DNA of 64,000 nt, taken from Ilumatobacter coccineus YM16-304. GTDB taxonomy: Bacteria; Actinomycetota; Acidimicrobiia; Acidimicrobiales; Ilumatobacteraceae. This document shows, piece by piece, positions 1 to 64,000 of this stretch. Positions within the stretch are counted from its first letter, which is position 1; every line of letters begins with the position of its first letter. The notes under the pieces were generated by a model. That model saw only the letters and a list, made by a program, of their open reading frames with translations, ran no database searches and had not been told where the DNA came from. The stretch lies in assembly GCF_000348785.1 (NCBI RefSeq), contig NC_020520.1:3348001-3412000 (forward strand). The letters are read 5' to 3'. Both the position numbers and the translations under genes were made by a program.

Positions 1-31
1 ACGACCCTTCTCGCCAGTCGTCGAGCGGTTC

Positions 32-1369
32 GTGACCGTGTTCTCGCGGCCGCTCACGTTCCTGTGGAACCGCGGGTTCCGCATGCTCGGAGCGCTCGAC
101 GCCATCGCCCTGTTCGTGCTGATGGGCGTCATCAGCTTCGTGCGTTTCGGGTTCGGATTCGACTGGGACACGTACCCGCTCACTCACTACGCCGTCGGGT
201 TCTCGATCGCCACCGCGATCCACCTCACGGTCAACTACTTCGCCGGCCTCTACGAGCGCGAACCGCGGCTCGGGCGCAAAGCGTGGTTCCCGAAGGCATT
301 CGTCGCCACCGCGATCGGCGTCGGCGTGCAAGGCCTCGCGTTCGTCGCGCTCGACCGGTATCTGATGCCGCGTCTCAACCTGGCGGTCTTCCTGCTGCTC
401 GCCTCGTTCGTGCTGGCGGGGAACCGAGCGCTGTCACGCCGACTCGCCGTTCGTCGACAGGGACCGCCGCGCGTTGTGCTCACCGGTGAGCCCGCCGCCA
501 TCGACCTCGCCGCCGCGCACCTCGCCGAGAGCGACCGAAACGCCGTGGTCGTCGACCGCGTCGTCCGCCCGCACCGCCTCACCGACTCCGTGGTCGCCCA
601 CGACGCCACCGACGTGTTGCTGCTCGACGTCACGGCGTTCGGGTCGATCTATCCCGAGCCGCTCAACTCGCTCGAACTCGCCGGCGTCGGCTTCCTCCAA
701 CGCGTGAGCGCCCGCGAGACCCTGCTCGGGCTCAAGTCGGTGCGCGAGATCGGCGGTATGCCCTTCGTGGCGCTGCGCGGGCACACCGTGCCGACCCACA
801 AGGTTCGCCTCAAGCGCATCTTCGACCTCGTGCTCACCGTGGCGTTCTCCCCCATCTGGATCACCCTGATCGCGCTGCTCGCGCTCTACGTCCGCGTGTT
901 TGCCGGCGGACCCGTGCTGTATCGGCAGAAGCGAGTGGGCCGTGACGGCGCCAACTTCGACTGCATCAAGTTCCGCACGATGGTCCACAACGCCGAGGAA
1001 GACGGTCGGGCCCGCCTGGCGACGCTCGACGACGACCGCATCGTCCCGGCACTCCGGTGGATGCGGGCGATGCGCGCCGACGAGCTGCCGCAACTCTGGA
1101 ACGTGCTGAAGGGCGAGATGTCGCTCGTCGGCCCTCGCCCCGAACGACCCGAACTCGTCTCGGCGATCGAAGAGCGAGTGCCCGGTTACGTCCGCCGCAG
1201 CGAACTCCCACCCGGGCTCACCGGACTCGCACAGGTGCAAGGGCGGTACGGGACCGACGCCGAATTCAAGCTCGGCTACGACATCCAGTACCTCGTCAAC
1301 TGGTCACTCGTCCTCGACGTGCAGATCTTGTTCCGCACGATCTGGGTCGTGCTGTCGCGTCGAGTGTGA
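32..1369 (+). CDS. Polyprenyl-phosphate sugar-1-phosphate transferase (initiating enzyme)
   Basis: Predicted to start glycan assembly by moving a sugar-1-phosphate from a UDP-sugar to undecaprenyl phosphate in the membrane. The N-terminal half has several hydrophobic segments (about residues 20-125) and a Rossmann-like middle region. From about residue 260 the catalytic bacterial sugar-transferase domain follows, with a membrane helix, YRQKRVGRDG, IKFRTM, ADELPQLWNVLKGEMSLVGP and RPERPE motifs. Length (445 aa) fits the WbaP/WcaJ-like class. The GTG at 32 gives a sensible start, but the frame is open back to the window edge, so the true start may lie upstream. The next glycosyltransferase begins 2 bases after its stop, suggesting one operon. 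The sugar transferred cannot be read from sequence. Confidence 0.9.
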   Translation: MTVFSRPLTFLWNRGFRMLGALDAIALFVLMGVISFVRFGFGFDWDTYPLTHYAVGFSIATAIHLTVNYFAGLYEREPRLGRKAWFPKAFVATAIGVGVQGLAFVALDRYLMPRLNLAVFLLLASFVLAGNRALSRRLAVRRQGPPRVVLTGEPAAIDLAAAHLAESDRNAVVVDRVVRPHRLTDSVVAHDATDVLLLDVTAFGSIYPEPLNSLELAGVGFLQRVSARETLLGLKSVREIGGMPFVALRGHTVPTHKVRLKRIFDLVLTVAFSPIWITLIALLALYVRVFAGGPVLYRQKRVGRDGANFDCIKFRTMVHNAEEDGRARLATLDDDRIVPALRWMRAMRADELPQLWNVLKGEMSLVGPRPERPELVSAIEERVPGYVRRSELPPGLTGLAQVQGRYGTDAEFKLGYDIQYLVNWSLVLDVQILFRTIWVVLSRRV

Positions 1370-1371
1370 CG

Positions 1372-2349
1372 ATGCCGACTTCGTGGCGGGACGACCCCGC
1401 ATGGCCTGATCTCTGGCCTGACGTCGACGTGGTGATGCCGATCCGCAACGAAGCCCCGTATCTCGCGACGGCGATCGACTCCGTGCGTGCACAGAACTAT
1501 CCGGGTTCGCTCCGGATCATTCTCGGGGTCGGGCCGTCGACCGACGGCACCGAGGCGTTGGCCGACTCGATGGCAGCCGATGCCGACGATCTGATCGTCG
1601 TGGCGAACCCGACGGGGAAGACGCCTGCTGCGCTCAACCTGGCGATCCGCGCCGGGTCGGCGCCGGTGATCGTTCGGGTCGACGGCCACAGCGTGCTGTC
1701 GCCGGGCTACATCGAGCACGCCGTCACCGCGCTGCGCACGACGGGAGCGGCGAACGTGGGCGGCGTGCAGCGCCCCGAGGCCACGACGCCGTTCGAAGAA
1801 GCAGTGGCCGATGCGACCACGTCGCTGCTCGGCACCGGCGGGGCGTCGTACCGACTCGGCACCGAGGCGAGGTCGGTCGACACCGTCTACCTGGGCGTGT
1901 TCGACCGCGAGGCGATCGAGGCCGTCGGGCTGTTCGACGAGAGCCTGGTCCGCAATCAGGACTACGAGCTCAACATCCGGCTGCGAGCCGCCGGCGGGAC
2001 CGTGTGGTTCGACCCGGCGCTGTCGGTCGGCTACACGCCTCGTGGAACGTGGAAGGCGCTGGCCAAGCAGTACTACGAGTACGGCTGGTGGAAGTCGGTG
2101 GTGATGCGCAAGCACCCTCACTCGATCCGCGTTCGACAGGTGATCCCACCGCTCGGCGTGCTCGGCGTCGTGCTGGGTCTCGTCGTCGGAACGAAGTGGC
2201 GGCCCGCGTTGATCGTGCCGATCGCCTACGCCGGAGCGATGGCCGTGTCGACCCGTTCGTCGAAGCGGCCAGCGCTCACCGCCGGCGTCCTCGGCGTGAT
2301 CCACACCACGTGGGCCGCCGGCCTCCTACGCGGTTTCGCGAAGCGCTGA
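1372..2349 (+). CDS. Family 2 glycosyltransferase
   Basis: A 325-residue GT-A glycosyltransferase. Visible are VDVVMPIRNEAPYLATAIDS at the N-terminus, a GPSTDGT nucleotide-binding loop, RVDGHS in place of the usual DxD region, and RNQDYELNIRLR (the ED/QD catalytic region). A C-terminal hydrophobic stretch (about residues 255-320) should anchor it in the membrane. This resembles succinoglycan ExoA-type enzymes. The frame is open farther upstream, but that part is a shadow of the preceding gene; the ATG at 1372 sits immediately after the upstream stop. It probably adds an early sugar to the lipid-linked primer made by its neighbour. Donor and acceptor are unknown. Confidence 0.85.
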   Translation: MPTSWRDDPAWPDLWPDVDVVMPIRNEAPYLATAIDSVRAQNYPGSLRIILGVGPSTDGTEALADSMAADADDLIVVANPTGKTPAALNLAIRAGSAPVIVRVDGHSVLSPGYIEHAVTALRTTGAANVGGVQRPEATTPFEEAVADATTSLLGTGGASYRLGTEARSVDTVYLGVFDREAIEAVGLFDESLVRNQDYELNIRLRAAGGTVWFDPALSVGYTPRGTWKALAKQYYEYGWWKSVVMRKHPHSIRVRQVIPPLGVLGVVLGLVVGTKWRPALIVPIAYAGAMAVSTRSSKRPALTAGVLGVIHTTWAAGLLRGFAKR

Positions 2350-2350
2350 A

Positions 2351-3280
2351 TCAGGTCGCGCGGCGTGATGCTCTGCGGAACCGATCGAACGAAGCCTTGA
2401 CCTCGCTGACGCCACCACGCCGGAAGGCAGCGAGCGTCGTCCGAATGATCGGGAGCCGCGAGCTTCGATCAGGCGTGCACGCGCTCAAGCGCTCACTCCA
2501 GCGCGACCATGCCTCGATGAACGCGTCGTCGATCGGGTCGGGAAGGAGGAGCCAGTCGCGATGCTCGCCGACGCTCACGGGGCCGTCGTGTTCGTCCCAC
2601 GTGGGCTGCGGAGCGAGTTCGTAGGCTCGGTAGCCGAGCCCGGCGATCGCTGCGGAGATTGCTTCGGCGAGCCGCCCGTTGCGGCGATTCAGCACTTCGA
2701 CGACCACGACCGGGCGCCGACGCTCGAGCACGGTTCTGGCACCTTCGAGCGCTGGCGCCTCGTGCCCTTCGACGTCGATCTTCATCACGAGCGGGGCCGC
2801 ATGCGTCGATTCGATGAGATCGTCGAGACGAACTGTCTGCACCTCGACGCTCTGTTCGCTCGCCTTGAAGCCCGACTCGAGGGAGTTCGAGACGTCTGCC
2901 GCGTCCGCGAGGTGTAACGAGGCGACTCGCGCCGATGATGATGCGGCGAGTTCTTGCACATCGATGGTCAAGCCGTTCGCATCTGCGATCTGACGGGCGA
3001 TCGCAGCAATGCTCGGCGTCGGCTCGAGAGCCAGGACGTGGCTGGGCTCGAACAGCGCAGCGCACAGCGCCGAGTACAAACCGATGTTCGCGCCCACGTC
3101 GACGAAACTGAACCCCGCCCCGGCTCGCCCGAACGATGCAAGCAGCGCCGCCGCAGTCGACGGTTCGTATCCGGCCAACGCCTCTCGACGCAGAAACCGC
3201 TGCACGGCGCTGGAGTTCGGGTCGATGATGTCGAGAGAGGGCAGCCGACCGCCGACAGGGAGCGCGATTCGGTACGTCAT
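2351..3280 (-). CDS. FkbM-family SAM-dependent methyltransferase (copy 1)
   Basis: A 309-residue methyltransferase of the FkbM family, which O-methylates sugars or other small hydroxyls. It shows the SAM-binding motif FVDVGANIGLYS, the acidic EPTPSIAA strand, and the family hallmark MKIDVEGHE. The C-terminal part (about 220-309) matches a tail also present in the upstream paralogue. The ATG at 3278-3280 overlaps the stop of that paralogue as ATGA, so translation is probably coupled. The longer open frame upstream overlaps that gene and is not expected to be translated. The likely role is methylation of a sugar in the locus polysaccharide; no substrate can be assigned. Confidence 0.88.
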   Translation of the reverse strand: MTYRIALPVGGRLPSLDIIDPNSSAVQRFLRREALAGYEPSTAAALLASFGRAGAGFSFVDVGANIGLYSALCAALFEPSHVLALEPTPSIAAIARQIADANGLTIDVQELAASSSARVASLHLADAADVSNSLESGFKASEQSVEVQTVRLDDLIESTHAAPLVMKIDVEGHEAPALEGARTVLERRRPVVVVEVLNRRNGRLAEAISAAIAGLGYRAYELAPQPTWDEHDGPVSVGEHRDWLLLPDPIDDAFIEAWSRWSERLSACTPDRSSRLPIIRTTLAAFRRGGVSEVKASFDRFRRASRRAT

Positions 3281-4263
3281 TCGTCGAGCGACGGATCGCC
3301 ATTCGGCTTGCTCCGTGCGAAGCGACGCCGAAGAGTCGGAACCAAGTCTTCGCCGACGAAGCGGCGGCAGCTCGACAGCAGCTCGACCGGTCCGCCGCGT
3401 CGGTACGCAGCTACGGCAGCGCCACCGATCGGAGGGCGAGAATTGCGGCTCGAGGTGCAGGCAGCCAAGCGGCTCTGCCACGTCACCCAACGATCCGCGA
3501 AGTCGTCGGGAAGAGGCTCTGGGGCGAAAAGCCAGTCGCGTTCGACCGTGCCCGATCCCTTGACCTTGGTCTTGGACTTCCACGTCGGAATCGCCGTGAG
3601 CGGGTAATAGGTGTAGCCGAGTCCATCGAAGGCTGCCTGGATCGCCGCGCCCTGGTCGGTGCCGCGCCGACGCAAGACTTCGATGATCACGTACGGGCGA
3701 TCGTTCGCGATGATCTCCATCGCCCCGGCCAGCACTTCGGGCTCATGCGTCTCGACGTCGATCTTCAGCACGGTCGGCGGACGACCGGTGCGTGCTCGGT
3801 GGTCGTCGAGGCGAATCCGTTGCACCGTCACCGAGCCAGACGATTCCTTGAACCCCTCGACCAGCGAGTTGGATGCGTCAGAGGTCTGCGACAGGTGCAG
3901 ATCGGCGGTACCGGAACCATCGGACACCGCTACTTCGACGACCTGCACGTCGAGGCCGTTGGCCTCGGCGATCGAGCGCGAGATCGCAGCGATCTCGGGC
4001 GTCGGCTCGAACGCGTGCACGTCGGCGTCGGGAAAGAGTGCTGCGCAGAGGTGAGAGTAGAGGCCGATGTTCGACCCGACGTCGTAGTAGGTGAACGGTC
4101 CGGTCTGCATGTCGAACAAGCTCAACAGCGTGGCCGCTGTCTCGGGTTCGTAGGCCGCGAGTCCTTCGCGTCGAAGGAAGCGCTGCACCATCGACGAGAA
4201 CGGGTCGATGACGTCGAGCGTGTCGCGAGCGCCGCCGGCGGGAAGAGGGATCGTGTACGACAT
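3277..4263 (-). CDS. FkbM-family SAM-dependent methyltransferase (copy 2)
   Basis: A 328-residue FkbM methyltransferase that is a tandem paralogue of the downstream gene. Both start with M-x-Y-x-I-x-LP and share a QRFLRRE segment, EPTP, a D-x-SNSL segment and an RLDD segment. Motif I here is YYDVGSNIGLYS and the family motif is LKIDVETHEPE. It begins 12 bases after the GT2 gene at 4276-5166 in the same direction and overlaps the next copy as ATGA, so the three are likely co-transcribed with the Stealth gene. Two diverged copies side by side suggest two methylation positions or two acceptor sugars; that is inference. Confidence 0.88.
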   Translation of the reverse strand: MSYTIPLPAGGARDTLDVIDPFSSMVQRFLRREGLAAYEPETAATLLSLFDMQTGPFTYYDVGSNIGLYSHLCAALFPDADVHAFEPTPEIAAISRSIAEANGLDVQVVEVAVSDGSGTADLHLSQTSDASNSLVEGFKESSGSVTVQRIRLDDHRARTGRPPTVLKIDVETHEPEVLAGAMEIIANDRPYVIIEVLRRRGTDQGAAIQAAFDGLGYTYYPLTAIPTWKSKTKVKGSGTVERDWLFAPEPLPDDFADRWVTWQSRLAACTSSRNSRPPIGGAAVAAYRRGGPVELLSSCRRFVGEDLVPTLRRRFARSKPNGDPSLDE

Positions 4264-4275
4264 GGAGAGAAGTGG

Positions 4276-5166
4276 TCAGCGGTCGATGCGGTGCTCGGGT
4301 CCGCCGGCGTCGGCCGGCTGTGTGCCGACCATGAAGGCATCATGCCCGGGTTGCCAGGTGTTGTGCGTGGACCGTATCTGCGTGAAGTTGAACCGGTCGG
4401 CCGAGAACGTCGAGATTCCGCGGCGGTGACACGTGGCCAGGAAGGCTCGGTCTTCGCCCAGGGAGAGGTCGTCGAACTGTTGGTCGCCGACTCGGTCGCG
4501 ATCGATCACCAGGGTCCCGCCGGCCAAGGTCGAACTGTAGGAGAACTCGTGACCGGGGAATCGGAGCACCGTCTCGTCGCGCTCGGCGAGGTGTGCGTAG
4601 TACGTGTGCTTGCCGACGACGCCGGCGCCGGCGTAGCCGTGTGCTCGAAGTGAGTCAGCGAGGTGGTGCGGGCCGTACAGGTCGTCGTCGTCGAACTTGG
4701 CCACGAATCGAGCGTCGGTTGCTGCCATCGCGCTGTTCAGCGCGTGGCCGAGCGAGGTGCCGGCGGCCGGCACGATGAGACGGAAGTTGGCGAACTGGCC
4801 GAACCGCCCGTGGAGGCCGACCTCGTCGATGTCGTTGGGGTCGGCAACGTCGTAGTTGGCGACGTAGACGACGTCGAGATCGGTGGGCTGGACCTCGGTC
4901 TGCGCCGCGACGTTCGCGACGACGGCGTCGACGAGATGCGGTCGGCTCGACACGCAGACGACGGCGACGCGACCAGCCGCAACCGGGTGGGCAGCGCGAT
5001 AGTCGTCGTGGTGCTTCGACGTCGCGTGCAGCCAGGCAGCCGCTTCGCCACGGCTCGGTGTGCCCAGCGACGCGAGCGCCGACCGGGCCGATCCGCTCCG
5101 GGTAGCGATTCGCTTCGCATCGGCGATGCCTCGCCAGGCCCGTTTGACGACGGCGTCGAGCTTCAC
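4276..5166 (-). CDS. Family 2-like glycosyltransferase
   Basis: A GT-A-type glycosyltransferase of about 296 residues. The nucleotide-sugar and metal-binding core reads ARFVAKFDDDDLYGPHHLAD; before it lies a SRPHLVDAVVANVAAQT segment typical of the first helix of GT2 enzymes. The GTG at 5166 is preferred because it overlaps the upstream stop as GTGA and has a GTGGGA element 6-7 bases upstream. A GTG at 5178 (four more codons) is possible but has no such site. The gene follows a Stealth sugar-phosphate transferase and precedes two FkbM methyltransferases, so a role in building one repeat unit is likely. Donor unknown. Confidence 0.8.
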   Translation of the reverse strand: MKLDAVVKRAWRGIADAKRIATRSGSARSALASLGTPSRGEAAAWLHATSKHHDDYRAAHPVAAGRVAVVCVSSRPHLVDAVVANVAAQTEVQPTDLDVVYVANYDVADPNDIDEVGLHGRFGQFANFRLIVPAAGTSLGHALNSAMAATDARFVAKFDDDDLYGPHHLADSLRAHGYAGAGVVGKHTYYAHLAERDETVLRFPGHEFSYSSTLAGGTLVIDRDRVGDQQFDDLSLGEDRAFLATCHRRGISTFSADRFNFTQIRSTHNTWQPGHDAFMVGTQPADAGGPEHRIDR

Positions 5167-6809
5167 GTGCGTTCCCACGGCGACGCGATCGGGAACATCT
5201 CCTCGAAGAACGCGGCGATGCGTTCTTCACGGTCAGCCGCTCCCCCGGCGCCGTCCTGCGTCTCATTGATGCAGAACGTGTCGAAGGCCCGGCTCAGTCG
5301 AATCCGGTCGAGGTGCCACTGCAGACGGCCCGACTCGACGTGCACGTATTCCTCCGCGATCTCGCCCAGGACGCTGTCGGCGGTGGCGAGGCCGTAGTGC
5401 TGCGCGAACGAGGCGGCGATGCTGAGATCGGTCGGCGACCGGAAGCGACTGTGCGCGGTGCGTCCGACGATGTCGGCGAACTCGGTCTCCATCCGCTGCA
5501 TGGTGCTGCGACGCAGCGGGTACGGGGCATGCAGCGGTTTCGCTGTGACGACGCGACCGAACCGTTCGGCGAGAAGCTCCCGACCACGGATCGCTCCGGT
5601 GTCGACGGCCAGCGTGTTCTCGTCCTCGACGCCTTCGACGCGCGCAGTGCTCTGGAAGACGCGGGCCAGCCCGTTGGGGGTGAAGAACAGTTCGGGGCGA
5701 ACGGGGCGCCCGATGGCCATGTCGTCGTTGAAGTAGATGAAGTGTTCGGCGAGGCCGTCGATGTGGTGCAGCGCCGATTCGATGGCGTGCGAGTTGAACG
5801 TCGGGAGTGCGTCGGCCGGGAGGATCTCGGTGTGATCGACCAGCGTGACACGATCGTCTTCGACCAACCAGTCGGGTACCTGACCGGCGGTGACGATCCA
5901 GATCTTGCGGACCCAGCCACAGTGCGCCCACACCGATCGAAGCGAGTAGCGCAGTTCATCGCGGGTCCGATAACGGGCCGGGTCGAGGGCGACCTCGTCG
6001 ATGGAGCGACCCGCCGCTGCAGCGGTCGCCCTGAACGCCTCGACCCACTCCGGGTCGGAACCGTCGACCCACGTGTACACGATGTCGATCGGGTCGGCGA
6101 CGTGCTCGAAGTTGGCCCCGACGGGGAATGCCGTGTTGCCGGGGTACTCGCGACCGTCGATCACTTCGACCGTGGGCTGCGAGCGCACGTCGAAGCGTTC
6201 GAGCCCACGGGTGCCGATTCGCTCGGCGCGTCCCGACGCACCGATCTGCCAGAACGAGATCTCGGTCGCCTGCTCCGATCCGACGACCGTGTCGCCCCAC
6301 GAGTGGGCCCGGAAGACCTCCCAGGCACGGGCTCGATGAACGCTCCGTTCACCAGCGGCGTCGGAGACGGCGACGAGACCGTTCTTCGAACCGTCGTACC
6401 AACGGAGGTGCCAGCCGTGGCCTCCCAGGCTGGCGATCAACGCCTCGAGCGCGGCCGGGCGTTCTGCCAGATCGATGCCGAACTGAAGGCCGTCCCCGGA
6501 ACGATCGACGGCGAACGGCGCAAGGCCGTTCGAGCGCAACGTGTCGACGACGTCGGTGGCGATGGCGTGGCCCAGATCGGCGGTCGACATCGAGAGCGGT
6601 CCGGCAACGGCGACGTACGAGCGGCCGAGCCGAGCCACCTCACCGTCGGCCGAGAGCGTCTTGCGCGCATCGGCGTGACGTCGATCGGCGGCCTCGCGTC
6701 GCCGCAGTGCCGTCGTCTCGCGGAAGAGGTCGAGGACCTGCGGCGGGAGCCGACGATCGACCCGATATCGCTGCACGAGTCCGCGGAGTCGCAACAGCTT
6801 CGAACGCAT
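5163..6809 (-). CDS. Stealth-family sugar-phosphate transferase
   Basis: A 548-residue member of the Stealth family, which moves hexose-1-phosphate from a nucleotide sugar onto a glycan and makes phosphodiester-linked polymers or decorations. CR1 is visible at about residues 240-255 (DIVYTWVDGSDPEW). CR2 includes TRDELRYSLRSVW and KIWIVTAGQVPDW. The HFIYFNDDMAIGRP segment lies near residue 358, and later blocks carry CR3/CR4-like text. The N-terminal 240 residues are less conserved. Related proteins occur in bacterial capsule loci and as the human GNPTAB catalytic subunit. It is the first gene of a minus-strand set with a GT2 and two FkbM enzymes and is divergent from the repeat protein at 6945. 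Confidence 0.9.
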   Translation of the reverse strand: MRSKLLRLRGLVQRYRVDRRLPPQVLDLFRETTALRRREAADRRHADARKTLSADGEVARLGRSYVAVAGPLSMSTADLGHAIATDVVDTLRSNGLAPFAVDRSGDGLQFGIDLAERPAALEALIASLGGHGWHLRWYDGSKNGLVAVSDAAGERSVHRARAWEVFRAHSWGDTVVGSEQATEISFWQIGASGRAERIGTRGLERFDVRSQPTVEVIDGREYPGNTAFPVGANFEHVADPIDIVYTWVDGSDPEWVEAFRATAAAAGRSIDEVALDPARYRTRDELRYSLRSVWAHCGWVRKIWIVTAGQVPDWLVEDDRVTLVDHTEILPADALPTFNSHAIESALHHIDGLAEHFIYFNDDMAIGRPVRPELFFTPNGLARVFQSTARVEGVEDENTLAVDTGAIRGRELLAERFGRVVTAKPLHAPYPLRRSTMQRMETEFADIVGRTAHSRFRSPTDLSIAASFAQHYGLATADSVLGEIAEEYVHVESGRLQWHLDRIRLSRAFDTFCINETQDGAGGAADREERIAAFFEEMFPIASPWERT

Positions 6810-6944
6810 GGCCAGGAGGTTAACGGTGGCGGTGCGTCGACGATCGTCGTTCAGATGATCGGAAACTTCGACGCACGGTGCCGATCGCCGCCACGAACGT
6901 TCAATTCAGAACAGGCGAACCATGGCGCGCCTAGTGTCATTCGC

Positions 6945-9900
6945 ATGCCCGCTCGTCGTTTCATCTCCACCCTTGCCACGGCATCGCTCGTGGCGTCCGG
7001 GTCCGTGGCGATCTCCGACGGCGGTGTCGCCGCGGCACCCGATGATGCGGCGGTGCTCCCGTTCGAGATCGAGGCGCCACCGGGCAGCGAGGAGTTCGGC
7101 GAGCGGGTGGTTGTCCTGTCCAACGGCAACTACGTCGTCGTCGACCAGGGCTGGGACGATGGCGACGTCCCCAACGTCGGTGCCGTCTACCTGTACGACG
7201 GTCTCACCAACGGGCTGATCAGTCGGGTCAGCGGCTCGTCACCCAATGATCGTGTCGGGCGAAATTTCGCCTACGAGGTCGGCACCAGCGACGTCGTTGT
7301 TCTGTCGGGCCTCTGGGACGGACCCGGTGGCGCGAACGTCGGCGCCGCGACATGGATCGACGGTCGCGCCGGCCTCTCGGGCACGGTGTCGGCTGCCAAC
7401 AGCCTCATCGGTGCACGAGCCGGCGACCTCGTCGGAGACAACAGCCGGATCGTCGTCCTCGACAACGGCAACTACGTGATCACGACTCCCGACTGGGACT
7501 CCGACGGAGTCGCCGACGCCGGGGCGGTCACATGGGGCAACGGCGAGGATGGCGTCACCGGACCAGTCAGCAGTGCCAACAGCCTCGTCGGCTCGACGAC
7601 GCTCGACCTCAGATTCTCGCAGGTCACGGGACTCGCCGACGGCGACTACGTGGTCGCGTCGCCACATTGGGACGACGGCTCGGCGATCGACGTGGGGGCG
7701 GCGACGTGGGGCAGCGGCCTGGTCGGCGCCACCGGCGAGATCGGTCCGTCGAGAAGCCTCGTCGGCACACTGTCGAACTCAGTGGTCGGCCACCGCTACA
7801 ACGGCGTCGTCCCGCTCTCGAACGGGCACTATCTGGTTCGCAGCCCGCACTGGCAGAGCCAGCCCGGTGTCTACGCTGGCGCGGTGACGTGGTCGAGCGG
7901 CGCCGGCACCACCGTCGGCCCGGTCTCGGCCGAGAACAGCTTGGTCGGTTCGCAGGAGGATTTCGTCGGGGCACCCATCGGCGAGCAGGACACGATTGTC
8001 GAACTCACCAATGGCAACTACGTCGTACTGAGCCCGTACTGGGACAACGGTGACATCGAAGACGCAGGCGCCGTCACCTGGGGAAGCGGAACACGGGGCG
8101 TCACCGGCGTCGTGTCGGCGGAGAACAGTTCGGTCGGTGTCTCGAAGAACGAATCCCGTATTCCGGCCATCGACGAGGACGACACCATCGGCTTGTTCGT
8201 CGAACCGCTCTCCGATGGCGACTACGTCGTTCGACGACCGCTCTGGGACAACGGCTCGAAGGCCGACGCCGGAGCGGTGACGTGGGGCGACGGCGCAGCG
8301 GGGACGACGGGAGAAGTCGGCCCGTCGAACAGCCTGGTCGGTTCTACCGCCGGAGACCGGATCGGCGGGTTCTTCGACGCCTCAGCGTCTCTTGCGAACG
8401 GCGACTTCGTCGTCGCGAGCCGGAACTGGGACAACGGAAGCGTCGTCGATGCGGGAGCGGTCACGTGGATGGACGGCGACGGAGGAACCGTCGGAGCCGT
8501 GTCGATCGCCAACAGTCTCGTCGGGACGTCTGCCGGCGACCACGTCGGCGCCCTCGTCTCGACGCTCTCCACCGGCGACTACATCGCCGTGAGCCCGTCC
8601 TGGCGCGACGGTGGCAACGGCGAGGTCGGCGCTGCGACGTTCGTGAGCGGTGCGGGGCCGTACTCGGGAGCCGTTTCAGCGTCGAACAGTCTGATCGGGT
8701 CGACACCTGGCGACTTCGACGGCGGAACGTATGCCTCGCCACCGGACGACCCTCAGCTCCGGAGGGCTGTGGAGGTCGGTGACGGCAATGCCGTGATCGC
8801 ACTTCCCGAGTGGGACAACGGAGCGGCCTCTGACGCCGGTGCAGTGGTGTGGGTCGACCGGACCATCGGCACGAGCGGAACCGTCTCGGCAGCAAACGGT
8901 CTGGTCGGCTCCTCAGCCGACGATCGTGTCGGCCGCGGACTCGTCGTGTTGCCGAATAACAACTATCTCGTCATCAGCGACCGGTGGGACGACGGCCCCG
9001 TCGACGATGCCGGCGCCGTCACATGGGGAGACGGGACGGTCGGAATTTCCGGAGCCGTCTCGGCGACCAACAGCCTCATCGGCAGTTCGCCGGGCGACAG
9101 CGTGGGCGCCCCTGGGATCCACATCGATCGGCAGGTTCGGCCCTTGGCGAACGGCAACTATCTCGTCGGGACGACCGGTTGGGACAACGGCGGCGTCGTC
9201 GACGCCGGCGCCGTGACGTGGGGCGACGGTGCCACAGGCATCGTCGGCCGGGTCTCGGAGTCGAACAGCTTGGTCGGCTCGTCGGCGAACGATCGCGTCG
9301 GCACCATCAGCGCGCAACGATTCGCCGCTCTGCCCAATGGCGACGCCGTCGTCGCTTCGTGGAACTGGGACCGCGACGGCATCGATGACGCCGGCGCGGT
9401 CACCTGGATCGACGGGTCGACCGGCATCAACGGCCCCGTGTCGGAGTCGAACAGCCTTCTCGGCTCGCACGCAGGGGATCGGCTCGGCATCGGCGCTCAA
9501 GACCGCGATGCGATCGACGCGGTGGGAGATCTCGGCTTCATCGCGGCGAGCACCTACTGGGATGATGGCCGTGGGGCCGTGACGTTCGGAGCCGCCGGTC
9601 AGCCACTGACGGGCGAGGTGACGGCCGCGAACAGCGCTCTGGGAACCGCTCCGGGCGAAATCCTCGGGCTCGCCTGGGTTGCCAGAGAGCCCATCGACGA
9701 GTGGGGAGACGATTTCGGTCAGGACGGGCCCACGTCGGCAGGTTCGATGATCTACCGGACCTCGCAGGGCCGCGTGTTGGGCATCCAGCTACGTGCGGTC
9801 GAGGTCGAATCGACTGCACCGATCAGGTCGTTCACGCCCGCACGCGTCTTGGAGACCCGCACGATGCCGTCACCCGGCACCGTCGACGGCGTGTCGGACG

Positions 9901-10982
9901 CGATCGGCCGAATCGGCGCAGGCGACACCGTCGAGGTGACGATCGCAGGTCGCGCCGGGGTACCCGACGACGAAGTCGCCGCCGTGGTCGCCAACATCAC
10001 CGCGATCAATCCCGAGTCGCGCGGCTACCTCACTGCGTTCCCGTGCGGTGATCGGCCGACTACCGCCTCGCTCAACTACTCGTACGCCGGCACCGTCGTC
10101 GGCAACGAGATCATCGCCAAGCTGAGCGACGACGGCTCGATCTGCATCTACTCCTCTGCAGACACCGACGTGACCGTCGACGCCGTCGGATACGTCCCCG
10201 ACGACAGCGCTGTGCGCCCGCTCGAACCCGCCCGATTCCTCGACACCCGCACCGATGACAGCGCGTCCACGATCGACGGCATCGGTCTCGGCCAAGGCAT
10301 GCTCGATCGCGACGAAGTTCGAATCGAGGTCGCCGGCCGCGGTGATGTTCCCAGTTCGAACGTCGCTGCGGTCGTCGTCAACATCACCGCGATCAATCCG
10401 CTGCAGCGGAGCCACATCCGCGCCTACCCGTGCGACGAAGAGGAGATCACCTCGGCGTTGAACTACTTACCCGGATCGGTCGCAGGCAACGAGATCATCA
10501 TCAAGAGCACCGACGGCGCCTTCTGTCTGACGTCGTTCGGTGACACACATCTGACCGCCGACGTCGTCGGCTACGTGGAGGACGATCCCGGGTTCGTCCC
10601 ACTCGTGCCGATCCGAATCGGCGAGACGCGCACTCGCGGTGGCGACGGCACGTTCGACGAGATCGCCTCCGGACGTGGCGTCATCGGCGCGGGCCATGTG
10701 TTCGAGATCCCTGTGCTCGGCAGGGCCGGCGTTCCCACTGACGGCGTCGACGCCGTGGTGGTCAACGTCACCGCCGTGCGCCCCGACGGACGCGGGTTCA
10801 TCACCGCCTATCCGTGCAGCCTGCGGCCCGTGGCGGCGTCACTCAACTTCCCGACTGCCGGCACGGTCGTCGGCAACGAGATCATCGCGAAGGTCGGCGA
10901 GCACGGGACGATCTGCCTCTACACCCAGACGGCCACCCACATCACCGCCGACCTCACGGGTTACACCACCAGCCCGACGTGA
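6945..10982 (+). CDS. Secreted repeat protein: about 14 DUF5650-like repeats plus three C-terminal modules
   Basis: A large secreted protein (1345 aa). The ATG at 6945 gives a signal peptide (basic MPARRF, hydrophobic core, cleavage near AAA). Residues of about 45-930 hold about 14 repeats of about 60 residues, each with L-x-NGNYVV, a W-DNG, DAGAVTWGDG, and NSLVGS...D-x-VG. They match my memory of the DUF5650 repeat and are likely to fold as propeller-like blades. Residues of about 955-1345 are three tandem modules of about 125 residues with an ARxLETRT start, VVNITAINP and a C-x-YT/S end, each with two cysteines. The open frame extends 544 codons upstream, but that part overlaps the Stealth gene. 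Likely cell-surface or matrix protein; ligand unknown. Confidence 0.85.
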   Translation: MPARRFISTLATASLVASGSVAISDGGVAAAPDDAAVLPFEIEAPPGSEEFGERVVVLSNGNYVVVDQGWDDGDVPNVGAVYLYDGLTNGLISRVSGSSPNDRVGRNFAYEVGTSDVVVLSGLWDGPGGANVGAATWIDGRAGLSGTVSAANSLIGARAGDLVGDNSRIVVLDNGNYVITTPDWDSDGVADAGAVTWGNGEDGVTGPVSSANSLVGSTTLDLRFSQVTGLADGDYVVASPHWDDGSAIDVGAATWGSGLVGATGEIGPSRSLVGTLSNSVVGHRYNGVVPLSNGHYLVRSPHWQSQPGVYAGAVTWSSGAGTTVGPVSAENSLVGSQEDFVGAPIGEQDTIVELTNGNYVVLSPYWDNGDIEDAGAVTWGSGTRGVTGVVSAENSSVGVSKNESRIPAIDEDDTIGLFVEPLSDGDYVVRRPLWDNGSKADAGAVTWGDGAAGTTGEVGPSNSLVGSTAGDRIGGFFDASASLANGDFVVASRNWDNGSVVDAGAVTWMDGDGGTVGAVSIANSLVGTSAGDHVGALVSTLSTGDYIAVSPSWRDGGNGEVGAATFVSGAGPYSGAVSASNSLIGSTPGDFDGGTYASPPDDPQLRRAVEVGDGNAVIALPEWDNGAASDAGAVVWVDRTIGTSGTVSAANGLVGSSADDRVGRGLVVLPNNNYLVISDRWDDGPVDDAGAVTWGDGTVGISGAVSATNSLIGSSPGDSVGAPGIHIDRQVRPLANGNYLVGTTGWDNGGVVDAGAVTWGDGATGIVGRVSESNSLVGSSANDRVGTISAQRFAALPNGDAVVASWNWDRDGIDDAGAVTWIDGSTGINGPVSESNSLLGSHAGDRLGIGAQDRDAIDAVGDLGFIAASTYWDDGRGAVTFGAAGQPLTGEVTAANSALGTAPGEILGLAWVAREPIDEWGDDFGQDGPTSAGSMIYRTSQGRVLGIQLRAVEVESTAPIRSFTPARVLETRTMPSPGTVDGVSDAIGRIGAGDTVEVTIAGRAGVPDDEVAAVVANITAINPESRGYLTAFPCGDRPTTASLNYSYAGTVVGNEIIAKLSDDGSICIYSSADTDVTVDAVGYVPDDSAVRPLEPARFLDTRTDDSASTIDGIGLGQGMLDRDEVRIEVAGRGDVPSSNVAAVVVNITAINPLQRSHIRAYPCDEEEITSALNYLPGSVAGNEIIIKSTDGAFCLTSFGDTHLTADVVGYVEDDPGFVPLVPIRIGETRTRGGDGTFDEIASGRGVIGAGHVFEIPVLGRAGVPTDGVDAVVVNVTAVRPDGRGFITAYPCSLRPVAASLNFPTAGTVVGNEIIAKVGEHGTICLYTQTATHITADLTGYTTSPT

Positions 10983-10988
10983 CGACTC

Positions 10989-11882
10989 TCAGATGATCGG
11001 AGGGCGGCCGAGTCTGGCGAGGTGCCAGACGGTCCGCCAGCGAATCGGATCGCGGCCGACATCGGCCTTCCAGCCCGACCGCCAGCCGGCGAGGTAGCGC
11101 TTGCGACTCTCACCTTTCGGCGCGCGAAGCATCCCGAGCACGAGCCAGGCCGCCACATGGATCATCGCGACCGGCCATGGCAACGTTCGGCGAGCGATCC
11201 AGACCCGGTTTCGTCCGGTGAGCTCCCAGCCGTGCGCGTGTCGTTCGATCGTCGTCTTCGGGTGGAACACCTTCACGTCGGCGAGGTACCGGATCTTCCA
11301 ACCCCGCTCGACCAGTCGCCACGAGAGCTCGAGTTCCTCGTGCCCGTAGAACAGATCGGTGAAGTAGCCGCCGACATCGTCGTACGCCTCGCGTCGGATG
11401 GCGCACGCTCCTCCGAGAAACAGCGCCACCTCACCGGACCGGTCGGCGTCTCGACCTCCGGGGCGGGGCACGTGACGACGACTCGTGTCTCCGTCTTCGT
11501 CGACTAGACGCAACGACACCGCTCCGAGCCGATCATCGGCGGAGAACTCTTCGACGATGCGTTCAGTCGCTCCCGGCGGAGCCACGGCATCGTCGTCGAG
11601 AAACGCCACCACGTCGCTGGCGGTCGCAGCGACACCGCGGTCGCGGCCTGCCGGTACCCCGACGTTGGCGGGCAACTCGATGACGTGGTCGACGTGGGTC
11701 GTGCTCGCAGCGGGGCGCCCGTCGGCGATCCCGTTCACGACGACGGTGACTTCTGCCGCATCGCCGCGCAGCGACTCGATCGCCTGCTCCACAGCAGTGG
11801 GGCGGTCCCCCATCGTCAACACAACCCAGTTGACCAGGGTTTCGACGCGTTGGGCCACCCCCACAAGGTAGCGGCGCAACAT
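10989..11882 (-). CDS. Family 2 glycosyltransferase (rhamnosyltransferase-like)
   Basis: About 297 residues. The N-terminus reads VNWVVLTMGDRPTAVEQAI, with AFLDDDAV as the DxD metal site, GGACAIRREAYDDVGGY, and YGHEELELSWRL as the catalytic-base region. Such enzymes often add rhamnose or related sugars. The ATG at 11882 is chosen: it leaves 67 bases to the divergent exporter gene, whereas the longest frame would run into it. A nearer GTG is possible. It ends 6 bases from the convergent repeat-protein gene, so the two may share a termination zone. Sugar specificity cannot be set from the sequence. Confidence 0.82.
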   Translation of the reverse strand: MLRRYLVGVAQRVETLVNWVVLTMGDRPTAVEQAIESLRGDAAEVTVVVNGIADGRPAASTTHVDHVIELPANVGVPAGRDRGVAATASDVVAFLDDDAVAPPGATERIVEEFSADDRLGAVSLRLVDEDGDTSRRHVPRPGGRDADRSGEVALFLGGACAIRREAYDDVGGYFTDLFYGHEELELSWRLVERGWKIRYLADVKVFHPKTTIERHAHGWELTGRNRVWIARRTLPWPVAMIHVAAWLVLGMLRAPKGESRKRYLAGWRSGWKADVGRDPIRWRTVWHLARLGRPPII

Positions 11883-11949
11883 CGACGGCGGGGTCGCTCT
11901 CGGGGCGATGCACGTTCGGTGACCGACACGCGTCGGTAGTCTGTCGTCG

Positions 11950-12795
11950 ATGGCTGCAACCTCGCCAGTGGGCGTGCCCGAGCTGCGCGATGCCCACGAG
12001 TCCGACCGGCTCGGTCCGTACCTCCGAGACGTCATCCGTCGCCGGAGCTACATCTGGTACGTCGCCAAGCAAGAACTGCGGAGCCGCCAGGTGCTCAACG
12101 TGCTCGGCAACCTGTGGCACCTGCTCAACCCGTTGCTCAGCATCACGGTCTACTTCCTCATCTTCGGGCTCTTGTTGAAGACCACCAGGGGTGTCGACAA
12201 CTTCCTGATGTTCCTCACCATCGGACTCTTCGTCTTCCAGTTCACGCAGAAGGCGACCACCGACGGCGCGAAGTCGATCGTCAGCAACAAAGGTCTGTTG
12301 AAAGGGGTCAGGTTCCCGCGGGCGATCCTGCCGATCACCTCGACGGTCACCGAGCTCCTGTCGTCGCTGTCGACCTTCGCCATGATGTACGTGATCCTGC
12401 TCATCGGTGGCACCACGGCTCGATGGACGTGGATCCTGTTCCCCGTACTGGTCGGCGTCCAGTTCGTCTTCAACCTCGGGGCGGCGATGGTCGCTGCTCG
12501 CATGACCACCCACTTCCGTGACACGACGCAGCTGCTGCCGTTCTTCTTCCGACTTCTCCTGTATGCCTCCGGGGTCATCTACAACGTCGACGCCTACGTC
12601 GAGAACAACCCGACGGTCGCCCTGCTCTTCAAGCTGAACCCCATGTACTGCTTCTTGACCATCGCCCGCTGGACACTCCTCGGCGGTTCACTCGACGGAT
12701 CACTCGTCGTGTCGGCCCTTGCGTGGTCGATCCTCCTCTGTTCGCTCGGATTCATCTGGTTCCGAGCCGCCGAATCGAGCTATGCGCGTGACTGA
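11950..12795 (+). CDS. wzm: ABC-2 type polysaccharide exporter, membrane subunit
   Basis: A 281-residue ABC-2 permease with six hydrophobic segments, of the Wzm/TagG type that carries a finished, lipid-linked glycan across the membrane. The N-terminal cytoplasmic helix (YIWYVAKQELRSRQ) is typical, as is the motif LGNLWHLLNPLLSITVYFLI. The stop overlaps the start of the ATP-binding subunit, as is normal for this pair. Presence of Wzm/Wzt means that at least one glycan of this locus is completed on the inner face and exported by the ABC route. I found no Wzx flippase or Wzy polymerase in the window. Confidence 0.92.
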   Translation: MAATSPVGVPELRDAHESDRLGPYLRDVIRRRSYIWYVAKQELRSRQVLNVLGNLWHLLNPLLSITVYFLIFGLLLKTTRGVDNFLMFLTIGLFVFQFTQKATTDGAKSIVSNKGLLKGVRFPRAILPITSTVTELLSSLSTFAMMYVILLIGGTTARWTWILFPVLVGVQFVFNLGAAMVAARMTTHFRDTTQLLPFFFRLLLYASGVIYNVDAYVENNPTVALLFKLNPMYCFLTIARWTLLGGSLDGSLVVSALAWSILLCSLGFIWFRAAESSYARD

Positions 12796-13555
12796 GACGT
12801 CGGCGACCGCCCCAGCTCCTCACCAGATGAACGCTCCGATCAGCGTGAGCGTCGACTCGGCCGATGTGAAGTACCGCGTCTACGAGGAACGCAACTACTC
12901 GATGCGCGACATGGTGAGCAGCGGCTTCCGCCGTCGCCACTCCACGATCGTGCACGCCGTTCAGGATGTGTCGTTCGACGTGCACATCGGCGAGGCCGTC
13001 GGCATCGTCGGTTCGAATGGCTCGGGGAAGTCGACGTTGCTGCGCGCTGTCGCCGGTCTGCAGGCGCTCGAGTCCGGGTCGATCAAGATCCGCGGCGAAG
13101 CTCAGCTGCTCAGCGTGTCCGGTGCCCTCAAGCCGTCGCTGTCCGGGTACCGAAATGTGCTGCTCGGTGGACTCGCCATGGGGCTCGACAAGAGCGAGAT
13201 CGAGGCGCAGATGGACGACATCATCGAGTTCTCCGGCCTCGGCGAGGCGATGGGGAGGCCGATGAAGACCTACTCGTCCGGCATGCGGGCACGGCTCTCG
13301 TTCTCGATCGCGACGCTTCGCGTCCCCGACATCCTGTTGATCGACGAGGCGCTCGCCGTCGGCGACAAGGAGTTCCGCTCGAAGAGCTTGGAGCGCGTCA
13401 ACGAGATCCGTGACCAAGCGGGCACCATCCTGATGGTGACCCACAACCTCAACGAGATCCGCGACAGCTGCACGCGTGCGATCTGGCTGGAGAAGGGCGT
13501 CCTCATGGCCGACGGCGACGTCGCCGACGTCCTTGCACAGTACGAGAGCCGATAG
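12782..13555 (+). CDS. wzt: ABC polysaccharide exporter, ATP-binding subunit
   Basis: About 257 residues. Walker A is GSNGSGKST, the signature region is TYSSGMRARLSFSIATL, and Walker B is DILLIDEALAVGD, followed by the switch histidine in MVTHNL. This is the TagH/Wzt type without an extended C-terminal carbohydrate-binding domain, so substrate selection by a Wzt cap is not expected. The ATG at 12782 overlaps the permease gene by 14 bases; a GTG at 12788 and an ATG at 12829 are alternatives. The partner is the preceding permease. The LicD-like gene starts 4 bases after its stop, linking export and decoration in one transcript. Confidence 0.92.
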   Translation: MRVTETSATAPAPHQMNAPISVSVDSADVKYRVYEERNYSMRDMVSSGFRRRHSTIVHAVQDVSFDVHIGEAVGIVGSNGSGKSTLLRAVAGLQALESGSIKIRGEAQLLSVSGALKPSLSGYRNVLLGGLAMGLDKSEIEAQMDDIIEFSGLGEAMGRPMKTYSSGMRARLSFSIATLRVPDILLIDEALAVGDKEFRSKSLERVNEIRDQAGTILMVTHNLNEIRDSCTRAIWLEKGVLMADGDVADVLAQYESR

Positions 13556-13559
13556 CCGC

Positions 13560-14648
13560 GTGCTGTCGCTGCTCCGCGATCGGGTCCTCCGACTGATCGA
13601 TCGCTCATCGTTCGTTCGCACGCTGACAGTTCGCCTGCTCGCGCTCGGCGCCCGACGCTCGGGAGCCGTCGAGCCGGTCGTCGACGAGGCGGTAGAAGGC
13701 CGCGACCGTCGCCCCACGGCTCGCACGGCTCAGATGATCATGTGGGCTCGTCGCGTCACGCAGGAGTCATCCGACCTCCCGACACATTTCGATCCCGCCG
13801 AGCACTTGACCAGCGAGCATGCTCTCGATGCGGCCCGTCGGGCCGTCGAGCATCGGCTGGAGTCGCAGCCCGGCGACGATGTGGCGGCGCGACAACTGCT
13901 GCGTCTCGTACCCGACCGGCGGTTGGTCGACCTGGCTCGCGACGTCGAAGGCGACATCCAGACGCTGTTGCATCGGAAGGCGACGACCGCCAGCGCCAGC
14001 AAGGGCGGAATCGCACCCGAACTCCAACTCGAGATCACAGCAGAGTTGACCGAACGGTTGGCCGAGATCGACGTGCGCCCGTTCCTCATGTCGGGCACGC
14101 TGCTCGGCATCGTGCGAGATGGCGACTTCATGGCCCACGACTACGACATCGACCTCGGGCTCATGCCCGACACCGACCTGGCGACGATTCCGGACTTCGT
14201 CCGCAGAATGGGCTACGAGACCACCGTCGAGGGTGACCGGATCGTGGCACTCCACTCCTCAGGCGCGCGAACCGACCTCTTCCCGCACACGAGGCGAGAC
14301 GGCAAGTTCTGGCACGGTTCGCTCGTCCACGAATGGTGGAACACGCCGTTCGACCTCGCACCGATGGAGATGAAGGGCCATCGGTTGTTCACGCCTGACG
14401 ACCCGAAGCGTTACCTCGACGAGAACTATGGCGACTGGAGCCGACCCGTCGCCTTCTACGACATCAGCTTCGACACGCCGAATCGGGTCTACCGGCAGAA
14501 CGCCGACGCCCTCCTGCACCTCCACTCGCGTTGCGTCATCGCTCTTCGCACAAACGATCGATGGCTCCTCGAGTCAGCCGCGCGAGAGTTGCGCGACAAC
14601 TTCGGGATCGACGTGACCGACTTCCTGGCCGCGTCTCGCCTGCTCTGA
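13560..14648 (+). CDS. LicD-like phospho-substituent transferase (module 1)
   Basis: A 362-residue protein of the LicD/fukutin-like nucleotidyltransferase-fold group, which transfers phospho-headgroups from CDP/CMP-activated donors onto sugars. The active-site block at about residues 178-200 reads GTLLGIVRDG then HDYDIDLG, with the D-x-D intact. It is followed by EWWNTPFDL, an RYLDENYGDW segment and a C-terminal helical part. The first 150 residues are helical and not assigned. The GTG at 13560 is 4 bases past the Wzt stop. It is one of five such modules in this locus; the neighbouring phosphonate genes suggest phosphonate rather than phosphocholine donors, which is inference. Confidence 0.78.
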   Translation: MLSLLRDRVLRLIDRSSFVRTLTVRLLALGARRSGAVEPVVDEAVEGRDRRPTARTAQMIMWARRVTQESSDLPTHFDPAEHLTSEHALDAARRAVEHRLESQPGDDVAARQLLRLVPDRRLVDLARDVEGDIQTLLHRKATTASASKGGIAPELQLEITAELTERLAEIDVRPFLMSGTLLGIVRDGDFMAHDYDIDLGLMPDTDLATIPDFVRRMGYETTVEGDRIVALHSSGARTDLFPHTRRDGKFWHGSLVHEWWNTPFDLAPMEMKGHRLFTPDDPKRYLDENYGDWSRPVAFYDISFDTPNRVYRQNADALLHLHSRCVIALRTNDRWLLESAARELRDNFGIDVTDFLAASRLL

Positions 14649-14860
14649 AGCCGCACAGCGAGCCGCATCGCCCAGCCGCAAAGGGCGGGCTGCCCATCCG
14701 CCTCAGCGTTGAGACCACTAGGCTCCGGCGGGTCACCCGTCGCTGAGTGCAGCGCCGGCTCGATCACCTCGCCGGGCGACAGGCGCTCGGCACGCTGACG
14801 TCGGACACGCGTGGCGCACGCTGCACTCAAGAGACCCACCAAGGAAGCTCCTCGATACCC

Positions 14861-17506
14861 ATGGAACAATCGCGACTGAGCGAAGACGCACCCCGATCCG
14901 ATCACGATCGCTCGCGCCCGCACGTGAGCGTGATCGTTCCCGTCTACAACGTTCAGGAGTACCTGGCCGACTGCCTCGACTCCCTGCTCGGCCAGACGCT
15001 CGACAGCCTGGAGATCATCGCTGTCGACGACGGTTCGACCGACGACTCGAGTCGCATACTCGCCGAGTATGCGAGCGCGCACCCCGACCGCATTCGCTCG
15101 TTCACCAAGCCGAATGGCGGGCTCAGCGACGCCCGCAACTTCGGAATTGGCCGTGCTCGCGGTGAGTACATCGGCTTCGTCGACAGCGATGACTGGGTCG
15201 ACGCCGAGATGTTCGAAGCCATGTACGAGCGGGCCATCGAAACCGACTCGGAAGCGGTGGTGTGCGGTGCTCGGCTGCACATGTACCAAGACGACGTCGA
15301 GGTCGAAGACGCCGCACGCAACATCGACCTCCGCGGGTCGATCTCCAACTTCGGCAACAGCGTCACGCAGAATCCGCACATCTTGTTCTCGAGCCATTCG
15401 TACGCCTGCACGAAGCTCTTCCATCGCCGACTCTTCGACGAGTGGGGATTCGAGTTCCCGATCGGGCAATGGTTCGAGGATTCGGCCCTGATCTACAACA
15501 TCATGTACGCGGCCAACCGGGTGAGCTGTCTGCAAGACAACTTCTACCACTACCGCTTCAACCGATCGGGAGCGATCACCACGACGCTGTCACCGAAGAT
15601 CTTCGACATCTTCAAGTCGTGCGACAGCATTCTCGACTTCTATCGAGACAAGAAGATCGGTCATCCGAGGATCGATCACGTGCTCGAACAGTTGGTGCGC
15701 ACCCACATCATCGGCCGCTACCAACTCTTCTTGGAGAACACCGACAAGGGCTACCAGCAGCCGAAACTGACATGGGCCGAGAAGCGCCTCTCGTGGGCCT
15801 TCGTTCGGCGAGCCTTCCAGTACCTCGACACCGAGTTTCCGGGCTGGAAGGCCCGCTACAAGTACAAGTCGGCGGGTGCAGGTGTCCCGGTCTGGTGGCG
15901 GGCACGCAAGAGCCTCCCATTGATGTTCGTCCTGATCTTCGTGCCGCAGGTCGGTCTGTCGTCGTTTCGCCGTTTGCTCCTCAAGGCGCGCAAGACGCAA
16001 CGCAAGGCCACCAAGCTGTTTGCGTCGCCCGCAACGAGAAAGCAACGAAAGGTCGCGGCGGGCAAAGAGGAAGCGAAGCTCGTCAAGAAGCGAAAGGGGC
16101 TGCAGAAGCACGGTTTCGAGGTGCTCGATCGCCTCGACGCCTCGTTCCAGAAGGCCGGCGTCTCCTACTTCGCCGACTTCGGAACGCTGCTCGGCTTCGT
16201 CCGCGATGGCGGCTTCATGCGGCACGATCTCGATCTCGACATCGGAGCATTCGCCGACGACGACGAGAAGCTCGATGTGTACGCAGCACTACTCGATGCA
16301 GGATTCGTTCACTATCGGACGTATCTGTTCGAGGAGCGCGTGGTCGAGTATTCGTTCCACAGCCTCGACGAGTACGGACAGAAGAGCGTCAAGTTCGACA
16401 TCAACTTCTACGAGAACGTCGACGGCAAGTCACGCTGCTGGTTGTTCCACTACCTCCCGGACGCGGGCCTGCCGTTGCGTGCCCGATTCGCGACGGAGAT
16501 GAACTACAGCCAGATCGTCGGCACCGAGATGCTCGAGGTGCAGGGCCACGAGGTGCCGGTCCCGAAGGACTACGAACGATTGCTGACCGAGAAGTACGGC
16601 CCGTCGTGGAGAACTCCCGACCCGTCGTGGGTGTACTGGGATTCGCCGGCCGCCACTCCCCTCGAGCCGCTCGGTCGCTACGTCACCCACTACCAGATGC
16701 CTGCGCACCGGATTCCGGACCTCCAAGCCGAGCAACTCAAGGTGCTCGAGGCCTTCGAACACGTGTGCAAGGAGCATGGCTTCCGCTTCTACCTCGCCGA
16801 AGGCACCTTGCTCGGAGCGGTGCGGCATCAGGGCTACATCCCGTGGGACGACGACATCGACGTGTCGATGCCACGTGATGACTACGAGCGACTGCTCGCA
16901 CTGCCATCCGATGCGTGGCCGACCGGGTATGGCATGTGGAACCACGTGACCGACCCGAACTATCACCTGCCGTTCTCCAAGGTGGTCGCCCGTGCGCACA
17001 ACGGGTTCCGGAACACGTTCCCCCCGACCGTGGAGCACCAGTTCTCCGGGCCGAGAATGGACATCTTCCCGCTCGATCGCGTCGCCCACGCGCACAGCCC
17101 CGAGCAGGACGCTGTCGCCAAGCAGATTCGCGTGCTCCGCAATGCCATGCTCGTCAAGGCGGGCTACCCGGGCAAGAAGAAGACCGCAGCGATGCCGGCA
17201 GGACTCGAGTTCATCCCGATGACCGTGTTCCAGGACTGGATCCGGTCGCTTGCGACACTGAGCAACGACGACCCGGAAGCCACGTACCTCGTCAACTGGT
17301 CGAGTTCGTACAGCCACCTCAAGCAGACCTTCGCCGAGGACTGGTACGGCGAACCGTCGATGGTGCAGTTCGAAGGCAAGCCGCGTCCGTGTCCTCAGAA
17401 GTCCGAGCGCATCCTCACCACGATCTACGGCGACTACATGGAGCTCCCGCCCGAGGATGAGCGGCAGAACGCTTCTCACTACATGATCTGCGACAAGTGG
17501 GCGTAG
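14861..17506 (+). CDS. Trifunctional GT2 / LicD-like / LicD fusion
   Basis: An 881-residue fusion. Residues of about 20-260 are a GT2 domain (HVSVIVPVYNVQEYL, DDGSTDDS, GFVDSDDW). A helical, lysine-rich linker follows to about 420. At about 439-465 sits a LicD-like site (FGTLLGFVRDGG, DLDLDIG). At about 645-672 a canonical LicD site appears (EGTLLGAVRHQGYIP, DDDIDVSMPRDDYERL). All three D-x-D sites look intact. The ATG at 14861 fits the start of the GT2 fold; a longer frame from 14747 adds unstructured residues. It probably adds a sugar and one or two phospho-headgroups. The 212 bases before it hold no gene I can support. Confidence 0.85.
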   Translation: MEQSRLSEDAPRSDHDRSRPHVSVIVPVYNVQEYLADCLDSLLGQTLDSLEIIAVDDGSTDDSSRILAEYASAHPDRIRSFTKPNGGLSDARNFGIGRARGEYIGFVDSDDWVDAEMFEAMYERAIETDSEAVVCGARLHMYQDDVEVEDAARNIDLRGSISNFGNSVTQNPHILFSSHSYACTKLFHRRLFDEWGFEFPIGQWFEDSALIYNIMYAANRVSCLQDNFYHYRFNRSGAITTTLSPKIFDIFKSCDSILDFYRDKKIGHPRIDHVLEQLVRTHIIGRYQLFLENTDKGYQQPKLTWAEKRLSWAFVRRAFQYLDTEFPGWKARYKYKSAGAGVPVWWRARKSLPLMFVLIFVPQVGLSSFRRLLLKARKTQRKATKLFASPATRKQRKVAAGKEEAKLVKKRKGLQKHGFEVLDRLDASFQKAGVSYFADFGTLLGFVRDGGFMRHDLDLDIGAFADDDEKLDVYAALLDAGFVHYRTYLFEERVVEYSFHSLDEYGQKSVKFDINFYENVDGKSRCWLFHYLPDAGLPLRARFATEMNYSQIVGTEMLEVQGHEVPVPKDYERLLTEKYGPSWRTPDPSWVYWDSPAATPLEPLGRYVTHYQMPAHRIPDLQAEQLKVLEAFEHVCKEHGFRFYLAEGTLLGAVRHQGYIPWDDDIDVSMPRDDYERLLALPSDAWPTGYGMWNHVTDPNYHLPFSKVVARAHNGFRNTFPPTVEHQFSGPRMDIFPLDRVAHAHSPEQDAVAKQIRVLRNAMLVKAGYPGKKKTAAMPAGLEFIPMTVFQDWIRSLATLSNDDPEATYLVNWSSSYSHLKQTFAEDWYGEPSMVQFEGKPRPCPQKSERILTTIYGDYMELPPEDERQNASHYMICDKWA

Positions 17507-17549
17507 TCGATCCAGCGAGCTGACCCACCCGCTGACCGCGTCTCGTGCC

Positions 17550-18245
17550 TCAGCGGGCTCTGATGATCTGATTCGCCGTCTCGAGATCGCTCTCGAAGTC
17601 GACCTCGATGCAGAACGCCTCCGACACATCGGCGGCGAGAACACTGCGTCCCATCTGGTGAATCATCATCTCGACACCCCGTTCGAAGTAGTCGTTCGGG
17701 TCGCACTCCCGCAGGCTCTCGATGAGCGCGTGTTTGTCCGAGGCACTCACGAAGTTCACCCCGACCGCCTCGCCCAGGCCGTCGACGACGGTCTTCGACA
17801 ATTCGGTGATGTGGCCGTCGTCGTTCGTGCGGTACTTCACCTCCTCGTCGCCCACCTCCGCTCGGTTCACGGCGACGAAGGTCGTCTCTGCGTCGAGGTG
17901 TGGGTCGAGCAACGCCATGAGGGTCTCGTCGAAGACGACGTCTCCGTTCATCCACAGCACCGGGTCGTCGCCGGTCGCTTCGAGACCACGCAAGAGACTC
18001 TTGCTCGTGTTCGTCTGATCGAAGCGCTGGTTGTAGACGTACGACGCTTCGGGAAACGCCTCCATGATGAGGTCTTTCTTGAATCCGACGACGATCGTCG
18101 GCCGCCACACCGTCGAGTGTCCACCGAGGACAGCGAGCTGCTGTTCGAGAATCGATCGCCCGGAAGCGAGTCGTGTCAGCGGCTTCGGTTCGGGACGCCC
18201 GAGACGGGAACCCATTCCTGCGGCCAAGATCACGACATGCACCAC
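17550..18245 (-). CDS. LicC-like nucleotidyltransferase (candidate CTP:phosphonate cytidylyltransferase)
   Basis: About 231 residues, MobA/LicC-like. It starts with VVILAAGMGSRLGRPEPKPL, the glycine-rich loop and lysine of sugar- and choline-phosphate nucleotidyltransferases. It then has LWMNGDVVFDE as the metal site and a C-terminal IEVDFESDLETANQII that matches the end of phosphocholine cytidylyltransferases. The GTG at 18245 (or 18242) is the only start that keeps this fold; the longer frame is a shadow. It is divergent from the PEP mutase gene with 102 bases between. Given the neighbours, the likely job is CTP activation of hydroxyethylphosphonate or phosphonoacetaldehyde-derived groups for LicD. 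Phosphocholine or a sugar phosphate cannot be excluded. Confidence 0.75.
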   Translation of the reverse strand: MVHVVILAAGMGSRLGRPEPKPLTRLASGRSILEQQLAVLGGHSTVWRPTIVVGFKKDLIMEAFPEASYVYNQRFDQTNTSKSLLRGLEATGDDPVLWMNGDVVFDETLMALLDPHLDAETTFVAVNRAEVGDEEVKYRTNDDGHITELSKTVVDGLGEAVGVNFVSASDKHALIESLRECDPNDYFERGVEMMIHQMGRSVLAADVSEAFCIEVDFESDLETANQIIRAR

Positions 18246-18347
18246 GACAGGGTAACCACACGCCGAGTGCGAGTCGGCTTCGGCTCGGACGACGAACGCC
18301 CCCAGGACCGCTAGCCTTCCAGGGTCGATTTCCAACAAAGGATTGCA

Positions 18348-19658
18348 ATGCCAGAACGCCCCACCGTATACGTCGGAATGAGCGCAGACCTCATCCACCC
18401 CGGTCACATCAACGTGCTCGAACAGGCTGCTCAGCACGGCAGCGTGACCGTCGGGCTGTTGACGGATTCGGCGGTCGCGTCGTACAAGCGGCTCCCCCAC
18501 ATGACCTACGACCAACGGCGCGTCGTGGTCGAGAACCTCAAGACCGTCGATCGGGTCGTCCCGCAGGAAACCCTCGACTACGTGCCGAACCTCGAGAGCT
18601 TGCGTCCCGACATCGTCGTGCACGGCGACGACTGGCAGACCGGCGTGCAGCGGGCGACGCGCCAGCGTGTCATCGACGCACTCGCCCAGTGGGGCGGCAA
18701 GCTCGTCGAGGTCCCCTACACCGAGGGCATCTCGTCGACGCAGCTCAACGCGTCGGTCAAGCAGATCGGCACCACCCCGAGCGTTCGACTCTCCCGACTG
18801 CGCCGGTTGATCGACAGCAAAGACATCGTACGCATCATGGAAGCCCACTCCGGGCTCTCCGGGCTCGTCGTCGAGAACACCAAGGCGGAGCGAGATGGGC
18901 GCACCGTCGAGTTCGACGGCATGTGGTCGTCGTCGCTCACCGACTCGACCTCGCGCGGCAAGCCCGACATCGAGGCGGTCGACATCTCGTCGCGCCTCCA
19001 GACGATCAACGAGATCTTCGAAGTCACCACCAAGCCGCTCATCTTCGATGGCGACACCGGTGGCAAGCCCGAGCACTTCTCGTTCACCGTCCGCTCGCTC
19101 GAGCGACTCGGTGTGTCTGCCGTCATCATCGAAGACAAAGAGGGCCTCAAGCGCAACTCGCTCTTCGGCAACGACGTCGCCCAGACGCAGTCGAGCATCG
19201 CCGACTTCTCGGAGCGGTTGCGCATCGGCAAGCTGGCGCAGATCACCGAAGACTTCATGGTGATCGCCCGCATCGAATCGTTGATCCTCGAAGCCGGGAT
19301 GGCTGACGCCGTCGAGCGGGCCGAGGCCTACATCGACGCCGGCGCCGACGCGATCATGATCCACAGCCGCCAGAAGAGCCCCGACGAGATCTTCGAGTTC
19401 TGCGACCATGCAGCGAAGTTCTCCAAGTCGGTGCCGATCGTGGCCGTGCCGACGAGTTACCACCAGGTGACCGAGCAAGAGCTCGCCGATCGCGGCGTCA
19501 ACGTCGTGATCTACGCGAACCACATGCTCCGTTCGGCGTACCCGCAGATGAACAAGGTGGCGACCACCGTGCTCGAGAACAGCCGCGCGCTCGAGGCCGA
19601 CCCGTACCTCTCCAGCATCAACGAGGTACTCACCATCATTCCGGAAAACCACTCGTGA
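18348..19658 (+). CDS. pepM: Phosphoenolpyruvate mutase fused to a cytidylyltransferase-like domain
   Basis: PEP mutase turns PEP into phosphonopyruvate, the entry step of nearly all phosphonate biosynthesis. Residues of about 6-140 form an HxGH nucleotidyltransferase domain ([13 protein letters not shown], with an SS-Q signature near 129). Residues of about 150-430 form the PepM barrel. The diagnostic EDK-x5-NS motif is complete at residues 262-271 ([10 protein letters not shown]), which separates true PEP mutases from isocitrate-lyase relatives. The gene overlaps the next one as GTGA. The same N-terminal fusion is known in several phosphonate clusters and implies nucleotide activation of the product. 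Confidence 0.95.
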
Positions 19659-21163
19659 CCAAGCTGGGTGCGTTCGTTCGCGAGAACGAGCGGCCCGGCC
19701 GGCGCGTCGCGGAGCTCACGTTCGACGCCGTCGTCCGGCCTCGAGTCGCGGCGGGAGTGCTGTTGCCGCGTCTCGAAGCCCGGGCCCGTGCGGCCGGGGC
19801 GTCGGAGGCGCTGCTGGCCCGGGCGGCGCAGCTGACCGAGACGCTGGGCGTCCGCTCGTCGATCGCGACCTACCGCCTGTTGGCCGCTGTCGCCTCCGGG
19901 AACAAGTCGGCGATGACGCCGTTGCTCAACAAGTTCCAACCCGACATCCCCGACCAGCTGATGTGGGATGCGCTCGAACTCGGTGGCTACGACGTGGAGC
20001 AAGTTCGACACGACGACGCTGCCGATCTCGTCGCCTTCTTCGAGCCCGAGATCCGCCGAGGATTCGTCAACGACGGCTTCTCGCAGGTCTTCGAATGGTT
20101 GCTGACCAATCAGCGCGTGCCGAGCGAGTCACCGGCACTGCGGCCCCTGCTCGAGGCGCTGGTGACCAGCGCGGTCGAGCGACGCGAGCAGACAGAGGCA
20201 GAGAATCAACTGTTCAGCGACGCGACGCTGCGCGCCGTCGCCGCCGATCTGTTCGCTCAGGAAGGCCCACCATCGTGCTTCCTGTCGGGAGCGTCGTTGC
20301 TCGCCGCCGCCCACCCCGACGTGGAGCGCGCTCGCTTCGGCAACATCGAGTTCTCCACCTTCGGCGGAGTCGATGGCCTCGTCGCCGGCCTTCCGTCGGC
20401 GTTCACCCTCGTCAGCCGTCGCGGCGACCACGTCGTGGTCCGGCACACACCGACCGATGCGCTCGCCACGGTGGTGTGCTGCCGGGTCGACGGTGGCAGG
20501 TTGTCGCACGGTGACGGCCGCTACACCCGCTGGTACACGCCGTTCGAGGTGGCAGCACACGACTTCGGCATCGGGACGTTTCCGGGCCCGAGCGACACCG
20601 ACCGATATCTCGACGAGCGGTTCGGTCAGTGGCGGACGGCGCCGTTCTTCTACGACGCGGTGCTCGATGCCCCGAACACGACGATCGACCGATCGCTCGA
20701 CGGACTCCTATACGTGTACTCGAAGATGCGCGACACGTTCGCGACCGGCCGTCGGCACTACGCGGACGAGTGGTCGGCGATCATGCGCGACCGGTTCGGC
20801 ATCGAGTACTCCAACTTCGTTCCGCGAGGTGTGCCGAGGAAAGTGCTCGCCACGCCACTCACCGAGCGAGAAGTCGATGGACGTCCTATTCATCTCGTCG
20901 TCGCAGCGTTCGACGCCGTCGACGCCCAGTTCATCACGTGGCTCGACGAGCAGACGAGCGATGGTGTATTCGTCGTTGCGGGTGTCGTCGGGCATCGGCT
21001 CGACGGTGACGCGAACGAGCGACTCGCACTCGCCAATTCACTCGCGTCCGTCGATCACGCCACACTCATCGAGACGCCCGACGATCTCGCCGAACCGATC
21101 CCAGGATTCGCAGTCGCGACGACCACGGTGCACGCCTCCATCGAGATGCCGGTGAAACGATGA
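19655..21163 (+). CDS. Degenerate LicD-like protein (active-site residues lost)
   Basis: A 502-residue relative of the next gene. It keeps the LicD-like frame: [12 protein letters not shown] near residue 210, [12 protein letters not shown], then [19 protein letters not shown]. Where functional members read D-x-D-x-D it reads [11 protein letters not shown], with no acidic pair, so catalysis is doubtful. An N-terminal helical region (1-200) and a C-terminal segment (about 410-502) also match the layout of the downstream protein. The GTG at 19655 overlaps pepM, and the stop overlaps the next start as ATGA. The simplest reading is a non-catalytic partner of the intact paralogue; decay toward a pseudogene is less likely because the frame is fully open. 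Confidence 0.65.
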
Positions 21164-22689
21164 GCACGAACCCGATCACCGTCGTCACCCGATCGCTGCG
21201 CTCCCCCGCCGCTCGGCTCGCGCAACTCGACGTGCCGGAGCCGCTCTCGTCGCACGTGTCGAGCGTCGAGTCGAGACATGGAGTCGAGAGCGTCGAAGCG
21301 TACGTACGGTTCTTCGAGCAGCTTCTCGACCGCGCTCCCCTTCCGACCTATGCCGAGGTCGACATCGTTGCGCTCCTCGAATCCGACGAGCAGCGTGACG
21401 CGCTCGCTGCGTTGATCAAGCGAGCGATCCCGTCAGCTGACTCGTTCGATGATCTCGAGACCATGAACGCGATGCTTTTCCGGCTCGCTGGTCTCGGCTG
21501 CGACGATGCCGCCGTCGTCGAGTTCGTACACGCCGGGATGCAGCACACGCTCAACGAGCGGACCGGCACCTTCCAGAGCCGCGAAAAACACTTCAACTAC
21601 CACGATGCGCGCGACGCGCTGCTCGGCTGCAAGCGGATCTTCGACGCTGCGGGAAAGCGCTTCTTCCTCGATCGAGGAACGCTGCTCGGGTGTGTTCGCG
21701 AAGGCGGCTTCATCGCGAGTGACTACGACATCGACGTCGGGATCTTCGCCGACGAGATCACGCTCGACGAGGTGAAAACACTCTTCGAGGGCACCGAGTT
21801 CGAGTTGACGCAGGACTTCGAGTTCAAGGTCGGCGTCGCCAGTCCGACCGGCGTGCAGATCGACTTCTTCCTGACCACCCGCGAACGCGGCTACTTCCTG
21901 TCGAAGGGTTTCCGAAGCATCCACAATTGGTACTTCACGCCCTTCGAGCTGATGGAGTACCCGTTCTTGGGCGAGCGCTTCCTCATCCCCGCCACCTACG
22001 AGAAGCACCTCGACGAGAACTACGGCAACTGGCGCGACCCGGCGATCTTCTACGACCTGTCGTACAACGAGCCGTGCGTCGCCTACGGACGAGGACCCGA
22101 GGCGATATCGTACCTGTCGAAGCGGCTCGCACGTGCGCTGCGCCGTGGTTGGCGTTACTACAGCGCGGCGGCGGCCAACGCCCTGGCCCGCTCGTTCGAT
22201 CTCGACGTGACCGATCGTCTGCCGGTCGGGGTCGCGCCCACCGTCGCACCGATCGACGAGCCTGCGTGGGCACCACGCCCGATCATCGTCGTCGACGAGT
22301 TCGACTCGTATGGTCCTCGCCAGCGTCGTGTCATCGAGTCGGCCCTGAGCCTGACCCCCGATGTGCGACTCGCCGTGATCGGGTCCGACATGAACGACCG
22401 GCTGACGGTTGCTGGTGCGATCGACCGGGTCACCTCCGCGTCGGGCGCCCCGGTCGCGAGCAATCAGCGACTCGACGTCGATGCGCTCCTTGCCGACGGG
22501 CCACAGGCGATCGTGCTTGCTCGTCATCTCGACACCATGTTGTCGTCGACCGATGTCGGCGCACTGCTCGCCGCTGGATGCGACGTGGCCTTCTTCGACG
22601 AGTCGACGGTCGCGCTCGGCATCGTCGACGGGCGTATCGTCGCCAGAAGTGGCGACGTCATCGACGAGCCGAACATCTCAGCGCGCTGA
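21160..22689 (+). CDS. LicD-like phospho-substituent transferase with extra C-terminal domain
   Basis: A 509-residue protein. The LicD-like site is intact at about residues 172-194 (RGTLLGCVREGGFI, DYDIDVG), followed by NWYFTPFELMEYPF and a KHLDENYGNWRDP segment. The first 150 residues are helical. The last 130 residues begin RPIIVVDEFDSYGPRQRR and form an alpha/beta region I do not recognise. It overlaps the degenerate paralogue upstream as ATGA and is followed 38 bases later by the phosphonopyruvate decarboxylase gene, so it is inside the phosphonate operon. It is the best candidate for transferring an activated phosphonate to the glycan. Confidence 0.75.
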   Translation: MSTNPITVVTRSLRSPAARLAQLDVPEPLSSHVSSVESRHGVESVEAYVRFFEQLLDRAPLPTYAEVDIVALLESDEQRDALAALIKRAIPSADSFDDLETMNAMLFRLAGLGCDDAAVVEFVHAGMQHTLNERTGTFQSREKHFNYHDARDALLGCKRIFDAAGKRFFLDRGTLLGCVREGGFIASDYDIDVGIFADEITLDEVKTLFEGTEFELTQDFEFKVGVASPTGVQIDFFLTTRERGYFLSKGFRSIHNWYFTPFELMEYPFLGERFLIPATYEKHLDENYGNWRDPAIFYDLSYNEPCVAYGRGPEAISYLSKRLARALRRGWRYYSAAAANALARSFDLDVTDRLPVGVAPTVAPIDEPAWAPRPIIVVDEFDSYGPRQRRVIESALSLTPDVRLAVIGSDMNDRLTVAGAIDRVTSASGAPVASNQRLDVDALLADGPQAIVLARHLDTMLSSTDVGALLAAGCDVAFFDESTVALGIVDGRIVARSGDVIDEPNISAR

Positions 22690-22727
22690 GACGACCGACG
22701 AAAACACCACCACCACGGAGAACGAAC

Positions 22728-23849
22728 ATGATCAACCCGCGCAACGTCGTCGAGCACCTCAGGGGTCTCGGAACTTCACTGTTCGTCGGCGTGCCCGACA
22801 GCCTGCTGAAGCCGTTCGGTCAGTACGTGATGGCCGAGTTGCCGCGAAGCAGCCACATCATCACCTCGAACGAGGGCGCCTCGGTGGCTGTTGCTCTCGG
22901 TCACTACATGCGCACGAAAAATCCGGCGTTGGTGTACCTCCAGAACTCGGGTATCGGCAACACGGTCAACCCGCTGCTGTCGCTGGCTGATCGCGCCGTC
23001 TACGGCATTCCGATGATCCTCATGGTGGGCTGGCGCGGACAGCCGGGTGTGAAGGACGAACCGCAGCACGTCACGCAGGGTCGGGTCATGACAGCCATGC
23101 TCGATGCGATGGAGCTTCCCTATGCGGTGGTTCCCCACGACGAGGCCGGGGCTCTTGCTGCGTTCACCACCGCCCACGAGACGGCGATCGCCGAACAGTC
23201 GCCGTATGTGCTCCTCGTCGAGAAGGACACGTTCGAGCTCTACAGCGGCACGAAGGGCAACGACGCCACGCCCGACCTCCCCTCTCGCGAGGAGGCCGTT
23301 GCTGCGCTGCTCGACGTCGTTGCCGACGATGCACTCATCGTGTCGACCACCGGCATGCTCAGCCGCGAACTCTTCGAGTTGCGCGAGAAGAGCGGTGCCG
23401 ACGGAGCGTCCGACTTCCTGACCGTCGGAGGCATGGGCCACGCCAGTGCCATCGCTCTCGGGGTGGCGGCTGCCGAACCCGACCGGGAGGTGTGGTGCTT
23501 CGATGGCGACGGTGCCATGTTGATGCACACGGGAACGATGGCGACCATCGGCGACCACGGCACGCCGAACCTGCGCCATGCGCTGTTCAACAACGGAGTG
23601 CACGACAGCGTCGGCGGCCAGCCGACGTCGATCAACGTCGTCGACATCCCGGCGGTCGCCCTGGCGATGAACTACCGCTCTGCGCAGACTGCGTCGTCGC
23701 TCGCCGACCTTCCGGCCATCGCTTCGACCATGAGCGCCGCCGGTGGACCCTCGCTGGTCGAACTACTCGTCCGTCCTGGCAGCCGTCCGGATCTCGGGCG
23801 GCCGACTCGCACGCCTCGCGAGTCACGCGATCGCTTCATGGGGGCCTGA
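22728..23849 (+). CDS. ppd: Phosphonopyruvate decarboxylase
   Basis: A 373-residue thiamine-diphosphate enzyme that turns phosphonopyruvate into phosphonoacetaldehyde, pulling the unfavourable PEP mutase step forward. The N-terminal half has GVPDSLLKPF, SNEGASVAVALGHYM (with the catalytic Glu) and YLQNSGIGNTVNPL, all typical of this family. The C-terminal half has the TPP motif starting at WCFDGDGAMLMH and ending in FNNGVHDSVGGQPT. The ATG at 22728 has GGAG 8 bases upstream, which decides the start; the much longer frame is a shadow of the LicD-like gene. The following dehydrogenase starts 2 bases after its stop. Confidence 0.95.
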   Translation: MINPRNVVEHLRGLGTSLFVGVPDSLLKPFGQYVMAELPRSSHIITSNEGASVAVALGHYMRTKNPALVYLQNSGIGNTVNPLLSLADRAVYGIPMILMVGWRGQPGVKDEPQHVTQGRVMTAMLDAMELPYAVVPHDEAGALAAFTTAHETAIAEQSPYVLLVEKDTFELYSGTKGNDATPDLPSREEAVAALLDVVADDALIVSTTGMLSRELFELREKSGADGASDFLTVGGMGHASAIALGVAAAEPDREVWCFDGDGAMLMHTGTMATIGDHGTPNLRHALFNNGVHDSVGGQPTSINVVDIPAVALAMNYRSAQTASSLADLPAIASTMSAAGGPSLVELLVRPGSRPDLGRPTRTPRESRDRFMGA

Positions 23850-23851
23850 GC

Positions 23852-25018
23852 GTGGCAGACGTCCCGCCCCCGAGCCGCCATCACTCCGGCGAGCACGCGT
23901 TGGCCCGGCTCGCCGACGAGTTGATCGACGCGGGGACCGTACGTGTCCTGCTCGTCACCGGGCGCCGTTCGTTCACCGAGTCGGGCGCCGAGTCTCAGGT
24001 CGCTCGGCTGGCCGAGCACGCCGACGTCCGCCGGTGGAGTGACGTCTCCCCCAACACCGATTCGGTCGAACTGCTCACCGGGCTCGAGATCGTCGAGGAG
24101 TTCCAGCCCGACTACATCCTCGGTGTCGGCGGCGGCAGCGTCATGGACATGGCGAAGCTGCTGTGCGCATATCCGTCGAATCTCGCTCACGATGCGCTCC
24201 TCGAGCGCATCGACGCCGGAAGCCCGCTCGGTGAGCGGACAGTCGGATTGGGCCTCGCTCCGACCACCAGCGGTTCCGGGAGCGAAGCGACGCACTTCGC
24301 CGTTGTCTACATCGGCGACGCGAAGTACTCCGTTGCCGGCCCCGTGCTGCGAGCAGACACCGTCGCTCTCGATCCGACGTTCACCACGAGCGGTAGCGCT
24401 CACCAGCGGGCCACGTCGGGCATGGACGCCGTCTGTCAGGCGATCGAGAGTCGATGGGCCTCGGGCGCCACCCGTCGCAGCCGTCGCTACGCCGACTTCG
24501 CGATGGAGCTCCTCCTCCCGTCGATCCGCCCGTTCGTCGCCGGTGATGACGCTCACGCGGCAGCCATGCAGCTCGGCAGCCACCTCGCGGGACGAGCGAT
24601 CGACATCTCGAAGACGACCGCTGCACATGCGCTGTCGTACGCCATCACCAAGCGGTACGGGGTCGACCACGGAAACGCTGCGGCGCTCACGCTGGGTCAC
24701 TTCATCGAGGACCACGTGACGGTTGACGGCTCAAGACTTCAAGATTCCGTGTCGATGCAAGACCATGGCGAATCGTTGCAACGGATCACTGCGCTGCTCG
24801 GCGCCCCCGATGGAGCCGGAGCTCGCGCTGCGTTCATCGAACTCCTCGATGACCTCGGGTTGCCGTTCAACCTCTCGATGGTCGGCGATGTCGATGACGC
24901 CGACCTCGCCGACATGGCCGCATCGGTCAACGTTCAGCGCCTCGGGAACAACCCGGTGGTGTACGACACCGATGGCCTCGTCGACATCTTGCAGCGCGCG
25001 GTTCGCGCTCACCACTGA
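23852..25018 (+). CDS. Iron-type alcohol dehydrogenase, predicted phosphonoacetaldehyde reductase
   Basis: A 388-residue group III alcohol dehydrogenase. It has GVGGGSVMDMAKL for NAD(P) binding and TTSGSGSEATHFAV, close to the phosphonoacetaldehyde reductases that make 2-hydroxyethylphosphonate. Metal ligands would be Asp near 191 and His near 258 and 272 (AHALSY, VDHGNAA). The usual second ligand His is Gln here (GMDAVCQAIES). No 2-aminoethylphosphonate transaminase is in the window, so reduction rather than amination is the likely fate of the aldehyde. The GTG at 23852 sits right after the decarboxylase stop. The gene ends the phosphonate set. Confidence 0.85.
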   Translation: MADVPPPSRHHSGEHALARLADELIDAGTVRVLLVTGRRSFTESGAESQVARLAEHADVRRWSDVSPNTDSVELLTGLEIVEEFQPDYILGVGGGSVMDMAKLLCAYPSNLAHDALLERIDAGSPLGERTVGLGLAPTTSGSGSEATHFAVVYIGDAKYSVAGPVLRADTVALDPTFTTSGSAHQRATSGMDAVCQAIESRWASGATRRSRRYADFAMELLLPSIRPFVAGDDAHAAAMQLGSHLAGRAIDISKTTAAHALSYAITKRYGVDHGNAAALTLGHFIEDHVTVDGSRLQDSVSMQDHGESLQRITALLGAPDGAGARAAFIELLDDLGLPFNLSMVGDVDDADLADMAASVNVQRLGNNPVVYDTDGLVDILQRAVRAHH

Positions 25019-25057
25019 CCCTGGCGCGACCACCATCGCAGCCGTCGGCGTGGTCAA

Positions 25058-26377
25058 ATGACTGTTGCCATGAAGCGACCCCTCGGCATCTTCGCCGCGC
25101 TCGGTGCAGCCGTCTCGTTGTTCGGCCCGATGAATTCGATCGACGCTGCCACGACGACGACGGAGGTCGTGAAGATCGCCGACGGTGACACCTTCGACGC
25201 CGAAGTGTTCGGCGAGGTCCAACGAGTCCGAATGCTGGGGATCAACTCGACCGAGACCGGCGAATGCCACGCCGAGGCCGCGAAGGTGTGGCTCAAGGAG
25301 CGCATCGAGGGCCGAGACGTCGAACTCACGGCGAAGGACCCGAGCGTCACGTTGAACTTCGGACGACCGGCACGATTCGTCGACCTCGACGGCGACGACA
25401 TCGGAGCCGAGATGCTCGAACTGGGCCTCGTCACCCCCTACCCCCACCCGACCGAGAACGCCCGCAACGCCAAGTACCTCGATCTCGCTGCCGAAGCGAA
25501 GTCGAAGGGCATCGGCGTGTGGGATGACGACGCCTGCGGCAGTGGGCCTGCTCAAGACTCCGGCGTCAACCTCCACGTTCGGTGGGACGCCGAGGAAGAC
25601 GACTCGAAGAACGTCAACGGCGAGTGGATCGACGTCTACAACCCGTCGAACGAGCCGCTCGATCTGGCCGGATGGCGTGTGCGTGATTCATCGACACGCT
25701 TCTACGACTTCGCTCGAGGGACGACGGTCCAGCCTGGCGCCTACGTTCGCCTCCACATCGGCCGAGGGACCGACAACGCGGTCCACAAGTACTGGAACAT
25801 GGACCACCCGATCTTCGACAACGATCTCGGCGAATCTGTCTATCTCTTCGACCCCGACGGCGACATTCGCGACAGTTTCGCCTACCGGTGCCGACTCGAC
25901 TGCGTCAACCGGTACACCGACCTGACGCTCGGCATGAACGCCGACGCTGCGGGCGATGACAACACGAACATCAACGGCGAGTGGATCGATCTGATCAACA
26001 ACGGTGATCGTCGAATCAAGCTGTACGGCACCTACATCGAGACCTTTCCGTATGCATACCACTTCGAGCCTCATCACTCGATCGGGGCGAACAGCGTGCT
26101 GCGCATCTACGTCGGACGCGGCACGAACAGCGGCCAGACGCTCTACATGAACAAGACTGCGCCGATTCTGACAAATGCCGGCGAGACGGTCACCCTGAAA
26201 CGCAAGGACGGACTGGTGCTCGAGAAGCTGGTCTGGCCGGTGCCGTTCGTGTCGTGCACCGTGACGCCAGGACCGCCCGCTCCCCCGAGCGACCCGGTCG
26301 ACGGGTCGGTCAGCGGGGTGCGTGGTGGAGCCGCCGCGACGGTCGGAGCCGAACGGCTCGGCACCATCTGCGAATGA
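25058..26377 (+). CDS. Secreted nuclease: SNase domain with two lamin-tail domains
   Basis: A 439-residue exported protein. A signal peptide covers about residues 1-30, with MKRP at the fifth codon as an alternative start (25070). Residues of about 35-155 form a staphylococcal-nuclease-like domain: DGDTFD, VRMLGINSTETGE and GRPARFVDL carry the Arg/Glu/Arg set. Two lamin-tail-like beta domains follow (about 170-280 and 300-400), each with NxNGEWIDxxN and a later GRGTxx segment. These domains are common in secreted actinobacterial nucleases and may bind DNA or the surface. It follows the phosphonate genes by 39 bases but has no clear link to that pathway. Confidence 0.85.
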   Translation: MTVAMKRPLGIFAALGAAVSLFGPMNSIDAATTTTEVVKIADGDTFDAEVFGEVQRVRMLGINSTETGECHAEAAKVWLKERIEGRDVELTAKDPSVTLNFGRPARFVDLDGDDIGAEMLELGLVTPYPHPTENARNAKYLDLAAEAKSKGIGVWDDDACGSGPAQDSGVNLHVRWDAEEDDSKNVNGEWIDVYNPSNEPLDLAGWRVRDSSTRFYDFARGTTVQPGAYVRLHIGRGTDNAVHKYWNMDHPIFDNDLGESVYLFDPDGDIRDSFAYRCRLDCVNRYTDLTLGMNADAAGDDNTNINGEWIDLINNGDRRIKLYGTYIETFPYAYHFEPHHSIGANSVLRIYVGRGTNSGQTLYMNKTAPILTNAGETVTLKRKDGLVLEKLVWPVPFVSCTVTPGPPAPPSDPVDGSVSGVRGGAAATVGAERLGTICE

Positions 26378-26395
26378 GTCGGTTCGATCAGCACC

Positions 26396-26419
26396 GGAGG
26401 CGTTCGGCGGAGCGCCTCC
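26396..26419. terminator. Candidate bidirectional hairpin between convergent genes
   Basis: A 7-bp perfect stem (GGAGGCG and CGCCTCC) with a 10-base loop lies in the 76-base gap between the nuclease stop and the convergent ugd stop. There is no T-run, so intrinsic termination is only suggested by position and stem. Confidence 0.4.
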
Positions 26420-26453
26420 CGCCCGTTCGCAACGTGCGCGCTGCTGTCCGTGG

Positions 26454-27773
26454 TCAGTTGCGGCCGACGCCGTCGTAGCCGAGACCGGCGGACTTGACGG
26501 CGAACGGGTCGAACAGGTTGCGCATGTCGACCACGGTCGTACCTGCCCCGGCACGCGCCGCGACCTGATCGAGATCGACCTTCGCGAACTCGGGCCACTC
26601 GGTGAACACACAGATCACATCAGCACCATCAGCAACATCGATCAACTCCTTGGTCAACTCGATGCCGTCGAGCGTCGATTCCTGATGCGGCGACAACTCA
26701 CCACACGTCGTCGGATCGAACGCCCGCACACGAGCACCAGCGCGGCGCAGATCCGCAATGATCGCCATCGCCGGCGACTCACGCAGATCGTCGGTGCCGG
26801 CCTTGAACGTCAAGCCCATCGCACCGACCGTCACACCCGACAGATTCGAATGATGACGACCAACCGCTTTCGCGACCTTGTCGATCATCCGACCACGCTG
26901 CTCGGTGTTCACGTCGATGACACCCTTCATCATCGAGAAGTTGTAGCCGTGCTCCTCGGCGATCTTCACCAACGCACGCGAATCCTTCGGGAAACACGAA
27001 CCACCCCAACCCGGGCCCGGCTTCAAGAACTGACCACCGATACGAGTATCGGAACCAATCCCGTCGACCACCGCAGCAACATCAGCACCAACCGCTTCAC
27101 ACATCGCCGCAACCGCGTTCACGAACGAGATCTTCATCGCCAAGAACCCGTTCGCCGCGTACTTGATCGTCTCCGCCGACGCCGGATCGGTGATGATGAT
27201 CGGCGTGTCGATCGAGTCATACAACTCAGCAACCTTCTCCGCCGCACCACGATCCGCCGAACCAATCACCACACGATCAGGCTGCAAGAAATCACGAACC
27301 GCAGTGCCCTCACGCAAGAACTCCGGATTCGACACCACGAACACATCATCACGCTGCAACTCACGCTCCACCGCAACCGTCGACCCCACCGGAACCGTCG
27401 ACTTGTTCACCACCACCGCACCCGGCTTCAAAATCGGAGCGATCTCACGCGCCGCCTGCTGGATGTACGACAAATCCGCACTCCCATCATCACCCTGAGG
27501 CGTCGGCACACACAAAAACACGATGTCGGCATCGGTGGCGGCCGCCCGCGACCCCAACACGAACTCCAACCGACCAACACCACGAGCATCGTTCACGATC
27601 TGCTCCAGCCCATCCTCCACGATCGGAATGTGACCGTCGTTCAACAGATCGACCTTGCGCTGATCGATGTCACCACACACCACACGATGACCCATGTGCG
27701 CAAAACACGCACCCGTCGTGAGACCGACATAACCAGTCCCCACAACCCCCAAACGAATCTCGGTTTCTGGCAT
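26454..27773 (-). CDS. ugd: UDP-glucose 6-dehydrogenase
   Basis: A 439-residue enzyme that oxidises UDP-glucose to UDP-glucuronate. The N-terminal NAD fold begins RLGVVGTGYVGLTTGACFA. The catalytic block has GPGWGGSCFPKDSRAL with the nucleophilic Cys, the KYAANGFLAMKISF segment carries the catalytic Lys, and LTFKAGTDDLRESP is present. The ATG at 27773 fits the normal N-terminus; the longer frame adds 54 non-homologous residues. Its stop is convergent with the nuclease gene, and about 200 gene-free bases lie upstream. The glycosaminoglycan-synthase-like gene is one gene upstream, so the product is likely to feed that polymerase. Confidence 0.95.
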   Translation of the reverse strand: MPETEIRLGVVGTGYVGLTTGACFAHMGHRVVCGDIDQRKVDLLNDGHIPIVEDGLEQIVNDARGVGRLEFVLGSRAAATDADIVFLCVPTPQGDDGSADLSYIQQAAREIAPILKPGAVVVNKSTVPVGSTVAVERELQRDDVFVVSNPEFLREGTAVRDFLQPDRVVIGSADRGAAEKVAELYDSIDTPIIITDPASAETIKYAANGFLAMKISFVNAVAAMCEAVGADVAAVVDGIGSDTRIGGQFLKPGPGWGGSCFPKDSRALVKIAEEHGYNFSMMKGVIDVNTEQRGRMIDKVAKAVGRHHSNLSGVTVGAMGLTFKAGTDDLRESPAMAIIADLRRAGARVRAFDPTTCGELSPHQESTLDGIELTKELIDVADGADVICVFTEWPEFAKVDLDQVAARAGAGTTVVDMRNLFDPFAVKSAGLGYDGVGRN

Positions 27774-27974
27774 CGGAGTTTCGTAACTTCGAGAGCTCCT
27801 CGCTGTCGCTGATGCTCTGGACTCGGGTTTCACGCCGCCGAAGCGTACCCGAAGCCCTTCAGCGCTGACGCCGCTTGCACCATGATCTGCCGCAGCGCGA
27901 ATCGGTCGCTCGAACGGCCGCCGAGAAGCGAGCACTCACCTCTCGCGGTCGCCGACGACCGATTGCGACGAGCG

Positions 27975-29294
27975 TTATGTGTGCTCCTCGGTCGCTCTCT
28001 CGGGAGTTGAGCGCAGGGGTCGCTGGAAACGTCCCCGGGCAAGGTCGCCATCGGCGAGACCCATTTCGAACCCGAGTTCGAACTGCTCGCCCCAACGGCG
28101 GGCGATCTCCTGCTCCTCGTCGCGCTGAACGTCGTCGAGGAGGACGACCGCATCGTGGGAAAGGTGCTCCGCCATGAGCGGAACGGCGGGATACCGAGCG
28201 AGGGGACCCGTCGCTCCCGGAGGCCCGTCCACCAAAAGGACATCGATCGGACCATCGATGTCGATCGCGGCGAGGTCGTACCATCGATACGAGTCACCGT
28301 GCAGCACGTACTCGACCAGGGGTGCGAGAACGACCTCGGCGTAGTCCCCGACGCCATGCCGCCTGAGATCGCGCCTGGTCTTCTCGGCAAACGCAGCATC
28401 ATGCTCCAGTGCGACCACGCGGCCGCTTCCCTGTTTGGCGAGCGCCAGAGCCACCACGACGGTCGATGAACCACTTCCGGCCTCGACCACCAGTCGCGCC
28501 TCGGTCTCGACCACCACTTCCGCGACCGCCAGCGCGGCGGCGGGGGAGAGCGCCCACGAAGCAAACGACGGAAGTGACGACCTGGCACCGAGCAGGGTGT
28601 AGAGAGCAACGAGCGCGGCCAGGTCAGCGGTCGACTTTCGTTCGATCTGCTGAGTCCGCTGGGTGATCTGGCGGCTCGTTTCTTCCCTGATCGACGCGAT
28701 ACCGGCCTCGGAGTTTCGCGTGAGCGAGTTCGACTCCGCACGCAACGCTGCGGCATCGGACATCAAAGACGCCTTCAACTCCGCAAATCCCGACTGCAGG
28801 GTTTCGATCTCGGTCTTGAGGCCATCGCGTAGGAATGCGTGCTCGTCGTGCAGCGTCCGCGTCGCCTCTCGCTGAAGGCGTACCGAGGCTCTGAGCTGAT
28901 CGAAGGCCATCACCTTCGACTCGGCGGACGCTGCCCGACGCTCGACCGCCTCCTGCCAGTCGGTGAGTTCTTCCAGCGTCGGTATGACCGAGAGCTCCGT
29001 GCGCACAGACGCCGTTTCTGCTCTCACCTTCTTTACACCTCGGTTGACGCTCCCCATGCGCTTCGAGAGCGCAGCGAACTGCTGTGCTCGATCGGCCCGC
29101 TCGCGACCCAGCTTGTACGGCAGGAGAACTCCAAGCCACGCAATGAGCACCCAGATGGCGGCACCTTCGAGCCCAGTGGCGGAGAGGATCAGCGATGCGA
29201 TGAGGGCCGCTGCAGAGATCAGCCCAGTGGGCGACACGTACCACGTCGCAACGCGTCCGATCACTCGCTTCAGGCGTGCAAGGATTCCGTTCAT
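27975..29294 (-). CDS. Membrane-anchored coiled-coil protein with SAM methyltransferase domain
   Basis: A 439-residue protein with three parts. Two hydrophobic helices at about residues 25-60 should anchor it. A long coiled coil follows (about 62-220, rich in A/E/K/R/Q). A class I methyltransferase-like domain ends it (about 230-435), with VVEAGSGSSTVVVALAL as motif I, VVALEHD as the acidic strand and IDVLLVDGPPG. The ATG overlaps the stop of the dual glycosyltransferase as ATGA, so coupled synthesis is expected. Coiled coils in capsule systems often set chain length or tether enzymes, so it could modify or cap the polymer made next door; this is inference. Confidence 0.75.
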   Translation of the reverse strand: MNGILARLKRVIGRVATWYVSPTGLISAAALIASLILSATGLEGAAIWVLIAWLGVLLPYKLGRERADRAQQFAALSKRMGSVNRGVKKVRAETASVRTELSVIPTLEELTDWQEAVERRAASAESKVMAFDQLRASVRLQREATRTLHDEHAFLRDGLKTEIETLQSGFAELKASLMSDAAALRAESNSLTRNSEAGIASIREETSRQITQRTQQIERKSTADLAALVALYTLLGARSSLPSFASWALSPAAALAVAEVVVETEARLVVEAGSGSSTVVVALALAKQGSGRVVALEHDAAFAEKTRRDLRRHGVGDYAEVVLAPLVEYVLHGDSYRWYDLAAIDIDGPIDVLLVDGPPGATGPLARYPAVPLMAEHLSHDAVVLLDDVQRDEEQEIARRWGEQFELGFEMGLADGDLARGRFQRPLRSTPERATEEHT

Positions 29295-31519
29295 GTCGTT
29301 GTCTCCACTACTACTTGCGTATCGGGAAGCGATGATCTGACTAGATCAGCGCATGTGCGTGCCCGCCCCTTCGACAGTTCGGGACTGAGCATGTCGATGT
29401 GCGATGGGTCCTCGGTGTTCTCCACCGTCCAGTTTGGATAGAGAGCCGAGACGCGGTCGACGAGGTCTGGTCCGTCACCCGAGACTCTGACGCGTCCTGT
29501 CGGAAGCCGAGTTCGCTGAGGATCGGGCGTTCGCACGAATCGGTACTTGCGCGGATCGGCAGCGTCGAGCGACTCCAGTTGCCAGTCGTTCGCGAGGCCT
29601 CGGCGCTCGAGCGCACGAGCGACGACGACCGCATGATTCCGGTATTGGGTGGCTCGGTGCTTCCGAGACGTGCTCTGATCGTGAATCCGATATCTGTAGA
29701 CACGCTCGTCGACATGGATCATCTCGGTCACTTCCGCCATTTTCAGGAACATGTCGTAGTCGACCGCGTTGCGGATGTCCTCGGCAAAGCCATCGGTGCG
29801 GTACCAGTCTCGTGCGCGGAACAATCTGAAGTGGTGCACGATCATGCTGTGCATGAGCCTGAAGCGGCAGTACTTCGGAGCCACCCAGCCTTTGCCGATG
29901 GTCTTGCCGTCACCATCGATCTTCACGTGCGAGCCGTACGACACTCCGATCCGCGTGTCCCGGAGCATCGGTGCAAGCATCAGCTCCACGGCATCTGGTC
30001 GCAGTTCGTCATCTGCGTCGAGTTGGCCGATGAAAGCACCTCGGCACATGCGTACGGCATGGTTGGACGCCGAACCGATGCCACCGTTCGGCTGATCGCC
30101 GATACGCACCTGCGGGACACCCGAGAAGTGGTCGTGCAACACCTCCAGGGTGCGGTCGGTCGACCCGTCGTTGACGACGCAGACCTCGAGGTCCCGGACT
30201 GTCTGATCCAGTGCGCTCTGCACTGCGGTGACAATCGTGTCCTCAGCGTTGTAGGCCGGGACATAGATCGACACGAGCGGAACGGTATGACCTCCAGCGT
30301 TACCTGATTTCCGATACAGGACCGGACAGCGATCGACCAGCACCGGTGTCGTGTTCGTGCGTCCGGCCTCGCGGTCTGTCTCGTTGCGACCACCAGGCGG
30401 TTCTTGATGAAGGCCGCATGCGTCCACCACCGGCACGATGTAGAAGCCACGATTCCAGACTCGGAAGCCCCACTCTGCGTCCTCGGCGCCCCAGTCCGTG
30501 AAGTCTTCGTCGAACCCGCCAGCGACGTCGAAGAGGCCCTTGGTGAAGGCGATGTTGCCTCCGCAGACCACTCGGAAGGGGTACTTCTCGAACCGGACGT
30601 CACCCGTGGCGGCGTAGATCGGCAACCGCCAATCGGTGGTGCGACTGGCCTCGTCCCGACCGGCCTGGGTGTTCGCCGTCTCGATGTCGTGCAACGCCAG
30701 CATCGGATTGATCGACCGTCGGGCGGAATCCACGGTCACCGCGTTCGCGTCGACGTAGCGCCGATGGCCGCAGTAGAGCGCGTTGGGGAACGTGACGAGA
30801 TGACGCGCAAACAGTTCGACCAGTCGCGGGACCGGCGCCATGTCGCAGTCGAGAATGATCACGTTGTCGTGCGTAGCGCTCCTCACGCCCAGATTGCGGA
30901 CCTCTGCGAGCCGATAGCCATCGTCATCCTGGCGGACGTACTTCACCGCGCCGAAGCGGTTGCTGAAGGTGTCCAGCACCTCGTCGGGCCGGTCGGAACT
31001 GCCATCGTCCGCCACGACCACCTCGATCAGGTCGAGCGGGTAGGTCTGATGCAAGAGACACGCCAGCGTGCGGCCGAGCATGACTCGCCGGTTGTACACG
31101 GGGATCACGACCGAGATCGGCTCGGATGGCATCGGCCCACTTCGAGCATGACGGATTCGATCCCGGTAGTCGTTCCCGACTGCGGTTGGAGGCTCGATCT
31201 TCAGTTCGGGAGGAACGTTGGCCGGACGATCTGGTCGAGCGATCGGTTTTGGCAACTTCACCCTCGGAGCAGGGGTGATTCTGGCGATGCGGTGTCCTTC
31301 ACGGCGCCGCTTCTCGATGACGAGCTGGCCGGAACACGCTGCTGCAATCGACAGTGCCGCCGCGTGCGCCTCGGCACGGTTGACTCTCGTGACGATGATC
31401 TCCGACTTCGATCGCCAGTGATCGGAGAGACCATGAATGTATGGGTCGGTGAGCTTCGGATCGGTGCCGTCGAGCACGATCTGGGTCTCGACGACGCCGC
31501 TGCCTCCTGTCGGCTTCAT
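29291..31519 (-). CDS. Dual-domain glycosaminoglycan synthase-like glycosyltransferase (PmHAS/KfoC type)
   Basis: A protein of about 742 residues with two GT2 domains. Domain A1 (about 130-370) has ISVVIPVYNRR, VVADDGSSDRP, KYVRQDDDGYRLAEVRNLGV, ILDCDMAP, DWGAEDAEWGFR and HQEPPGGRNETDREAG. Domain A2 (about 410-640) has VSIYVPAYN, VCVVNDGSTD, GGIGSASN, IGQLDADDELRPDAVEL, HHFRLFRARDWY and NAVDYDMFLK. This order and wording match class II hyaluronan, chondroitin and heparosan synthases, where A2 adds glucuronate and A1 an N-acetylhexosamine. The ATG at 31519 is chosen; a start slightly upstream is possible. UDP-glucuronate could come from ugd nearby and UDP-N-acetylgalactosamine from GalE. The exact disaccharide is not readable. 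Confidence 0.9.
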   Translation of the reverse strand: MKPTGGSGVVETQIVLDGTDPKLTDPYIHGLSDHWRSKSEIIVTRVNRAEAHAAALSIAAACSGQLVIEKRRREGHRIARITPAPRVKLPKPIARPDRPANVPPELKIEPPTAVGNDYRDRIRHARSGPMPSEPISVVIPVYNRRVMLGRTLACLLHQTYPLDLIEVVVADDGSSDRPDEVLDTFSNRFGAVKYVRQDDDGYRLAEVRNLGVRSATHDNVIILDCDMAPVPRLVELFARHLVTFPNALYCGHRRYVDANAVTVDSARRSINPMLALHDIETANTQAGRDEASRTTDWRLPIYAATGDVRFEKYPFRVVCGGNIAFTKGLFDVAGGFDEDFTDWGAEDAEWGFRVWNRGFYIVPVVDACGLHQEPPGGRNETDREAGRTNTTPVLVDRCPVLYRKSGNAGGHTVPLVSIYVPAYNAEDTIVTAVQSALDQTVRDLEVCVVNDGSTDRTLEVLHDHFSGVPQVRIGDQPNGGIGSASNHAVRMCRGAFIGQLDADDELRPDAVELMLAPMLRDTRIGVSYGSHVKIDGDGKTIGKGWVAPKYCRFRLMHSMIVHHFRLFRARDWYRTDGFAEDIRNAVDYDMFLKMAEVTEMIHVDERVYRYRIHDQSTSRKHRATQYRNHAVVVARALERRGLANDWQLESLDAADPRKYRFVRTPDPQRTRLPTGRVRVSGDGPDLVDRVSALYPNWTVENTEDPSHIDMLSPELSKGRARTCADLVRSSLPDTQVVVETTT

Positions 31520-31625
31520 CGACCGGAACGATACTGGATCGGTGACCGGCACGACGCCGGAAGCTTCATGGCTCCAGCCGCTGGCTTCTGGGGCCCCTCC
31601 CTGTGTCCTGGCTGGCTGCCCGGCC

Positions 31626-32774
31626 TCACGCGCAGTATTCCCGTCGGGCCAGGGAGGCTTCGAGCAGGAAGTGGATTCGAGAGATGTACGTGTGCTCCAG
31701 GGCAACCACCTCCATGCTCTCGACGATTCGATCCTCGAGGTCGTCGGCACCGAGCGCCTCCGACGAGGCCTCGATCAACTCGCCCATCTCGGACCCGTGA
31801 ACCACCAGATCGCCGAAGAGGAGCTCGGATGTCGGGTTGTTCGAGACACCGAGCTGGCCGTAGCTGATGTTCTTGTAGAGCCGGCAGGGCACGTAACTCG
31901 GACTGCCGTCCGTCGAGAGCTGATTGTCACCCTGGATCGCAGGAGCGAGCACCGCTGCACCCACCAGATCGACGTTCTCCTCAAGTGGGACATAGCGCTT
32001 GTTGATCACTCTCGACGGATCGAGGCCACGTTCTTTCAGCGCCTCGGAGAATTCGGGGATCACAAAGTTTCCGTACTGCACGAAGTGCATCCCCCTGGTC
32101 TCACACTCCTCGACGACAGCGGCCATACGCTCGTAGTTCGGCTTCCAGACGCTTCCGACCCAGCAGACCTTCCTCGCCGAGGCCCGCAGCCGCATCAAAT
32201 CGGTCAGTTCGTCTCGGCGAGCGAGCACCTCGTGCGGGAGCAGATCGGTTCCCCAAGTGAGGGTCGCCTGACCGATCGACGGCACGTACCAGTGGAGTTG
32301 GGAATTCGGATCGTAAATGACCGGGACCGGAGGGTCGACCCGAGCGAGAACGGGTTTCAGGACTGGGTACACATCGTTGGCGTCGTAATCACGGTGACGC
32401 CGGAACTCGTCGTAGAAGAGGACCTGGCCTCGACCGTGTGCGTCCATGAACCTGGAATAGTGTTCGACCGGCTCGCCGGACTTGTGTATCCACAGCAGCG
32501 AATCCGATGCCAACTCGACCTTCTCGTCGATCCGAGGCTGGTTCATCATGGTCAGGATGAGCGTCGACGGACCCACTGGGGTGAAATCTTCGGTGTCATC
32601 GCGCCACTCGACGTTCACTCCCGTTGCATTGCTCAACCACTGGAACGCCCGGAAGAAGCCCTGATGAATGAAGTGATACGTGTGCCGGTTGCGGTATCCC
32701 CAGATCAGAATGTTCTTGATTCCGAGCTGGCGGATGAGTTCTGCGCACTCATCCTCGAGCTGCCGTTCACTCAC
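31626..32774 (-). CDS. Putative GT-B-like glycosyltransferase
   Basis: A 382-residue protein I do not recognise with certainty. It has an N-terminal alpha/beta part with IKNILIWGYRNRHTYHF and a DSLLWIHKSGEPVEH segment. A second part carries VCWVGSVW at the expected start of a C-terminal Rossmann domain and YKNISYGQLGVSNNPTSELL, which resembles the donor-binding region of family 1 or CgeB-like glycosyltransferases. No signal peptide or membrane helix is seen. The GTG start overlaps the gmd stop as GTGA, and it precedes the GAG-synthase-like gene, so a sugar-adding role in the same glycan is likely. Confidence 0.55.
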   Translation of the reverse strand: MSERQLEDECAELIRQLGIKNILIWGYRNRHTYHFIHQGFFRAFQWLSNATGVNVEWRDDTEDFTPVGPSTLILTMMNQPRIDEKVELASDSLLWIHKSGEPVEHYSRFMDAHGRGQVLFYDEFRRHRDYDANDVYPVLKPVLARVDPPVPVIYDPNSQLHWYVPSIGQATLTWGTDLLPHEVLARRDELTDLMRLRASARKVCWVGSVWKPNYERMAAVVEECETRGMHFVQYGNFVIPEFSEALKERGLDPSRVINKRYVPLEENVDLVGAAVLAPAIQGDNQLSTDGSPSYVPCRLYKNISYGQLGVSNNPTSELLFGDLVVHGSEMGELIEASSEALGADDLEDRIVESMEVVALEHTYISRIHFLLEASLARREYCA

Positions 32775-33823
32775 CTCGAATCGACCCGCGTTCCCGCTCG
32801 CCCGGCTGCAGCGATGTCGGCCTCCGCCATGAGGACAGCGAGTTCTCGATAGTCAGTCTGCGCTTTCCAACCGAGCTGCTGTTCGGCCTTGCTCGGATCT
32901 GCGAGCAGGAGCTCCACCTCGGCAGGCCGGAAGAACCGGGGATCCACCTTGAACACGACCTCCCCGTTGGACCGATCACGACCTTCTTCAGCGATGCCCT
33001 CGCCTGACCAGTCGACGTCGATTTCGAGGGCCTGCGCTGTCGCCGAACAGAAGTCCCGCACCGACGCCAACCGTCCGGTGCCGAGCACATAGTCGTCTGC
33101 TTCAGGCTGCTGAAGCATCAGCCACATGCCTTCCACATATTCCTTGGCATATCCCCAGTCGCGCTGCGCGTCGAGGTTGCCGAGTGAGACTGGGCCGCCG
33201 ACGCCTGCCTTGTACTGTGCGAGTCCTGCGCTGATCTTTCGTGTGACGAAGCTCAATCCCCGGAGCGGACTCTCATGGTTGAACAAGATTCCCGATGATG
33301 CGTGCAGGCCGAACGACTCTCGGTAGTTCCGAGTCATGTAGTGACCGAACGCCTTCGAAACTCCGTACGGCGACCTCGGATTGAGCGGCGTCATTTCGTT
33401 CTGCGGAGTCTCACGCACCTCGCCGAAGAGCTCGGAGGTGGACGCCTGGTAGAACTTCGAGTGAGGCGAATAGCTCCTGACCGCGTCGAGGAGGCGCAAC
33501 GTTCCCATCGCATTCGTGTCAGAGGTCGCAAACGGGGAGTCCCAGGACGAACCCACAAAGCTCTGAGCAGCGAGGTTGTACACCTCGTCGGGCTGGTGGT
33601 CACGAATGAGTCGGGCGAGACAGTTCTCGTCGCCGAGATCGCCGCTCACCAACTCGACGTCGTCGAGAACACCGACCCATTCGAGTCGCGCCAAGTCGTG
33701 CGCTGAGTTGCCGCGCCTGAGACCGAGTACTCGGTAGCCGTGTCCGAGCAGCAATTCGGCGAGATACGCCCCGTCCTGGCCGGTCACACCGGTGACGAAG
33801 GCGGTTTTTCCTTGATGTGCCAA
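32771..33823 (-). CDS. gmd: GDP-mannose 4,6-dehydratase
   Basis: A 350-residue extended short-chain dehydrogenase/reductase that turns GDP-mannose into GDP-4-keto-6-deoxymannose. It shows AFVTGVTGQDGAYLAELLL at the NADP site, NLAAQSFVGSSW, the catalytic STSELFGE segment with the Thr-Ser-Glu set, the YGVSK active-site pair and ILFNHESPLRG. No fucose synthase or RMD reductase lies beside it, so the final sugar (GDP-fucose, GDP-rhamnose or other) depends on genes outside the window. It is the head of a tightly overlapped minus-strand group with the putative GT-B gene. Confidence 0.93.
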   Translation of the reverse strand: MAHQGKTAFVTGVTGQDGAYLAELLLGHGYRVLGLRRGNSAHDLARLEWVGVLDDVELVSGDLGDENCLARLIRDHQPDEVYNLAAQSFVGSSWDSPFATSDTNAMGTLRLLDAVRSYSPHSKFYQASTSELFGEVRETPQNEMTPLNPRSPYGVSKAFGHYMTRNYRESFGLHASSGILFNHESPLRGLSFVTRKISAGLAQYKAGVGGPVSLGNLDAQRDWGYAKEYVEGMWLMLQQPEADDYVLGTGRLASVRDFCSATAQALEIDVDWSGEGIAEEGRDRSNGEVVFKVDPRFFRPAEVELLLADPSKAEQQLGWKAQTDYRELAVLMAEADIAAAGRAGTRVDSR

Positions 33824-33844
33824 TGTGATTCCTCAATCGTGGCG

Positions 33845-34633
33845 TCAGTCCAGGACCAACGGTTGTTTTGACTCGGCTGGAACGAACGCCGCATTCACCG
33901 CACGGGACTCGAGGTACTCCTCCAAGTCGGTCGGCACGAACTGCCCGTCGACGCTCCTTAGCCCCCGATACTGCATCGATTCGAAGAAGTCGAAGATCTC
34001 CGCAACGGTGGTGCCACCAGTGATGTTCGTGGCTTCGATCAAGAACCGTGGCCGGCAACGTCGAATCGTGTCCACCATGGATGCCAAGACTGGGCCTTCA
34101 TGCCCCTCGACGTCGATCTTCACGAACCCGACATCGTGCAACCGCATCCGATCGACCACGAGTGTGGCCACCTCGAGCGTCTCGCACTCCCGATCGTCGA
34201 GCGACTCCAGAGAGTTGCGCTCGTCCATGGTGGCCCAGCCGATGTACTTGGTCGGCACGCGGAGCGTCGCTGTCCCATCGGATTCGCTGATCGCACAATT
34301 GAGCACCGTGAGGCTCCGACTCCACGGCTCCATTCGCTGTGTGGTGACCCGCGCAGCGTTCGACCTCGGCTCGAAACCGATGCAGCGGCCCGCCTTCGAC
34401 ACGATTCGATAGGTGTACAGACCGCTTCCGGCACCGATGTCGAGCGCGAGCCGACCCGGCGGGATGAACGACCTGATGTGCGTCAGTTCGCGCTCGTTGG
34501 TACCGAAGACACCCCGCTCCTCGGCGAGTTCGTCGTCGCCGGGGTCGGGGATGTACGAAACCAACGTGGAGGCGGCGGTGGCGACGGCGTCATAGAGCGC
34601 GTCGTGATCGAGTGGGGCCGGAGGAAGCGGCAT
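33845..34633 (-). CDS. FkbM-family SAM-dependent methyltransferase (third copy)
   Basis: About 262 residues. Motif I is LALDIGAGSGLYTYRI, followed by CIGFEPRSNAARV, and the family hallmark VKIDVEGHEGPVL is intact. It is only distantly similar to the two tandem FkbM genes at 2351-4263. The ATG at 34633 is preferred because it sits directly before the conserved N-terminal helix; the frame is open to 34690. It starts an operon-like run with gmd 21 bases downstream and is divergent from galE. A sugar O-methyltransferase for a second part of the glycan is likely. Confidence 0.85.
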   Translation of the reverse strand: MPLPPAPLDHDALYDAVATAASTLVSYIPDPGDDELAEERGVFGTNERELTHIRSFIPPGRLALDIGAGSGLYTYRIVSKAGRCIGFEPRSNAARVTTQRMEPWSRSLTVLNCAISESDGTATLRVPTKYIGWATMDERNSLESLDDRECETLEVATLVVDRMRLHDVGFVKIDVEGHEGPVLASMVDTIRRCRPRFLIEATNITGGTTVAEIFDFFESMQYRGLRSVDGQFVPTDLEEYLESRAVNAAFVPAESKQPLVLD

Positions 34634-34794
34634 CAGACAGTACTTTCTACTCGGTGGCCCAGAGTGGGGAGGCGATGAGTCGCCAAGCATAGCCGCTGCC
34701 GATTCGCGCCCAGATGACTCCGCACGAGCGCTGCGAGGTCGCTGCTCCCTACCCTGTACCCCACGATGCCCGACCCACCACTACCCTGATCGCC

Positions 34795-35793
34795 ATGAGG
34801 TCTGCACTCGACGGCACCGTCCTTGTCACCGGCGGTGCGGGCTACATCGGCTCCCACACAGTCCGCGCCCTGCACGATGCGAGCCGCAAGGTGGTCGTCA
34901 TCGACTCACTCGAGAACGGCCGAGCCGAACGCGTTGCCGGCACCCCGCTCGTCGTCGGTGAAATCACCGATCGGGATCTCGTCACCGAGGCTTGCCGCGA
35001 GCACGGTGTCACACAGCTCGTGCACTTCGCCGCGTACAAGGCGGTCGGCGAGTCGATGGAACGACCTGGTATGTACTTCCGGAACAACGTTGCCGGTTCC
35101 ATCGACCTGATCGACACGTGCGAAGCCGCCGGCGTCCACAACGTGGTGTTCTCGTCGTCGGCCTCGGTCTACGGCACTCCCCCGGAAAACCCGGTCACCG
35201 AGGCATCGCCGATCGACCCGGAGTCGGTGTACGCCGAGACCAAAGCCATGATCGAACGCATCCTCGCCTGGTACGGCAAGACCAGCGAGCTCCGCTCGGT
35301 GTGTCTGCGCTACTTCAACGCTGCCGGGGCCAGCTTCGATTGCCAGATCGGTGAGGATCCGGCGTACTCACAGAACCTGCTCCCCCACGTGATGAACGCC
35401 GTGCTGGTCGATGGCAAACGCCTCCAAGTGTTCGGCGACGACTACGACACGCCCGACGGCACCTGCATCCGTGACTACATCCACGTCGAAGACCTCGCAG
35501 CCGCCCACGTCAAAGCACTCGATTACCTGGCAGGCGGAGGCGACACGATCGCCGTCAACGTCGGCACCGGCGTCGGCTCGTCGGTCCTCGACGTACTCGA
35601 AGCCACCGCTGCGGCCGCCGGCAAGGCGGTGCCGTACGACGTCGCCCCTCGCCGCGCCGGCGACCCGGTGGCCACGGTGGCCGACCCGTCGTACGCCGAG
35701 CAGCAACTCGGATGGAAAGCCCGGTACGGACTCACCGAGATCGCCGAAACCGCCTACGCCTGGCACCTCAAGCAGTTCAACGCGACCACCTGA
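34795..35793 (+). CDS. galE: UDP-glucose/UDP-N-acetylglucosamine 4-epimerase
   Basis: A 332-residue extended SDR epimerase. It begins TVLVTGGAGYIGSHTVRAL, with HFAAYKAVGES, SSSASVYG and the YAETK catalytic pair, then LRYFNAAGA and a CIRDYIHVEDLA segment as in GalE. It interconverts UDP-glucose and UDP-galactose, and some members also UDP-GlcNAc and UDP-GalNAc. If the broad form applies, it would supply UDP-GalNAc for a chondroitin-like polymer. The ATG at 34795 gives the standard N-terminus; upstream codons of the frame are not conserved-looking. It is convergent with the alpha/beta hydrolase gene, with 39 bases between the stops. Confidence 0.93.
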   Translation: MRSALDGTVLVTGGAGYIGSHTVRALHDASRKVVVIDSLENGRAERVAGTPLVVGEITDRDLVTEACREHGVTQLVHFAAYKAVGESMERPGMYFRNNVAGSIDLIDTCEAAGVHNVVFSSSASVYGTPPENPVTEASPIDPESVYAETKAMIERILAWYGKTSELRSVCLRYFNAAGASFDCQIGEDPAYSQNLLPHVMNAVLVDGKRLQVFGDDYDTPDGTCIRDYIHVEDLAAAHVKALDYLAGGGDTIAVNVGTGVGSSVLDVLEATAAAAGKAVPYDVAPRRAGDPVATVADPSYAEQQLGWKARYGLTEIAETAYAWHLKQFNATT

Positions 35794-35832
35794 TCCGACG
35801 GCGACGACGCCACCCGACCACCTCGGGCGAGG

Positions 35833-36639
35833 TCAGTCGTCGGCGGTGTTGCGCGACCCGGCATCGGCGCTGGGGTGGCGTTCGACGGAGCGCATGCGGT
35901 CGAGCCAGCCCATCAGGATTGCAACGGCCCGAGGATCGTGACGGAGCCGGTGGCCGGCGCCTTGCAGCAAGCTCAGTTCGGCGTCGCCGTGAGCGTTGAC
36001 CAACTGGCGAGATTCGGTGACCGGAACGCTGTCGTCCTCGTCGCCATGCATCACCAGCATCGGCCGCGGCGCGAACCGTCGAGCCGAGGCAACCGGACGG
36101 AACCGGCGGAACTCCCGGGTCCACTCGTCGACCGACGGCGGGAACTTGCGGTCGTGGATCGCACCGACCTCGCGAGCGTGTTCGAGGAATCGTCGAGGGT
36201 GCTCCGCCCAGTCGTCGAAGTCGGCTCGCGGGCTGAGGAGGCCGACCGCCACCACTCGCGGGTCATCGGCGCCGACGCAGATGGCGATCGAACCGCCGGT
36301 GTTCGCCCCCACGAGGATCACGCCATCACAGCCGGATGTGCGGATCAGGTGAGAGATGGCGTGGCGGAGGTCGTCGACCCATCCCTGCAGCGAGAAGTCG
36401 CCCTCGCTCTGTCCGCAGCCGCGGAAGTTGAACGTCATCGTGACGCAACCCAGCGAGTTGGCCACGCGGTCCATCAGCTGCGGGAACGTGCCTCCGGAGC
36501 GCTCGGCGTCGAGTGAGGCGATCGGAAACCCGTGGCACAGGATGACGCCGGGACCGGCGCTCACTTCACCGGGCGGCTTGCCGAGATGACATGCCAGTTT
36601 GAGGCCGCTCGACACGAAGGTCTCGTCCATCCCCGGCAT
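35833..36639 (-). CDS. Alpha/beta-hydrolase-fold protein with atypical nucleophile elbow
   Basis: A 268-residue alpha/beta hydrolase. It shows LCHGFPIAS for the oxyanion loop, FNFRGCGQSEGDF, HGDEDDSVPV (acid) and GAGHRL (His). At the elbow the text is VGANTGGS, so the usual Ser of G-x-S-x-G is Asn. A Ser/Asp/His hydrolase mechanism is therefore unlikely unless another residue serves. The ATG at 36639 or 36630 may be the start. It sits between galE and the sialic-acid region and is not obviously part of either. Function unassigned beyond the fold. Confidence 0.7.
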   Translation of the reverse strand: MPGMDETFVSSGLKLACHLGKPPGEVSAGPGVILCHGFPIASLDAERSGGTFPQLMDRVANSLGCVTMTFNFRGCGQSEGDFSLQGWVDDLRHAISHLIRTSGCDGVILVGANTGGSIAICVGADDPRVVAVGLLSPRADFDDWAEHPRRFLEHAREVGAIHDRKFPPSVDEWTREFRRFRPVASARRFAPRPMLVMHGDEDDSVPVTESRQLVNAHGDAELSLLQGAGHRLRHDPRAVAILMGWLDRMRSVERHPSADAGSRNTADD

Positions 36640-36655
36640 GCGATGTCTCGTCGCG

Positions 36656-36880
36656 TCAGGCGCGCGGCTTGCGCTTCAAGCGCTTCTTGCCGACGGTGGC
36701 GAGGGTGTAGCCACGGTTGCGAGCTTCGTCGAGCGTGTCGGGTCCGAATCCCAGGCCGACACCCTCGTCGGCGATCTCGTTGATCACGTCGTCGTCGTCC
36801 CACGTGGTGAGGTCGTAGACCAACTGCGTGCGCTTGTCGCCGATGAAGCGAAATCCCTCGAACTTCGGGTGGTGATCCAT
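36656..36880 (-). CDS. Small conserved-looking hypothetical protein
   Basis: About 74 residues from the ATG at 36880 (GTG at 36883 or ATG at 36922 also possible). The sequence is acidic in the middle (LTTWDDDDVINEIADEG) with a basic tail (KKRLKRKPRA). I do not recognise a family. It ends 16 bases before the hydrolase gene on the same strand and could be its leader. Codon use is like its neighbours, which supports a real gene. Confidence 0.5.
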   Translation of the reverse strand: MDHHPKFEGFRFIGDKRTQLVYDLTTWDDDDVINEIADEGVGLGFGPDTLDEARNRGYTLATVGKKRLKRKPRA

Positions 36881-36920
36881 CACCCCATGAAAGCTAGCCG
36901 GACGAGGCCCCATCGAACCC

Positions 36921-38768
36921 ATGGCAACCCCAGAAACTCACGCCGCAGCACCGATTCGAACCGCGAGCGCACGTGCTCGGCGTCGGCACGAAAGATTCAC
37001 GTGGTGCTCACCTCGAGTTTCCGTCAGCGTCAACCGTGGCAACCACACTCAGACCGTGCTCACGCTTCCGCTCCTCGATCGATCGACAGCGTCCGACGAA
37101 ACGGTCAGCCCACGCCAGGTGTTGGGGGCAGGGCGCAGAACACTCGCACGCATGGTGAGCCGCCTTCCCGAGCGAACCGAGGCCGAAGTGCCACCGAGCC
37201 GCGTCTCGCCACCCGCGCTGGTCAAGCTGGCGGGCATCGCGGATCGCGTCGACCGCCCCGACTGGGCGCTCGACCTCGTCCAGCGCGCCGCCACAGCGGG
37301 CTCGCCCCCGGCGCGAATGCTCCACGCAGACCTGCTACTCGAACGAGCACGACGCGGCGTCACGAAGGTCCCGTACGTCGGGACCCAGCCGGGGCTGGTG
37401 CCAGCTCGTTCCGCCGCCATCGAACACGCCTTGGTCTCCGGAACGATCAGGTCGGCCACACAACGAGCACGAGCCCTCGCCACGCTCGGCCGAACCGCCG
37501 AAGCCCGAGCGCAAGCGCTGCGCATCGACGACGACCGTCTCAACATCGACGTCCTCGAACGAGTTGAGAAGGCGCGAGGCGCACTCACCAGCGACGAACA
37601 CGACGAACTGATCATGCGCCTCGTGGGGTACGCCACCTCCCACCCCGGAGACCAAGCGCACAAGGCTCGTGCCATCGCCAGGCTCGTCGCAGTCGGCCGA
37701 TTCGACGAGGCCCGACGAATCGCCGCCGGCCCGTGCGACCCGCTCCACGGCCGGTCGGCCATCCGGTTCGCCGAGCTCACCGCCGAGGGACGCCACAGCG
37801 ACGCCCGCGCCACCAAGCTGGCGTTGGCGAAACGGATCGCCGAGACGACACCATCGTGGCACGATCCGGTACGCCGGCATGCCGAGTGGATCCGCGCCAG
37901 CAGCTACGTGCACGGTGAAGAAGAAGCCCTCGAACGCCTCCAGCAGCGATGGATCGTCGGCGCCTCTGCCTACGAGCGCCTCGTTCGTCGCAAGCTGCGC
38001 GCCGACCTCGAACTCTCGCTCGGCCGACCCGAACGTCACGTCTCGTTCCGCACCTGTCTCGAGTCCGCCACCCCACGCCCCGAGCACCGATTCGGCGAAC
38101 TGATCACGGGCCGCAACGTGCTGGTCGTCGGCCCGACAGAGACTCGGCGACCGACCGACGAGGAGTACGAGCAGGCAGACGTCATCGTGACCACTCGTCG
38201 GCGCGAGACGGCTGGAACGGCAACCGGCACGCCGATCGTCTTCTATGTCGCCGACTCGTCAGCACGCCTCGACCGAACCGCGCTCGATCGCTCGCTCACA
38301 GCCCACCCCGACGACATGATGGTCGTGCGTCCCTCGATGCTCAACGGCCCGACCGAATGGTTCATGGGGCACCGCCAGATCCGGGTGATGCCCACCGAAG
38401 ACCAGAACACCTTCATCGGCACTCGCTTCGCCGTGCAGCGCATTCTGTTCGACGTGTTGGCCTACCGGCCCGCCGCCGTCACAGTGACGGGTATCGACTT
38501 CTTCGTCGGTGCCGACAAGTACCTGCCTGGCTACCAGAGCGAGCTGTCCGCCATCTACGAACCGAACCAGCTTCGACCAGCCGACGTCAACGCTTCACAC
38601 GACCTCGCCGGCGACCATGCGTTCACACGATCGCTGCGACGATCGGGCCTCGTCGACGCCCCCGGCGCGATCGGTGAACTCCTGGATCTCGACACCGACA
38701 GCTACCTCGAGCTGCTCGATCGGCGTCGTGACGACCGCTCCGACGGACCGTCGACGCTCATCGCCTGA
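36921..38768 (+). CDS. Helical-repeat protein with GT42-like sialyltransferase candidate domain
   Basis: A 615-residue protein. Residues of about 90-385 are helical and TPR-like. The last 220 residues look like a Rossmann-type glycosyltransferase: NVLVVGPTETRRPTDEEY near 395, FIGTRFAVQRILFDVL, then VTGIDFFVGADKYLP and SHDLAGDHAF. That order is like the GT42 sialyltransferases, where an S/TGIDF strand is followed by a catalytic His. The match is by pattern only. Position beside neuABC and a polysialyltransferase-like gene supports a sialyltransferase. The start at 36921 is weak; a GTG at 37056 is possible. No signal peptide is seen. Confidence 0.5.
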   Translation: MATPETHAAAPIRTASARARRRHERFTWCSPRVSVSVNRGNHTQTVLTLPLLDRSTASDETVSPRQVLGAGRRTLARMVSRLPERTEAEVPPSRVSPPALVKLAGIADRVDRPDWALDLVQRAATAGSPPARMLHADLLLERARRGVTKVPYVGTQPGLVPARSAAIEHALVSGTIRSATQRARALATLGRTAEARAQALRIDDDRLNIDVLERVEKARGALTSDEHDELIMRLVGYATSHPGDQAHKARAIARLVAVGRFDEARRIAAGPCDPLHGRSAIRFAELTAEGRHSDARATKLALAKRIAETTPSWHDPVRRHAEWIRASSYVHGEEEALERLQQRWIVGASAYERLVRRKLRADLELSLGRPERHVSFRTCLESATPRPEHRFGELITGRNVLVVGPTETRRPTDEEYEQADVIVTTRRRETAGTATGTPIVFYVADSSARLDRTALDRSLTAHPDDMMVVRPSMLNGPTEWFMGHRQIRVMPTEDQNTFIGTRFAVQRILFDVLAYRPAAVTVTGIDFFVGADKYLPGYQSELSAIYEPNQLRPADVNASHDLAGDHAFTRSLRRSGLVDAPGAIGELLDLDTDSYLELLDRRRDDRSDGPSTLIA

Positions 38769-38781
38769 GCGACGGTTCGAA

Positions 38782-38834
38782 CCGTGGTGACCTGGCCGTG
38801 GTGACCTGGTCGAGGTGACCTGGTCGAGGTGACC
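38782..38834. repeat. 14-bp tandem repeat, about four units
   Basis: Four units of 14 bp (two reading CCGTGGTGACCTGG, two starting TCGAGGTGACC) fill the 71-base gap between two convergent genes. No stem or T-run is visible. It may be a slippage product. Confidence 0.7.
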
Positions 38835-38839
38835 GCAGC

Positions 38840-40117
38840 TCAGTCGCCGCTGGCCACGCGGGCAACGACGTCATCGAGCAGCGCCACGTCCGACAGCAAC
38901 TGTTGCCACTGGTCGCCGGCGGGGCCGCTCGCTTCGATCTCGGCGATCAACTCGTGGCCGAGTGCGACGAACTCGACCGACGGGTAGTAGCGCTCGCCAT
39001 AGAGCAACGTCGAGCTGGTGATGCCGAGGCAGCGTTCGAACCGTCCGGTGGCCAGCAGCGCCTCGGCGTTGAACTGCTCGGCGGCGGCGGACTCGACGGC
39101 TTCCACCCCTCGGCGGTCGAGCGCCTCCACGAGATAGCCCCGCTGTTGCAGTCGTTCGCGCGGATGGAACTTCACGAACACCCGGTCGCCGACATGCTCC
39201 GAGATCACCTGAGCGACCATCTCGTAGTAGTCGCGCGTTCGGTTGCCGTACGGCTGCGACACGTACAGCGTGTCGACGTCTGCACACTGCGCATCGAGCG
39301 TCCGCAACACCGCGGCCGCCCGATCGACCTCTGCCGCCGGTGGGCGCAGCTCGATCGGCTTCGTCCGGTCGAGGTCGAAGATCTGCGGGTCGAGCAAGCT
39401 CGGAAAGACGACACGAACCTCGTCGAACCTCGTCCACGGCTCGAGAAACCGAGCGCCGTGCGGCGACACCCGATGCTCCAGGCGCTCGGAGTAGCCGCTC
39501 CTCGACGACCGGAACGTGCCGGCGTGCGCAGCGACGTCGACACCCAGCTGCCGACAGCTCCGCAGGAACCGGCGAATCGCCACCGGCCACCGATACACGA
39601 TCGACCAGCCCAATCGCTGACGAACGGCTCGGCGTACGGCCGCGGCGAATTGCGAACGAGCGGTGGTCGGATCGGCCCGCCCGAAGATCGGATCGTCGAG
39701 CGTTCGATACGAACCGAGCCCTTCTTCGAGGTAGCAGATGCGCGAGCCAGCGGCGGCAAAGATCGATGCCAACACGCCGTAGTGCGCATTGAAGTTCGAG
39801 ATCCAGAGGGCGTCGGTCGGCCGCCGTGCCGCGAGGTCCTCGTAGGCCTCGGTGACCTGACGCACCGTGGCGATTCGAGGGTGCGTCGGCAAGTCGGGCA
39901 ACAGCACCGTCACCGACTCGATGCCCGATCGCTGCAAGAACTGCTGGATCTTCGCAGGCAGCTCGAGATTGCGCGGCGTCGCCAGTGTTGCGACGAGCGC
40001 CGAACGTGCAACGCCGTCCTCCGCCAGTACCGCAGCCACGCTGCGCGCCTGGCCGAGATTCGACACGACGAACAGTGCGTCGAGACGACGTTCGGAGCGA
40101 TCCGACGCTGAGCTCAT
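38840..40117 (-). CDS. Polysialyltransferase-like glycosyltransferase
   Basis: A 425-residue GT-B enzyme of the bacterial sialyltransferase type (GT38/GT52-like). It carries the two group signatures: an E-E-G motif in RICYLEEGLGSYRT (about residue 130) and an H-P motif in VFVKFHPRER, followed by a Ser-rich ITSSTLLYGERY. In these families the motifs hold the base and CMP-sialate. The ATG at 40117 overlaps the neuC stop as ATGA. It is the last gene of the neuA-neuB-neuC run and is predicted to transfer the nonulosonic acid onto the glycan. Mono- or polysialylation cannot be told apart here. Confidence 0.8.
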   Translation of the reverse strand: MSSASDRSERRLDALFVVSNLGQARSVAAVLAEDGVARSALVATLATPRNLELPAKIQQFLQRSGIESVTVLLPDLPTHPRIATVRQVTEAYEDLAARRPTDALWISNFNAHYGVLASIFAAAGSRICYLEEGLGSYRTLDDPIFGRADPTTARSQFAAAVRRAVRQRLGWSIVYRWPVAIRRFLRSCRQLGVDVAAHAGTFRSSRSGYSERLEHRVSPHGARFLEPWTRFDEVRVVFPSLLDPQIFDLDRTKPIELRPPAAEVDRAAAVLRTLDAQCADVDTLYVSQPYGNRTRDYYEMVAQVISEHVGDRVFVKFHPRERLQQRGYLVEALDRRGVEAVESAAAEQFNAEALLATGRFERCLGITSSTLLYGERYYPSVEFVALGHELIAEIEASGPAGDQWQQLLSDVALLDDVVARVASGD

Positions 40118-41268
40118 CGCTGGAAGAACTGCTTCTGGCGGGGCCGCTCCCAGAAGTCACTGCGTTCGAGGACTTCCACGAAGCTCGCCGCAGCGTTCCC
40201 GGCGCCGAACGAGTCGCTGCGCTCGAAGCGACGACCCCACTGGACCTCGAGCGCACGCTCGATGGCAGCTTGGTCGAACGCGTCGACGTGCGTGATCGAT
40301 GGCGCGTCCGAACGGCCCTGCTGGCGGGTTCCGACGTCGAGGCTCGGCACGCCGAGGAACGGCGCTTCGCGCACGCCGAGGCTGCTGTTGCCGGCGATGA
40401 CCGATGCCGACTTCATCAACCGCGAGAAGTGCGCGAACCGCATCGAGGGCACGACCCGGAATCGATCCGATGGAAGCAGTTCGATCTCGGCGAAGATCTC
40501 GTTCGATCCGGGATCGTTGTTCGGTGCGATGACCACGAACGATCGCCCCGACGCCACCAGCGCACGGAACAACGTCGTTGCCTGGGCACCGATCGTGTCG
40601 GCCTCGGAGGTGACCGGGTGGAAGACCACGATGCCGTACTCCTCGAACCCGATCTCGTAGTGCGCCCTCACCTCGTCGAGGCAGACCTGTGACGGCGCTC
40701 CATGCACGTCGAGCTCGGGTGACCCGATGACGTGCACGTCGTCGGGGGACTCCCCCAACGACACGACCCGCCGTTTGGCATCCTCGCTGCTGACGAAGTG
40801 GTGGCGACTGAGCTTGGTGTTGCAGTGCCGGAAGAGCTCGTCGATCGTTCCCGACAGTTCCCCACCCTCGATGTGCGCGCACGGCACGTAGCGCATCGCA
40901 CAGACCAGGCCGACGGCGAGCGCCTCGACGCGGTCGCCGTGCGCGACGACGAGATCGGGCCGATGCTCGTCGATCCAGTCGGAGAACCCGATGACCGTCT
41001 TCGACAAGACCAGGTCCAGCGGGTCGCCGTGCGATTGGTTGACGTACTCGTGCACCGTTGCGCCCGGGAAGCGCCGCACCTCGAGGCGTGTCTCGCCGTA
41101 TCGACGAAGCATGTGCATACCGGTGACGAAGAACGAGACGTCGTGGCCCGCGTCGCGACAGGCAGCGGCAAGCGGCTCGATCTTGCCGAAGTCGGCTCGC
41201 GTTCCGGTGACGAAGAGAATCGAGCGACGCTCGGGCACCACGGTGATCGGGTCAGCGCTCAAGGTCAC
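40114..41268 (-). CDS. neuC: UDP-N-acetylglucosamine 2-epimerase (hydrolysing)
   Basis: A 384-residue GT-B-fold epimerase that releases N-acetylmannosamine from UDP-GlcNAc for sialic-acid synthesis. It reads ILFVTGTRADFGKIEPLA at the N-terminus, VAHGDRVEALA, HIEGGELSGTIDE, FHPVTSE, NNDPGSN and AGNSSLGVREAPFLGVPS, matching NeuC. The GTG at 41268 gives a 17-base overlap with neuB. A legionaminate-type GDP/UDP-diacetamido epimerase has a similar look, but the extra enzymes for that sugar are not in this window. Second-last gene of the sialic-acid operon. Confidence 0.92.
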   Translation of the reverse strand: MTLSADPITVVPERRSILFVTGTRADFGKIEPLAAACRDAGHDVSFFVTGMHMLRRYGETRLEVRRFPGATVHEYVNQSHGDPLDLVLSKTVIGFSDWIDEHRPDLVVAHGDRVEALAVGLVCAMRYVPCAHIEGGELSGTIDELFRHCNTKLSRHHFVSSEDAKRRVVSLGESPDDVHVIGSPELDVHGAPSQVCLDEVRAHYEIGFEEYGIVVFHPVTSEADTIGAQATTLFRALVASGRSFVVIAPNNDPGSNEIFAEIELLPSDRFRVVPSMRFAHFSRLMKSASVIAGNSSLGVREAPFLGVPSLDVGTRQQGRSDAPSITHVDAFDQAAIERALEVQWGRRFERSDSFGAGNAAASFVEVLERSDFWERPRQKQFFQR

Positions 41269-42292
41269 TCCGTTTCAGCATCTCGTTGCGCACCACGTCG
41301 CGTGTGAGCCGCATACCGATCACGTCGAAGAACTCGTCACCGGCGATCTCACCCGAACCCGGTCGTCTGGCCCAGATGTCGTCCGCGGTCACGACGGTGC
41401 CGGCGACGAGGTCGCGGTCGGCGACGACCGAACTCCTCGCGAATCGATACACCGACTCCTCGGCGGCGGTGCGCTCTTTCGGGTTCCGTGTCGCCTGCCA
41501 GATCTCACGGCTGCGATCGACGAGGTGGCGGAGCTGAGCCGGGTCCATCGATGCGCTGATGTCCGGTCCTTCGCGGTAGCGGGAGTCGGTGAAGTGGCGT
41601 TCGACGATCGACGCACCGAGCGCCACGCTCGCCAGTGCCATGTCGGGACCGATGCTGTGGTCGGAGAAGCCCACCACGGCGTCGGAGAACCGCTCCCTGA
41701 GGTCGGTGATGCCGCGAAGTGACACGATCTCGGGAGGCGACGGATAGAGGTTCGTGCACTCGAGGATCGCGAACGGGACGCCGTGACCTCGGATGATCTC
41801 GACCGACCGTTCAACGCTGTCGAGGCTGTGCATTCCCGTGCTCATGATGATCGGTCGCCCGAACCCACACACGTGATCGAGCAGCGCGTGGTTCGTCATC
41901 TCGCCGGACCCGATCTTGAAGGCGACCACGCCGAGCGACTCGAGGAAGTCCGCAGCAGCGCGGGAGAACGGCGTCGACAGATACATCAACCCGAGCGACT
42001 CCGTGAACGCCTTCAGTTCCGCTTCTTCGTCCAGCGTGAGCGCCGAATCGGCGATGACGTCCCAGATCGACCGAGCATCGTTCGGAGGATGGATCGACCG
42101 CGCCGCATCGGTCATCTCGTCGTCGACGATGTGCGTCTGATGCTTCACGATCTCGGCACCGGCGAACGCCGCGGCGTGCACCATCTGCTTCGCGACGGCG
42201 AGATCGCCTCCGTGATTGATACCGATCTCCGCGATCACCAACGGCGGATGAGCGGGCCCCACGGGTCGATCACCGATCACTACCTCGTTCAT
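41252..42292 (-). CDS. neuB: N-acetylneuraminate synthase
   Basis: A 346-residue synthase that condenses ManNAc with PEP to make N-acetylneuraminate. The barrel starts LVIAEIGINHGGDLAVAKQM and shows VKHQTHI, STPFSRAAADFLE, FKIGSGEMTNHALL, STGMHSLDSVE and GFSDHSIGPD. A C-terminal antifreeze-like domain is present (about 285-346, RSSVVADRDLVAGTVVTADD). The ATG at 42292 is fixed by AAAGGAAG just upstream and by an ATGA overlap with neuA; the longer frame is a shadow. Some NeuB relatives make legionaminate or pseudaminate, so the exact acid is not certain. Confidence 0.94.
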   Translation of the reverse strand: MNEVVIGDRPVGPAHPPLVIAEIGINHGGDLAVAKQMVHAAAFAGAEIVKHQTHIVDDEMTDAARSIHPPNDARSIWDVIADSALTLDEEAELKAFTESLGLMYLSTPFSRAAADFLESLGVVAFKIGSGEMTNHALLDHVCGFGRPIIMSTGMHSLDSVERSVEIIRGHGVPFAILECTNLYPSPPEIVSLRGITDLRERFSDAVVGFSDHSIGPDMALASVALGASIVERHFTDSRYREGPDISASMDPAQLRHLVDRSREIWQATRNPKERTAAEESVYRFARSSVVADRDLVAGTVVTADDIWARRPGSGEIAGDEFFDVIGMRLTRDVVRNEMLKRSDLER

Positions 42293-42981
42293 GTTGACTT
42301 CCTTTCTGCGAGCAACCGCTCGACTGCGGCGAGATCGGCGGCGCTGTCGATGTCGACCGATGACGGCTCGCACATCACGTACGCGCCGATCGACGCTGTG
42401 ACGAAGCCGCCGTTCTCGAGAAACCAGTCGCCGTCGAACACGTAGATCGCTCCATTCGGACGGTGAATCGGCTCGAGCTGCTGGCGATTCGTGAAGCACT
42501 CCCGGGCAGTGGAGATCGGGACGAAACGCCCGTCGACCACCTCGCCCCACTTCCGGACGCTCCGGTCGGCTTCGCACACCGACATCACCAGGTCGACGTC
42601 GGACGCCCGGTACTGGTCGACGGCGGCGCAGATGTCGCTCGCCGCCCGCAGCGGCGAGGTCGCCTGAAGGAGTACGACGGTGCAGGGTCGACCGATCTGG
42701 ACGATCGCGTGGCGGACTACTGCGTCCATCGGTGTGTCGTCGCCGCAGAGGTCGGCTGGTCGCTCGATCAACTCGACCGACGGCGAGACCGGTGCCCCCA
42801 ACACCGAGTCGATGTCGGTGGTGACGACCACGGTGCCGATTCCGGCGTCGAGTGCCGTATGGAGCGTGTGCTCGTACAGCGGACGACCAGCGAGCAGCGC
42901 GGTGTTCTTCCCGGGCAGGCCTTTCGACCCGGCGCGCAGCGGGACGAGGGCGACCAACGGATGGCAGCGAGCCGCGGTCAC
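42289..42981 (-). CDS. neuA: CMP-N-acylneuraminate cytidylyltransferase
   Basis: A 230-residue cytidylyltransferase that activates the sialic acid as the CMP-sugar. The N-terminal nucleotide site is VALVPLRAGSKGLPGKN; further on are VVVTTDIDSV, LLQATSPLRAASDI and PNGAIYVFDGDWF. The GTG at 42981 overlaps the stop of the acyltransferase gene as GTGA and is the only start that keeps the fold intact. The stop overlaps neuB. Within the operon it provides the donor for the two sialyltransferase candidates. Confidence 0.93.
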   Translation of the reverse strand: MTAARCHPLVALVPLRAGSKGLPGKNTALLAGRPLYEHTLHTALDAGIGTVVVTTDIDSVLGAPVSPSVELIERPADLCGDDTPMDAVVRHAIVQIGRPCTVVLLQATSPLRAASDICAAVDQYRASDVDLVMSVCEADRSVRKWGEVVDGRFVPISTARECFTNRQQLEPIHRPNGAIYVFDGDWFLENGGFVTASIGAYVMCEPSSVDIDSAADLAAVERLLAERKST

Positions 42982-43736
42982 CCGACGTTCACCTCGTGAG
43001 GCATCGGCGCCGGAGCAACGTCGACCGTCGGCTCCTCCCGCTGCTCGTCGGCGGGGCGTTCCCCTGCTTCGACCACCGGGGCGTAGGACGTCGCGACCGC
43101 ATCGTCCTGCCATCGACCGGTGCCCTCGAAGCGTGTCCACACCGCGTTCGTACGAACCGTGCGCGCCGGATTGCCCGCCACGACCGCCCGACCCGACACG
43201 TCGCGGGACACCACCGCTCCCTTTGCGACGATCCCTCCTGTCCCGATCGTGACGCCCTTGAGCACGGAGGCGTTCTTGCCGACCCACACGTAGTCGCCGA
43301 TGTGAATCGATCGTTCACCGTTGATCCGGTCGCCGGAATCGGCGTCGTCGATCGCGTGCGTGTCGGTGGTCCGCAACTCGATCCCGAACGAGAACATGCA
43401 GTCGGCTCCGATCGTGATCGGGCTGCGGTGCGCCACCATCTCCACACGACCGAACGTCGAACGGTCTCCGATGTGCACGTCGGTGCCGCCTCCCACCGTG
43501 ATCGCTCCCGTGAGTTCCACCGCCTCGCCGATGACGATCCGGTTGCCGACGCCGTTGAACTTGACGACGACGTCTTTGAGACGCGAGCCCGCGCCGATGG
43601 TCAGCGAGCTGCCCGACCGCAGGCCGGCGACCGTGAAACGGGTGAGGCTGACGTCGTCGGCGAGTCGGAGCATGTCGCCGGACTGGGGGTCGACGACCTC
43701 ATGTCGCTGCTCGCTCGGCGGCCCCTGACTCATCAT
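42978..43736 (-). CDS. Hexapeptide-repeat acyltransferase, candidate sialate or glycan O-acetyltransferase
   Basis: A 252-residue left-handed beta-helix protein. It has many [LIV]-G-x4 turns (ITVGGGTDVHIGDRSTFG, ITIGADCMFS, GDYVWVGKNASVLKGVTIG) and ends the helix with SRDVSGRAVVAGNPARTVR, as in acetyltransferases of the LpxA/NodL type. The catalytic His is likely in RTTDTHAIDD. An acidic, proline-rich tail of about 40 residues follows. It opens the sialic-acid operon and overlaps neuA as GTGA, so acetylation of the sialic acid or its acceptor is likely. ATG at 43736 or 43733. Confidence 0.8.
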   Translation of the reverse strand: MMSQGPPSEQRHEVVDPQSGDMLRLADDVSLTRFTVAGLRSGSSLTIGAGSRLKDVVVKFNGVGNRIVIGEAVELTGAITVGGGTDVHIGDRSTFGRVEMVAHRSPITIGADCMFSFGIELRTTDTHAIDDADSGDRINGERSIHIGDYVWVGKNASVLKGVTIGTGGIVAKGAVVSRDVSGRAVVAGNPARTVRTNAVWTRFEGTGRWQDDAVATSYAPVVEAGERPADEQREEPTVDVAPAPMPHEVNVG

Positions 43737-43871
43737 GGGCTGAACCTAACGACGGGCCGTTCCGCGGAAGGCCGGATCGATGCCGCATTCGCCGAGCGTT
43801 CACCGCTGCATCACCCAGAGGTCACCGTGGCGATGCCTGTCGTTTCATCTGGCGATCGTGCCCGGACGCGA

Positions 43872-43901
43872 CAGTGCCCAGCCCGGGTGGGCTGGGCACT
43901 G
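43872..43901. repeat. Perfect 13-bp inverted repeat with 4-base loop
   Basis: Arms CAGTGCCCAGCCC and GGGCTGGGCACTG flank GGGT. It lies 136-165 bases upstream of the acyltransferase gene, with no T-run either side. It could be a terminator remnant or a transcript 5'-leader hairpin of the sialic-acid operon. Otherwise the 609 bases from 43737 to 44345 hold no gene I can support; they include the left end of the integrated element. Confidence 0.6.
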
Positions 43902-44090
43902 ATCGGACTGCTTGGGACTGACCTCACCATGAACCTGCGTCACGACCATCGTCGATCTGCCTGCACACCGCTGGGACCAATTGCGGCGATGAGTGTCAGC
44001 GGGGGTTGGCGGGAATTCGCCAGGCCGGTCCAGCCTGTTGACCTAGCGGCCAACCACCTCCAGGGTCCCGTAATGATTGTCTGGCATTGT

Positions 44091-44132
44091 CTGGACCACC
44101 TCCTCTCTCTGGTGATTAAGACAGTAGACGAC
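44091..44132 (+). repeat. Left-end direct repeat, candidate attL core
   Basis: 32 of 42 bases match 54947-54988. Shared blocks are CTGGACCAC, TCTCTCTGGT, ACAGTA and CGAC. The ten-base identical block is the likely crossover region if this is the att core. No tRNA overlaps it. Confidence 0.55.
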
Positions 44133-44161
44133 ACCCTGCGGCTTTGTCTCGTCGGTTAGCT

Positions 44162-44170
44162 CTACCAGGG
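44162..44170 (+). repeat. CTACCAGGG motif, first of four in the element
   Basis: The 9-mer CTACCAGGG recurs in the same orientation at 51780-51788, 51939-51947 and 54917-54925, all in gene-free DNA. The outer two sit 22-30 bases from the end repeats. It is probably a protein-binding site of an element-encoded protein. Confidence 0.6.
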
Positions 44171-44219
44171 GTTTTGCGTTGTGGACAGTTGTAGCTCGTT
44201 TGGGCTGTTGTGGGCTCGT

Positions 44220-44240
44220 CGGTTGCATAGCGGTTGCAAT
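44220..44240 (+). repeat. Left arm-like site: two CGGTTGCA copies 11 bp apart
   Basis: CGGTTGCA, three bases, then CGGTTGCAAT. The same 21-bp arrangement is at 54855-54875, differing only in the three spacer bases. Copies one helical turn apart fit arm-type integrase or excisionase binding. A further CGGTTGCA lies near 44275. Confidence 0.65.
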
Positions 44241-44345
44241 GGGAAGCCGATCTGGAGATGTCGACCACCTCCGATCCGGTTGCACTGGCTGGTGATGCAA
44301 CAGGGGAAGCGGAACTGTGCAACACCCCTGGGCCATGATGTAGGC

Positions 44346-44951
44346 ATGAGCTACCTTGATGACCTGACCGGCGGCCCCTTCGGGACACTGCTTGCCGACC
44401 CGCCGTGGCGGTTCATGAATCGAACCGGCAAGGTGGCTCCCGAGCACAAGCGCCTTGATCGCTACGACACAATGGACTGGAAGGAGATCGCGGCGCTCCC
44501 CGTCGGAGACGTGATGGCCGACAAGTCCCACTGCTACCTCTGGGTTCCGAACGCACTCATCGCTGAGGGGCTTCAAGTCATGGAGGGGTGGGGGTTCACA
44601 TACAAGACGATGCTCGTCTGGGCGAAGCGGCGCAAGGACGGCGGTCCCGATGGACGGGGGGTCGGCTTCTACTTCCGCAATGTGACAGAGCCGATTCTCT
44701 TCGGGGTGCGAGGCAAGCTCCGTACCGACGCGCCCGGTAGGCGTCAGGTCAACATGATCGAGACCCAGAAGCGCGAACACTCCCGCAAACCGGATGAGTT
44801 GTACCCGATCATCGAAGCCTGTTCCCCCGGCCCATACCTGGAGATGTTCGCCCGCTATCCGCAGCCCAACTGGAGCGTGTGGGGCAACGAGGCTGCCGAG
44901 GATGTCGTGCCCCGCGGTAAACAGCATTCCGCGTACGGCGGTGCCTCCTAG
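44346..44951 (+). CDS. MT-A70-family DNA adenine methyltransferase
   Basis: A 201-residue N6-adenine methyltransferase of the MT-A70 group. The catalytic motif is ADPPWRF near residue 20, followed by HCYLWVPNALIAEGLQVM, FTYKTMLVWAK and PGPYLEMFARYPQPNWSVWGNE, the SAM-binding strand. The ATG at 44346 gives a normal N-terminus. Its stop overlaps the stop of the convergent restriction-enzyme gene by 4 bases. With that partner it forms a predicted type II restriction-modification pair in which this enzyme protects host DNA. It lies just inside the left end of the element, as cargo. Confidence 0.88.
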   Translation: MSYLDDLTGGPFGTLLADPPWRFMNRTGKVAPEHKRLDRYDTMDWKEIAALPVGDVMADKSHCYLWVPNALIAEGLQVMEGWGFTYKTMLVWAKRRKDGGPDGRGVGFYFRNVTEPILFGVRGKLRTDAPGRRQVNMIETQKREHSRKPDELYPIIEACSPGPYLEMFARYPQPNWSVWGNEAAEDVVPRGKQHSAYGGAS

Positions 44952-45598
44952 ACCGTTCGCTGGCACACCGCGACGATCAACACCGGGCAACCGCCTGAGT
45001 CACCGCGCTCCAGGCGAGGAGTCACCTTTTCTAAGTTGGTTGTGGTCGACGTGTTGAACTTGGTTGTCTCGGGATCAAGCCGCCGAGCCCAAGCCCTCAT
45101 CTCAGCGCGATGCATCGTGATAATCGCGGCGGCGTCGATAATTCCCTCGTTGTAGAGGCTTCTGTAAGCCGCCAGGTCTCTGTCGAGATTCCCATCCTTG
45201 GCATGCCATTCGACGTCAACCGCGATTCGACCCTTGATGTTGTCGATGAGGTACGAAGCCGCTTCGTTCTCGATCGGCAGGACTTGTGCACCTTCGTCCT
45301 CGCCGTAGGCGAGCATTCTCAGCTCAGCGGTAAGGGCAACCGTGTAGCTGCCTTCGCGCCACCCGCGGTCGCGCAGCCCTGCGTTGAGCCGGGCGGCAGT
45401 GTTGGACTCGTTACCGCCGGTTGGGAAGATGTCAAGAGCGGGATCGACGGCGAAAGCGCGAAGTGCCGCCACCAAGTCCCCGAACTGCTCAGCGTTGGTC
45501 GCTTCGACAATTGCTGAAGCGTTTCTCGTTTCCAGCCAGTCGTAGCGATCGAGGACATCAGCAGGAAAGACTTCGCGATAGCTGTGTGTGAAATCCAC
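44948..45598 (-). CDS. BglII/BstYI-family restriction endonuclease
   Basis: A 216-residue protein matching the BglII-type endonucleases. The catalytic region reads GRIAVDVEWHAKDGNLDRDL followed by AAYRSLYNEGIIDAAAIITM; the E-x-x-x-K/D set belongs to the PD-(D/E)XK fold. An N-terminal HSYREVFPADVLDRY also fits the family. Known members cut GATC-containing sites such as RGATCY or AGATCT; the exact site here is not readable. It is convergent with an MT-A70 methyltransferase. The endonuclease has its own promoter region of only about 50 bases before the next gene. Confidence 0.78.
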   Translation of the reverse strand: MDFTHSYREVFPADVLDRYDWLETRNASAIVEATNAEQFGDLVAALRAFAVDPALDIFPTGGNESNTAARLNAGLRDRGWREGSYTVALTAELRMLAYGEDEGAQVLPIENEAASYLIDNIKGRIAVDVEWHAKDGNLDRDLAAYRSLYNEGIIDAAAIITMHRAEMRAWARRLDPETTKFNTSTTTNLEKVTPRLERGDSGGCPVLIVAVCQRTV

Positions 45599-45647
45599 TC
45601 ACCCAGCTTCGCGCGAGTCGCCGCCCGCATGGGGAATCCCGTCTGGA

Positions 45648-46322
45648 CTACCTCGGCCGGGTGCGAGCCAACGCCGGGAACTTGGCGTCGAGCTGGCTCC
45701 GCGGTGTCGAGCTGGAGTTGACTCGTCGTCCGTTGCTTGGTGATCCGCCTTGCTTCGACCCCGGCACGTCGGTTGTGCGGCCTCGGGCGTCGTCGGTCGG
45801 GTCGCCGAACAGGTGTGGGTAGCTCTGCTTGAGCTGCTTCACCGCAGCGTCAACGCCGGTCGTGGTGCCGCTGTCGTCGGTGCTGATGAGTGAGAGGTCA
45901 GCGAGCTTCCAGGCTGCGTCGAGATCGTCCACGTCGGTGGCTGCGAGTCGAAAGAAGTCGGCGCGTTGGTTGGCCTCGTTGATGGCTGCGATACCGGGGG
46001 CTGCGTCGAGTTGGCGTTGAAGCTCGTCGGCTCGCTCGGTTGCCTCCTTGGCCTTGAGCCGCTGTTTCTTGGCGTCCTCGGCATGGCGCTTGGCCGCTGG
46101 GTTGCCGATGACCTCGGGATCGTCCTCGTCAGGGTCGTCCGCATCGCTATGTGGGTCGTCGTCTCCCTCGTCCGACGAACCCTCGGCACCGTCAGCGCCA
46201 TCTGAGCCTTCTGTGTCGCTCTGCTCGTCGTCAGCGTCCTCGTCACGCGCTGCGGTCGACGGGATCAGCGCGACGGGCAGAGCGTCGTACACGAAACGAG
46301 CGACGGGTGTTCGTTGCTTCAT
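45648..46322 (-). CDS. Phage scaffold-like protein
   Basis: A 224-residue protein. Residues of about 25-75 are very acidic (long D/E runs), 80-115 form a charged coiled coil (AKKQRLKAKEATERADELQR), and 120-170 read as helices (DLDAAWKLADLSLI, GVDAAVKQLKQSYPHLFGD). This make-up and the DAAWKLAD/AVKQLKQSYPHLF wording resemble phage scaffolding proteins. There is no protease or capsid gene in the element, so if the call is right it may act on a helper phage's capsid. The ATG overlaps the stop of the next upstream gene as ATGA. Confidence 0.45.
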   Translation of the reverse strand: MKQRTPVARFVYDALPVALIPSTAARDEDADDEQSDTEGSDGADGAEGSSDEGDDDPHSDADDPDEDDPEVIGNPAAKRHAEDAKKQRLKAKEATERADELQRQLDAAPGIAAINEANQRADFFRLAATDVDDLDAAWKLADLSLISTDDSGTTTGVDAAVKQLKQSYPHLFGDPTDDARGRTTDVPGSKQGGSPSNGRRVNSSSTPRSQLDAKFPALARTRPR

Positions 46323-46870
46323 CGTTGGGCCTCGGCTTCCTCGATGAGACCAAATGGGTCGGGGTCCCCCAACCGCATGTAGTCGTGGGCGGCGATCAGT
46401 GCGTCGTCTCGGTTCTCGTAGCGATCGAACGCGTCGGCCATGCGCTGTTGGGTGTGCTCGTCGTCGGCCACCTCCACGTAGAAGTCGCCTGCGTAGTTCT
46501 CGAGATGGATCGGTACGTCGGGATCGTCCAGGGCGGTGGCGAGAACCGGGCGCAGACTCTCGACGGTGTGCCGGACCTCCTCAGAGAATGATGCGCAGAG
46601 CTGATCAACGGTTGGTGGCATTTCGTGGTGCTGTAGCCAGCGCCATGCGTGCTCGGGCATCGACTTCGCCAGCTCGGCCACGTAGCCGGGATGGTCGAAC
46701 ACCGGCAGCAGCGGTTGCTGGTTCTGCTGGTGCTGGTCGGATGCGTAGCGGTGGCTATTGAGGAACCCGTCCAGCCTGATCTCGCTGCGCAGCTTCTCGA
46801 TCTTGGCGTCCTGTTCTGCGAGGCGCTTGCGAGCTGCGATCAGATCGGCTTCGTTGTCGTCGGTGCTCAT
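46319..46870 (-). CDS. Hypothetical element protein
   Basis: A 183-residue acidic protein of unknown family. It starts with a short coiled coil (ARKRLAEQDAKIEKLRSEI) and then a His/Gln-rich stretch (SDQHQQNQQPLLPV). The rest is mixed alpha/beta with HAWRWLQHHEMPP. No membrane segment. It overlaps both neighbours as ATGA, so it belongs to one translationally linked block. I can offer no function. Confidence 0.65.
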   Translation of the reverse strand: MSTDDNEADLIAARKRLAEQDAKIEKLRSEIRLDGFLNSHRYASDQHQQNQQPLLPVFDHPGYVAELAKSMPEHAWRWLQHHEMPPTVDQLCASFSEEVRHTVESLRPVLATALDDPDVPIHLENYAGDFYVEVADDEHTQQRMADAFDRYENRDDALIAAHDYMRLGDPDPFGLIEEAEAQR

Positions 46871-47037
46871 GCGTTCTCCAATGCGGTGATGCGGGCCTCG
46901 GCGTCGGTGAGCTGCGTTTGCAGGTTCCGCAGGAGGACCATGACGGGTTGGGGCACGTTGGCCTCGCTGATGCGAGTGAAATACGTATCTGTGTTTTCGG
47001 TGGTCTGCTCGGAGGCGAGCACGTTCGGAGCGGTCAT
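46867..47037 (-). CDS. Small element protein, 56 residues
   Basis: Read directly from the minus strand: ATG at 47037, TGA at 46867-46869 overlapping the next ATG. The product starts MTAPNVLASEQTTEN and ends in a helix (LLRNLQTQLTDAEARITALE) with heptad-like spacing. The overlap and codon pattern support a real gene. Unknown function; possibly a partner of the following coiled-coil proteins. Confidence 0.6.
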   Translation of the reverse strand: MTAPNVLASEQTTENTDTYFTRISEANVPQPVMVLLRNLQTQLTDAEARITALENA

Positions 47038-47062
47038 GTCCGTGGTGTCCTTTCGGTGGTGG

Positions 47063-47506
47063 TCAGAATGAGAAGTTGTGGAGCAGGCGGGCTGCTGGGA
47101 ACCGTGCGGCCATGGCTTCGGCGTGGGCGATCGGGTCGGCCTCGATGGCGTCGATCGCGTCGGCCTTTGCCGTGAGGGTTTCGCCGGCGGTGCGTGAGCG
47201 TCGGACCTGTGAGCGCAGTTGTTCCAGTCGGGCGGCTGCGTCGGTGTCGCTGATGCGTCCGCTGCGGATGTCGTCGGTGAGCTGGCGCGCTTCGTCGCGG
47301 GTGGTGGCGAGTGTTTCGCTGATGGCTCGGGCTGCGGGTACGTGTTCGTCGGTCATGCGATCGACTGCGGCCATGCCACGGTCGCGCATCTCGGCCTCGG
47401 CCGATGCGATCTCACTCGTCCACTGCTTGCGAGCCTCGGGCGTCAGTGTCGGGGTGTAGTCGTCGAGAACTTGTCGTGCGTCAGCGACGGTGCGAGCAGG
47501 CATCAT
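47063..47506 (-). CDS. Helical hypothetical element protein
   Basis: A 147-residue, almost fully helical protein (ARKQWTSEIASAEAEMRDRG, ARLEQLRSQVRRS, LTAKADAIDAIEADP). No known motif. It overlaps the upstream 64-residue gene by 4 bases and precedes the 56-residue gene. It looks like a small structural or accessory phage protein, but nothing proves this. Confidence 0.6.
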   Translation of the reverse strand: MMPARTVADARQVLDDYTPTLTPEARKQWTSEIASAEAEMRDRGMAAVDRMTDEHVPAARAISETLATTRDEARQLTDDIRSGRISDTDAAARLEQLRSQVRRSRTAGETLTAKADAIDAIEADPIAHAEAMAARFPAARLLHNFSF

Positions 47507-47697
47507 GCACCCCGCTTTCCAAGCTCGGGGAACTTGGCGAGGTCGGACCGCTCAGGGTTGCGAGCAGTGCGGCGGCGGATGCGTTCCTCGGCTTGGGCCA
47601 AGGCGTCGTCGGCGTCGTTGATTGCCGCCGTGGCCTCGTCGGAGATTGCGGCTTGCGCTTCGATCTGTCGGCGGATGGGGTCACTTCGTGTTGGCAT
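47503..47697 (-). CDS. Small charged helical element protein
   Basis: A 64-residue protein, mostly one helix with alternating acidic and basic stretches (AQAEERIRRRTARNPERSD). Its start overlaps the end of the ribbon-helix-helix gene by 17 bases, and its stop overlaps the next start by 4. No family recognised. Confidence 0.55.
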   Translation of the reverse strand: MPTRSDPIRRQIEAQAAISDEATAAINDADDALAQAEERIRRRTARNPERSDLAKFPELGKRGA

Positions 47698-47866
47698 GTT
47701 GGTTCTCCTGGTGGTCGTAGATGTCGAGAGCGCCCACGACCAGTTCGCGGATGAACTGCGACACGCTGAGTCCGCAGGCGGCTGCGGCGGCGTCGATCTG
47801 GGCGCGTTGGCGTCGGCTGACGCGTACGTCGATCCGTTCTTGGAATATGGGTGTGGGTCCTGGCAT
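47681..47866 (-). CDS. Ribbon-helix-helix DNA-binding protein
   Basis: About 61 residues from the ATG at 47866. The core RIDVRVSRRQRAQIDAAAAA then CGLSVSQFIRELVVGAL is a strand-helix-helix pattern like Arc/CopG/MobC-type proteins. A TTG at 47905 would add 13 residues but is less likely. A 13-bp palindrome lies 10 bases upstream of its start, fitting autoregulation. As first gene of the minus-strand small-gene block it is the likely regulator of that block. Confidence 0.7.
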   Translation of the reverse strand: MPGPTPIFQERIDVRVSRRQRAQIDAAAAACGLSVSQFIRELVVGALDIYDHQENQHANTK

Positions 47867-47875
47867 CTGTTTGTG

Positions 47876-47888
47876 CAACAAGTTGTTG
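47876..47888. promoter_or_regulatory. Candidate operator of the ribbon-helix-helix gene
   Basis: CAACAA, G, TTGTTG forms a perfect palindrome just upstream of the ATG at 47866. A second inverted repeat (CATTGC at 47937-47942, GCAATG at 47956-47961) lies further into the 197-base divergent spacer, which must hold promoters both ways. Confidence 0.45.
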
Positions 47889-48063
47889 GGTATCTCGTCG
47901 CACAAATAGTGCAGAATGCTCGTCCTCGATGCCAGTCATTGCAACTTTCAATTACGCAATGGCATGTATCGAGACATGACAGTTCGATCCATCGCGAGTG
48001 CTTCGTTTCCGGTTGTGTTCCGTTCGCACCGATCGTCTCGAAATGTGTAGCGGATTCTGTTTC

Positions 48064-48501
48064 ATGAAGTACATGAGCAACAAGCAGAGCACCACCACCA
48101 TCACCGTCAAGGGCGTCGAAGTCAGCGCCGACGAGATCACCAAGCTGCGAGACGACGAACAGAATTCGTGGGCCAAGGTCGCTGACGCCCTCGGCATCGG
48201 TTCACCCGGCACCGCACGACGCGCCTACACAGCGCTCGTTCGCCCGCACACCGAGTCCCGTCTCAAGTCGGGCGGCGGTCGCAACGGTTCGGGCCTCGTG
48301 CCGGTGTTGCTCAACGGCCTCGACCTCGCAGGCGTTCGCAAGGCCATCGTTGGCAAGACGATCTCGGTTCAGCGTCAGGGCGACAAGGTGGAGACGATCC
48401 CGGTCGCCAAGGTCACGTCCGTCAAGAATGAGACGGTGAATTTCAACGACGGCTCTAAGTCCCGCAGCGTCAAGGCAGACAAGGTGCTGGCCGCCAAGTG
48501 A
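48064..48501 (+). CDS. Hypothetical element protein, possible DNA-binding
   Basis: A 145-residue protein (ATG 48064; ATG 48073 also possible). It has a helix-turn-helix-like stretch (SWAKVADALGIGSPGTARRAYTAL) near residue 40 and a C-terminal beta-rich part (VAKVTSVKNETVNFNDGS). Divergent from the ribbon-helix-helix gene. No phage family recognised. A 38-codon reading frame overlaps its stop as GTGA. Confidence 0.65.
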   Translation: MKYMSNKQSTTTITVKGVEVSADEITKLRDDEQNSWAKVADALGIGSPGTARRAYTALVRPHTESRLKSGGGRNGSGLVPVLLNGLDLAGVRKAIVGKTISVQRQGDKVETIPVAKVTSVKNETVNFNDGSKSRSVKADKVLAAK

Positions 48502-48614
48502 GCGCGCTCCGCAGACTCGCCCACCGCCTTCGCACGATCTGGCGTCAGCGCGTGCGCCGACGATCCGGCCGGTTCGATGCTGACAACGATCCGGTGTTCA
48601 AACGACTCGACTGA
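48498..48614 (+). CDS. Possible 38-residue basic peptide
   Basis: GTG at 48498 overlaps the upstream stop; TGA at 48612-48614. The product is highly basic (LRTIWRQRVRRRSGRF). It is placed directly before a strong terminator. Coding is plausible but not proven. Confidence 0.35.
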   Translation: MSALRRLAHRLRTIWRQRVRRRSGRFDADNDPVFKRLD

Positions 48615-48618
48615 CCGC

Positions 48619-48664
48619 AACGGCCCGCCCTCCGATCAACTCGGGGAGCGGGCCGTTTCTCTTG
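48619..48664 (+). terminator. Intrinsic terminator
   Basis: Perfect 10-bp arms AACGGCCCGC (48619-48628) and GCGGGCCGTT (48648-48657), followed by TTCTCTTGT. It ends the transcript of the 48064-48614 genes. Confidence 0.8.
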
Positions 48665-48687
48665 TCAGTCAGTAGCGTTTGGTCGCT

Positions 48688-48939
48688 ATGGGGCTTCTCA
48701 AGTTCACCTCGGACGGCAACCTGCGGCAGCTCATTGTCGACCGACTCTCAAGCGGCGAGGAACTGCCGAAGGCGGTTGTGTCTCTCACCAAGGGTTGGGC
48801 GGGTGTCGGCATCACGAAAGTCAAGAGCGTGCAGAGCTTCGGGCCGCACGACCTCTCCCCGACGGAGTTCGGATACAAGACGATCGTGTGGGTTGGGCGG
48901 GTAGCAATCAACATTCGGAACAAGTCGAAGGGCTCGTAA
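48688..48939 (+). CDS. Small hypothetical protein
   Basis: An 83-residue protein starting MGLLKFTSDGNL. It contains SLTKGWAGVGITKVKSVQSF and YKTIVWVGRVAIN and is likely alpha/beta. No family recognised. It follows the terminator and converges on the integrase gene with 19 bases between the stops. Confidence 0.55.
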   Translation: MGLLKFTSDGNLRQLIVDRLSSGEELPKAVVSLTKGWAGVGITKVKSVQSFGPHDLSPTEFGYKTIVWVGRVAINIRNKSKGS

Positions 48940-48958
48940 ACGCCGGTATGCGCGCCGT

Positions 48959-50131
48959 TCAACGCAGCGGGATCACGTTGTCGGTGCCTGTCGATTGAAC
49001 GCTGTCGGTGGGGATCAGTGCATCGAGCTTGGCCGGGATCGCCTTCCTACGATCCTCGGTGGCGTGCTGGTACCTGATCGCAGCGTCGGGGTTCACGTGG
49101 CCGATCTGCTCCATCAGCTCTCGGGTCGTCGCGCCCGACTGCGCGAGCAACGTCGCTGCCGCATGACGCAAGTCGTGGAACCGGATCGGCGGGAGATCGA
49201 GCGACTTCTGCGCCTTGAGCCAAACCTGCCGGCGAAAGTTCTCACGTCGGACGTACGGCGTCTTGGTCCGGCTCCGCTGAGTCGCCGGGAACAACAACCC
49301 GTCGGGTCCAGGGTCGGCGTAGGTCGCCAGGTGCAGAGCAAGCGCCTGCCGCACCACAGCGGGCACATACACGTCTCTCACGGCTGCGTCGGTCTTCCCT
49401 CGCTCCTGTAGGTACATCTCCCCATCGGCGGTTTCGGCGACGGTCTGGCGGACACTGACGGTCGATGCGTCGAGATCGACCCAACGTCTCGTGAGTCCGA
49501 TGCACTCGCCCCACCGCAACCCGCCGAACCCTGCGATCAAGATGAGCGCTCGGTAGCGGTGCGGCACCTCGTCGGCCAAAGCCAGCACATCGTCTGGACT
49601 CGGGCAGTAGAACCGCTTGGGGTTCTCCTTCTTGAAGTTGACGTGGCACGGGTTGCTTCGGATCAGTCCGTCATCGACCGCCACCGACATGACCTTGTGC
49701 AGCAGCGTGTACGTCTTCACCACCGTCGCACGCGCCAACGGCTTGCCAGTCTTCTTCGACGGCGTGTTGCGCATCTCGCCGACCCAAGCGCGCACGTCGG
49801 CGCTATTGATCTGACCGAGCGGCACGTCATGCCAGCACGCCAGACGACCGTCGAGCATCCGTCGATACATCGCCTTCGTGGTGCGCTCAAGGTCCTCGCT
49901 CTCGACCCATGACGACGCGTACTCGCCGAACAAAGTCCGGCCCTTCTTCGGGTCGATCCAGTCGCCGGTCACAACCTCCGCTCGCCGCAGATCTCGAAAC
50001 CGCTCGGCTTCACTCTTGGTTGCGAACTTGCCGTAGGTCGTGGTCTTGCCGTTGACCTTCATCACGACCTTGTAGCGACGGACTCCGGCCTTGGTCGTGT
50101 AGCTGCCGATGCCGTTCTTCACTGCGCTCAT
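48959..50131 (-). CDS. int: Tyrosine recombinase (integrase)
   Basis: A 390-residue phage-type integrase. An N-terminal arm-binding-like domain starts IGSYTTKAGVRRYKVVMKVN, a SAM-like core-binding domain follows (about 70-160), and the catalytic domain shows the Arg in GGLRWGE, Lys in ERGKTDAAVRDV, HDLRHAAAT, GHVNPDAAIRYQHAT with His and Tyr. All catalytic residues look present. The ATG at 50131 overlaps the stop of the serine recombinase as ATGA. It is expected to integrate and excise the element at the end repeats. It is not next to either end, unlike most integrases. Confidence 0.93.
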   Translation of the reverse strand: MSAVKNGIGSYTTKAGVRRYKVVMKVNGKTTTYGKFATKSEAERFRDLRRAEVVTGDWIDPKKGRTLFGEYASSWVESEDLERTTKAMYRRMLDGRLACWHDVPLGQINSADVRAWVGEMRNTPSKKTGKPLARATVVKTYTLLHKVMSVAVDDGLIRSNPCHVNFKKENPKRFYCPSPDDVLALADEVPHRYRALILIAGFGGLRWGECIGLTRRWVDLDASTVSVRQTVAETADGEMYLQERGKTDAAVRDVYVPAVVRQALALHLATYADPGPDGLLFPATQRSRTKTPYVRRENFRRQVWLKAQKSLDLPPIRFHDLRHAAATLLAQSGATTRELMEQIGHVNPDAAIRYQHATEDRRKAIPAKLDALIPTDSVQSTGTDNVIPLR

Positions 50132-50796
50132 GCCGCTGCCTCCTGACGGCGCTCGTGACTCTTGAGAACTGCTCGGACCGTGCTGGCGTGCCAGCGCTCG
50201 CCGCCGTGAGCGGTCGGCGTGCCGTCGTCGTTGAGTCGGTCGGCAATCGATGCGTACGTGCATCCCACCGCTCGCCAGGCGGCACACGTCGCCACGAGAT
50301 CGTCGTTCAGAACCCTCGGGCGACCGAGCTGCACACCCTGCCTTCGTAGCTCCGCAAGCGCGTCCGTGGTCCGCTGGCTGATCAACCGCCTTTCGTATTG
50401 GGCGAACGACGCGAGGACGTTCGAGAGCATTTCTCCGGCGGGGGTGCTCATGTCCACGCCGAGATCGAGCGCGATCACGGCCCAGCCCTCGGAGCGCGCC
50501 GTCTCCATGAGCGATGCGAAGTCCATCAGTGACCTGCTGAGTCGATCGAGCTTGCTGACCACGAGCGCGTCGGCCTCACCGCTACGCAGCGAGTCGAGAG
50601 CTGCGAGCAACGCCGGACGCTTCAAGTTGGACGCTGTGTAGCCGTCGTCCGTGGCGTAGGTGACGATCCAGCCTCGGTGCTCGGCCTGCTGCTCGATCGT
50701 TGTTCGCTGAGCTGCAATTCCTAGACCACCGCGAGCTTGCTCATCGGTCGACACCCGCAAATAGACTATGACGTTTCTTAGTGTATTTGCTTCCAT
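50128..50796 (-). CDS. Small serine recombinase (resolvase/invertase type)
   Basis: A 222-residue recombinase. The nucleophile Ser is at residue 16 (VYLRVSTDEQ), followed by GLGIAAQRTTIEQQ, LVVSKLDRLSRSLMDF and SFAQYERRLISQRT with the helix E region. The C-terminal 50 residues hold a helix-turn-helix (GCTYASIADRLNDDGTPTA). Length fits Tn3-type resolvases or invertases rather than large integrases. The ATG at 50796 is chosen because the conserved strand starts 8 residues later. It is coupled to the integrase gene, which is unusual; it may resolve dimers or invert DNA. Confidence 0.9.
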   Translation of the reverse strand: MEANTLRNVIVYLRVSTDEQARGGLGIAAQRTTIEQQAEHRGWIVTYATDDGYTASNLKRPALLAALDSLRSGEADALVVSKLDRLSRSLMDFASLMETARSEGWAVIALDLGVDMSTPAGEMLSNVLASFAQYERRLISQRTTDALAELRRQGVQLGRPRVLNDDLVATCAAWRAVGCTYASIADRLNDDGTPTAHGGERWHASTVRAVLKSHERRQEAAA

Positions 50797-50849
50797 GGCG
50801 CGCATGTTGCGCGACCTCGGCAGAGAAAACAACAGTAAGTCGGATTTCA

Positions 50850-51107
50850 TCACGACGCCATTCCTTGATCAATCGGTTGGTCATCTGTCTTGAAATACGA
50901 TCGTTCGCGCGCTGTCGTCCCTGCCCAAATGCCGGCGGTGGGGATGCCGAGATATCGAATCTGCGACTCGTTCAGGCACTCAATCGATACTGAGCACGAC
51001 GCGCAGACTGCTTTCGCCTCGACGTTCGACTCGCCGCGCTCGGGGAAGAACAACGAGGGACTCAGACCTCGACAGGCAGCCCGTCGCCGCCACTCGTCGC
51101 CGCTCAT
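50850..51107 (-). CDS. WhiB-family Fe-S regulator
   Basis: An 85-residue WhiB-like protein. Four cysteines at 12, 35, 38 and 44 give the C-x22-C-x2-C-x5-C pattern for a [4Fe-4S] cluster. The GIWAGTTARER turn and basic residues after it stand for the DNA-binding end. WhiB proteins are limited to actinobacteria and their phages. The ATG at 51107 overlaps the stop of the terminase-like gene as ATGA, and 53 bases separate it from the serine recombinase. It likely regulates element genes. Confidence 0.9.
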   Translation of the reverse strand: MSGDEWRRRAACRGLSPSLFFPERGESNVEAKAVCASCSVSIECLNESQIRYLGIPTAGIWAGTTARERSYFKTDDQPIDQGMAS

Positions 51108-51664
51108 GACTTGGCTCTCTTGGGCTTGACGGGCGTCTTCTTCTTCGGTGTCTGCTCGGGCTCGTCGTCGTGCCACCACTCGCGTTCACCAGGCTGGCGG
51201 GGGATCGTTCTCGCCGTGGTGTCGATGACGCCCGTCTCATCGGGCAGCGCCACAATCCCGGCCGTGATCGCCGCCTCCCAAGCGGCAGGTTCTCCCGCCT
51301 CGGTGATGCGTTCCAGGACGTGGGCAGCCGACGCTGCACCGATGGAGTAGCGCAGGATCATTTCGCACGCTTGCACCTGGCCGGGTTTCGCCGGCTCGCC
51401 GTCGCCACGTGCGATGCGTGCAAGCTCGTGGATGGCGGGCAGCACGTGCTCGGCCAACGCACGGTCGGCCTCGACGAACAGTCGAGCTTTCAACTCGTGA
51501 TAGATGTTCGCCGGGTAGACGACGGGATCGCGTCCACCCCAGTTTCCGTTCTTGTCTCGTTGTCGACCGCGGATCAGCTCATCGAGCGCCCACGTCGACA
51601 GGTCGACCTCACCGTTGATGATGGCCGTGTTCTTCCGACCGAGACTGACGTTGCGACGCGTCAT
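51104..51664 (-). CDS. Small-terminase-like protein
   Basis: A 186-residue protein. Its first part reads LDELIRGRQRDKNGNWGGRDPVVYPANIYHELK..., then helices (ARLFVEADRALAEHVLPAIH and KPGQVQACEMILRYSIG), like actinophage small terminase subunits that recognise packaging sites. The last 40 residues are Lys/Pro-rich (EPEQTPKKKTPVKPKRAKS). I see no large terminase, so packaging would need a helper phage. It lies directly downstream of the iteron region and overlaps whiB. The call rests on pattern only; other phage accessory roles are possible. Confidence 0.5.
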   Translation of the reverse strand: MTRRNVSLGRKNTAIINGEVDLSTWALDELIRGRQRDKNGNWGGRDPVVYPANIYHELKARLFVEADRALAEHVLPAIHELARIARGDGEPAKPGQVQACEMILRYSIGAASAAHVLERITEAGEPAAWEAAITAGIVALPDETGVIDTTARTIPRQPGEREWWHDDEPEQTPKKKTPVKPKRAKS

Positions 51665-51726
51665 CGCGAACCTCCCTGTTGTTCTTCGCTACGCAGAAGG
51701 CGAGACGGCGGGTGGCCCAAGTCGCC

Positions 51727-51989
51727 GTTACCCCAGCCGTTACCCGTTGGTGACCCCTGTCGGCCACAGAAGAGGCCATCTACCAGGGCTTTGTTACCCC
51801 TGTTACCCCCGTTACCCCATTTGCTAGAGATATAGATAGAGAGACACACGACTCCCTGCCAGACACGCCGCATCGCCACCCGTATGTACGTCGGCGGCGA
51901 GGGGTCACATGGGTCACCGGGGTAACGGATTCGGTCGTCTACCAGGGCAAACGCCCCGACCGAGGGGTAACGGAGGGGTAACCAGCGGG
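51727..51989. other. Iteron-rich region, candidate replication origin
   Basis: Eight copies of GTTACCC(C) lie in the 325-base gap between the primase and terminase-like genes. Five are in + orientation (51727, 51739, 51793, 51802, 51811) and three inverted as GGGGTAAC (51919, 51964, 51975). GTGACCC-like variants are near 51750, 51902, 51912 and 51986. Between the two sets is an A/T-rich stretch (51818-51842, with TAGAGATATAGATAGA) that could melt. Two CTACCAGGG motifs are also inside. Iterons around an AT-rich core next to a primase are typical of an origin. Confidence 0.65.
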
Positions 51990-54341
51990 TCACGAGCCGA
52001 CCTCCTCAAGTCGGTATCGCCATCGGTTCTGGTACTTGTCGTCCGATCGGACAAGGCGTCGACCATCGGCGTACGAGCCAGTCTCGCCCTTGAGGAAGTT
52101 GCCTACCTTGGTATTGAGCGAGTGGCCGGGGCGACCGTGATTGTCGAACAGCGCTGCTGACTCGTCGTCTTTGCCGATGAGTGCGACGACATCGCCAGCC
52201 GTGAACCAGTTGTCGCGATGGACCTCCGAGACGGCGCAGAACACGACCTCGCGCCGGTTCGCTGCCTCGTCGCTCTTGGAGTGCTGGTCGATGTTGCCGA
52301 GGAACCCACCGATCCCTGCGACTGCGAGAATCCCGCCGATCACGTCTCGGTATCGCTCGAAGCTGCCGAACGCCGGGACGCTCGGCGGTGGCGCCGGTCG
52401 GCCTCGTGCGAGCCATGCCGTCACGAGAACGCACAAGGCGTGGAGTAGGTCCGCTCGACCTTCTCCGATGGCCCATGCGGGCAACTCACGACGCCAGCCG
52501 GTGCGGTCCATCGGCCGCTCCATCCCGGCGTCGAGATTGATCGGCAGAACGCGACGGGCCAAGTCCCACACGAACCGCAACGCATTGCCCGTGATGACCC
52601 ACGTGGCGCGGTTGGCAACGGTGACGGTCCGCGTCTCTCCGAGAATTCGGCCGGTCCAGACCATCGTGGTGAGAGCCGCTTGAAGCGCCGGATAGTTCAC
52701 CTCGCGATCAGCGTTGTCGAACATGACCAGCTCGTGCCCCTCGACCAACACGGCCGTGATCTGCTTCGACATCTCTTCGTTGCTCGACGGTGGCGCGCCT
52801 AGACCCTCGCCCACTGATCCGAGCGCAGGTGCAAGAGTCGATGCGGCCAACTTGGTCTTGCCAGTGCCCGCACCGCCGCCAGGGGCACCGATGCCGTGCA
52901 GGGGAGTCGGGCCGTCGATCAGATCGCGCACGAGCGGCAACAGCGCAAGAGCAACTGCATGAGCACGATCAGCCTCAGCGACAAATGGGAACTGTCCGAG
53001 CAAGTCGCCGGTGATCAGCTCGACCGCGCTGTCGATCTCGGATCGCGAAGGGTGTGCAATCGGTCCGATCGTCACGAGCTCATTCGGCAGGTACAGCGTT
53101 CGGCTCGATGCGTGGTAGCCGGGCTTCACCCTCAGCGTGCCATCCGGCGCGAACGTCGGCCCTCTCGTCACCCGATCGAGTTGCGGGAACCGCCACCTGT
53201 CTGCGTTGTGCAGCACGGCCTTCGCGAGCCGCTGACTCGGATGGTCCGGCACCGGTCCGCCCTTGACCGTCTTGGTTGAATCTACGGACCGACCGATCAA
53301 CACCTCAAGGCGCAAGTGACTGACCTCTCGCACACTGTCGGCGTCGACCTCAATGAGCGCGCCTCGGTTGAACAGAGCGGGCGGATCGTTCTGCACTTGC
53401 AGACCGAGCGTCAGCGTGTCGACGGCTTGCTCAAAATCGCCGTCGTTCCTCACGGTGAGACGCGGCACCCGCTGGTGCAGCGACAAGGCGTCGACGGTGC
53501 CGCCTCGTGCGAAGTAGTCGTCCAGCCCAGTCTTCGACGGCTCGCCGAAGATGTCCTCCGGTGCAGCAAGCTCCGGTAGCTCGATCCATCTCACCGACGC
53601 GCCTCGGGATGCCAGGTGCACTGTGAGCCGCTGCAAGGCGTCGCGGACCGTGGGCTTGGTCATCACGTCGCTGTCGAACGCGATGAACACGGGTCGCCCG
53701 TCGAGCGGGATCGAGTCGAGATCGGTCAGCGCCTCCGGTCCGAGGTCAACGCCGGGTGCGGTCACGCACAACAGCCCGCGACTTGCGGCAGAGTCTGCCT
53801 TCTTGGCTCCCTCGGTCCAGTAGAGAACGGTGCTTGGGTCGTCTAGCAAGTGGCGAGAGAGCGGCGGACAGTCGAGACGATTCGCGAACCCGTCGCGAGA
53901 CTCGTACTTGATGACCTTCGGCTCGCTGCCCTCGCGCTCGATGACTCGGGGCTTCTCCGGCCGGAACTGATACCCGACGTCACCTGCGCCCGCCACGACA
54001 CCGTGCGTCGGGATCAACAGACCGGGTACAAGCTCCGCTTGTCGAGCAGAGAATCCAAGCTCGTCCAGCCGACCACGATCGGTCACCCATTCGTAGCCCC
54101 GAGCATCCGCAACGAAGGGGCCGATGTCAGAGCTGGCCAGCATGTCGGTCACGGCCGGGTGGAACTCGATCGACCGTCCCGGTCGGTAGCCACGGCTCCA
54201 CATCTCGGCTGGCGACATGACTCGCGTCGGCACCGAGGGTTCTGTACGGTCAATCTCGCTCCCGTAGCGAGCAACGTTGCTGGTTGCGGTCGGATTGCCT
54301 TTGCCCGGTGATCCGGCCGCGCGGGATCGTCGCCGCCTCAC
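51990..54341 (-). CDS. Primase-helicase replication protein
   Basis: A 783-residue protein. Residues of about 140-270 resemble a TOPRIM-like (DUF3854-type) domain: VLYWTEGAKKADSAASRG and VFIAFDSDVMTK. A P-loop ATPase follows near 485 (GAPGGGAGTGKTKLA), then VLVEGHELVMFDNAD, ATWVITGNALRF and arginine-rich helices typical of phage/plasmid superfamily 3-like helicases. A C-terminal winged-helix-like part ends it. The GTG at 54341 overlaps the AlpA-like stop as GTGA. It should drive replication from the iteron region immediately downstream. No separate polymerase is present. Confidence 0.82.
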   Translation of the reverse strand: MRRRRSRAAGSPGKGNPTATSNVARYGSEIDRTEPSVPTRVMSPAEMWSRGYRPGRSIEFHPAVTDMLASSDIGPFVADARGYEWVTDRGRLDELGFSARQAELVPGLLIPTHGVVAGAGDVGYQFRPEKPRVIEREGSEPKVIKYESRDGFANRLDCPPLSRHLLDDPSTVLYWTEGAKKADSAASRGLLCVTAPGVDLGPEALTDLDSIPLDGRPVFIAFDSDVMTKPTVRDALQRLTVHLASRGASVRWIELPELAAPEDIFGEPSKTGLDDYFARGGTVDALSLHQRVPRLTVRNDGDFEQAVDTLTLGLQVQNDPPALFNRGALIEVDADSVREVSHLRLEVLIGRSVDSTKTVKGGPVPDHPSQRLAKAVLHNADRWRFPQLDRVTRGPTFAPDGTLRVKPGYHASSRTLYLPNELVTIGPIAHPSRSEIDSAVELITGDLLGQFPFVAEADRAHAVALALLPLVRDLIDGPTPLHGIGAPGGGAGTGKTKLAASTLAPALGSVGEGLGAPPSSNEEMSKQITAVLVEGHELVMFDNADREVNYPALQAALTTMVWTGRILGETRTVTVANRATWVITGNALRFVWDLARRVLPINLDAGMERPMDRTGWRRELPAWAIGEGRADLLHALCVLVTAWLARGRPAPPPSVPAFGSFERYRDVIGGILAVAGIGGFLGNIDQHSKSDEAANRREVVFCAVSEVHRDNWFTAGDVVALIGKDDESAALFDNHGRPGHSLNTKVGNFLKGETGSYADGRRLVRSDDKYQNRWRYRLEEVGS

Positions 54342-54532
54342 GATGCGGGCCTCACGGTGTTCTGAGCGATCCACCGATCAATGTCGGCGGGCCAGAAGAA
54401 CATCGGCGCTCGTGGCGATGTCTGGATGTACGGCACCTCGTGCTTGAGGTGGCGGCGGATTCGGTCCTCCGACAAGAACGGATAGCGCTCGTGGACCTGT
54501 GCCACGCTGAGCGGGGTGTTCTGGGTTGTCAC
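54338..54532 (-). CDS. AlpA-like excisionase/regulator
   Basis: A 64-residue winged helix-turn-helix protein of the MerR-like AlpA/Xis type: LSVAQVHERYPFLSEDRIRR then FFWPADIDRWIAQN, where the last segment is the usual end of these domains. The GTG at 54532 is fixed by AGGAG 7 bases upstream; a longer frame has no such site. It is the first gene of the minus-strand replication set, which fits the AlpA role in satellites: switching on excision or replication. It could also act as recombination directionality factor for the integrase. Confidence 0.75.
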   Translation of the reverse strand: MTTQNTPLSVAQVHERYPFLSEDRIRRHLKHEVPYIQTSPRAPMFFWPADIDRWIAQNTVRPAS

Positions 54533-54635
54533 GGGTATCTCCTGTGTCGGAGACGCCCACGAGGAACCCGATGCGGGGAGCGACTCCAACACCGATCAAT
54601 CGGTGGTGTGATTGCTCAACCCGTTTTCTCCGACA

Positions 54636-54653
54636 CTCGCAGCGTGCTGCGAG
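54636..54653. promoter_or_regulatory. 18-bp palindrome upstream of the AlpA-like gene
   Basis: CTCGCAGC, GT, GCTGCGAG is a perfect palindrome 104 bases before the AlpA-like start. It is a candidate operator for the element's early promoter. The rest of 54533-54946 holds no supportable gene, only TGCAAC/GTTGCA motifs and the right-end sites. Confidence 0.45.
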
Positions 54654-54854
54654 CCGATGAACCCGTGCCGTCCGCCTCGATGAAACGAGCGACGGTCTTA
54701 GCTACGTCCGGTATATCTGCTCGGTGCCCTCGTGCCAACGAGCGAGCCTCAAACTACACCAATGTCGGCCGCTTGCAACCAACCTGATGCAACAAACTTG
54801 AGCGCGTGTGTTGCATGCAGCACAGCGGTGCTCTCACAGGCGATTTGACCTCAC

Positions 54855-54875
54855 CGGTTGCACCACGGTTGCAAT
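54855..54875 (+). repeat. Right arm-like site: two CGGTTGCA copies 11 bp apart
   Basis: Partner of 44220-44240; identical apart from the three spacer bases. It is followed inside 42 bases by CTACCAGGG, then the end repeat, so the motif order is mirrored between the two ends while each motif keeps its direction. Confidence 0.65.
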
Positions 54876-54946
54876 TGAGCGATTGGAACCCGAACGCCGA
54901 CCGTCGATCAGGCCATCTACCAGGGGAAACGAGGGAGCAAAGTGCC

Positions 54947-54988
54947 CTGGACCACATCTTCTCTCTGGTACTGGGCACAGTATCCGAC
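54947..54988 (+). repeat. Right-end direct repeat, candidate attR core
   Basis: Matches 44091-44132 at 32 of 42 positions. It lies 50 bases before the end of the GT87-type gene, which looks intact, so integration would have been intergenic. Confidence 0.55.
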
Positions 54989-55037
54989 CCGTCTTCGCGC
55001 TGTCGACTGCGATTCGCGGAAGTGGCGCCCCACTCCG

Positions 55038-56216
55038 TCACACAACGATGATCGGGTGCTCACCGACGCCGGGCTCGAGCGACGCCCCCGGCGTCGACCG
55101 CATCGGGAGGGCGATGAGTTCGTAGATCAGCCACGACGCAATGAGAAAGGTGGGAGCTCCAATGACTTCGCGAACCCACGACCACTCGCCCACGAACCCG
55201 TACTGGGCGTCGTTCGCGACCGCTGTCCAGAGGTAGCCAGCCTGAGCGAGTCCATACCAACACGAATAGAGCGCGAGTGCAGCGCGCTGTCGCGTCGGGA
55301 TCGTCGCTGCCTCGGCGACCCAGAGGGCCAACAACAGCATGACGACGACCACGAACTGTTGGTGACCGACCTTGTAGAAGTTGAACGTTGCGATCATGGC
55401 CGTGGCGCTCGCGACGACCGGATCCACGCGGTACCGAAACGCCCACACCGAGATCGCCAGAATGCTGACGACGATCAACGGCACGCTCAGCCAACTCACG
55501 TCCAGATCCGACGAGCCGATCGGACGGTACCGCCCATCGAGGTACCGAAAGATCGACATGAGTTTGGGACCTCGCTGGGCGCCGAACGACAACGGTTCGG
55601 TCACGCTTCGAGGACCCCACATGAGGGCACTGAGGCCGAAGCCGACCGCGGTGCTGGCACCGACGGCCACGAGAAACCGAACGGACTTCACGACGTGGGC
55701 TCGCCGTCCGGCTCGGCAGCCCGATGCCACCAGCACCGGAACGAGAACCGCCGGAAACAGCTTGAGCAACACGCCGATCGCCAGGCAGACGCCTGCCGCT
55801 GCGGGGCGATCCCGTCGCCACAGCACGACCGCTCCGAGGGAGATCGCTCCGACCACGACGTCGAAAAGGCCGAAGACGGCAACCGAGATGGCGGTCAGCG
55901 GGTTCACCACCAGCATGAGGGCGACCGCGACTGCTCGCGTCGTCGACCGGCGCGTGGCTCTCGCCATGAGGATCGCCGCTGTCACGACCCAGGTGATGAC
56001 GAACAGATACTTGGGCCCGAGTTCGTCGATTCGAGCCGGGGCAGCGAAGAGATTGAAGACCGGTCCGTAGGCGTACGGTTGCGATTCCCACGGACTCACT
56101 CCCCCGTTCGTCGCCCGCCAACTCACCGTGAAGTCGATGTAGTCATGACGGAGACCGCTCCGATGAGCGATACAGATCGCTACAGCGAGCAACGCGACTC
56201 CGACGGCAACGACCAA
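55038..56216 (-). CDS. GT87-type polyprenol-linked mannosyltransferase (membrane)
   Basis: A 392-residue integral membrane protein with about ten hydrophobic helices. It shows YIDFTVSWRATNGGVSPWE in the first outer loop (the Asp expected in GT-C enzymes), AYGPVFNLF, and GVLLKLFPAVLVPVLVA. The family (DUF2029, GT87) includes actinobacterial mannosyltransferases using polyprenyl-phosphate-mannose. The first start in frame is TTG at 56216; no ATG or GTG lies upstream. The gene is adjacent to the right end of the element. Substrate not readable. Confidence 0.75.
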   Translation of the reverse strand: MVVAVGVALLAVAICIAHRSGLRHDYIDFTVSWRATNGGVSPWESQPYAYGPVFNLFAAPARIDELGPKYLFVITWVVTAAILMARATRRSTTRAVAVALMLVVNPLTAISVAVFGLFDVVVGAISLGAVVLWRRDRPAAAGVCLAIGVLLKLFPAVLVPVLVASGCRAGRRAHVVKSVRFLVAVGASTAVGFGLSALMWGPRSVTEPLSFGAQRGPKLMSIFRYLDGRYRPIGSSDLDVSWLSVPLIVVSILAISVWAFRYRVDPVVASATAMIATFNFYKVGHQQFVVVVMLLLALWVAEAATIPTRQRAALALYSCWYGLAQAGYLWTAVANDAQYGFVGEWSWVREVIGAPTFLIASWLIYELIALPMRSTPGASLEPGVGEHPIIVV

Positions 56217-56421
56217 TCTCGTCGGGTGGCCGCGAAAACCCCGTGAGACGACGTGAGTTCGGAACCCGAGTTGCGACCTAGTGCCCGGTGGTTCCGTCGA
56301 CGGACCCGAGCCAGTGAGATTGTTCAGCGTGCCATTCCTCGTCGTGCGTCAGCGACCACCGCGCCGCGACCGAAGACCTTACCGTCGCCATGTCCGTCCG
56401 ATCCTGAACGGTCCGGAGGTG

Positions 56422-57345
56422 TCAGCCACGAGGAGGGCGGTGGTACACCTCGAGTGCGGACGGGCGAACACGGTGTCGCAGAATTCGCGTATGAGCGCTC
56501 ACGTCACCATCGAGTTGCACCGCCTCCGCCCGAACCCACTCGACATCGACTGCTGCCCCGCGAGTTCGCAGCACGTCGGCGGGATCGACCGCCCGACCGG
56601 CGATGAGCCGGATCACGACGGTGAGAAACCGTCGGAGCGTCGAACACGAAACGACGAGCACATCGAGCAATCCATCGTCGGGCTCGGCATCGGGCGCGAC
56701 GTCGAGGTCTGCGGTCACTCGCTGACCGAAGTTCATGACGATCGCGCTCATCGCCCTGCCGGTGAACCACAACTCTCCGTCGACGTGCACCGACAGTTGG
56801 CGGGGCTGGGAACGGCGCAGCCGCTTGAGACCCGCGGTGGCGAATCTGAGGCGCCCGAATCGGGCGTGGCTGTGGTCGTCAGCATCCTCGATCACCGCAG
56901 CGTCGAAGCCGCTGCTCGCGTTGAGCAGAAACGGGCTGCTGGTTGACCCTCCGTTGTCTGCGTCGGTGGTCACGTCGCCGACGTCGATGGAGCGGACGTC
57001 CCCCGCCTTCAGCGCCTCGACGGTGAAGGCGAACGAATCGAGACCGGTCAACTGCGACAACAAATTGACCGTCCCGGCCGGAGCAACCGCCAGCGGGGTC
57101 GATGAGCCCATGAGTCCCTGAGCCACGAGGTTGACGGTTCCATCGCCCCCGATCGCCACGACCGCACGCGCTCCCTGAGATGCTGCATCTCGGGCAATCG
57201 ACGTCACACCGGCGGCATCATCAGATCGCACCACGTCGATCACCGAACTCAAGCCCCCGTCGTGCAATGCACCGACGACCTCTGCAGTGGTCGATTCGTC
57301 ACGGTGTGCAATCACCACGATGCGATCGCTGAAGCCGTCAGCCAT
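56422..57345 (-). CDS. Diacylglycerol/sphingosine kinase-family lipid kinase
   Basis: A 307-residue YegS/DagK-like lipid kinase. It has the nucleotide motif AVVAIGGDGTVNLVAQGL, then APAGTVNLLSQLTG (family: GTxNDFA; here NLLS in place of N-D-F), LNASSGFDAAV and DDGLLDVLVV. The two domains look complete. The changed GTxN-x-x-A loop suggests a variant substrate. It begins 10 bases after the small membrane protein gene ends, on the same strand. Confidence 0.82.
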   Translation of the reverse strand: MADGFSDRIVVIAHRDESTTAEVVGALHDGGLSSVIDVVRSDDAAGVTSIARDAASQGARAVVAIGGDGTVNLVAQGLMGSSTPLAVAPAGTVNLLSQLTGLDSFAFTVEALKAGDVRSIDVGDVTTDADNGGSTSSPFLLNASSGFDAAVIEDADDHSHARFGRLRFATAGLKRLRRSQPRQLSVHVDGELWFTGRAMSAIVMNFGQRVTADLDVAPDAEPDDGLLDVLVVSCSTLRRFLTVVIRLIAGRAVDPADVLRTRGAAVDVEWVRAEAVQLDGDVSAHTRILRHRVRPSALEVYHRPPRG

Positions 57346-57355
57346 CGTCTCTCCC

Positions 57356-57823
57356 TTAGTCGTCGATCACGTCGTCGAGCGGGGCTTGCGGGCCGACGGC
57401 GCCGATGGCCTCGAAGTACTGCAGGTGCGCCTCGACGACGTTGACCGCGTCGACGTCGTCGAGCAGGTCGACGTCGTTGCGCTCCGACTCACCGATCAGG
57501 TAGGCGGTGAGGCTGTCTTCGGTCACCACGACCGTGTCGGTGATGTCTTGCGGGCGATCGACGACCTTGTCGGGCTGCAATCCCTGGCTGTGCAACCACT
57601 GCATGTGGAACGCGAGTAGCTGCTCGACCTCGCCCGGTGTGAGCCGTGCCTGACTCTCGACCGGCAGCCGATCGCACACGAAGTCGACGGCCTCGTCGAG
57701 GGCGTACACCGCCCGCGGCGCGACGGCGTCGAGACGATGCGCCTCTCGCCCGATCGTGACGGCAGCGATCACGAACACGCCCAGGGCAGCAACGACGGCG
57801 AAGACGATGGTGATCAGATCCAC
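57356..57823 (-). CDS. Small membrane-anchored hypothetical protein
   Basis: A 155-residue protein with a single N-terminal helix (IVFAVVAALGVFVIAAVTIG) and a soluble acidic domain (LTPGEVEQLLAFHMQWLHSQ, LDDVDAVNVVEAHLQYFEAI). GTG start at 57823. I do not know the family name, but this layout is common in actinobacterial hypotheticals. It may share a transcript with the lipid kinase gene. Confidence 0.65.
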   Translation of the reverse strand: MDLITIVFAVVAALGVFVIAAVTIGREAHRLDAVAPRAVYALDEAVDFVCDRLPVESQARLTPGEVEQLLAFHMQWLHSQGLQPDKVVDRPQDITDTVVVTEDSLTAYLIGESERNDVDLLDDVDAVNVVEAHLQYFEAIGAVGPQAPLDDVIDD

Positions 57824-57879
57824 ACTCGGAGTCTACGAACCCGAACTGTCGGTCGAAGCGGCGGGTACAGTCGCGCCCG

Positions 57880-58857
57880 ATGCATGCCAGTTCACACGAA
57901 ATGATGGGTGAGTTCGTCGAGGTCCACCTCGCCGACCACCGCGGCACGCCCTTGGAGATCATCGACTTCGGCGCACAGATGATCGGCGCCGAGTCGCTCT
58001 CGTACCGCTCCCATCTCGACGACCCGGCGTGGACCTACCGCGGCGTCGACATCGTCGAAGGACGCGGCGTCGACATCGTGCTCGCCGACCCGTACCGATG
58101 GGCCGAACTCCCGAGCGAGTCGATCGACCTGTTCGTGTCGGGTCAGGCGTTCGAACACATCGAACACTTCTGGGTCACGATCTTCGAAGTCGTCCGCGTG
58201 CTCAAGCCCGGCGGCATCACCGCCATCATCGCTCCGTCGAGCGGCCACGAACACCGCTTCCCCGTCGACTGCTGGCGCTTCTACCCAGACGGGTTCGCGG
58301 CGCTCGCCCGCTACGCGCAGTGCGAGGTCGTCGAGTCGTTCACCGACTGGGGCAACGGCGAGTGGGGCGACACCATCCTCGTGCTCCGCAAACCCGAGTG
58401 GTCAGACAGCGAGCGCGAGCGCTTCGACCACCGAGCCGGCCTGCAACGGCTCATGCTCTCCGACCAGTCGATCACCGCCGCCCGCATCACCGACGAGTGG
58501 CAGTTCCAACCACAGTCGAGTTCCGCTCCGTCGAGCCCGCTCGCCAGCGTGTCGGCCGGTGCGCTCACGACGCGCCTCACCGCTCGACGCGACCGCCGAG
58601 TGGCCACCGACATCGGCATCGCCGAACACGCCGAACAAGAGCGCCGCCACCACCTCGCCGGCCTCGAAGAGCGAGCGACCGGCCTCGCCCACGAGAACGC
58701 GCAGTTACGCGAACAACTCGCGGCCGCACAGCAGGCTGCCGAGAGCGCCACCGGGTCGACCGTGGCCCAGACGTACGGCACGGTCCGCGCGAAGATCGCC
58801 GACCTCGCCGGCGACCAGGGCCGAGCCCTCTACAAGAAGCTCCGCGGCCGCCCCTGA
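57880..58857 (+). CDS. SAM-dependent methyltransferase with C-terminal coiled coil
   Basis: A 325-residue protein. Residues of about 20-175 form a class I methyltransferase: LEIIDFGAQMIGAE, YRGVDIVEGRGVDIVLADPY, SIDLFVSGQAFEHIEHFW and VLKPGGITAIIAPSSG. The C-terminal part (about 240-325) is a charged coiled coil. These glycan-cluster methyltransferases often act on sugars. The gene is divergent from the small membrane gene. It ends 20 bases before a palindromic repeat region. Confidence 0.75.
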   Translation: MHASSHEMMGEFVEVHLADHRGTPLEIIDFGAQMIGAESLSYRSHLDDPAWTYRGVDIVEGRGVDIVLADPYRWAELPSESIDLFVSGQAFEHIEHFWVTIFEVVRVLKPGGITAIIAPSSGHEHRFPVDCWRFYPDGFAALARYAQCEVVESFTDWGNGEWGDTILVLRKPEWSDSERERFDHRAGLQRLMLSDQSITAARITDEWQFQPQSSSAPSSPLASVSAGALTTRLTARRDRRVATDIGIAEHAEQERRHHLAGLEERATGLAHENAQLREQLAAAQQAAESATGSTVAQTYGTVRAKIADLAGDQGRALYKKLRGRP

Positions 58858-58877
58858 CCCAGCCCGGGTGTTTCCGT

Positions 58878-59042
58878 CACCCGGGTGATTCGAGACCCCC
58901 TGTGGGCAGCGAAACACCCGGGTCACGCAAACACCCGAACCGTTCGCCGGCTCTGGGCGCAACCGTACCGAACATCACCATTCGGGTGTTTCGAGACCCC
59001 CTGTGGGCAGCGAAACACCCGGGTCAGGGAAACACCCGAGTG
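58878..59042. repeat. Two REP-like palindromic units, 101 bp apart
   Basis: A 35-base block at 58891-58925 recurs without change at 58992-59026. In the second unit CGGGTGTTTCG and CGAAACACCCG form an 11-bp stem. The first differs by one base in the left arm. GGGTGTTT half-sites flank both. The 286-base gap holds no gene. It is likely a REP/BIME-like repeat family. Confidence 0.75.
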
Positions 59043-59143
59043 GTGGTCGACCGGACGGCGGGCGCGACAACGCCGGGCCTCCGCTCTCGAAGGAGCGAAT
59101 GACCCGGCGTTGGTCAGATGCTTGAGCTACAAGCGGCGACGAC

Positions 59144-60259
59144 TCAGATACCGATGCGCTGAGCGAGCTGCTCGCGATGGTACGTCGGGTCACCGAACAT
59201 CAGCTCGGAGCTCTTCGCACGCTTGAAGTACAGGTGTGCCGGGTGCTCCCAGGTGAAGCCGATGCCACCGTGGATCTGGATGTTCTCGGCTGCGGCGTGG
59301 AAGTACGCCTCCGAGCAGTACGCCTTGGCGAGCGACGCGGTCGAGGCGAGCTCGTCGTTCATCTCGGCGGCGCACCACATGCCGTAGTAGGCAGCCGACT
59401 TGGCCGATTCGACTTCGAGGAGCATGTCGGCGCACTTGTGCTTGATGGCCTGGAACGAACCGATCGGGCGACCGAACTGCACGCGGACCTTGGCGTACTC
59501 GACAGCCTGCTCGAGCACCATCTGAGCCCCACCGACCTGCTCGGCGGCGAGGCCGACCGCAACGAGGTCGAGGACGGTCGAGAGGATCTCCCAGCCCTTG
59601 CCCTCTTCACCGATGAGCGTCGCGGGCGTGTTGTCGAAGTCGAGCTTCGCCTGCTTGCGGGTCTGGTCCATGGTCGACAGCGAGGTCTTGGTGAGACCCG
59701 ATGCGTCACCCTGGACGGCGTAGAGGCTGGTGCCGGCGCCCGACTTGGCAGCGACGATGATGAGGTTGGCGACGTGACCGTCGATGACGAACGACTTCGT
59801 GCCGCTCAGCGTGACGTCGGAACCCGAACCCGATGCTTCCATCGTGATGCCCGACTCGTCCCACTTGCCCGAGGGCTCGACGTAGGCGACGGTGGCGATG
59901 GTCTCGCCCGAGGCGATGCCGGGGAGGTGCGCCTGCTTGGCGGCGTCGTCACCCGAGTGGATGAGCGTCTGCGCCGCGAGCACGGCCGTGGAGAAGAACG
60001 GTGCACACAGGAGCGCACGGCCCATCTCTTCGAGCACGATGCCGAGCTCGACGAAGCTGTAGCCCGAGCCACCGAACTCTTCGGGGATCGCGAGGCCCTG
60101 GAGGCCCATCTGCTCACCCATCTGCTGCCAGACGGCGGCGTCGTAGCCCTGCTCGGTCTCCATCTGCTCGCGGACGGCTTCTTCGGACGACTTGTTCTCG
60201 AGGAAGGCGCGGACGGTGCTGCGCAGTTCTTCCTGCTCTTCGGTGAATGCAAAGTTCAT
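59144..60259 (-). CDS. Acyl-CoA dehydrogenase
   Basis: A 371-residue FAD enzyme that oxidises acyl-CoA in the alpha-beta position. N-terminal helices start FAFTEEQEELRSTVRAFLE; further on are FGGSGYSFVELGIVLEEMG, QIHGGIGFTWEHPAHLYFKR and RVQFGRPIGSFQAIKHKCAD, all family hallmarks. The expected catalytic Glu position is not clear from reading alone. The ATG at 60259 gives the standard N-terminus; longer frames overlap the antitoxin operator. Monocistronic as far as visible. Confidence 0.9.
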   Translation of the reverse strand: MNFAFTEEQEELRSTVRAFLENKSSEEAVREQMETEQGYDAAVWQQMGEQMGLQGLAIPEEFGGSGYSFVELGIVLEEMGRALLCAPFFSTAVLAAQTLIHSGDDAAKQAHLPGIASGETIATVAYVEPSGKWDESGITMEASGSGSDVTLSGTKSFVIDGHVANLIIVAAKSGAGTSLYAVQGDASGLTKTSLSTMDQTRKQAKLDFDNTPATLIGEEGKGWEILSTVLDLVAVGLAAEQVGGAQMVLEQAVEYAKVRVQFGRPIGSFQAIKHKCADMLLEVESAKSAAYYGMWCAAEMNDELASTASLAKAYCSEAYFHAAAENIQIHGGIGFTWEHPAHLYFKRAKSSELMFGDPTYHREQLAQRIGI

Positions 60260-60302
60260 GGAGCAGAGTGTGGCGCGCTTGCGAGACGCACACAAATCTG
60301 CT

Positions 60303-60322
60303 TGTGTACACATGTGGACACA
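60303..60322. promoter_or_regulatory. Tandem TGTGnnCACA operator of the toxin-antitoxin genes
   Basis: TGTGTACACA and TGTGGACACA are adjacent 10-bp palindromes. The second overlaps the GTG start of the antitoxin, so bound antitoxin could block expression. Confidence 0.6.
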
Positions 60323-60589
60323 CGGTCGGCAGGAATTCGAGAGTTGCGCGCCGAGCTCGGCGATGCGGTGCGTCGCGCCACGTCGGGCGAGCGCACCGTC
60401 ATCACGTCGTCGGGTCGCCCGGTCGCCCAACTCGGCCCCCTCGACGCCGACGCCCCCGACCTCGACCGGCTCATCGGCTCACGCGCCGTCATCCCGCCAC
60501 GTCGATCGAGCACGTGGCGAGCCCCCGACCCGGTGCAGGTGTGGGCCGGCGTCCGCATCGACCAAGTCCTCCGCGAGCTCCGCGGATGA
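60314..60589 (+). CDS. Phd/YefM-family antitoxin
   Basis: A 91-residue antitoxin. VDTRSAGIRELRAELGDAVR is the N-terminal strand-helix, and GERTVITSSGRPVAQLGPLD is the beta hairpin of Phd-type proteins; a C-terminal tail (PDPVQVWAGVRIDQVLRELR) would wrap the toxin. The GTG at 60314 fits the fold; longer frames are shadows of the acyl-CoA dehydrogenase. It binds its own promoter in known systems. Its partner is the PIN protein 91 bases downstream. Confidence 0.85.
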   Translation: MDTRSAGIRELRAELGDAVRRATSGERTVITSSGRPVAQLGPLDADAPDLDRLIGSRAVIPPRRSSTWRAPDPVQVWAGVRIDQVLRELRG

Positions 60590-60611
60590 TCCGACCACCG
60601 CACGCCACTCC

Positions 60612-60660
60612 GGTCTGGTCCGCCTCCGTTCCGGTTTCCGAGGCCCAGCCGGACCAGACC
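60612..60660. repeat. Intercistronic inverted repeat between antitoxin and toxin
   Basis: GGTCTGGTCCG and CGGACCAGACC are perfect 11-bp arms with a 27-base loop, ending 20 bases before the toxin start. It could lower toxin expression relative to antitoxin. Confidence 0.6.
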
Positions 60661-60680
60661 AGAGTTCGGGCGGTGACGGC

Positions 60681-61085
60681 ATGACCGTGGTGCTCGACAC
60701 CTCCGCGCTGCTGGCGCTGGCGATCGACGGGCGCGAGCGGACCGTCACGCTCGAAGCGATGGCGACCGACGAGGTGTGGGCGGCGTCGGCGATGGCGCTG
60801 ACCGAAGCACTTCCCGCGATCGACCGACTGATCGACGAGCCGATCCTGCGCCTCGACCTGGAAGACGCGATCCGGCTCGCGTGGGATCACCTGCACGTCG
60901 TGCCGGTCGACCAACGCTGTCTCGACCGGGCCGCTGCGCTTGCGCGCACGCAACCGGTTCGGCTCAGCGACGCCATCCACTTCGCGGCCGCCGAACGACT
61001 CCCCTCCCCCATCCGGTTCGTCACCTTCGACCCGACGCACATCGGCGCCGCGCTCGGGCTCGGCTTCGACGTGATCAGTACCTGA
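60681..61085 (+). CDS. PIN-domain toxin (VapC-like)
   Basis: A 134-residue PIN ribonuclease. Acidic residues lie in MTVVLDTSALLAL (first Asp), MALTEALPAIDRL (Glu), LSDAIHFAAAERL (Asp) and a last Asp in FVTFDPTHIG. These four positions match the VapC metal site. The ATG at 60681 is chosen because the first strand starts right there. The gene is downstream of a Phd-type antitoxin; VapC with Phd-type partners is known. Confidence 0.85.
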   Translation: MTVVLDTSALLALAIDGRERTVTLEAMATDEVWAASAMALTEALPAIDRLIDEPILRLDLEDAIRLAWDHLHVVPVDQRCLDRAAALARTQPVRLSDAIHFAAAERLPSPIRFVTFDPTHIGAALGLGFDVIST

Positions 61086-61092
61086 GCGAGCG

Positions 61093-62523
61093 TCAGCTGA
61101 CGCGTAGCAGGCGGAACGTGTCGGTGGCTCGTGCGGCCTGCGAGAGACCGGCGACCACACCGACGATGTCGCCCTGCGCCACCAGCCCTTCGCGCTTCGC
61201 CCGGCTCAACGCCACGCGAACGCGCTCCTGATAGTCGGGGCTGTCGGTCTCGAGCAGGCGCGGCGTGACGCCCCAACTCGACGCCAACTGACGCACCGTC
61301 CGCGGATTCGGGCTGAAACCGAGGATGGGCACGCCGGGGCGGAAGCGGGCCATCGAGCGAACCGTGAGGCCCGACTCCGACAGACACAGCAACGCTCGAA
61401 CGTGCAGCGACTCCATCGCTCCGGCCGCGGCAATGGTGATGGCGTCGGTGATCATCGCCGACTCGTCGTGCCCTGCCATGCGCAGCTCGGCGATCTGTTC
61501 GGCCCACGCCTGGTGATCGAACTCGTCGTCGGCCGTCTCGGCGATGCGGGCCATCGTGGCGACCGCAGCCGCCGGTCGACCGCCGATCGCGGTCTCGGCC
61601 GACAGCATCACCGCGGAGGTGCCGTCGAACACGGCGTTGGCGACGTCGGTCGCCTCGGCACGGGTCGGCGTCGGAGCAACCACCATCGACTCGAGCATCT
61701 GCCCGGCAGTGATGACGGGCAACCCGCCCGCGATGCAGTCGCGGATGATCTTCTTCTGCGTCCACGGCAACGATTCGAGCGCCGTGCTCATCCCGAGGCC
61801 ACCACGGGCCACGAGCACCGCCGACGCCGCTTCGATGATGCTGTCGAGTTCTTCGACCGCCGACGCCGACTCGACCTTGGCGATCAGCATCGGACCGCGC
61901 GGATGCGGCTCGAGTGCGAGCGACCGAAGCTCGGCGCCTGAGCGCACGCTCAGCGACACCATGTCGACACCTTCTTCGACGAAGCGTTCGACCTCGTCGA
62001 GGTGAATGTCGCTGACCGCACCGAGGTCGTTGGTGGCGAACGGGATGTTGACCCCGGCACGACCGTTGAGCGGCCCGCCCGAGATGACCCGAGCGCGGAC
62101 CGTCGTCGCGGTCATCGACTCGACCACGACGACAACCTGCTCGCCGTCGCCGATCGAGATGCGATCACCCACACTGCAGTCTTTGAGCAGATGCGGATAG
62201 TCGACGGTGACCCGCTCGACGGTGGACTCGTCGTTGCCCACCACGAGATCGACGAGCGCGTCGGTCTCGAGTTCGATGCCATCGCGATGCGGCCGTCCGA
62301 TGCGGATCATCGACCCAGGCAGGTCGACCATCGTCGCCACGACCGCACCGAGGCGGTCGGCGGCAGCGCGCACGCGGCGGTGCATGTCGAGCGCCTCGTC
62401 GAGCGGGGTGTGCGCGAGCGAGATGCGCGCCACGTCCATCCCCGCTTCGATCATGTCGGAGATCACCTCGTCGCTGCTGCTCAAGGGTCCGATGGTTGCA
62501 ACGATCTTCGTACGACGTGCCAC
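61093..62523 (-). CDS. Pyruvate kinase homologue with altered active site
   Basis: A 476-residue protein with the pyruvate kinase fold. It starts TKIVATIGPLSSSDEVI and contains LIAKVESASAVEELD (catalytic Lys and metal Glu) and EATDVANAVFDGTSAVMLSAET. Key sites differ: the usual ARLNFSHG reads ARISLAHT, DTKGPEIR reads DLPGSMIR, and the metal-binding Asp of ARGDLG is Gly (ARGGLGM, near residue 241). Catalysis as a normal pyruvate kinase is therefore doubtful. It may be a paralogue with another substrate or a regulatory protein. A canonical copy should exist elsewhere. Start ATG or GTG at 62523. Confidence 0.85.
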   Translation of the reverse strand: MARRTKIVATIGPLSSSDEVISDMIEAGMDVARISLAHTPLDEALDMHRRVRAAADRLGAVVATMVDLPGSMIRIGRPHRDGIELETDALVDLVVGNDESTVERVTVDYPHLLKDCSVGDRISIGDGEQVVVVVESMTATTVRARVISGGPLNGRAGVNIPFATNDLGAVSDIHLDEVERFVEEGVDMVSLSVRSGAELRSLALEPHPRGPMLIAKVESASAVEELDSIIEAASAVLVARGGLGMSTALESLPWTQKKIIRDCIAGGLPVITAGQMLESMVVAPTPTRAEATDVANAVFDGTSAVMLSAETAIGGRPAAAVATMARIAETADDEFDHQAWAEQIAELRMAGHDESAMITDAITIAAAGAMESLHVRALLCLSESGLTVRSMARFRPGVPILGFSPNPRTVRQLASSWGVTPRLLETDSPDYQERVRVALSRAKREGLVAQGDIVGVVAGLSQAARATDTFRLLRVS

Positions 62524-62555
62524 GCCTGCACGGTACCGTCTGGCACACTCGAGTG

Positions 62556-63194
62556 ATGGCTACATCGTCGAGTCCTTCACCCGGCACGCTCCACTGGGCC
62601 AACGCCGACGCCGAGGTCCACAAAGTCGTCGTGGGCCCGTACGAGAACAACGTCTTCATCGTGCGCTGCAAGCTCACCGGCGACGCGGTGCTCATCGACG
62701 CCGCCAACGAACACGAGATGCTGCTCGACCTGTGCGACACCCTCGGCGTCAAGCGGGTACTCGAGACCCACGGGCACTGGGATCACATCCAGGCGATCCC
62801 CGCCATGCGCGAAGCCGGCTACGAGGTGGCCGTCACCAAGCTCGACGCTCCGATGCTCGACGACGTCGGCTACGACGTGTTCCTCGACGACACCGAAGTC
62901 ATCGAATTCGGCAAGCTGCGGATGAACGCCATCCACAATCCCGGCCACACGCCCGGCTCGATCTCGTTCGAGCTCGCCGGCACCCCGCTGCTCTTCACCG
63001 GCGACACGTTGTTCCCCGGCGGACCCGGCAACACCGCGACCGACCTCGGTGACTTCGACACGATCATCGGTTCGATCACCGACCGGCTGTTCACGTTCCC
63101 CGCCGACACGATCGTCCTGCCCGGCCACGGCGACGACACCACGATCGGCGAGGAACGCCCGCACCTCGACGAGTGGATCGAACGCGGCTGGTGA
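62556..63194 (+). CDS. Metallo-beta-lactamase-fold hydrolase (glyoxalase II-like)
   Basis: A 212-residue zinc hydrolase. The metal motif is THGHWDHIQAIPAM, then NPGHTPGSISF, FTGDTLFPGG and VLPGHGDDTTIGEE. This is the YcbL/glyoxalase II-like branch acting on thioesters. The ATG at 62556 fits the fold. It is divergent from the pyruvate kinase homologue, with 32 bases between. It is 10 bases before the next hypothetical gene. Confidence 0.9.
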   Translation: MATSSSPSPGTLHWANADAEVHKVVVGPYENNVFIVRCKLTGDAVLIDAANEHEMLLDLCDTLGVKRVLETHGHWDHIQAIPAMREAGYEVAVTKLDAPMLDDVGYDVFLDDTEVIEFGKLRMNAIHNPGHTPGSISFELAGTPLLFTGDTLFPGGPGNTATDLGDFDTIIGSITDRLFTFPADTIVLPGHGDDTTIGEERPHLDEWIERGW

Positions 63195-63204
63195 GCACGC
63201 TTCG

Positions 63205-63570
63205 ATGAGATACGACGAGCGGCCGACCGACGACACACCGGTGCACACCGCCGACCTGCCTCCCACCCCGATCCGCGATCGCAACATCCCGGCCGGCGCC
63301 TGGATCGAGGCGCCCGACACGCTCCGCGCGCTCGGCGACGACCTGCCCGACCGTCCGGTCGCCGAGTACAAGCGGCGCATCGGCCCGTGGATCCTCTGGC
63401 GCGCTGGGCCGGCCAAGCACGGCGACGCTCGCTACTGGGCGGCTCACGAAACGACCGGAGCCGAGTACACGCTGCGACTCTTCCCCGACGGCAGCGCGTC
63501 GGGAACCGGCCCGAGCGGGGCGACCCACGATCGCTTTCGCGCCTGGAAGGAAGACTTGCGCGACGCCTGA
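63205..63570 (+). CDS. Hypothetical protein
   Basis: A 121-residue soluble protein. The C-terminal half reads WILWRAGPAKHGDARYWAAH then ATHDRFRAWKEDL and looks like a small beta-rich domain. No family recognised. Start ATG at 63205, 10 bases after the hydrolase stop, so the two are likely co-transcribed. Confidence 0.65.
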   Translation: MRYDERPTDDTPVHTADLPPTPIRDRNIPAGAWIEAPDTLRALGDDLPDRPVAEYKRRIGPWILWRAGPAKHGDARYWAAHETTGAEYTLRLFPDGSASGTGPSGATHDRFRAWKEDLRDA

Positions 63571-63644
63571 CCGTCGCCCGAGCGGCGCGGCGGGACCGCG
63601 GGCCTGACCGCGGCCACCAGTCACCTGCCCGTACCATCGCTGCG

Positions 63645-64000
63645 ATGCAACACCGTCTCCTCGCCGTCGTCGGCGCCGTCGCATTGATCGCCGTCGGGTG
63701 TGACGACGGCGTGCCCGACCTCGACACCGAGCCGGCCGCCGAACGGATCCGTGCGCTCCTGGATGCGAACGGCGCCGACGTCGATCTCGACGAGTGCCCG
63801 GTCGCCGACTTCTCCACGCTGCTCGCCGACTCGTTCGAACTCCTCGACGATCAACTCGTCCGCGACGCGCTCGTCGGTGCGTCTCGCTCGACGACGTTCT
63901 CCACGGACAGCACGCCCGCTGCCGGCATCGCGTGTGAACTCGTCGACGAGTCCGGCGCCACCGCCGGGTTCGTCTTCCTCGACGCACCCGCCGACCTGGC
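63645..64000 (+). CDS. Lipoprotein, cut by the window end
   Basis: The frame runs open from ATG 63645 to the window edge (118 codons). The N-terminus has a signal peptide with lipobox (ALIAVGC), then acidic residues. The mature part holds two further cysteines (DECPVADF and GIACEL). Family not assigned. Confidence 0.75.
   Translation, partial: MQHRLLAVVGAVALIAVGCDDGVPDLDTEPAAERIRALLDANGADVDLDECPVADFSTLLADSFELLDDQLVRDALVGASRSTTFSTDSTPAAGIACELVDESGATAGFVFLDAPADL

Follow-up and report, generated by a model that had tools for sequence, protein, structure and literature searches.

A predicted 2-hydroxyethylphosphonate operon with a fosfomycin-type activation step and LicD-type transferases in Ilumatobacter coccineus

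In Ilumatobacter coccineus YM16-304, phosphonate genes lie together with genes of the LicD and LicC types between 13.5 and 25.0 kb of the window (the whole stretch of 64,000 nucleotides that was analysed), which raises the question of which phosphonate is made, how it is activated and where it is attached. The answer that we favour, with a probability of about 0.7, is that the operon makes 2-hydroxyethylphosphonate (HEP), that a cytidylyltransferase (CyTase) domain fused to the PEP mutase (PepM) gives CMP-HEP and that LicD-type transferases decorate with it a glycan exported by Wzm/Wzt, which would be a phosphonoglycan. This reading builds on the genes, domains, motifs, gene order and conservation that we observed and on genome searches for competing branches, which gave no match; from these we infer the substrates, the acceptor and the export.

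The gene at 18348-19658 (plus strand) codes for a fusion protein. It passes the PEP mutase model TIGR02320 (410.6 bits, cut-off 319.55), matches PF13714 with 192.9 bits and contains, in its PepM part (residues ~150-436), the EDKx5NS motif at residues 262-271, as the first-pass annotation had reported. That annotation had missed the N-terminal domain (residues ~1-140), which matches PF01467 (CTP_transf_like) with 52.8 bits (cut-off 21) and has as its best PDB match 5x3d (230 bits; runner-up 63), which we take to be Fom1. The residues H17, H20, K47, R57, E262, D263, K264, N270 and S271 are present in all 87 aligned fusions, and the HxGH and GISST motifs of the CyTase domain (H17, H20, S129, S130) are likewise kept in 87 of 87. 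HEP is a precursor of the antibiotic fosfomycin, and in fosfomycin biosynthesis the CyTase domain of Fom1 makes CMP-HEP. When compared with the corresponding protein of a fosfomycin cluster (locus L031), the fusion is 72.6% identical in the CyTase domain and 73.7% in the PepM domain. Twelve genomes matched a search for the fusion; five of them (L010-L014) have the PepM-like part only, without CyTase, and EDKx5NS is found in three of these five proteins. The fused domain would make CMP-HEP from HEP and CTP, which is the reaction of Fom1, and it is most likely this domain, not the neighbouring LicC-like gene product, which activates HEP.

Two further genes of the operon complete the predicted route. 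A phosphonopyruvate decarboxylase (PPD) gene, already recognised in the first reading, is found at 22728-23849 (plus strand; TIGR03297 440 bits, cut-off 312.5), and its product is 54.4% identical to the PPD of the L031 fosfomycin cluster. It is followed by an Fe-containing alcohol dehydrogenase (Fe-ADH) gene at 23852-25018 (plus strand), whose product had been likened to phosphonoacetaldehyde reductase. We keep it as a predicted reductase of the PhpC/FomC kind: the protein matches PF00465 (109.5 bits, cut-off 31.3) and PF25137, carries three metal ligands out of the usual four and is 50.7% identical to the Fe-ADH of the L031 cluster, but TIGR03405, the only phosphonate-linked NCBIfam model matched, gives 129.1 bits and its cut-off of 423.7 is not reached. 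The ligands D192, H259 and H273 are kept in 81 of 81 aligned rows, and the fourth position is Gln in 50 rows, that of the window included, and His in 31. The three enzymes would lead from PEP to phosphonopyruvate, then to phosphonoacetaldehyde and finally to HEP. A 2-aminoethylphosphonate (AEP) transaminase, reported as missing from the start, is not found over the TIGR03301 cut-off of 360.8 anywhere in the genome; the best match has 150 bits and lies 2.5 Mb away. Since the cassette is conserved and no AEP transaminase exceeds the cut-off in the genome, the predicted route from PEP to HEP is well supported. A PhnW-type query (phmmer, E 1e-10) matched none of the 86 loci L015-L100; the same query matched beside both diverged fusions, L111 and L113, near which we found no Fe-ADH. 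The CyTase-PepM fusion by itself is thus no proof of HEP, as these two diverged fusions lie in clusters that are of the AEP type by their gene content.

Conservation was assessed over the best 80 loci of at least 584 confirmed relatives, found by the CyTase motifs alone and spread over 17 named phyla. A PPD gene on the same strand is present in 79 of these best 80 loci (78 downstream) and an Fe-ADH gene on the same strand in 75, all downstream, tallies that hold for close Fom1-type fusions only. Among the five loci without Fe-ADH, the contigs of L026 and L028 end too early and L071 has a partial Fe-ADH at its end (E 8e-11); in L024 and L099, about 1.0 and 0.5 kb after the PPD gene show no convincing Fe-ADH match, and a contig end is no explanation. 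Of eight further close fusions, L108, L109, L115 and L116 are evidently on the same contigs as L033, L026, L027 and L022, L106, L107 and L112 all have the ADH, and L114 lies at a contig end. A survey of Bacteroidia found PepM (E 1e-60) in one of 295 genomes, the survey's centre itself, and gave no contrast. The simple gene caller used for the loci sometimes chose the wrong strand (4989-7502 in L015, parts of L029).

Two LicD-like genes, 19655-21163 and 21160-22689 (both plus strand), stand within the operon between the fusion and the PPD gene. The first two joints from the fusion on are stop/start overlaps of 4 nt, in keeping with the overlapping operon in which the first-pass annotation had placed most of the genes, and gaps of 38 and 2 nt follow; the LicC-like gene (17550-18245, minus strand) points away from the fusion gene. 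Upstream, all on the plus strand, we found genes for a Wzm-type ABC transporter permease (11968-12795; PF01061, with 72.3 bits for a galactan export permease model, below its cut-off), a Wzt-type ATPase (12827-13555; PF00005; models for teichoic acid and galactan exporters come first in NCBIfam, none of them reaching its cut-off), a LicD-like protein (13560-14648) and a GT2 glycosyltransferase with two LicD-type domains (14861-17506; PF00535 122.3 bits, PF04991 153.8 bits). For this last gene, here called GT2-LicD-LicD, we took the ATG at 14861, other starts being possible, and scanned the domains from 14924. The cassette and its Wzm/Wzt neighbourhood lie within a long region of glycan biosynthesis and export genes.

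The LicD-like proteins announced by the first-pass annotation proved to be of unequal quality. GT2-LicD-LicD and the 21160-22689 protein (27.7 bits, with an additional C-terminal domain) exceed the PF04991 cut-off of 22.6, but 13560-14648, with 21.0 bits, stays just below it and 19655-21163 has no Pfam match, so that these two are classed as LicD-like only. In the whole 4.83 Mb genome, PF04991 (E 1e-3) has two matches only, 0.9 and 2.0 kb from the fusion. The motif GTLLG..R..DxDxD is intact in 13560 (GTLLGIVR..DYDID), in both domains of 14861-17506 and in 21160 (GTLLGCVR..DYDID), and it is lost in 19655, which is without the catalytic aspartates. Pairwise identities are 37.6% over 186 residues between 13560 and 21160, 27% over 198 residues between 19655 and 21160, and 31% over 133 residues between 19655 and 13560. 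The structural model of 21160, in which pLDDT averaged over ten residues is 79-98 between residues 151 and 350, has FKRP as its top match (E 1.9e-7), suggesting an FKRP-type fold. That of 19655 is of low confidence (mean pLDDT 53.6); Foldseek again ranks FKRP first (E 4.6e-3), and VIA-align gives Z scores of 13.2 with LnuA and of 11.8 at most with FKRP. The 19655 protein, of LicD/FKRP fold, is a probable catalytically degenerate pseudo-transferase and probably a partner of 21160, for which we found no relative in 394 other Acidimicrobiia genomes (E 1e-8). The folds of the C-terminal domains of 19655 and 21160 are predicted at low confidence only; the idea that they are vestigial cytidylyltransferases was rejected, hhalign against the 87 CyTase domains giving E values of 0.27-0.7 and the reversed controls 0.51-0.77. 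In the mechanism that we propose, LicD-type transferases would move the HEP phosphonyl group from CMP-HEP to glycan hydroxyls, the likeliest being one or both LicD domains of GT2-LicD-LicD together with 21160-22689, and export by Wzm/Wzt would yield a surface or released phosphonoglycan.

The claim that LicD transfer serves a glycan exported by Wzm/Wzt is plausible because Wzm, Wzt and GT2-LicD-LicD are shared with another genus and because the only PF04991 matches of the genome are found here. In that genus (genome G002), Wzm, Wzt, GT2-LicD-LicD, the fusion, PPD and ADH share one locus, with identities to the window of 64.8% for Wzt, 55% for Wzm and 31% over 882 residues for GT2-LicD-LicD; homologues of 13560, 19655 and 21160 were not found in this locus. 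A LicD-like gene is seen in just 29 of the best 80 loci of at least 584 and in none of the other 51 within the available DNA; among the 40 loci whose flanks extend 9 kb or more on each side, 19 are without it. A PF04991 and TIGR03301 survey covered 27 genomes picked by hand (named isolates, long contigs; LicD results per locus already known) and gave 21 PF04991 matches in 16 of them. Twelve of the 21 lie within 5.4 kb of a fusion by coordinates and motif reading, and two more are the window's own; two in genome G395 are in range by position, but as they show no LicD motif we did not include them among the near ones, and five others are elsewhere.

It is rather unlikely, in our estimate, that the cassette works as proposed but decorates a lipid, a cell-wall polymer or a glycan linked to protein. 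In other loci, the gene position that follows the dehydrogenase holds a CDP-glycerol-type or a CDP-alcohol-type transferase, or something else. Among 59 such fourth genes, 16 match Glyphos_transf, 15 LicD (our own LicD profile also matches 15 of 59) and 3 CDP-OH_P_transf, counted per family, so that at most 34 genes belong to one of these three transferase families; the set includes L016, L018, L019 and L020 and excludes genes on the other strand, products shorter than 150 or longer than 1000 residues and any locus that lacks PPD and ADH matches. The CDP-OH_P_transf family is known mainly from lipid synthesis, and two such genes also lie near the L062 cassette. Moreover, genome G338 (L016) has the cassette and no LicD-like gene or Wzm/Wzt match in its 20 kb. 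Against another acceptor, Wzm/Wzt and GT2-LicD-LicD share the cassette locus both in the window and in G002, within a long glycan region.

We consider it improbable that the LicD proteins use a product of the LicC-like enzyme, for example CDP-choline or another CDP-alcohol, and that the HEP cassette serves something else. The LicC-like gene is present, as first reported (PF12804 58.7 bits, cut-off 27; GTG start assumed), and a profile of three relatives has PntC (6pd1, E 1.5e-12) and LicC (1jyk, E 1.7e-10) as its nearest solved relatives; the single sequence matches only GlmU-type entries in the PDB (best E 0.0014). A 56% identical relative adjoins Wzm/Wzt-like genes in G256, a genome without a match to the fusion at E 1e-20, but the 20-kb region around it has no match to our LicD profile, and the I. 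coccineus genome has none to choline kinase (PF01633). LicD-like genes occur in 29 of the best 80 cassette loci of at least 584 versus LicC-like relatives in 3 of 86, that of L073 being weak (6.9e-8), and the HEP operon itself contains two LicD-like genes, joined by overlaps of 4 nt. The first-pass annotation had given CMP-HEP formation to the LicC-like enzyme. We reject it as the main HEP activator, and the assignment is probably wrong, because the CyTase of the fusion keeps all the motif residues checked, while the LicC-like gene is divergent, was not found in G002, which keeps the cassette, Wzm, Wzt and GT2-LicD-LicD, and has its relative in G256. A 51.7% identical gene in L030 is likewise divergent from the fusion. 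What the LicC-like enzyme activates is probably a second phospho- or phosphono-alcohol other than HEP.

That the product resembles fosfomycin or is some other diffusible phosphonate is very improbable. In its favour, the three cassette proteins share 73% (fusion), 54% (PPD) and 51% (Fe-ADH) of their residues with those of the L031 cluster, where a fosfomycin-epoxidase gene (1zz6, 382.6 bits) is accompanied by one for a B12-radical SAM protein. Against it, the I. coccineus genome has no Fom3 match at E 1e-5 and its best epoxidase (HppE) match is at E 0.058, although each query recovered its own gene from the L031 genome, and the neighbours are genes of glycan biosynthesis and export. A fosfomycin-like product was rejected on these grounds. 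Least of all do we expect AEP, as in the characterised PntC clusters: a PntC-type gene is present and the L111 and L113 fusions have an AEP-transaminase-type gene, but the best TIGR03301 match is distant and the operon contains an Fe-ADH.

The cassette may be a widespread module that supplies CMP-HEP as donor to a local CDP/CMP-type transferase (LicD, CDP-glycerol-type or CDP-alcohol-type), surface HEP may be common and largely unrecorded, and the cytidylyl detour of fosfomycin biosynthesis may be a relic of a surface-decoration cassette; to this idea we give even odds. The relic is suggested because the module tree places the L031 fusion among the actinobacterial ones. It stands beside L030 in the free tree (support 97/82); a constraint that sets all other actinobacterial fusions apart from it has p-AU 0.091 and is not rejected at 5%. 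If true, the module reading would explain the CMP ester step of fosfomycin biosynthesis. We did not find the cassette rule or the relic idea in print in the open-access literature.

The operon corresponds to Fom1, Fom2 and FomC of Streptomyces in its CyTase-PepM fusion, PPD and Fe-ADH and in the order of the three genes; it differs in that two LicD-like genes separate the fusion from PPD and that genes for glycan export are adjacent. Phosphonoglycans with HEP were reportedly described from Glycomyces sp. in a 2014 study. The cassette is also present in Glycomyces paridis (L029) and Ca. Stackebrandtia faecavium (L025), with fusions 73.6-75.2% identical, but they are other species than those studied and their transferase set differs: in L029, LicD-like matches lie 2.8-4.9 kb downstream on the other strand, whereas the window has such genes inside the operon. 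The LicD/FKRP family (PF04991) shares with the proteins of the window the GTLLG..R..DxDxD motif and an FKRP-like fold; the predicted donor here is CMP-HEP instead of CDP-choline or CDP-ribitol, and one copy has no aspartates. PF01467-Ppm fusions make up 23.6% of Ppm proteins, and AEP-specific PF12804 enzymes (PntC) of the phosphonyl tailoring (Pnt) pathway have been characterised (Rice et al. 2019, PMC6697681); the tailoring steps past C-P bond formation were then termed "enigmatic" (PMC6697681). Like the Pnt pathway, the operon is predicted to activate a phosphonate through a cytidylyl group, and it has LicD-like phosphotransferases nearby; the window differs in its predicted HEP branch with a Fom1-type domain, its PntC-like gene being extra. 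The best reading of these genes is a phosphonoglycan system of the phosphonyl-tailoring sort with a predicted fosfomycin-type activation step. As a full predicted route with a CMP-HEP donor and LicD-type genes lies in one operon of a complete actinobacterial genome, the transfer step is directly testable.

Genes of the window were called by a codon-usage gene caller together with ORF lists, and families were assigned by Pfam and NCBIfam. These calls and matches bear out the phosphonate, LicC-like and LicD-like genes named in the first-pass annotation. On the forward strand, Wzm (11968-12795), Wzt (12827-13555), a LicD-like protein (13560-14648) and a GT2-LicD-LicD protein (14861-17506) precede an operon encoding a fusion of a cytidylyltransferase (CyTase) domain with PepM (18348-19658), two LicD-like proteins, the first with a degenerate motif (19655-21163) and the second with an intact one (21160-22689), phosphonopyruvate decarboxylase (PPD, 22728-23849) and an Fe-containing alcohol dehydrogenase (Fe-ADH, 23852-25018). 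The first two joints are 4-nt stop/start overlaps and the last two are gaps of 38 and 2 nt. The LicC-like gene (17550-18245) lies on the minus strand and runs away from the operon. The PEP mutase and the PPD score above their NCBIfam equivalog cut-offs; the Fe-ADH clearly belongs to its family and falls below the TIGR03405 cut-off.

The pathway previously proposed, from PEP through 2-hydroxyethylphosphonate (HEP) and CMP-HEP to LicD transfer and a glycan exported by Wzm/Wzt, stands in outline; the enzyme chosen for HEP activation probably does not. The 436-residue PepM protein carries at residues 12-132 a Pfam CTP_transf_like match that had gone unnoticed. Among solved structures the closest to this domain is 5x3d (230 bits), which the structure table names phosphoenolpyruvate phosphomutase and which we take to be the CyTase domain of Fom1; an ethanolamine-phosphate cytidylyltransferase comes second (63 bits). 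Since CMP-HEP is made by Fom1's N-terminal CyTase domain, as stated in the available text of Rice et al. (2019, PMC6697681), and in view of the 5x3d match, a single gene combines C-P bond formation with a predicted HEP-activating domain. The window genome (one contig of 4,830,181 bases) has a second PF13714 match (220 bits; locus L001, 1501-2196, contig positions 1341237-1341932), which does not match the PepM model at E 1e-60 and which, we guess, is probably a methylisocitrate-lyase relative.

A profile built from the LicC-like gene and two relatives has PntC (6pd1) and then LicC (1jyk) as its top matches in solved structures, so the label "LicC-like" is fair. In locus L030 a gene 51.7% identical to it shows the same divergent orientation to the fusion, and a 56% identical one lies beside Wzm/Wzt-like genes in genome G256, where we did not find the fusion at E 1e-20. 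Because the fusion carries a CyTase domain and a LicC-like relative occurs in a genome where no fusion was found, the LicC-like enzyme was probably wrongly taken as the CMP-HEP maker; we take it as a predicted second, separate activation. A PF01633 search of the window genome turned up no choline kinase.

The fusion is present in 7 of 395 Acidimicrobiia genomes, including the window's own; five more match by the PepM part only. PPD and Fe-ADH lie downstream on the same strand in all six other fusion genomes. When genome_contigs was scanned with CyTase-domain patterns, at least 584 relatives were confirmed, of which the best 80, spanning 17 named phyla (one row has no phylum), were analysed. 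Among these best 80 loci, a same-strand PPD is found in 79, downstream in 78 (upstream in L077; the contig of L026 ends before PPD). In 75 of these 79, no more than 60 bases separate the fusion from the PPD start; the other four are L077, L090, L093 and L099. A same-strand Fe-ADH, always downstream, occurs in 75 of the 80; contigs end too early in L026 and L028, L071 has a partial Fe-ADH at its contig end, and L024 and L099 run about 1.0 and 0.5 kb beyond PPD without a convincing match. Compared with the cassettes of these best 80 relatives, the window is unusual in having two LicD-like genes between fusion and PPD. The fusion of L018 (1590-3791) seems to be extended at its N-terminus by about 300 residues that match nothing in Pfam; the gene caller may have chosen a wrong start codon there.

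The claimed absence of a 2-aminoethylphosphonate (AEP) transaminase was upheld: the best match in the window genome reaches 150 bits against a cut-off of 360.8 and is 2.5 Mb distant. Three of 27 genomes searched (G400, G415, G417) have one above the cut-off, none of which was matched by PhnW-type queries within cassette loci. These queries (phmmer, E 1e-10) gave no match in 86 loci (L015-L100); they match L111 and L113, from one family of Actinomycetota, immediately upstream of the fusions. There the CyTase domain is diverged (about 132 bits to the profile versus 247-263 for eight close fusions) and no Fe-ADH match was found. In L111 (7952-12314), an Aminotran_5 gene and a PF12804 gene adjoin the fusion, an AEP/PntC-like arrangement with a fused CyTase alongside a PntC-type gene. 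Locus L110 is unfused, with a weak transaminase match and no Fe-ADH match. Since the fusions of L111 and L113 sit in AEP-type surroundings, the fusion by itself is no proof of HEP; the predicted HEP version is the one that pairs a close Fom1-type fusion with Fe-ADH.

Families that use CDP- or CMP-linked donors include Glyphos_transf, LicD and CDP-OH_P_transf. Among 59 fourth genes following the ADH on the same strand, 16 are Glyphos_transf, 15 LicD, 3 CDP-OH_P_transf and 5 Sulfotransfer_3, the first three summing to 34 of 59 only if no gene matches two families. LicD-like genes occur in 29 of the best 80 of at least 584 loci; 40 of these 80 have at least 9 kb on each side, and 21 of those 40 show a LicD-like gene. 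At E 1e-3, PF04991 has two matches in the entire window genome, both at this locus; in 27 genomes (about 115 Mb summed), hand-picked after the LicD results of the loci were known, 14 of 21 matches lie less than 10 kb from the fusion. Of the window's LicD motifs, four are intact (13560, two in 14861-17506, 21160) and that of 19655 is degenerate. The structure model of 21160 has FKRP as top matches (E 1.9e-7), solved with CMP and with CDP-ribitol. For the low-confidence model of 19655, the best Foldseek match is FKRP, weakly (E 4.6e-3), and a second comparison places LnuA (Z 13.2) slightly above FKRP (Z 11.8). The C-terminal regions of 21160-22689 (residues about 375-509) and 19655-21163 (about 400-494) gave low-confidence alpha/beta models and no family in a family search; a cytidylyltransferase-like resemblance is unsupported.

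Within one 20-kb stretch, genome G002, of another genus in the same family, has homologues of Wzm (55% identity), Wzt (65%), GT2-LicD-LicD (31% over 882 residues), the glycosyltransferase at 10989-11882 (56%), the fusion (80%), PPD (63%) and ADH (56%), and shares FkbM methyltransferases; no match to the LicC-like gene, 13560, 19655 or 21160 was found there. That G002 keeps GT2-LicD-LicD and the cassette and lacks those three LicD-type genes points to GT2-LicD-LicD as the putative older HEP transferase and to the three as additions. Genome G338 has the cassette, with neither a Wzm/Wzt nor a LicD match within 20 kb.

Adjoining the glycan genes is a 1889-residue protein (5313-10982) with 14 DUF5650 repeat stretches; the G002 cassette locus encodes a homologue of its N-terminal part (34.5% over 513 columns). 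Not far from the phosphonate genes, the minus strand carries what looks like an island for nonulosonic acid (38840-43736), with an alpha-2,8-polysialyltransferase family member (PF07388), UDP-GlcNAc 2-epimerase, NeuB, a hexapeptide transferase and a cytidylyltransferase of PF02348. Positions 46001-48000 show a strong AT skew (-0.298) relative to the rest of the window, and a phage-integrase gene is nearby (48959-50131).

Locus L031 (Streptomyces viridochromogenes NRRL 3413) can be recognised as a fosfomycin-type cluster by its epoxidase relative (382.6 bits) and B12-radical SAM gene. Its fusion lies inside a clade of 16 (support 100; 13 labelled Actinomycetota, 3 from the window's family), beside that of L030 (support 97/82). 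A constraint grouping the other 15 apart from it was not rejected (p-AU 0.091), so that it is plausible, as a hypothesis, that fosfomycin biosynthesis took over its CMP step from a cassette for surface decoration. In the window genome, there is no Fom3 match at E 1e-5, and the epoxidase search was unconvincing (best E 0.058).

Yu et al. (2014) reportedly described HEP phosphonoglycans from Glycomyces and Stackebrandtia. The available text of Rice et al. (2019, PMC6697681) already describes phosphonate clusters with PF01467-Ppm fusions, with cytidylyl activation and with LicD-like genes nearby, and suggests that the enrichment may simply mirror surface glycans and lipids. Four points are apparently new, as we found no prior statement of them in the open-access literature covered (subscription literature is mostly outside this coverage): the near-invariant three-gene cassette, predicted to make HEP, that goes with close Fom1-type fusions, the slot after it in which transferases are exchangeable, the window's LicD-in-operon layout with one degenerate copy, and the LicC-like gene set apart from the HEP step.
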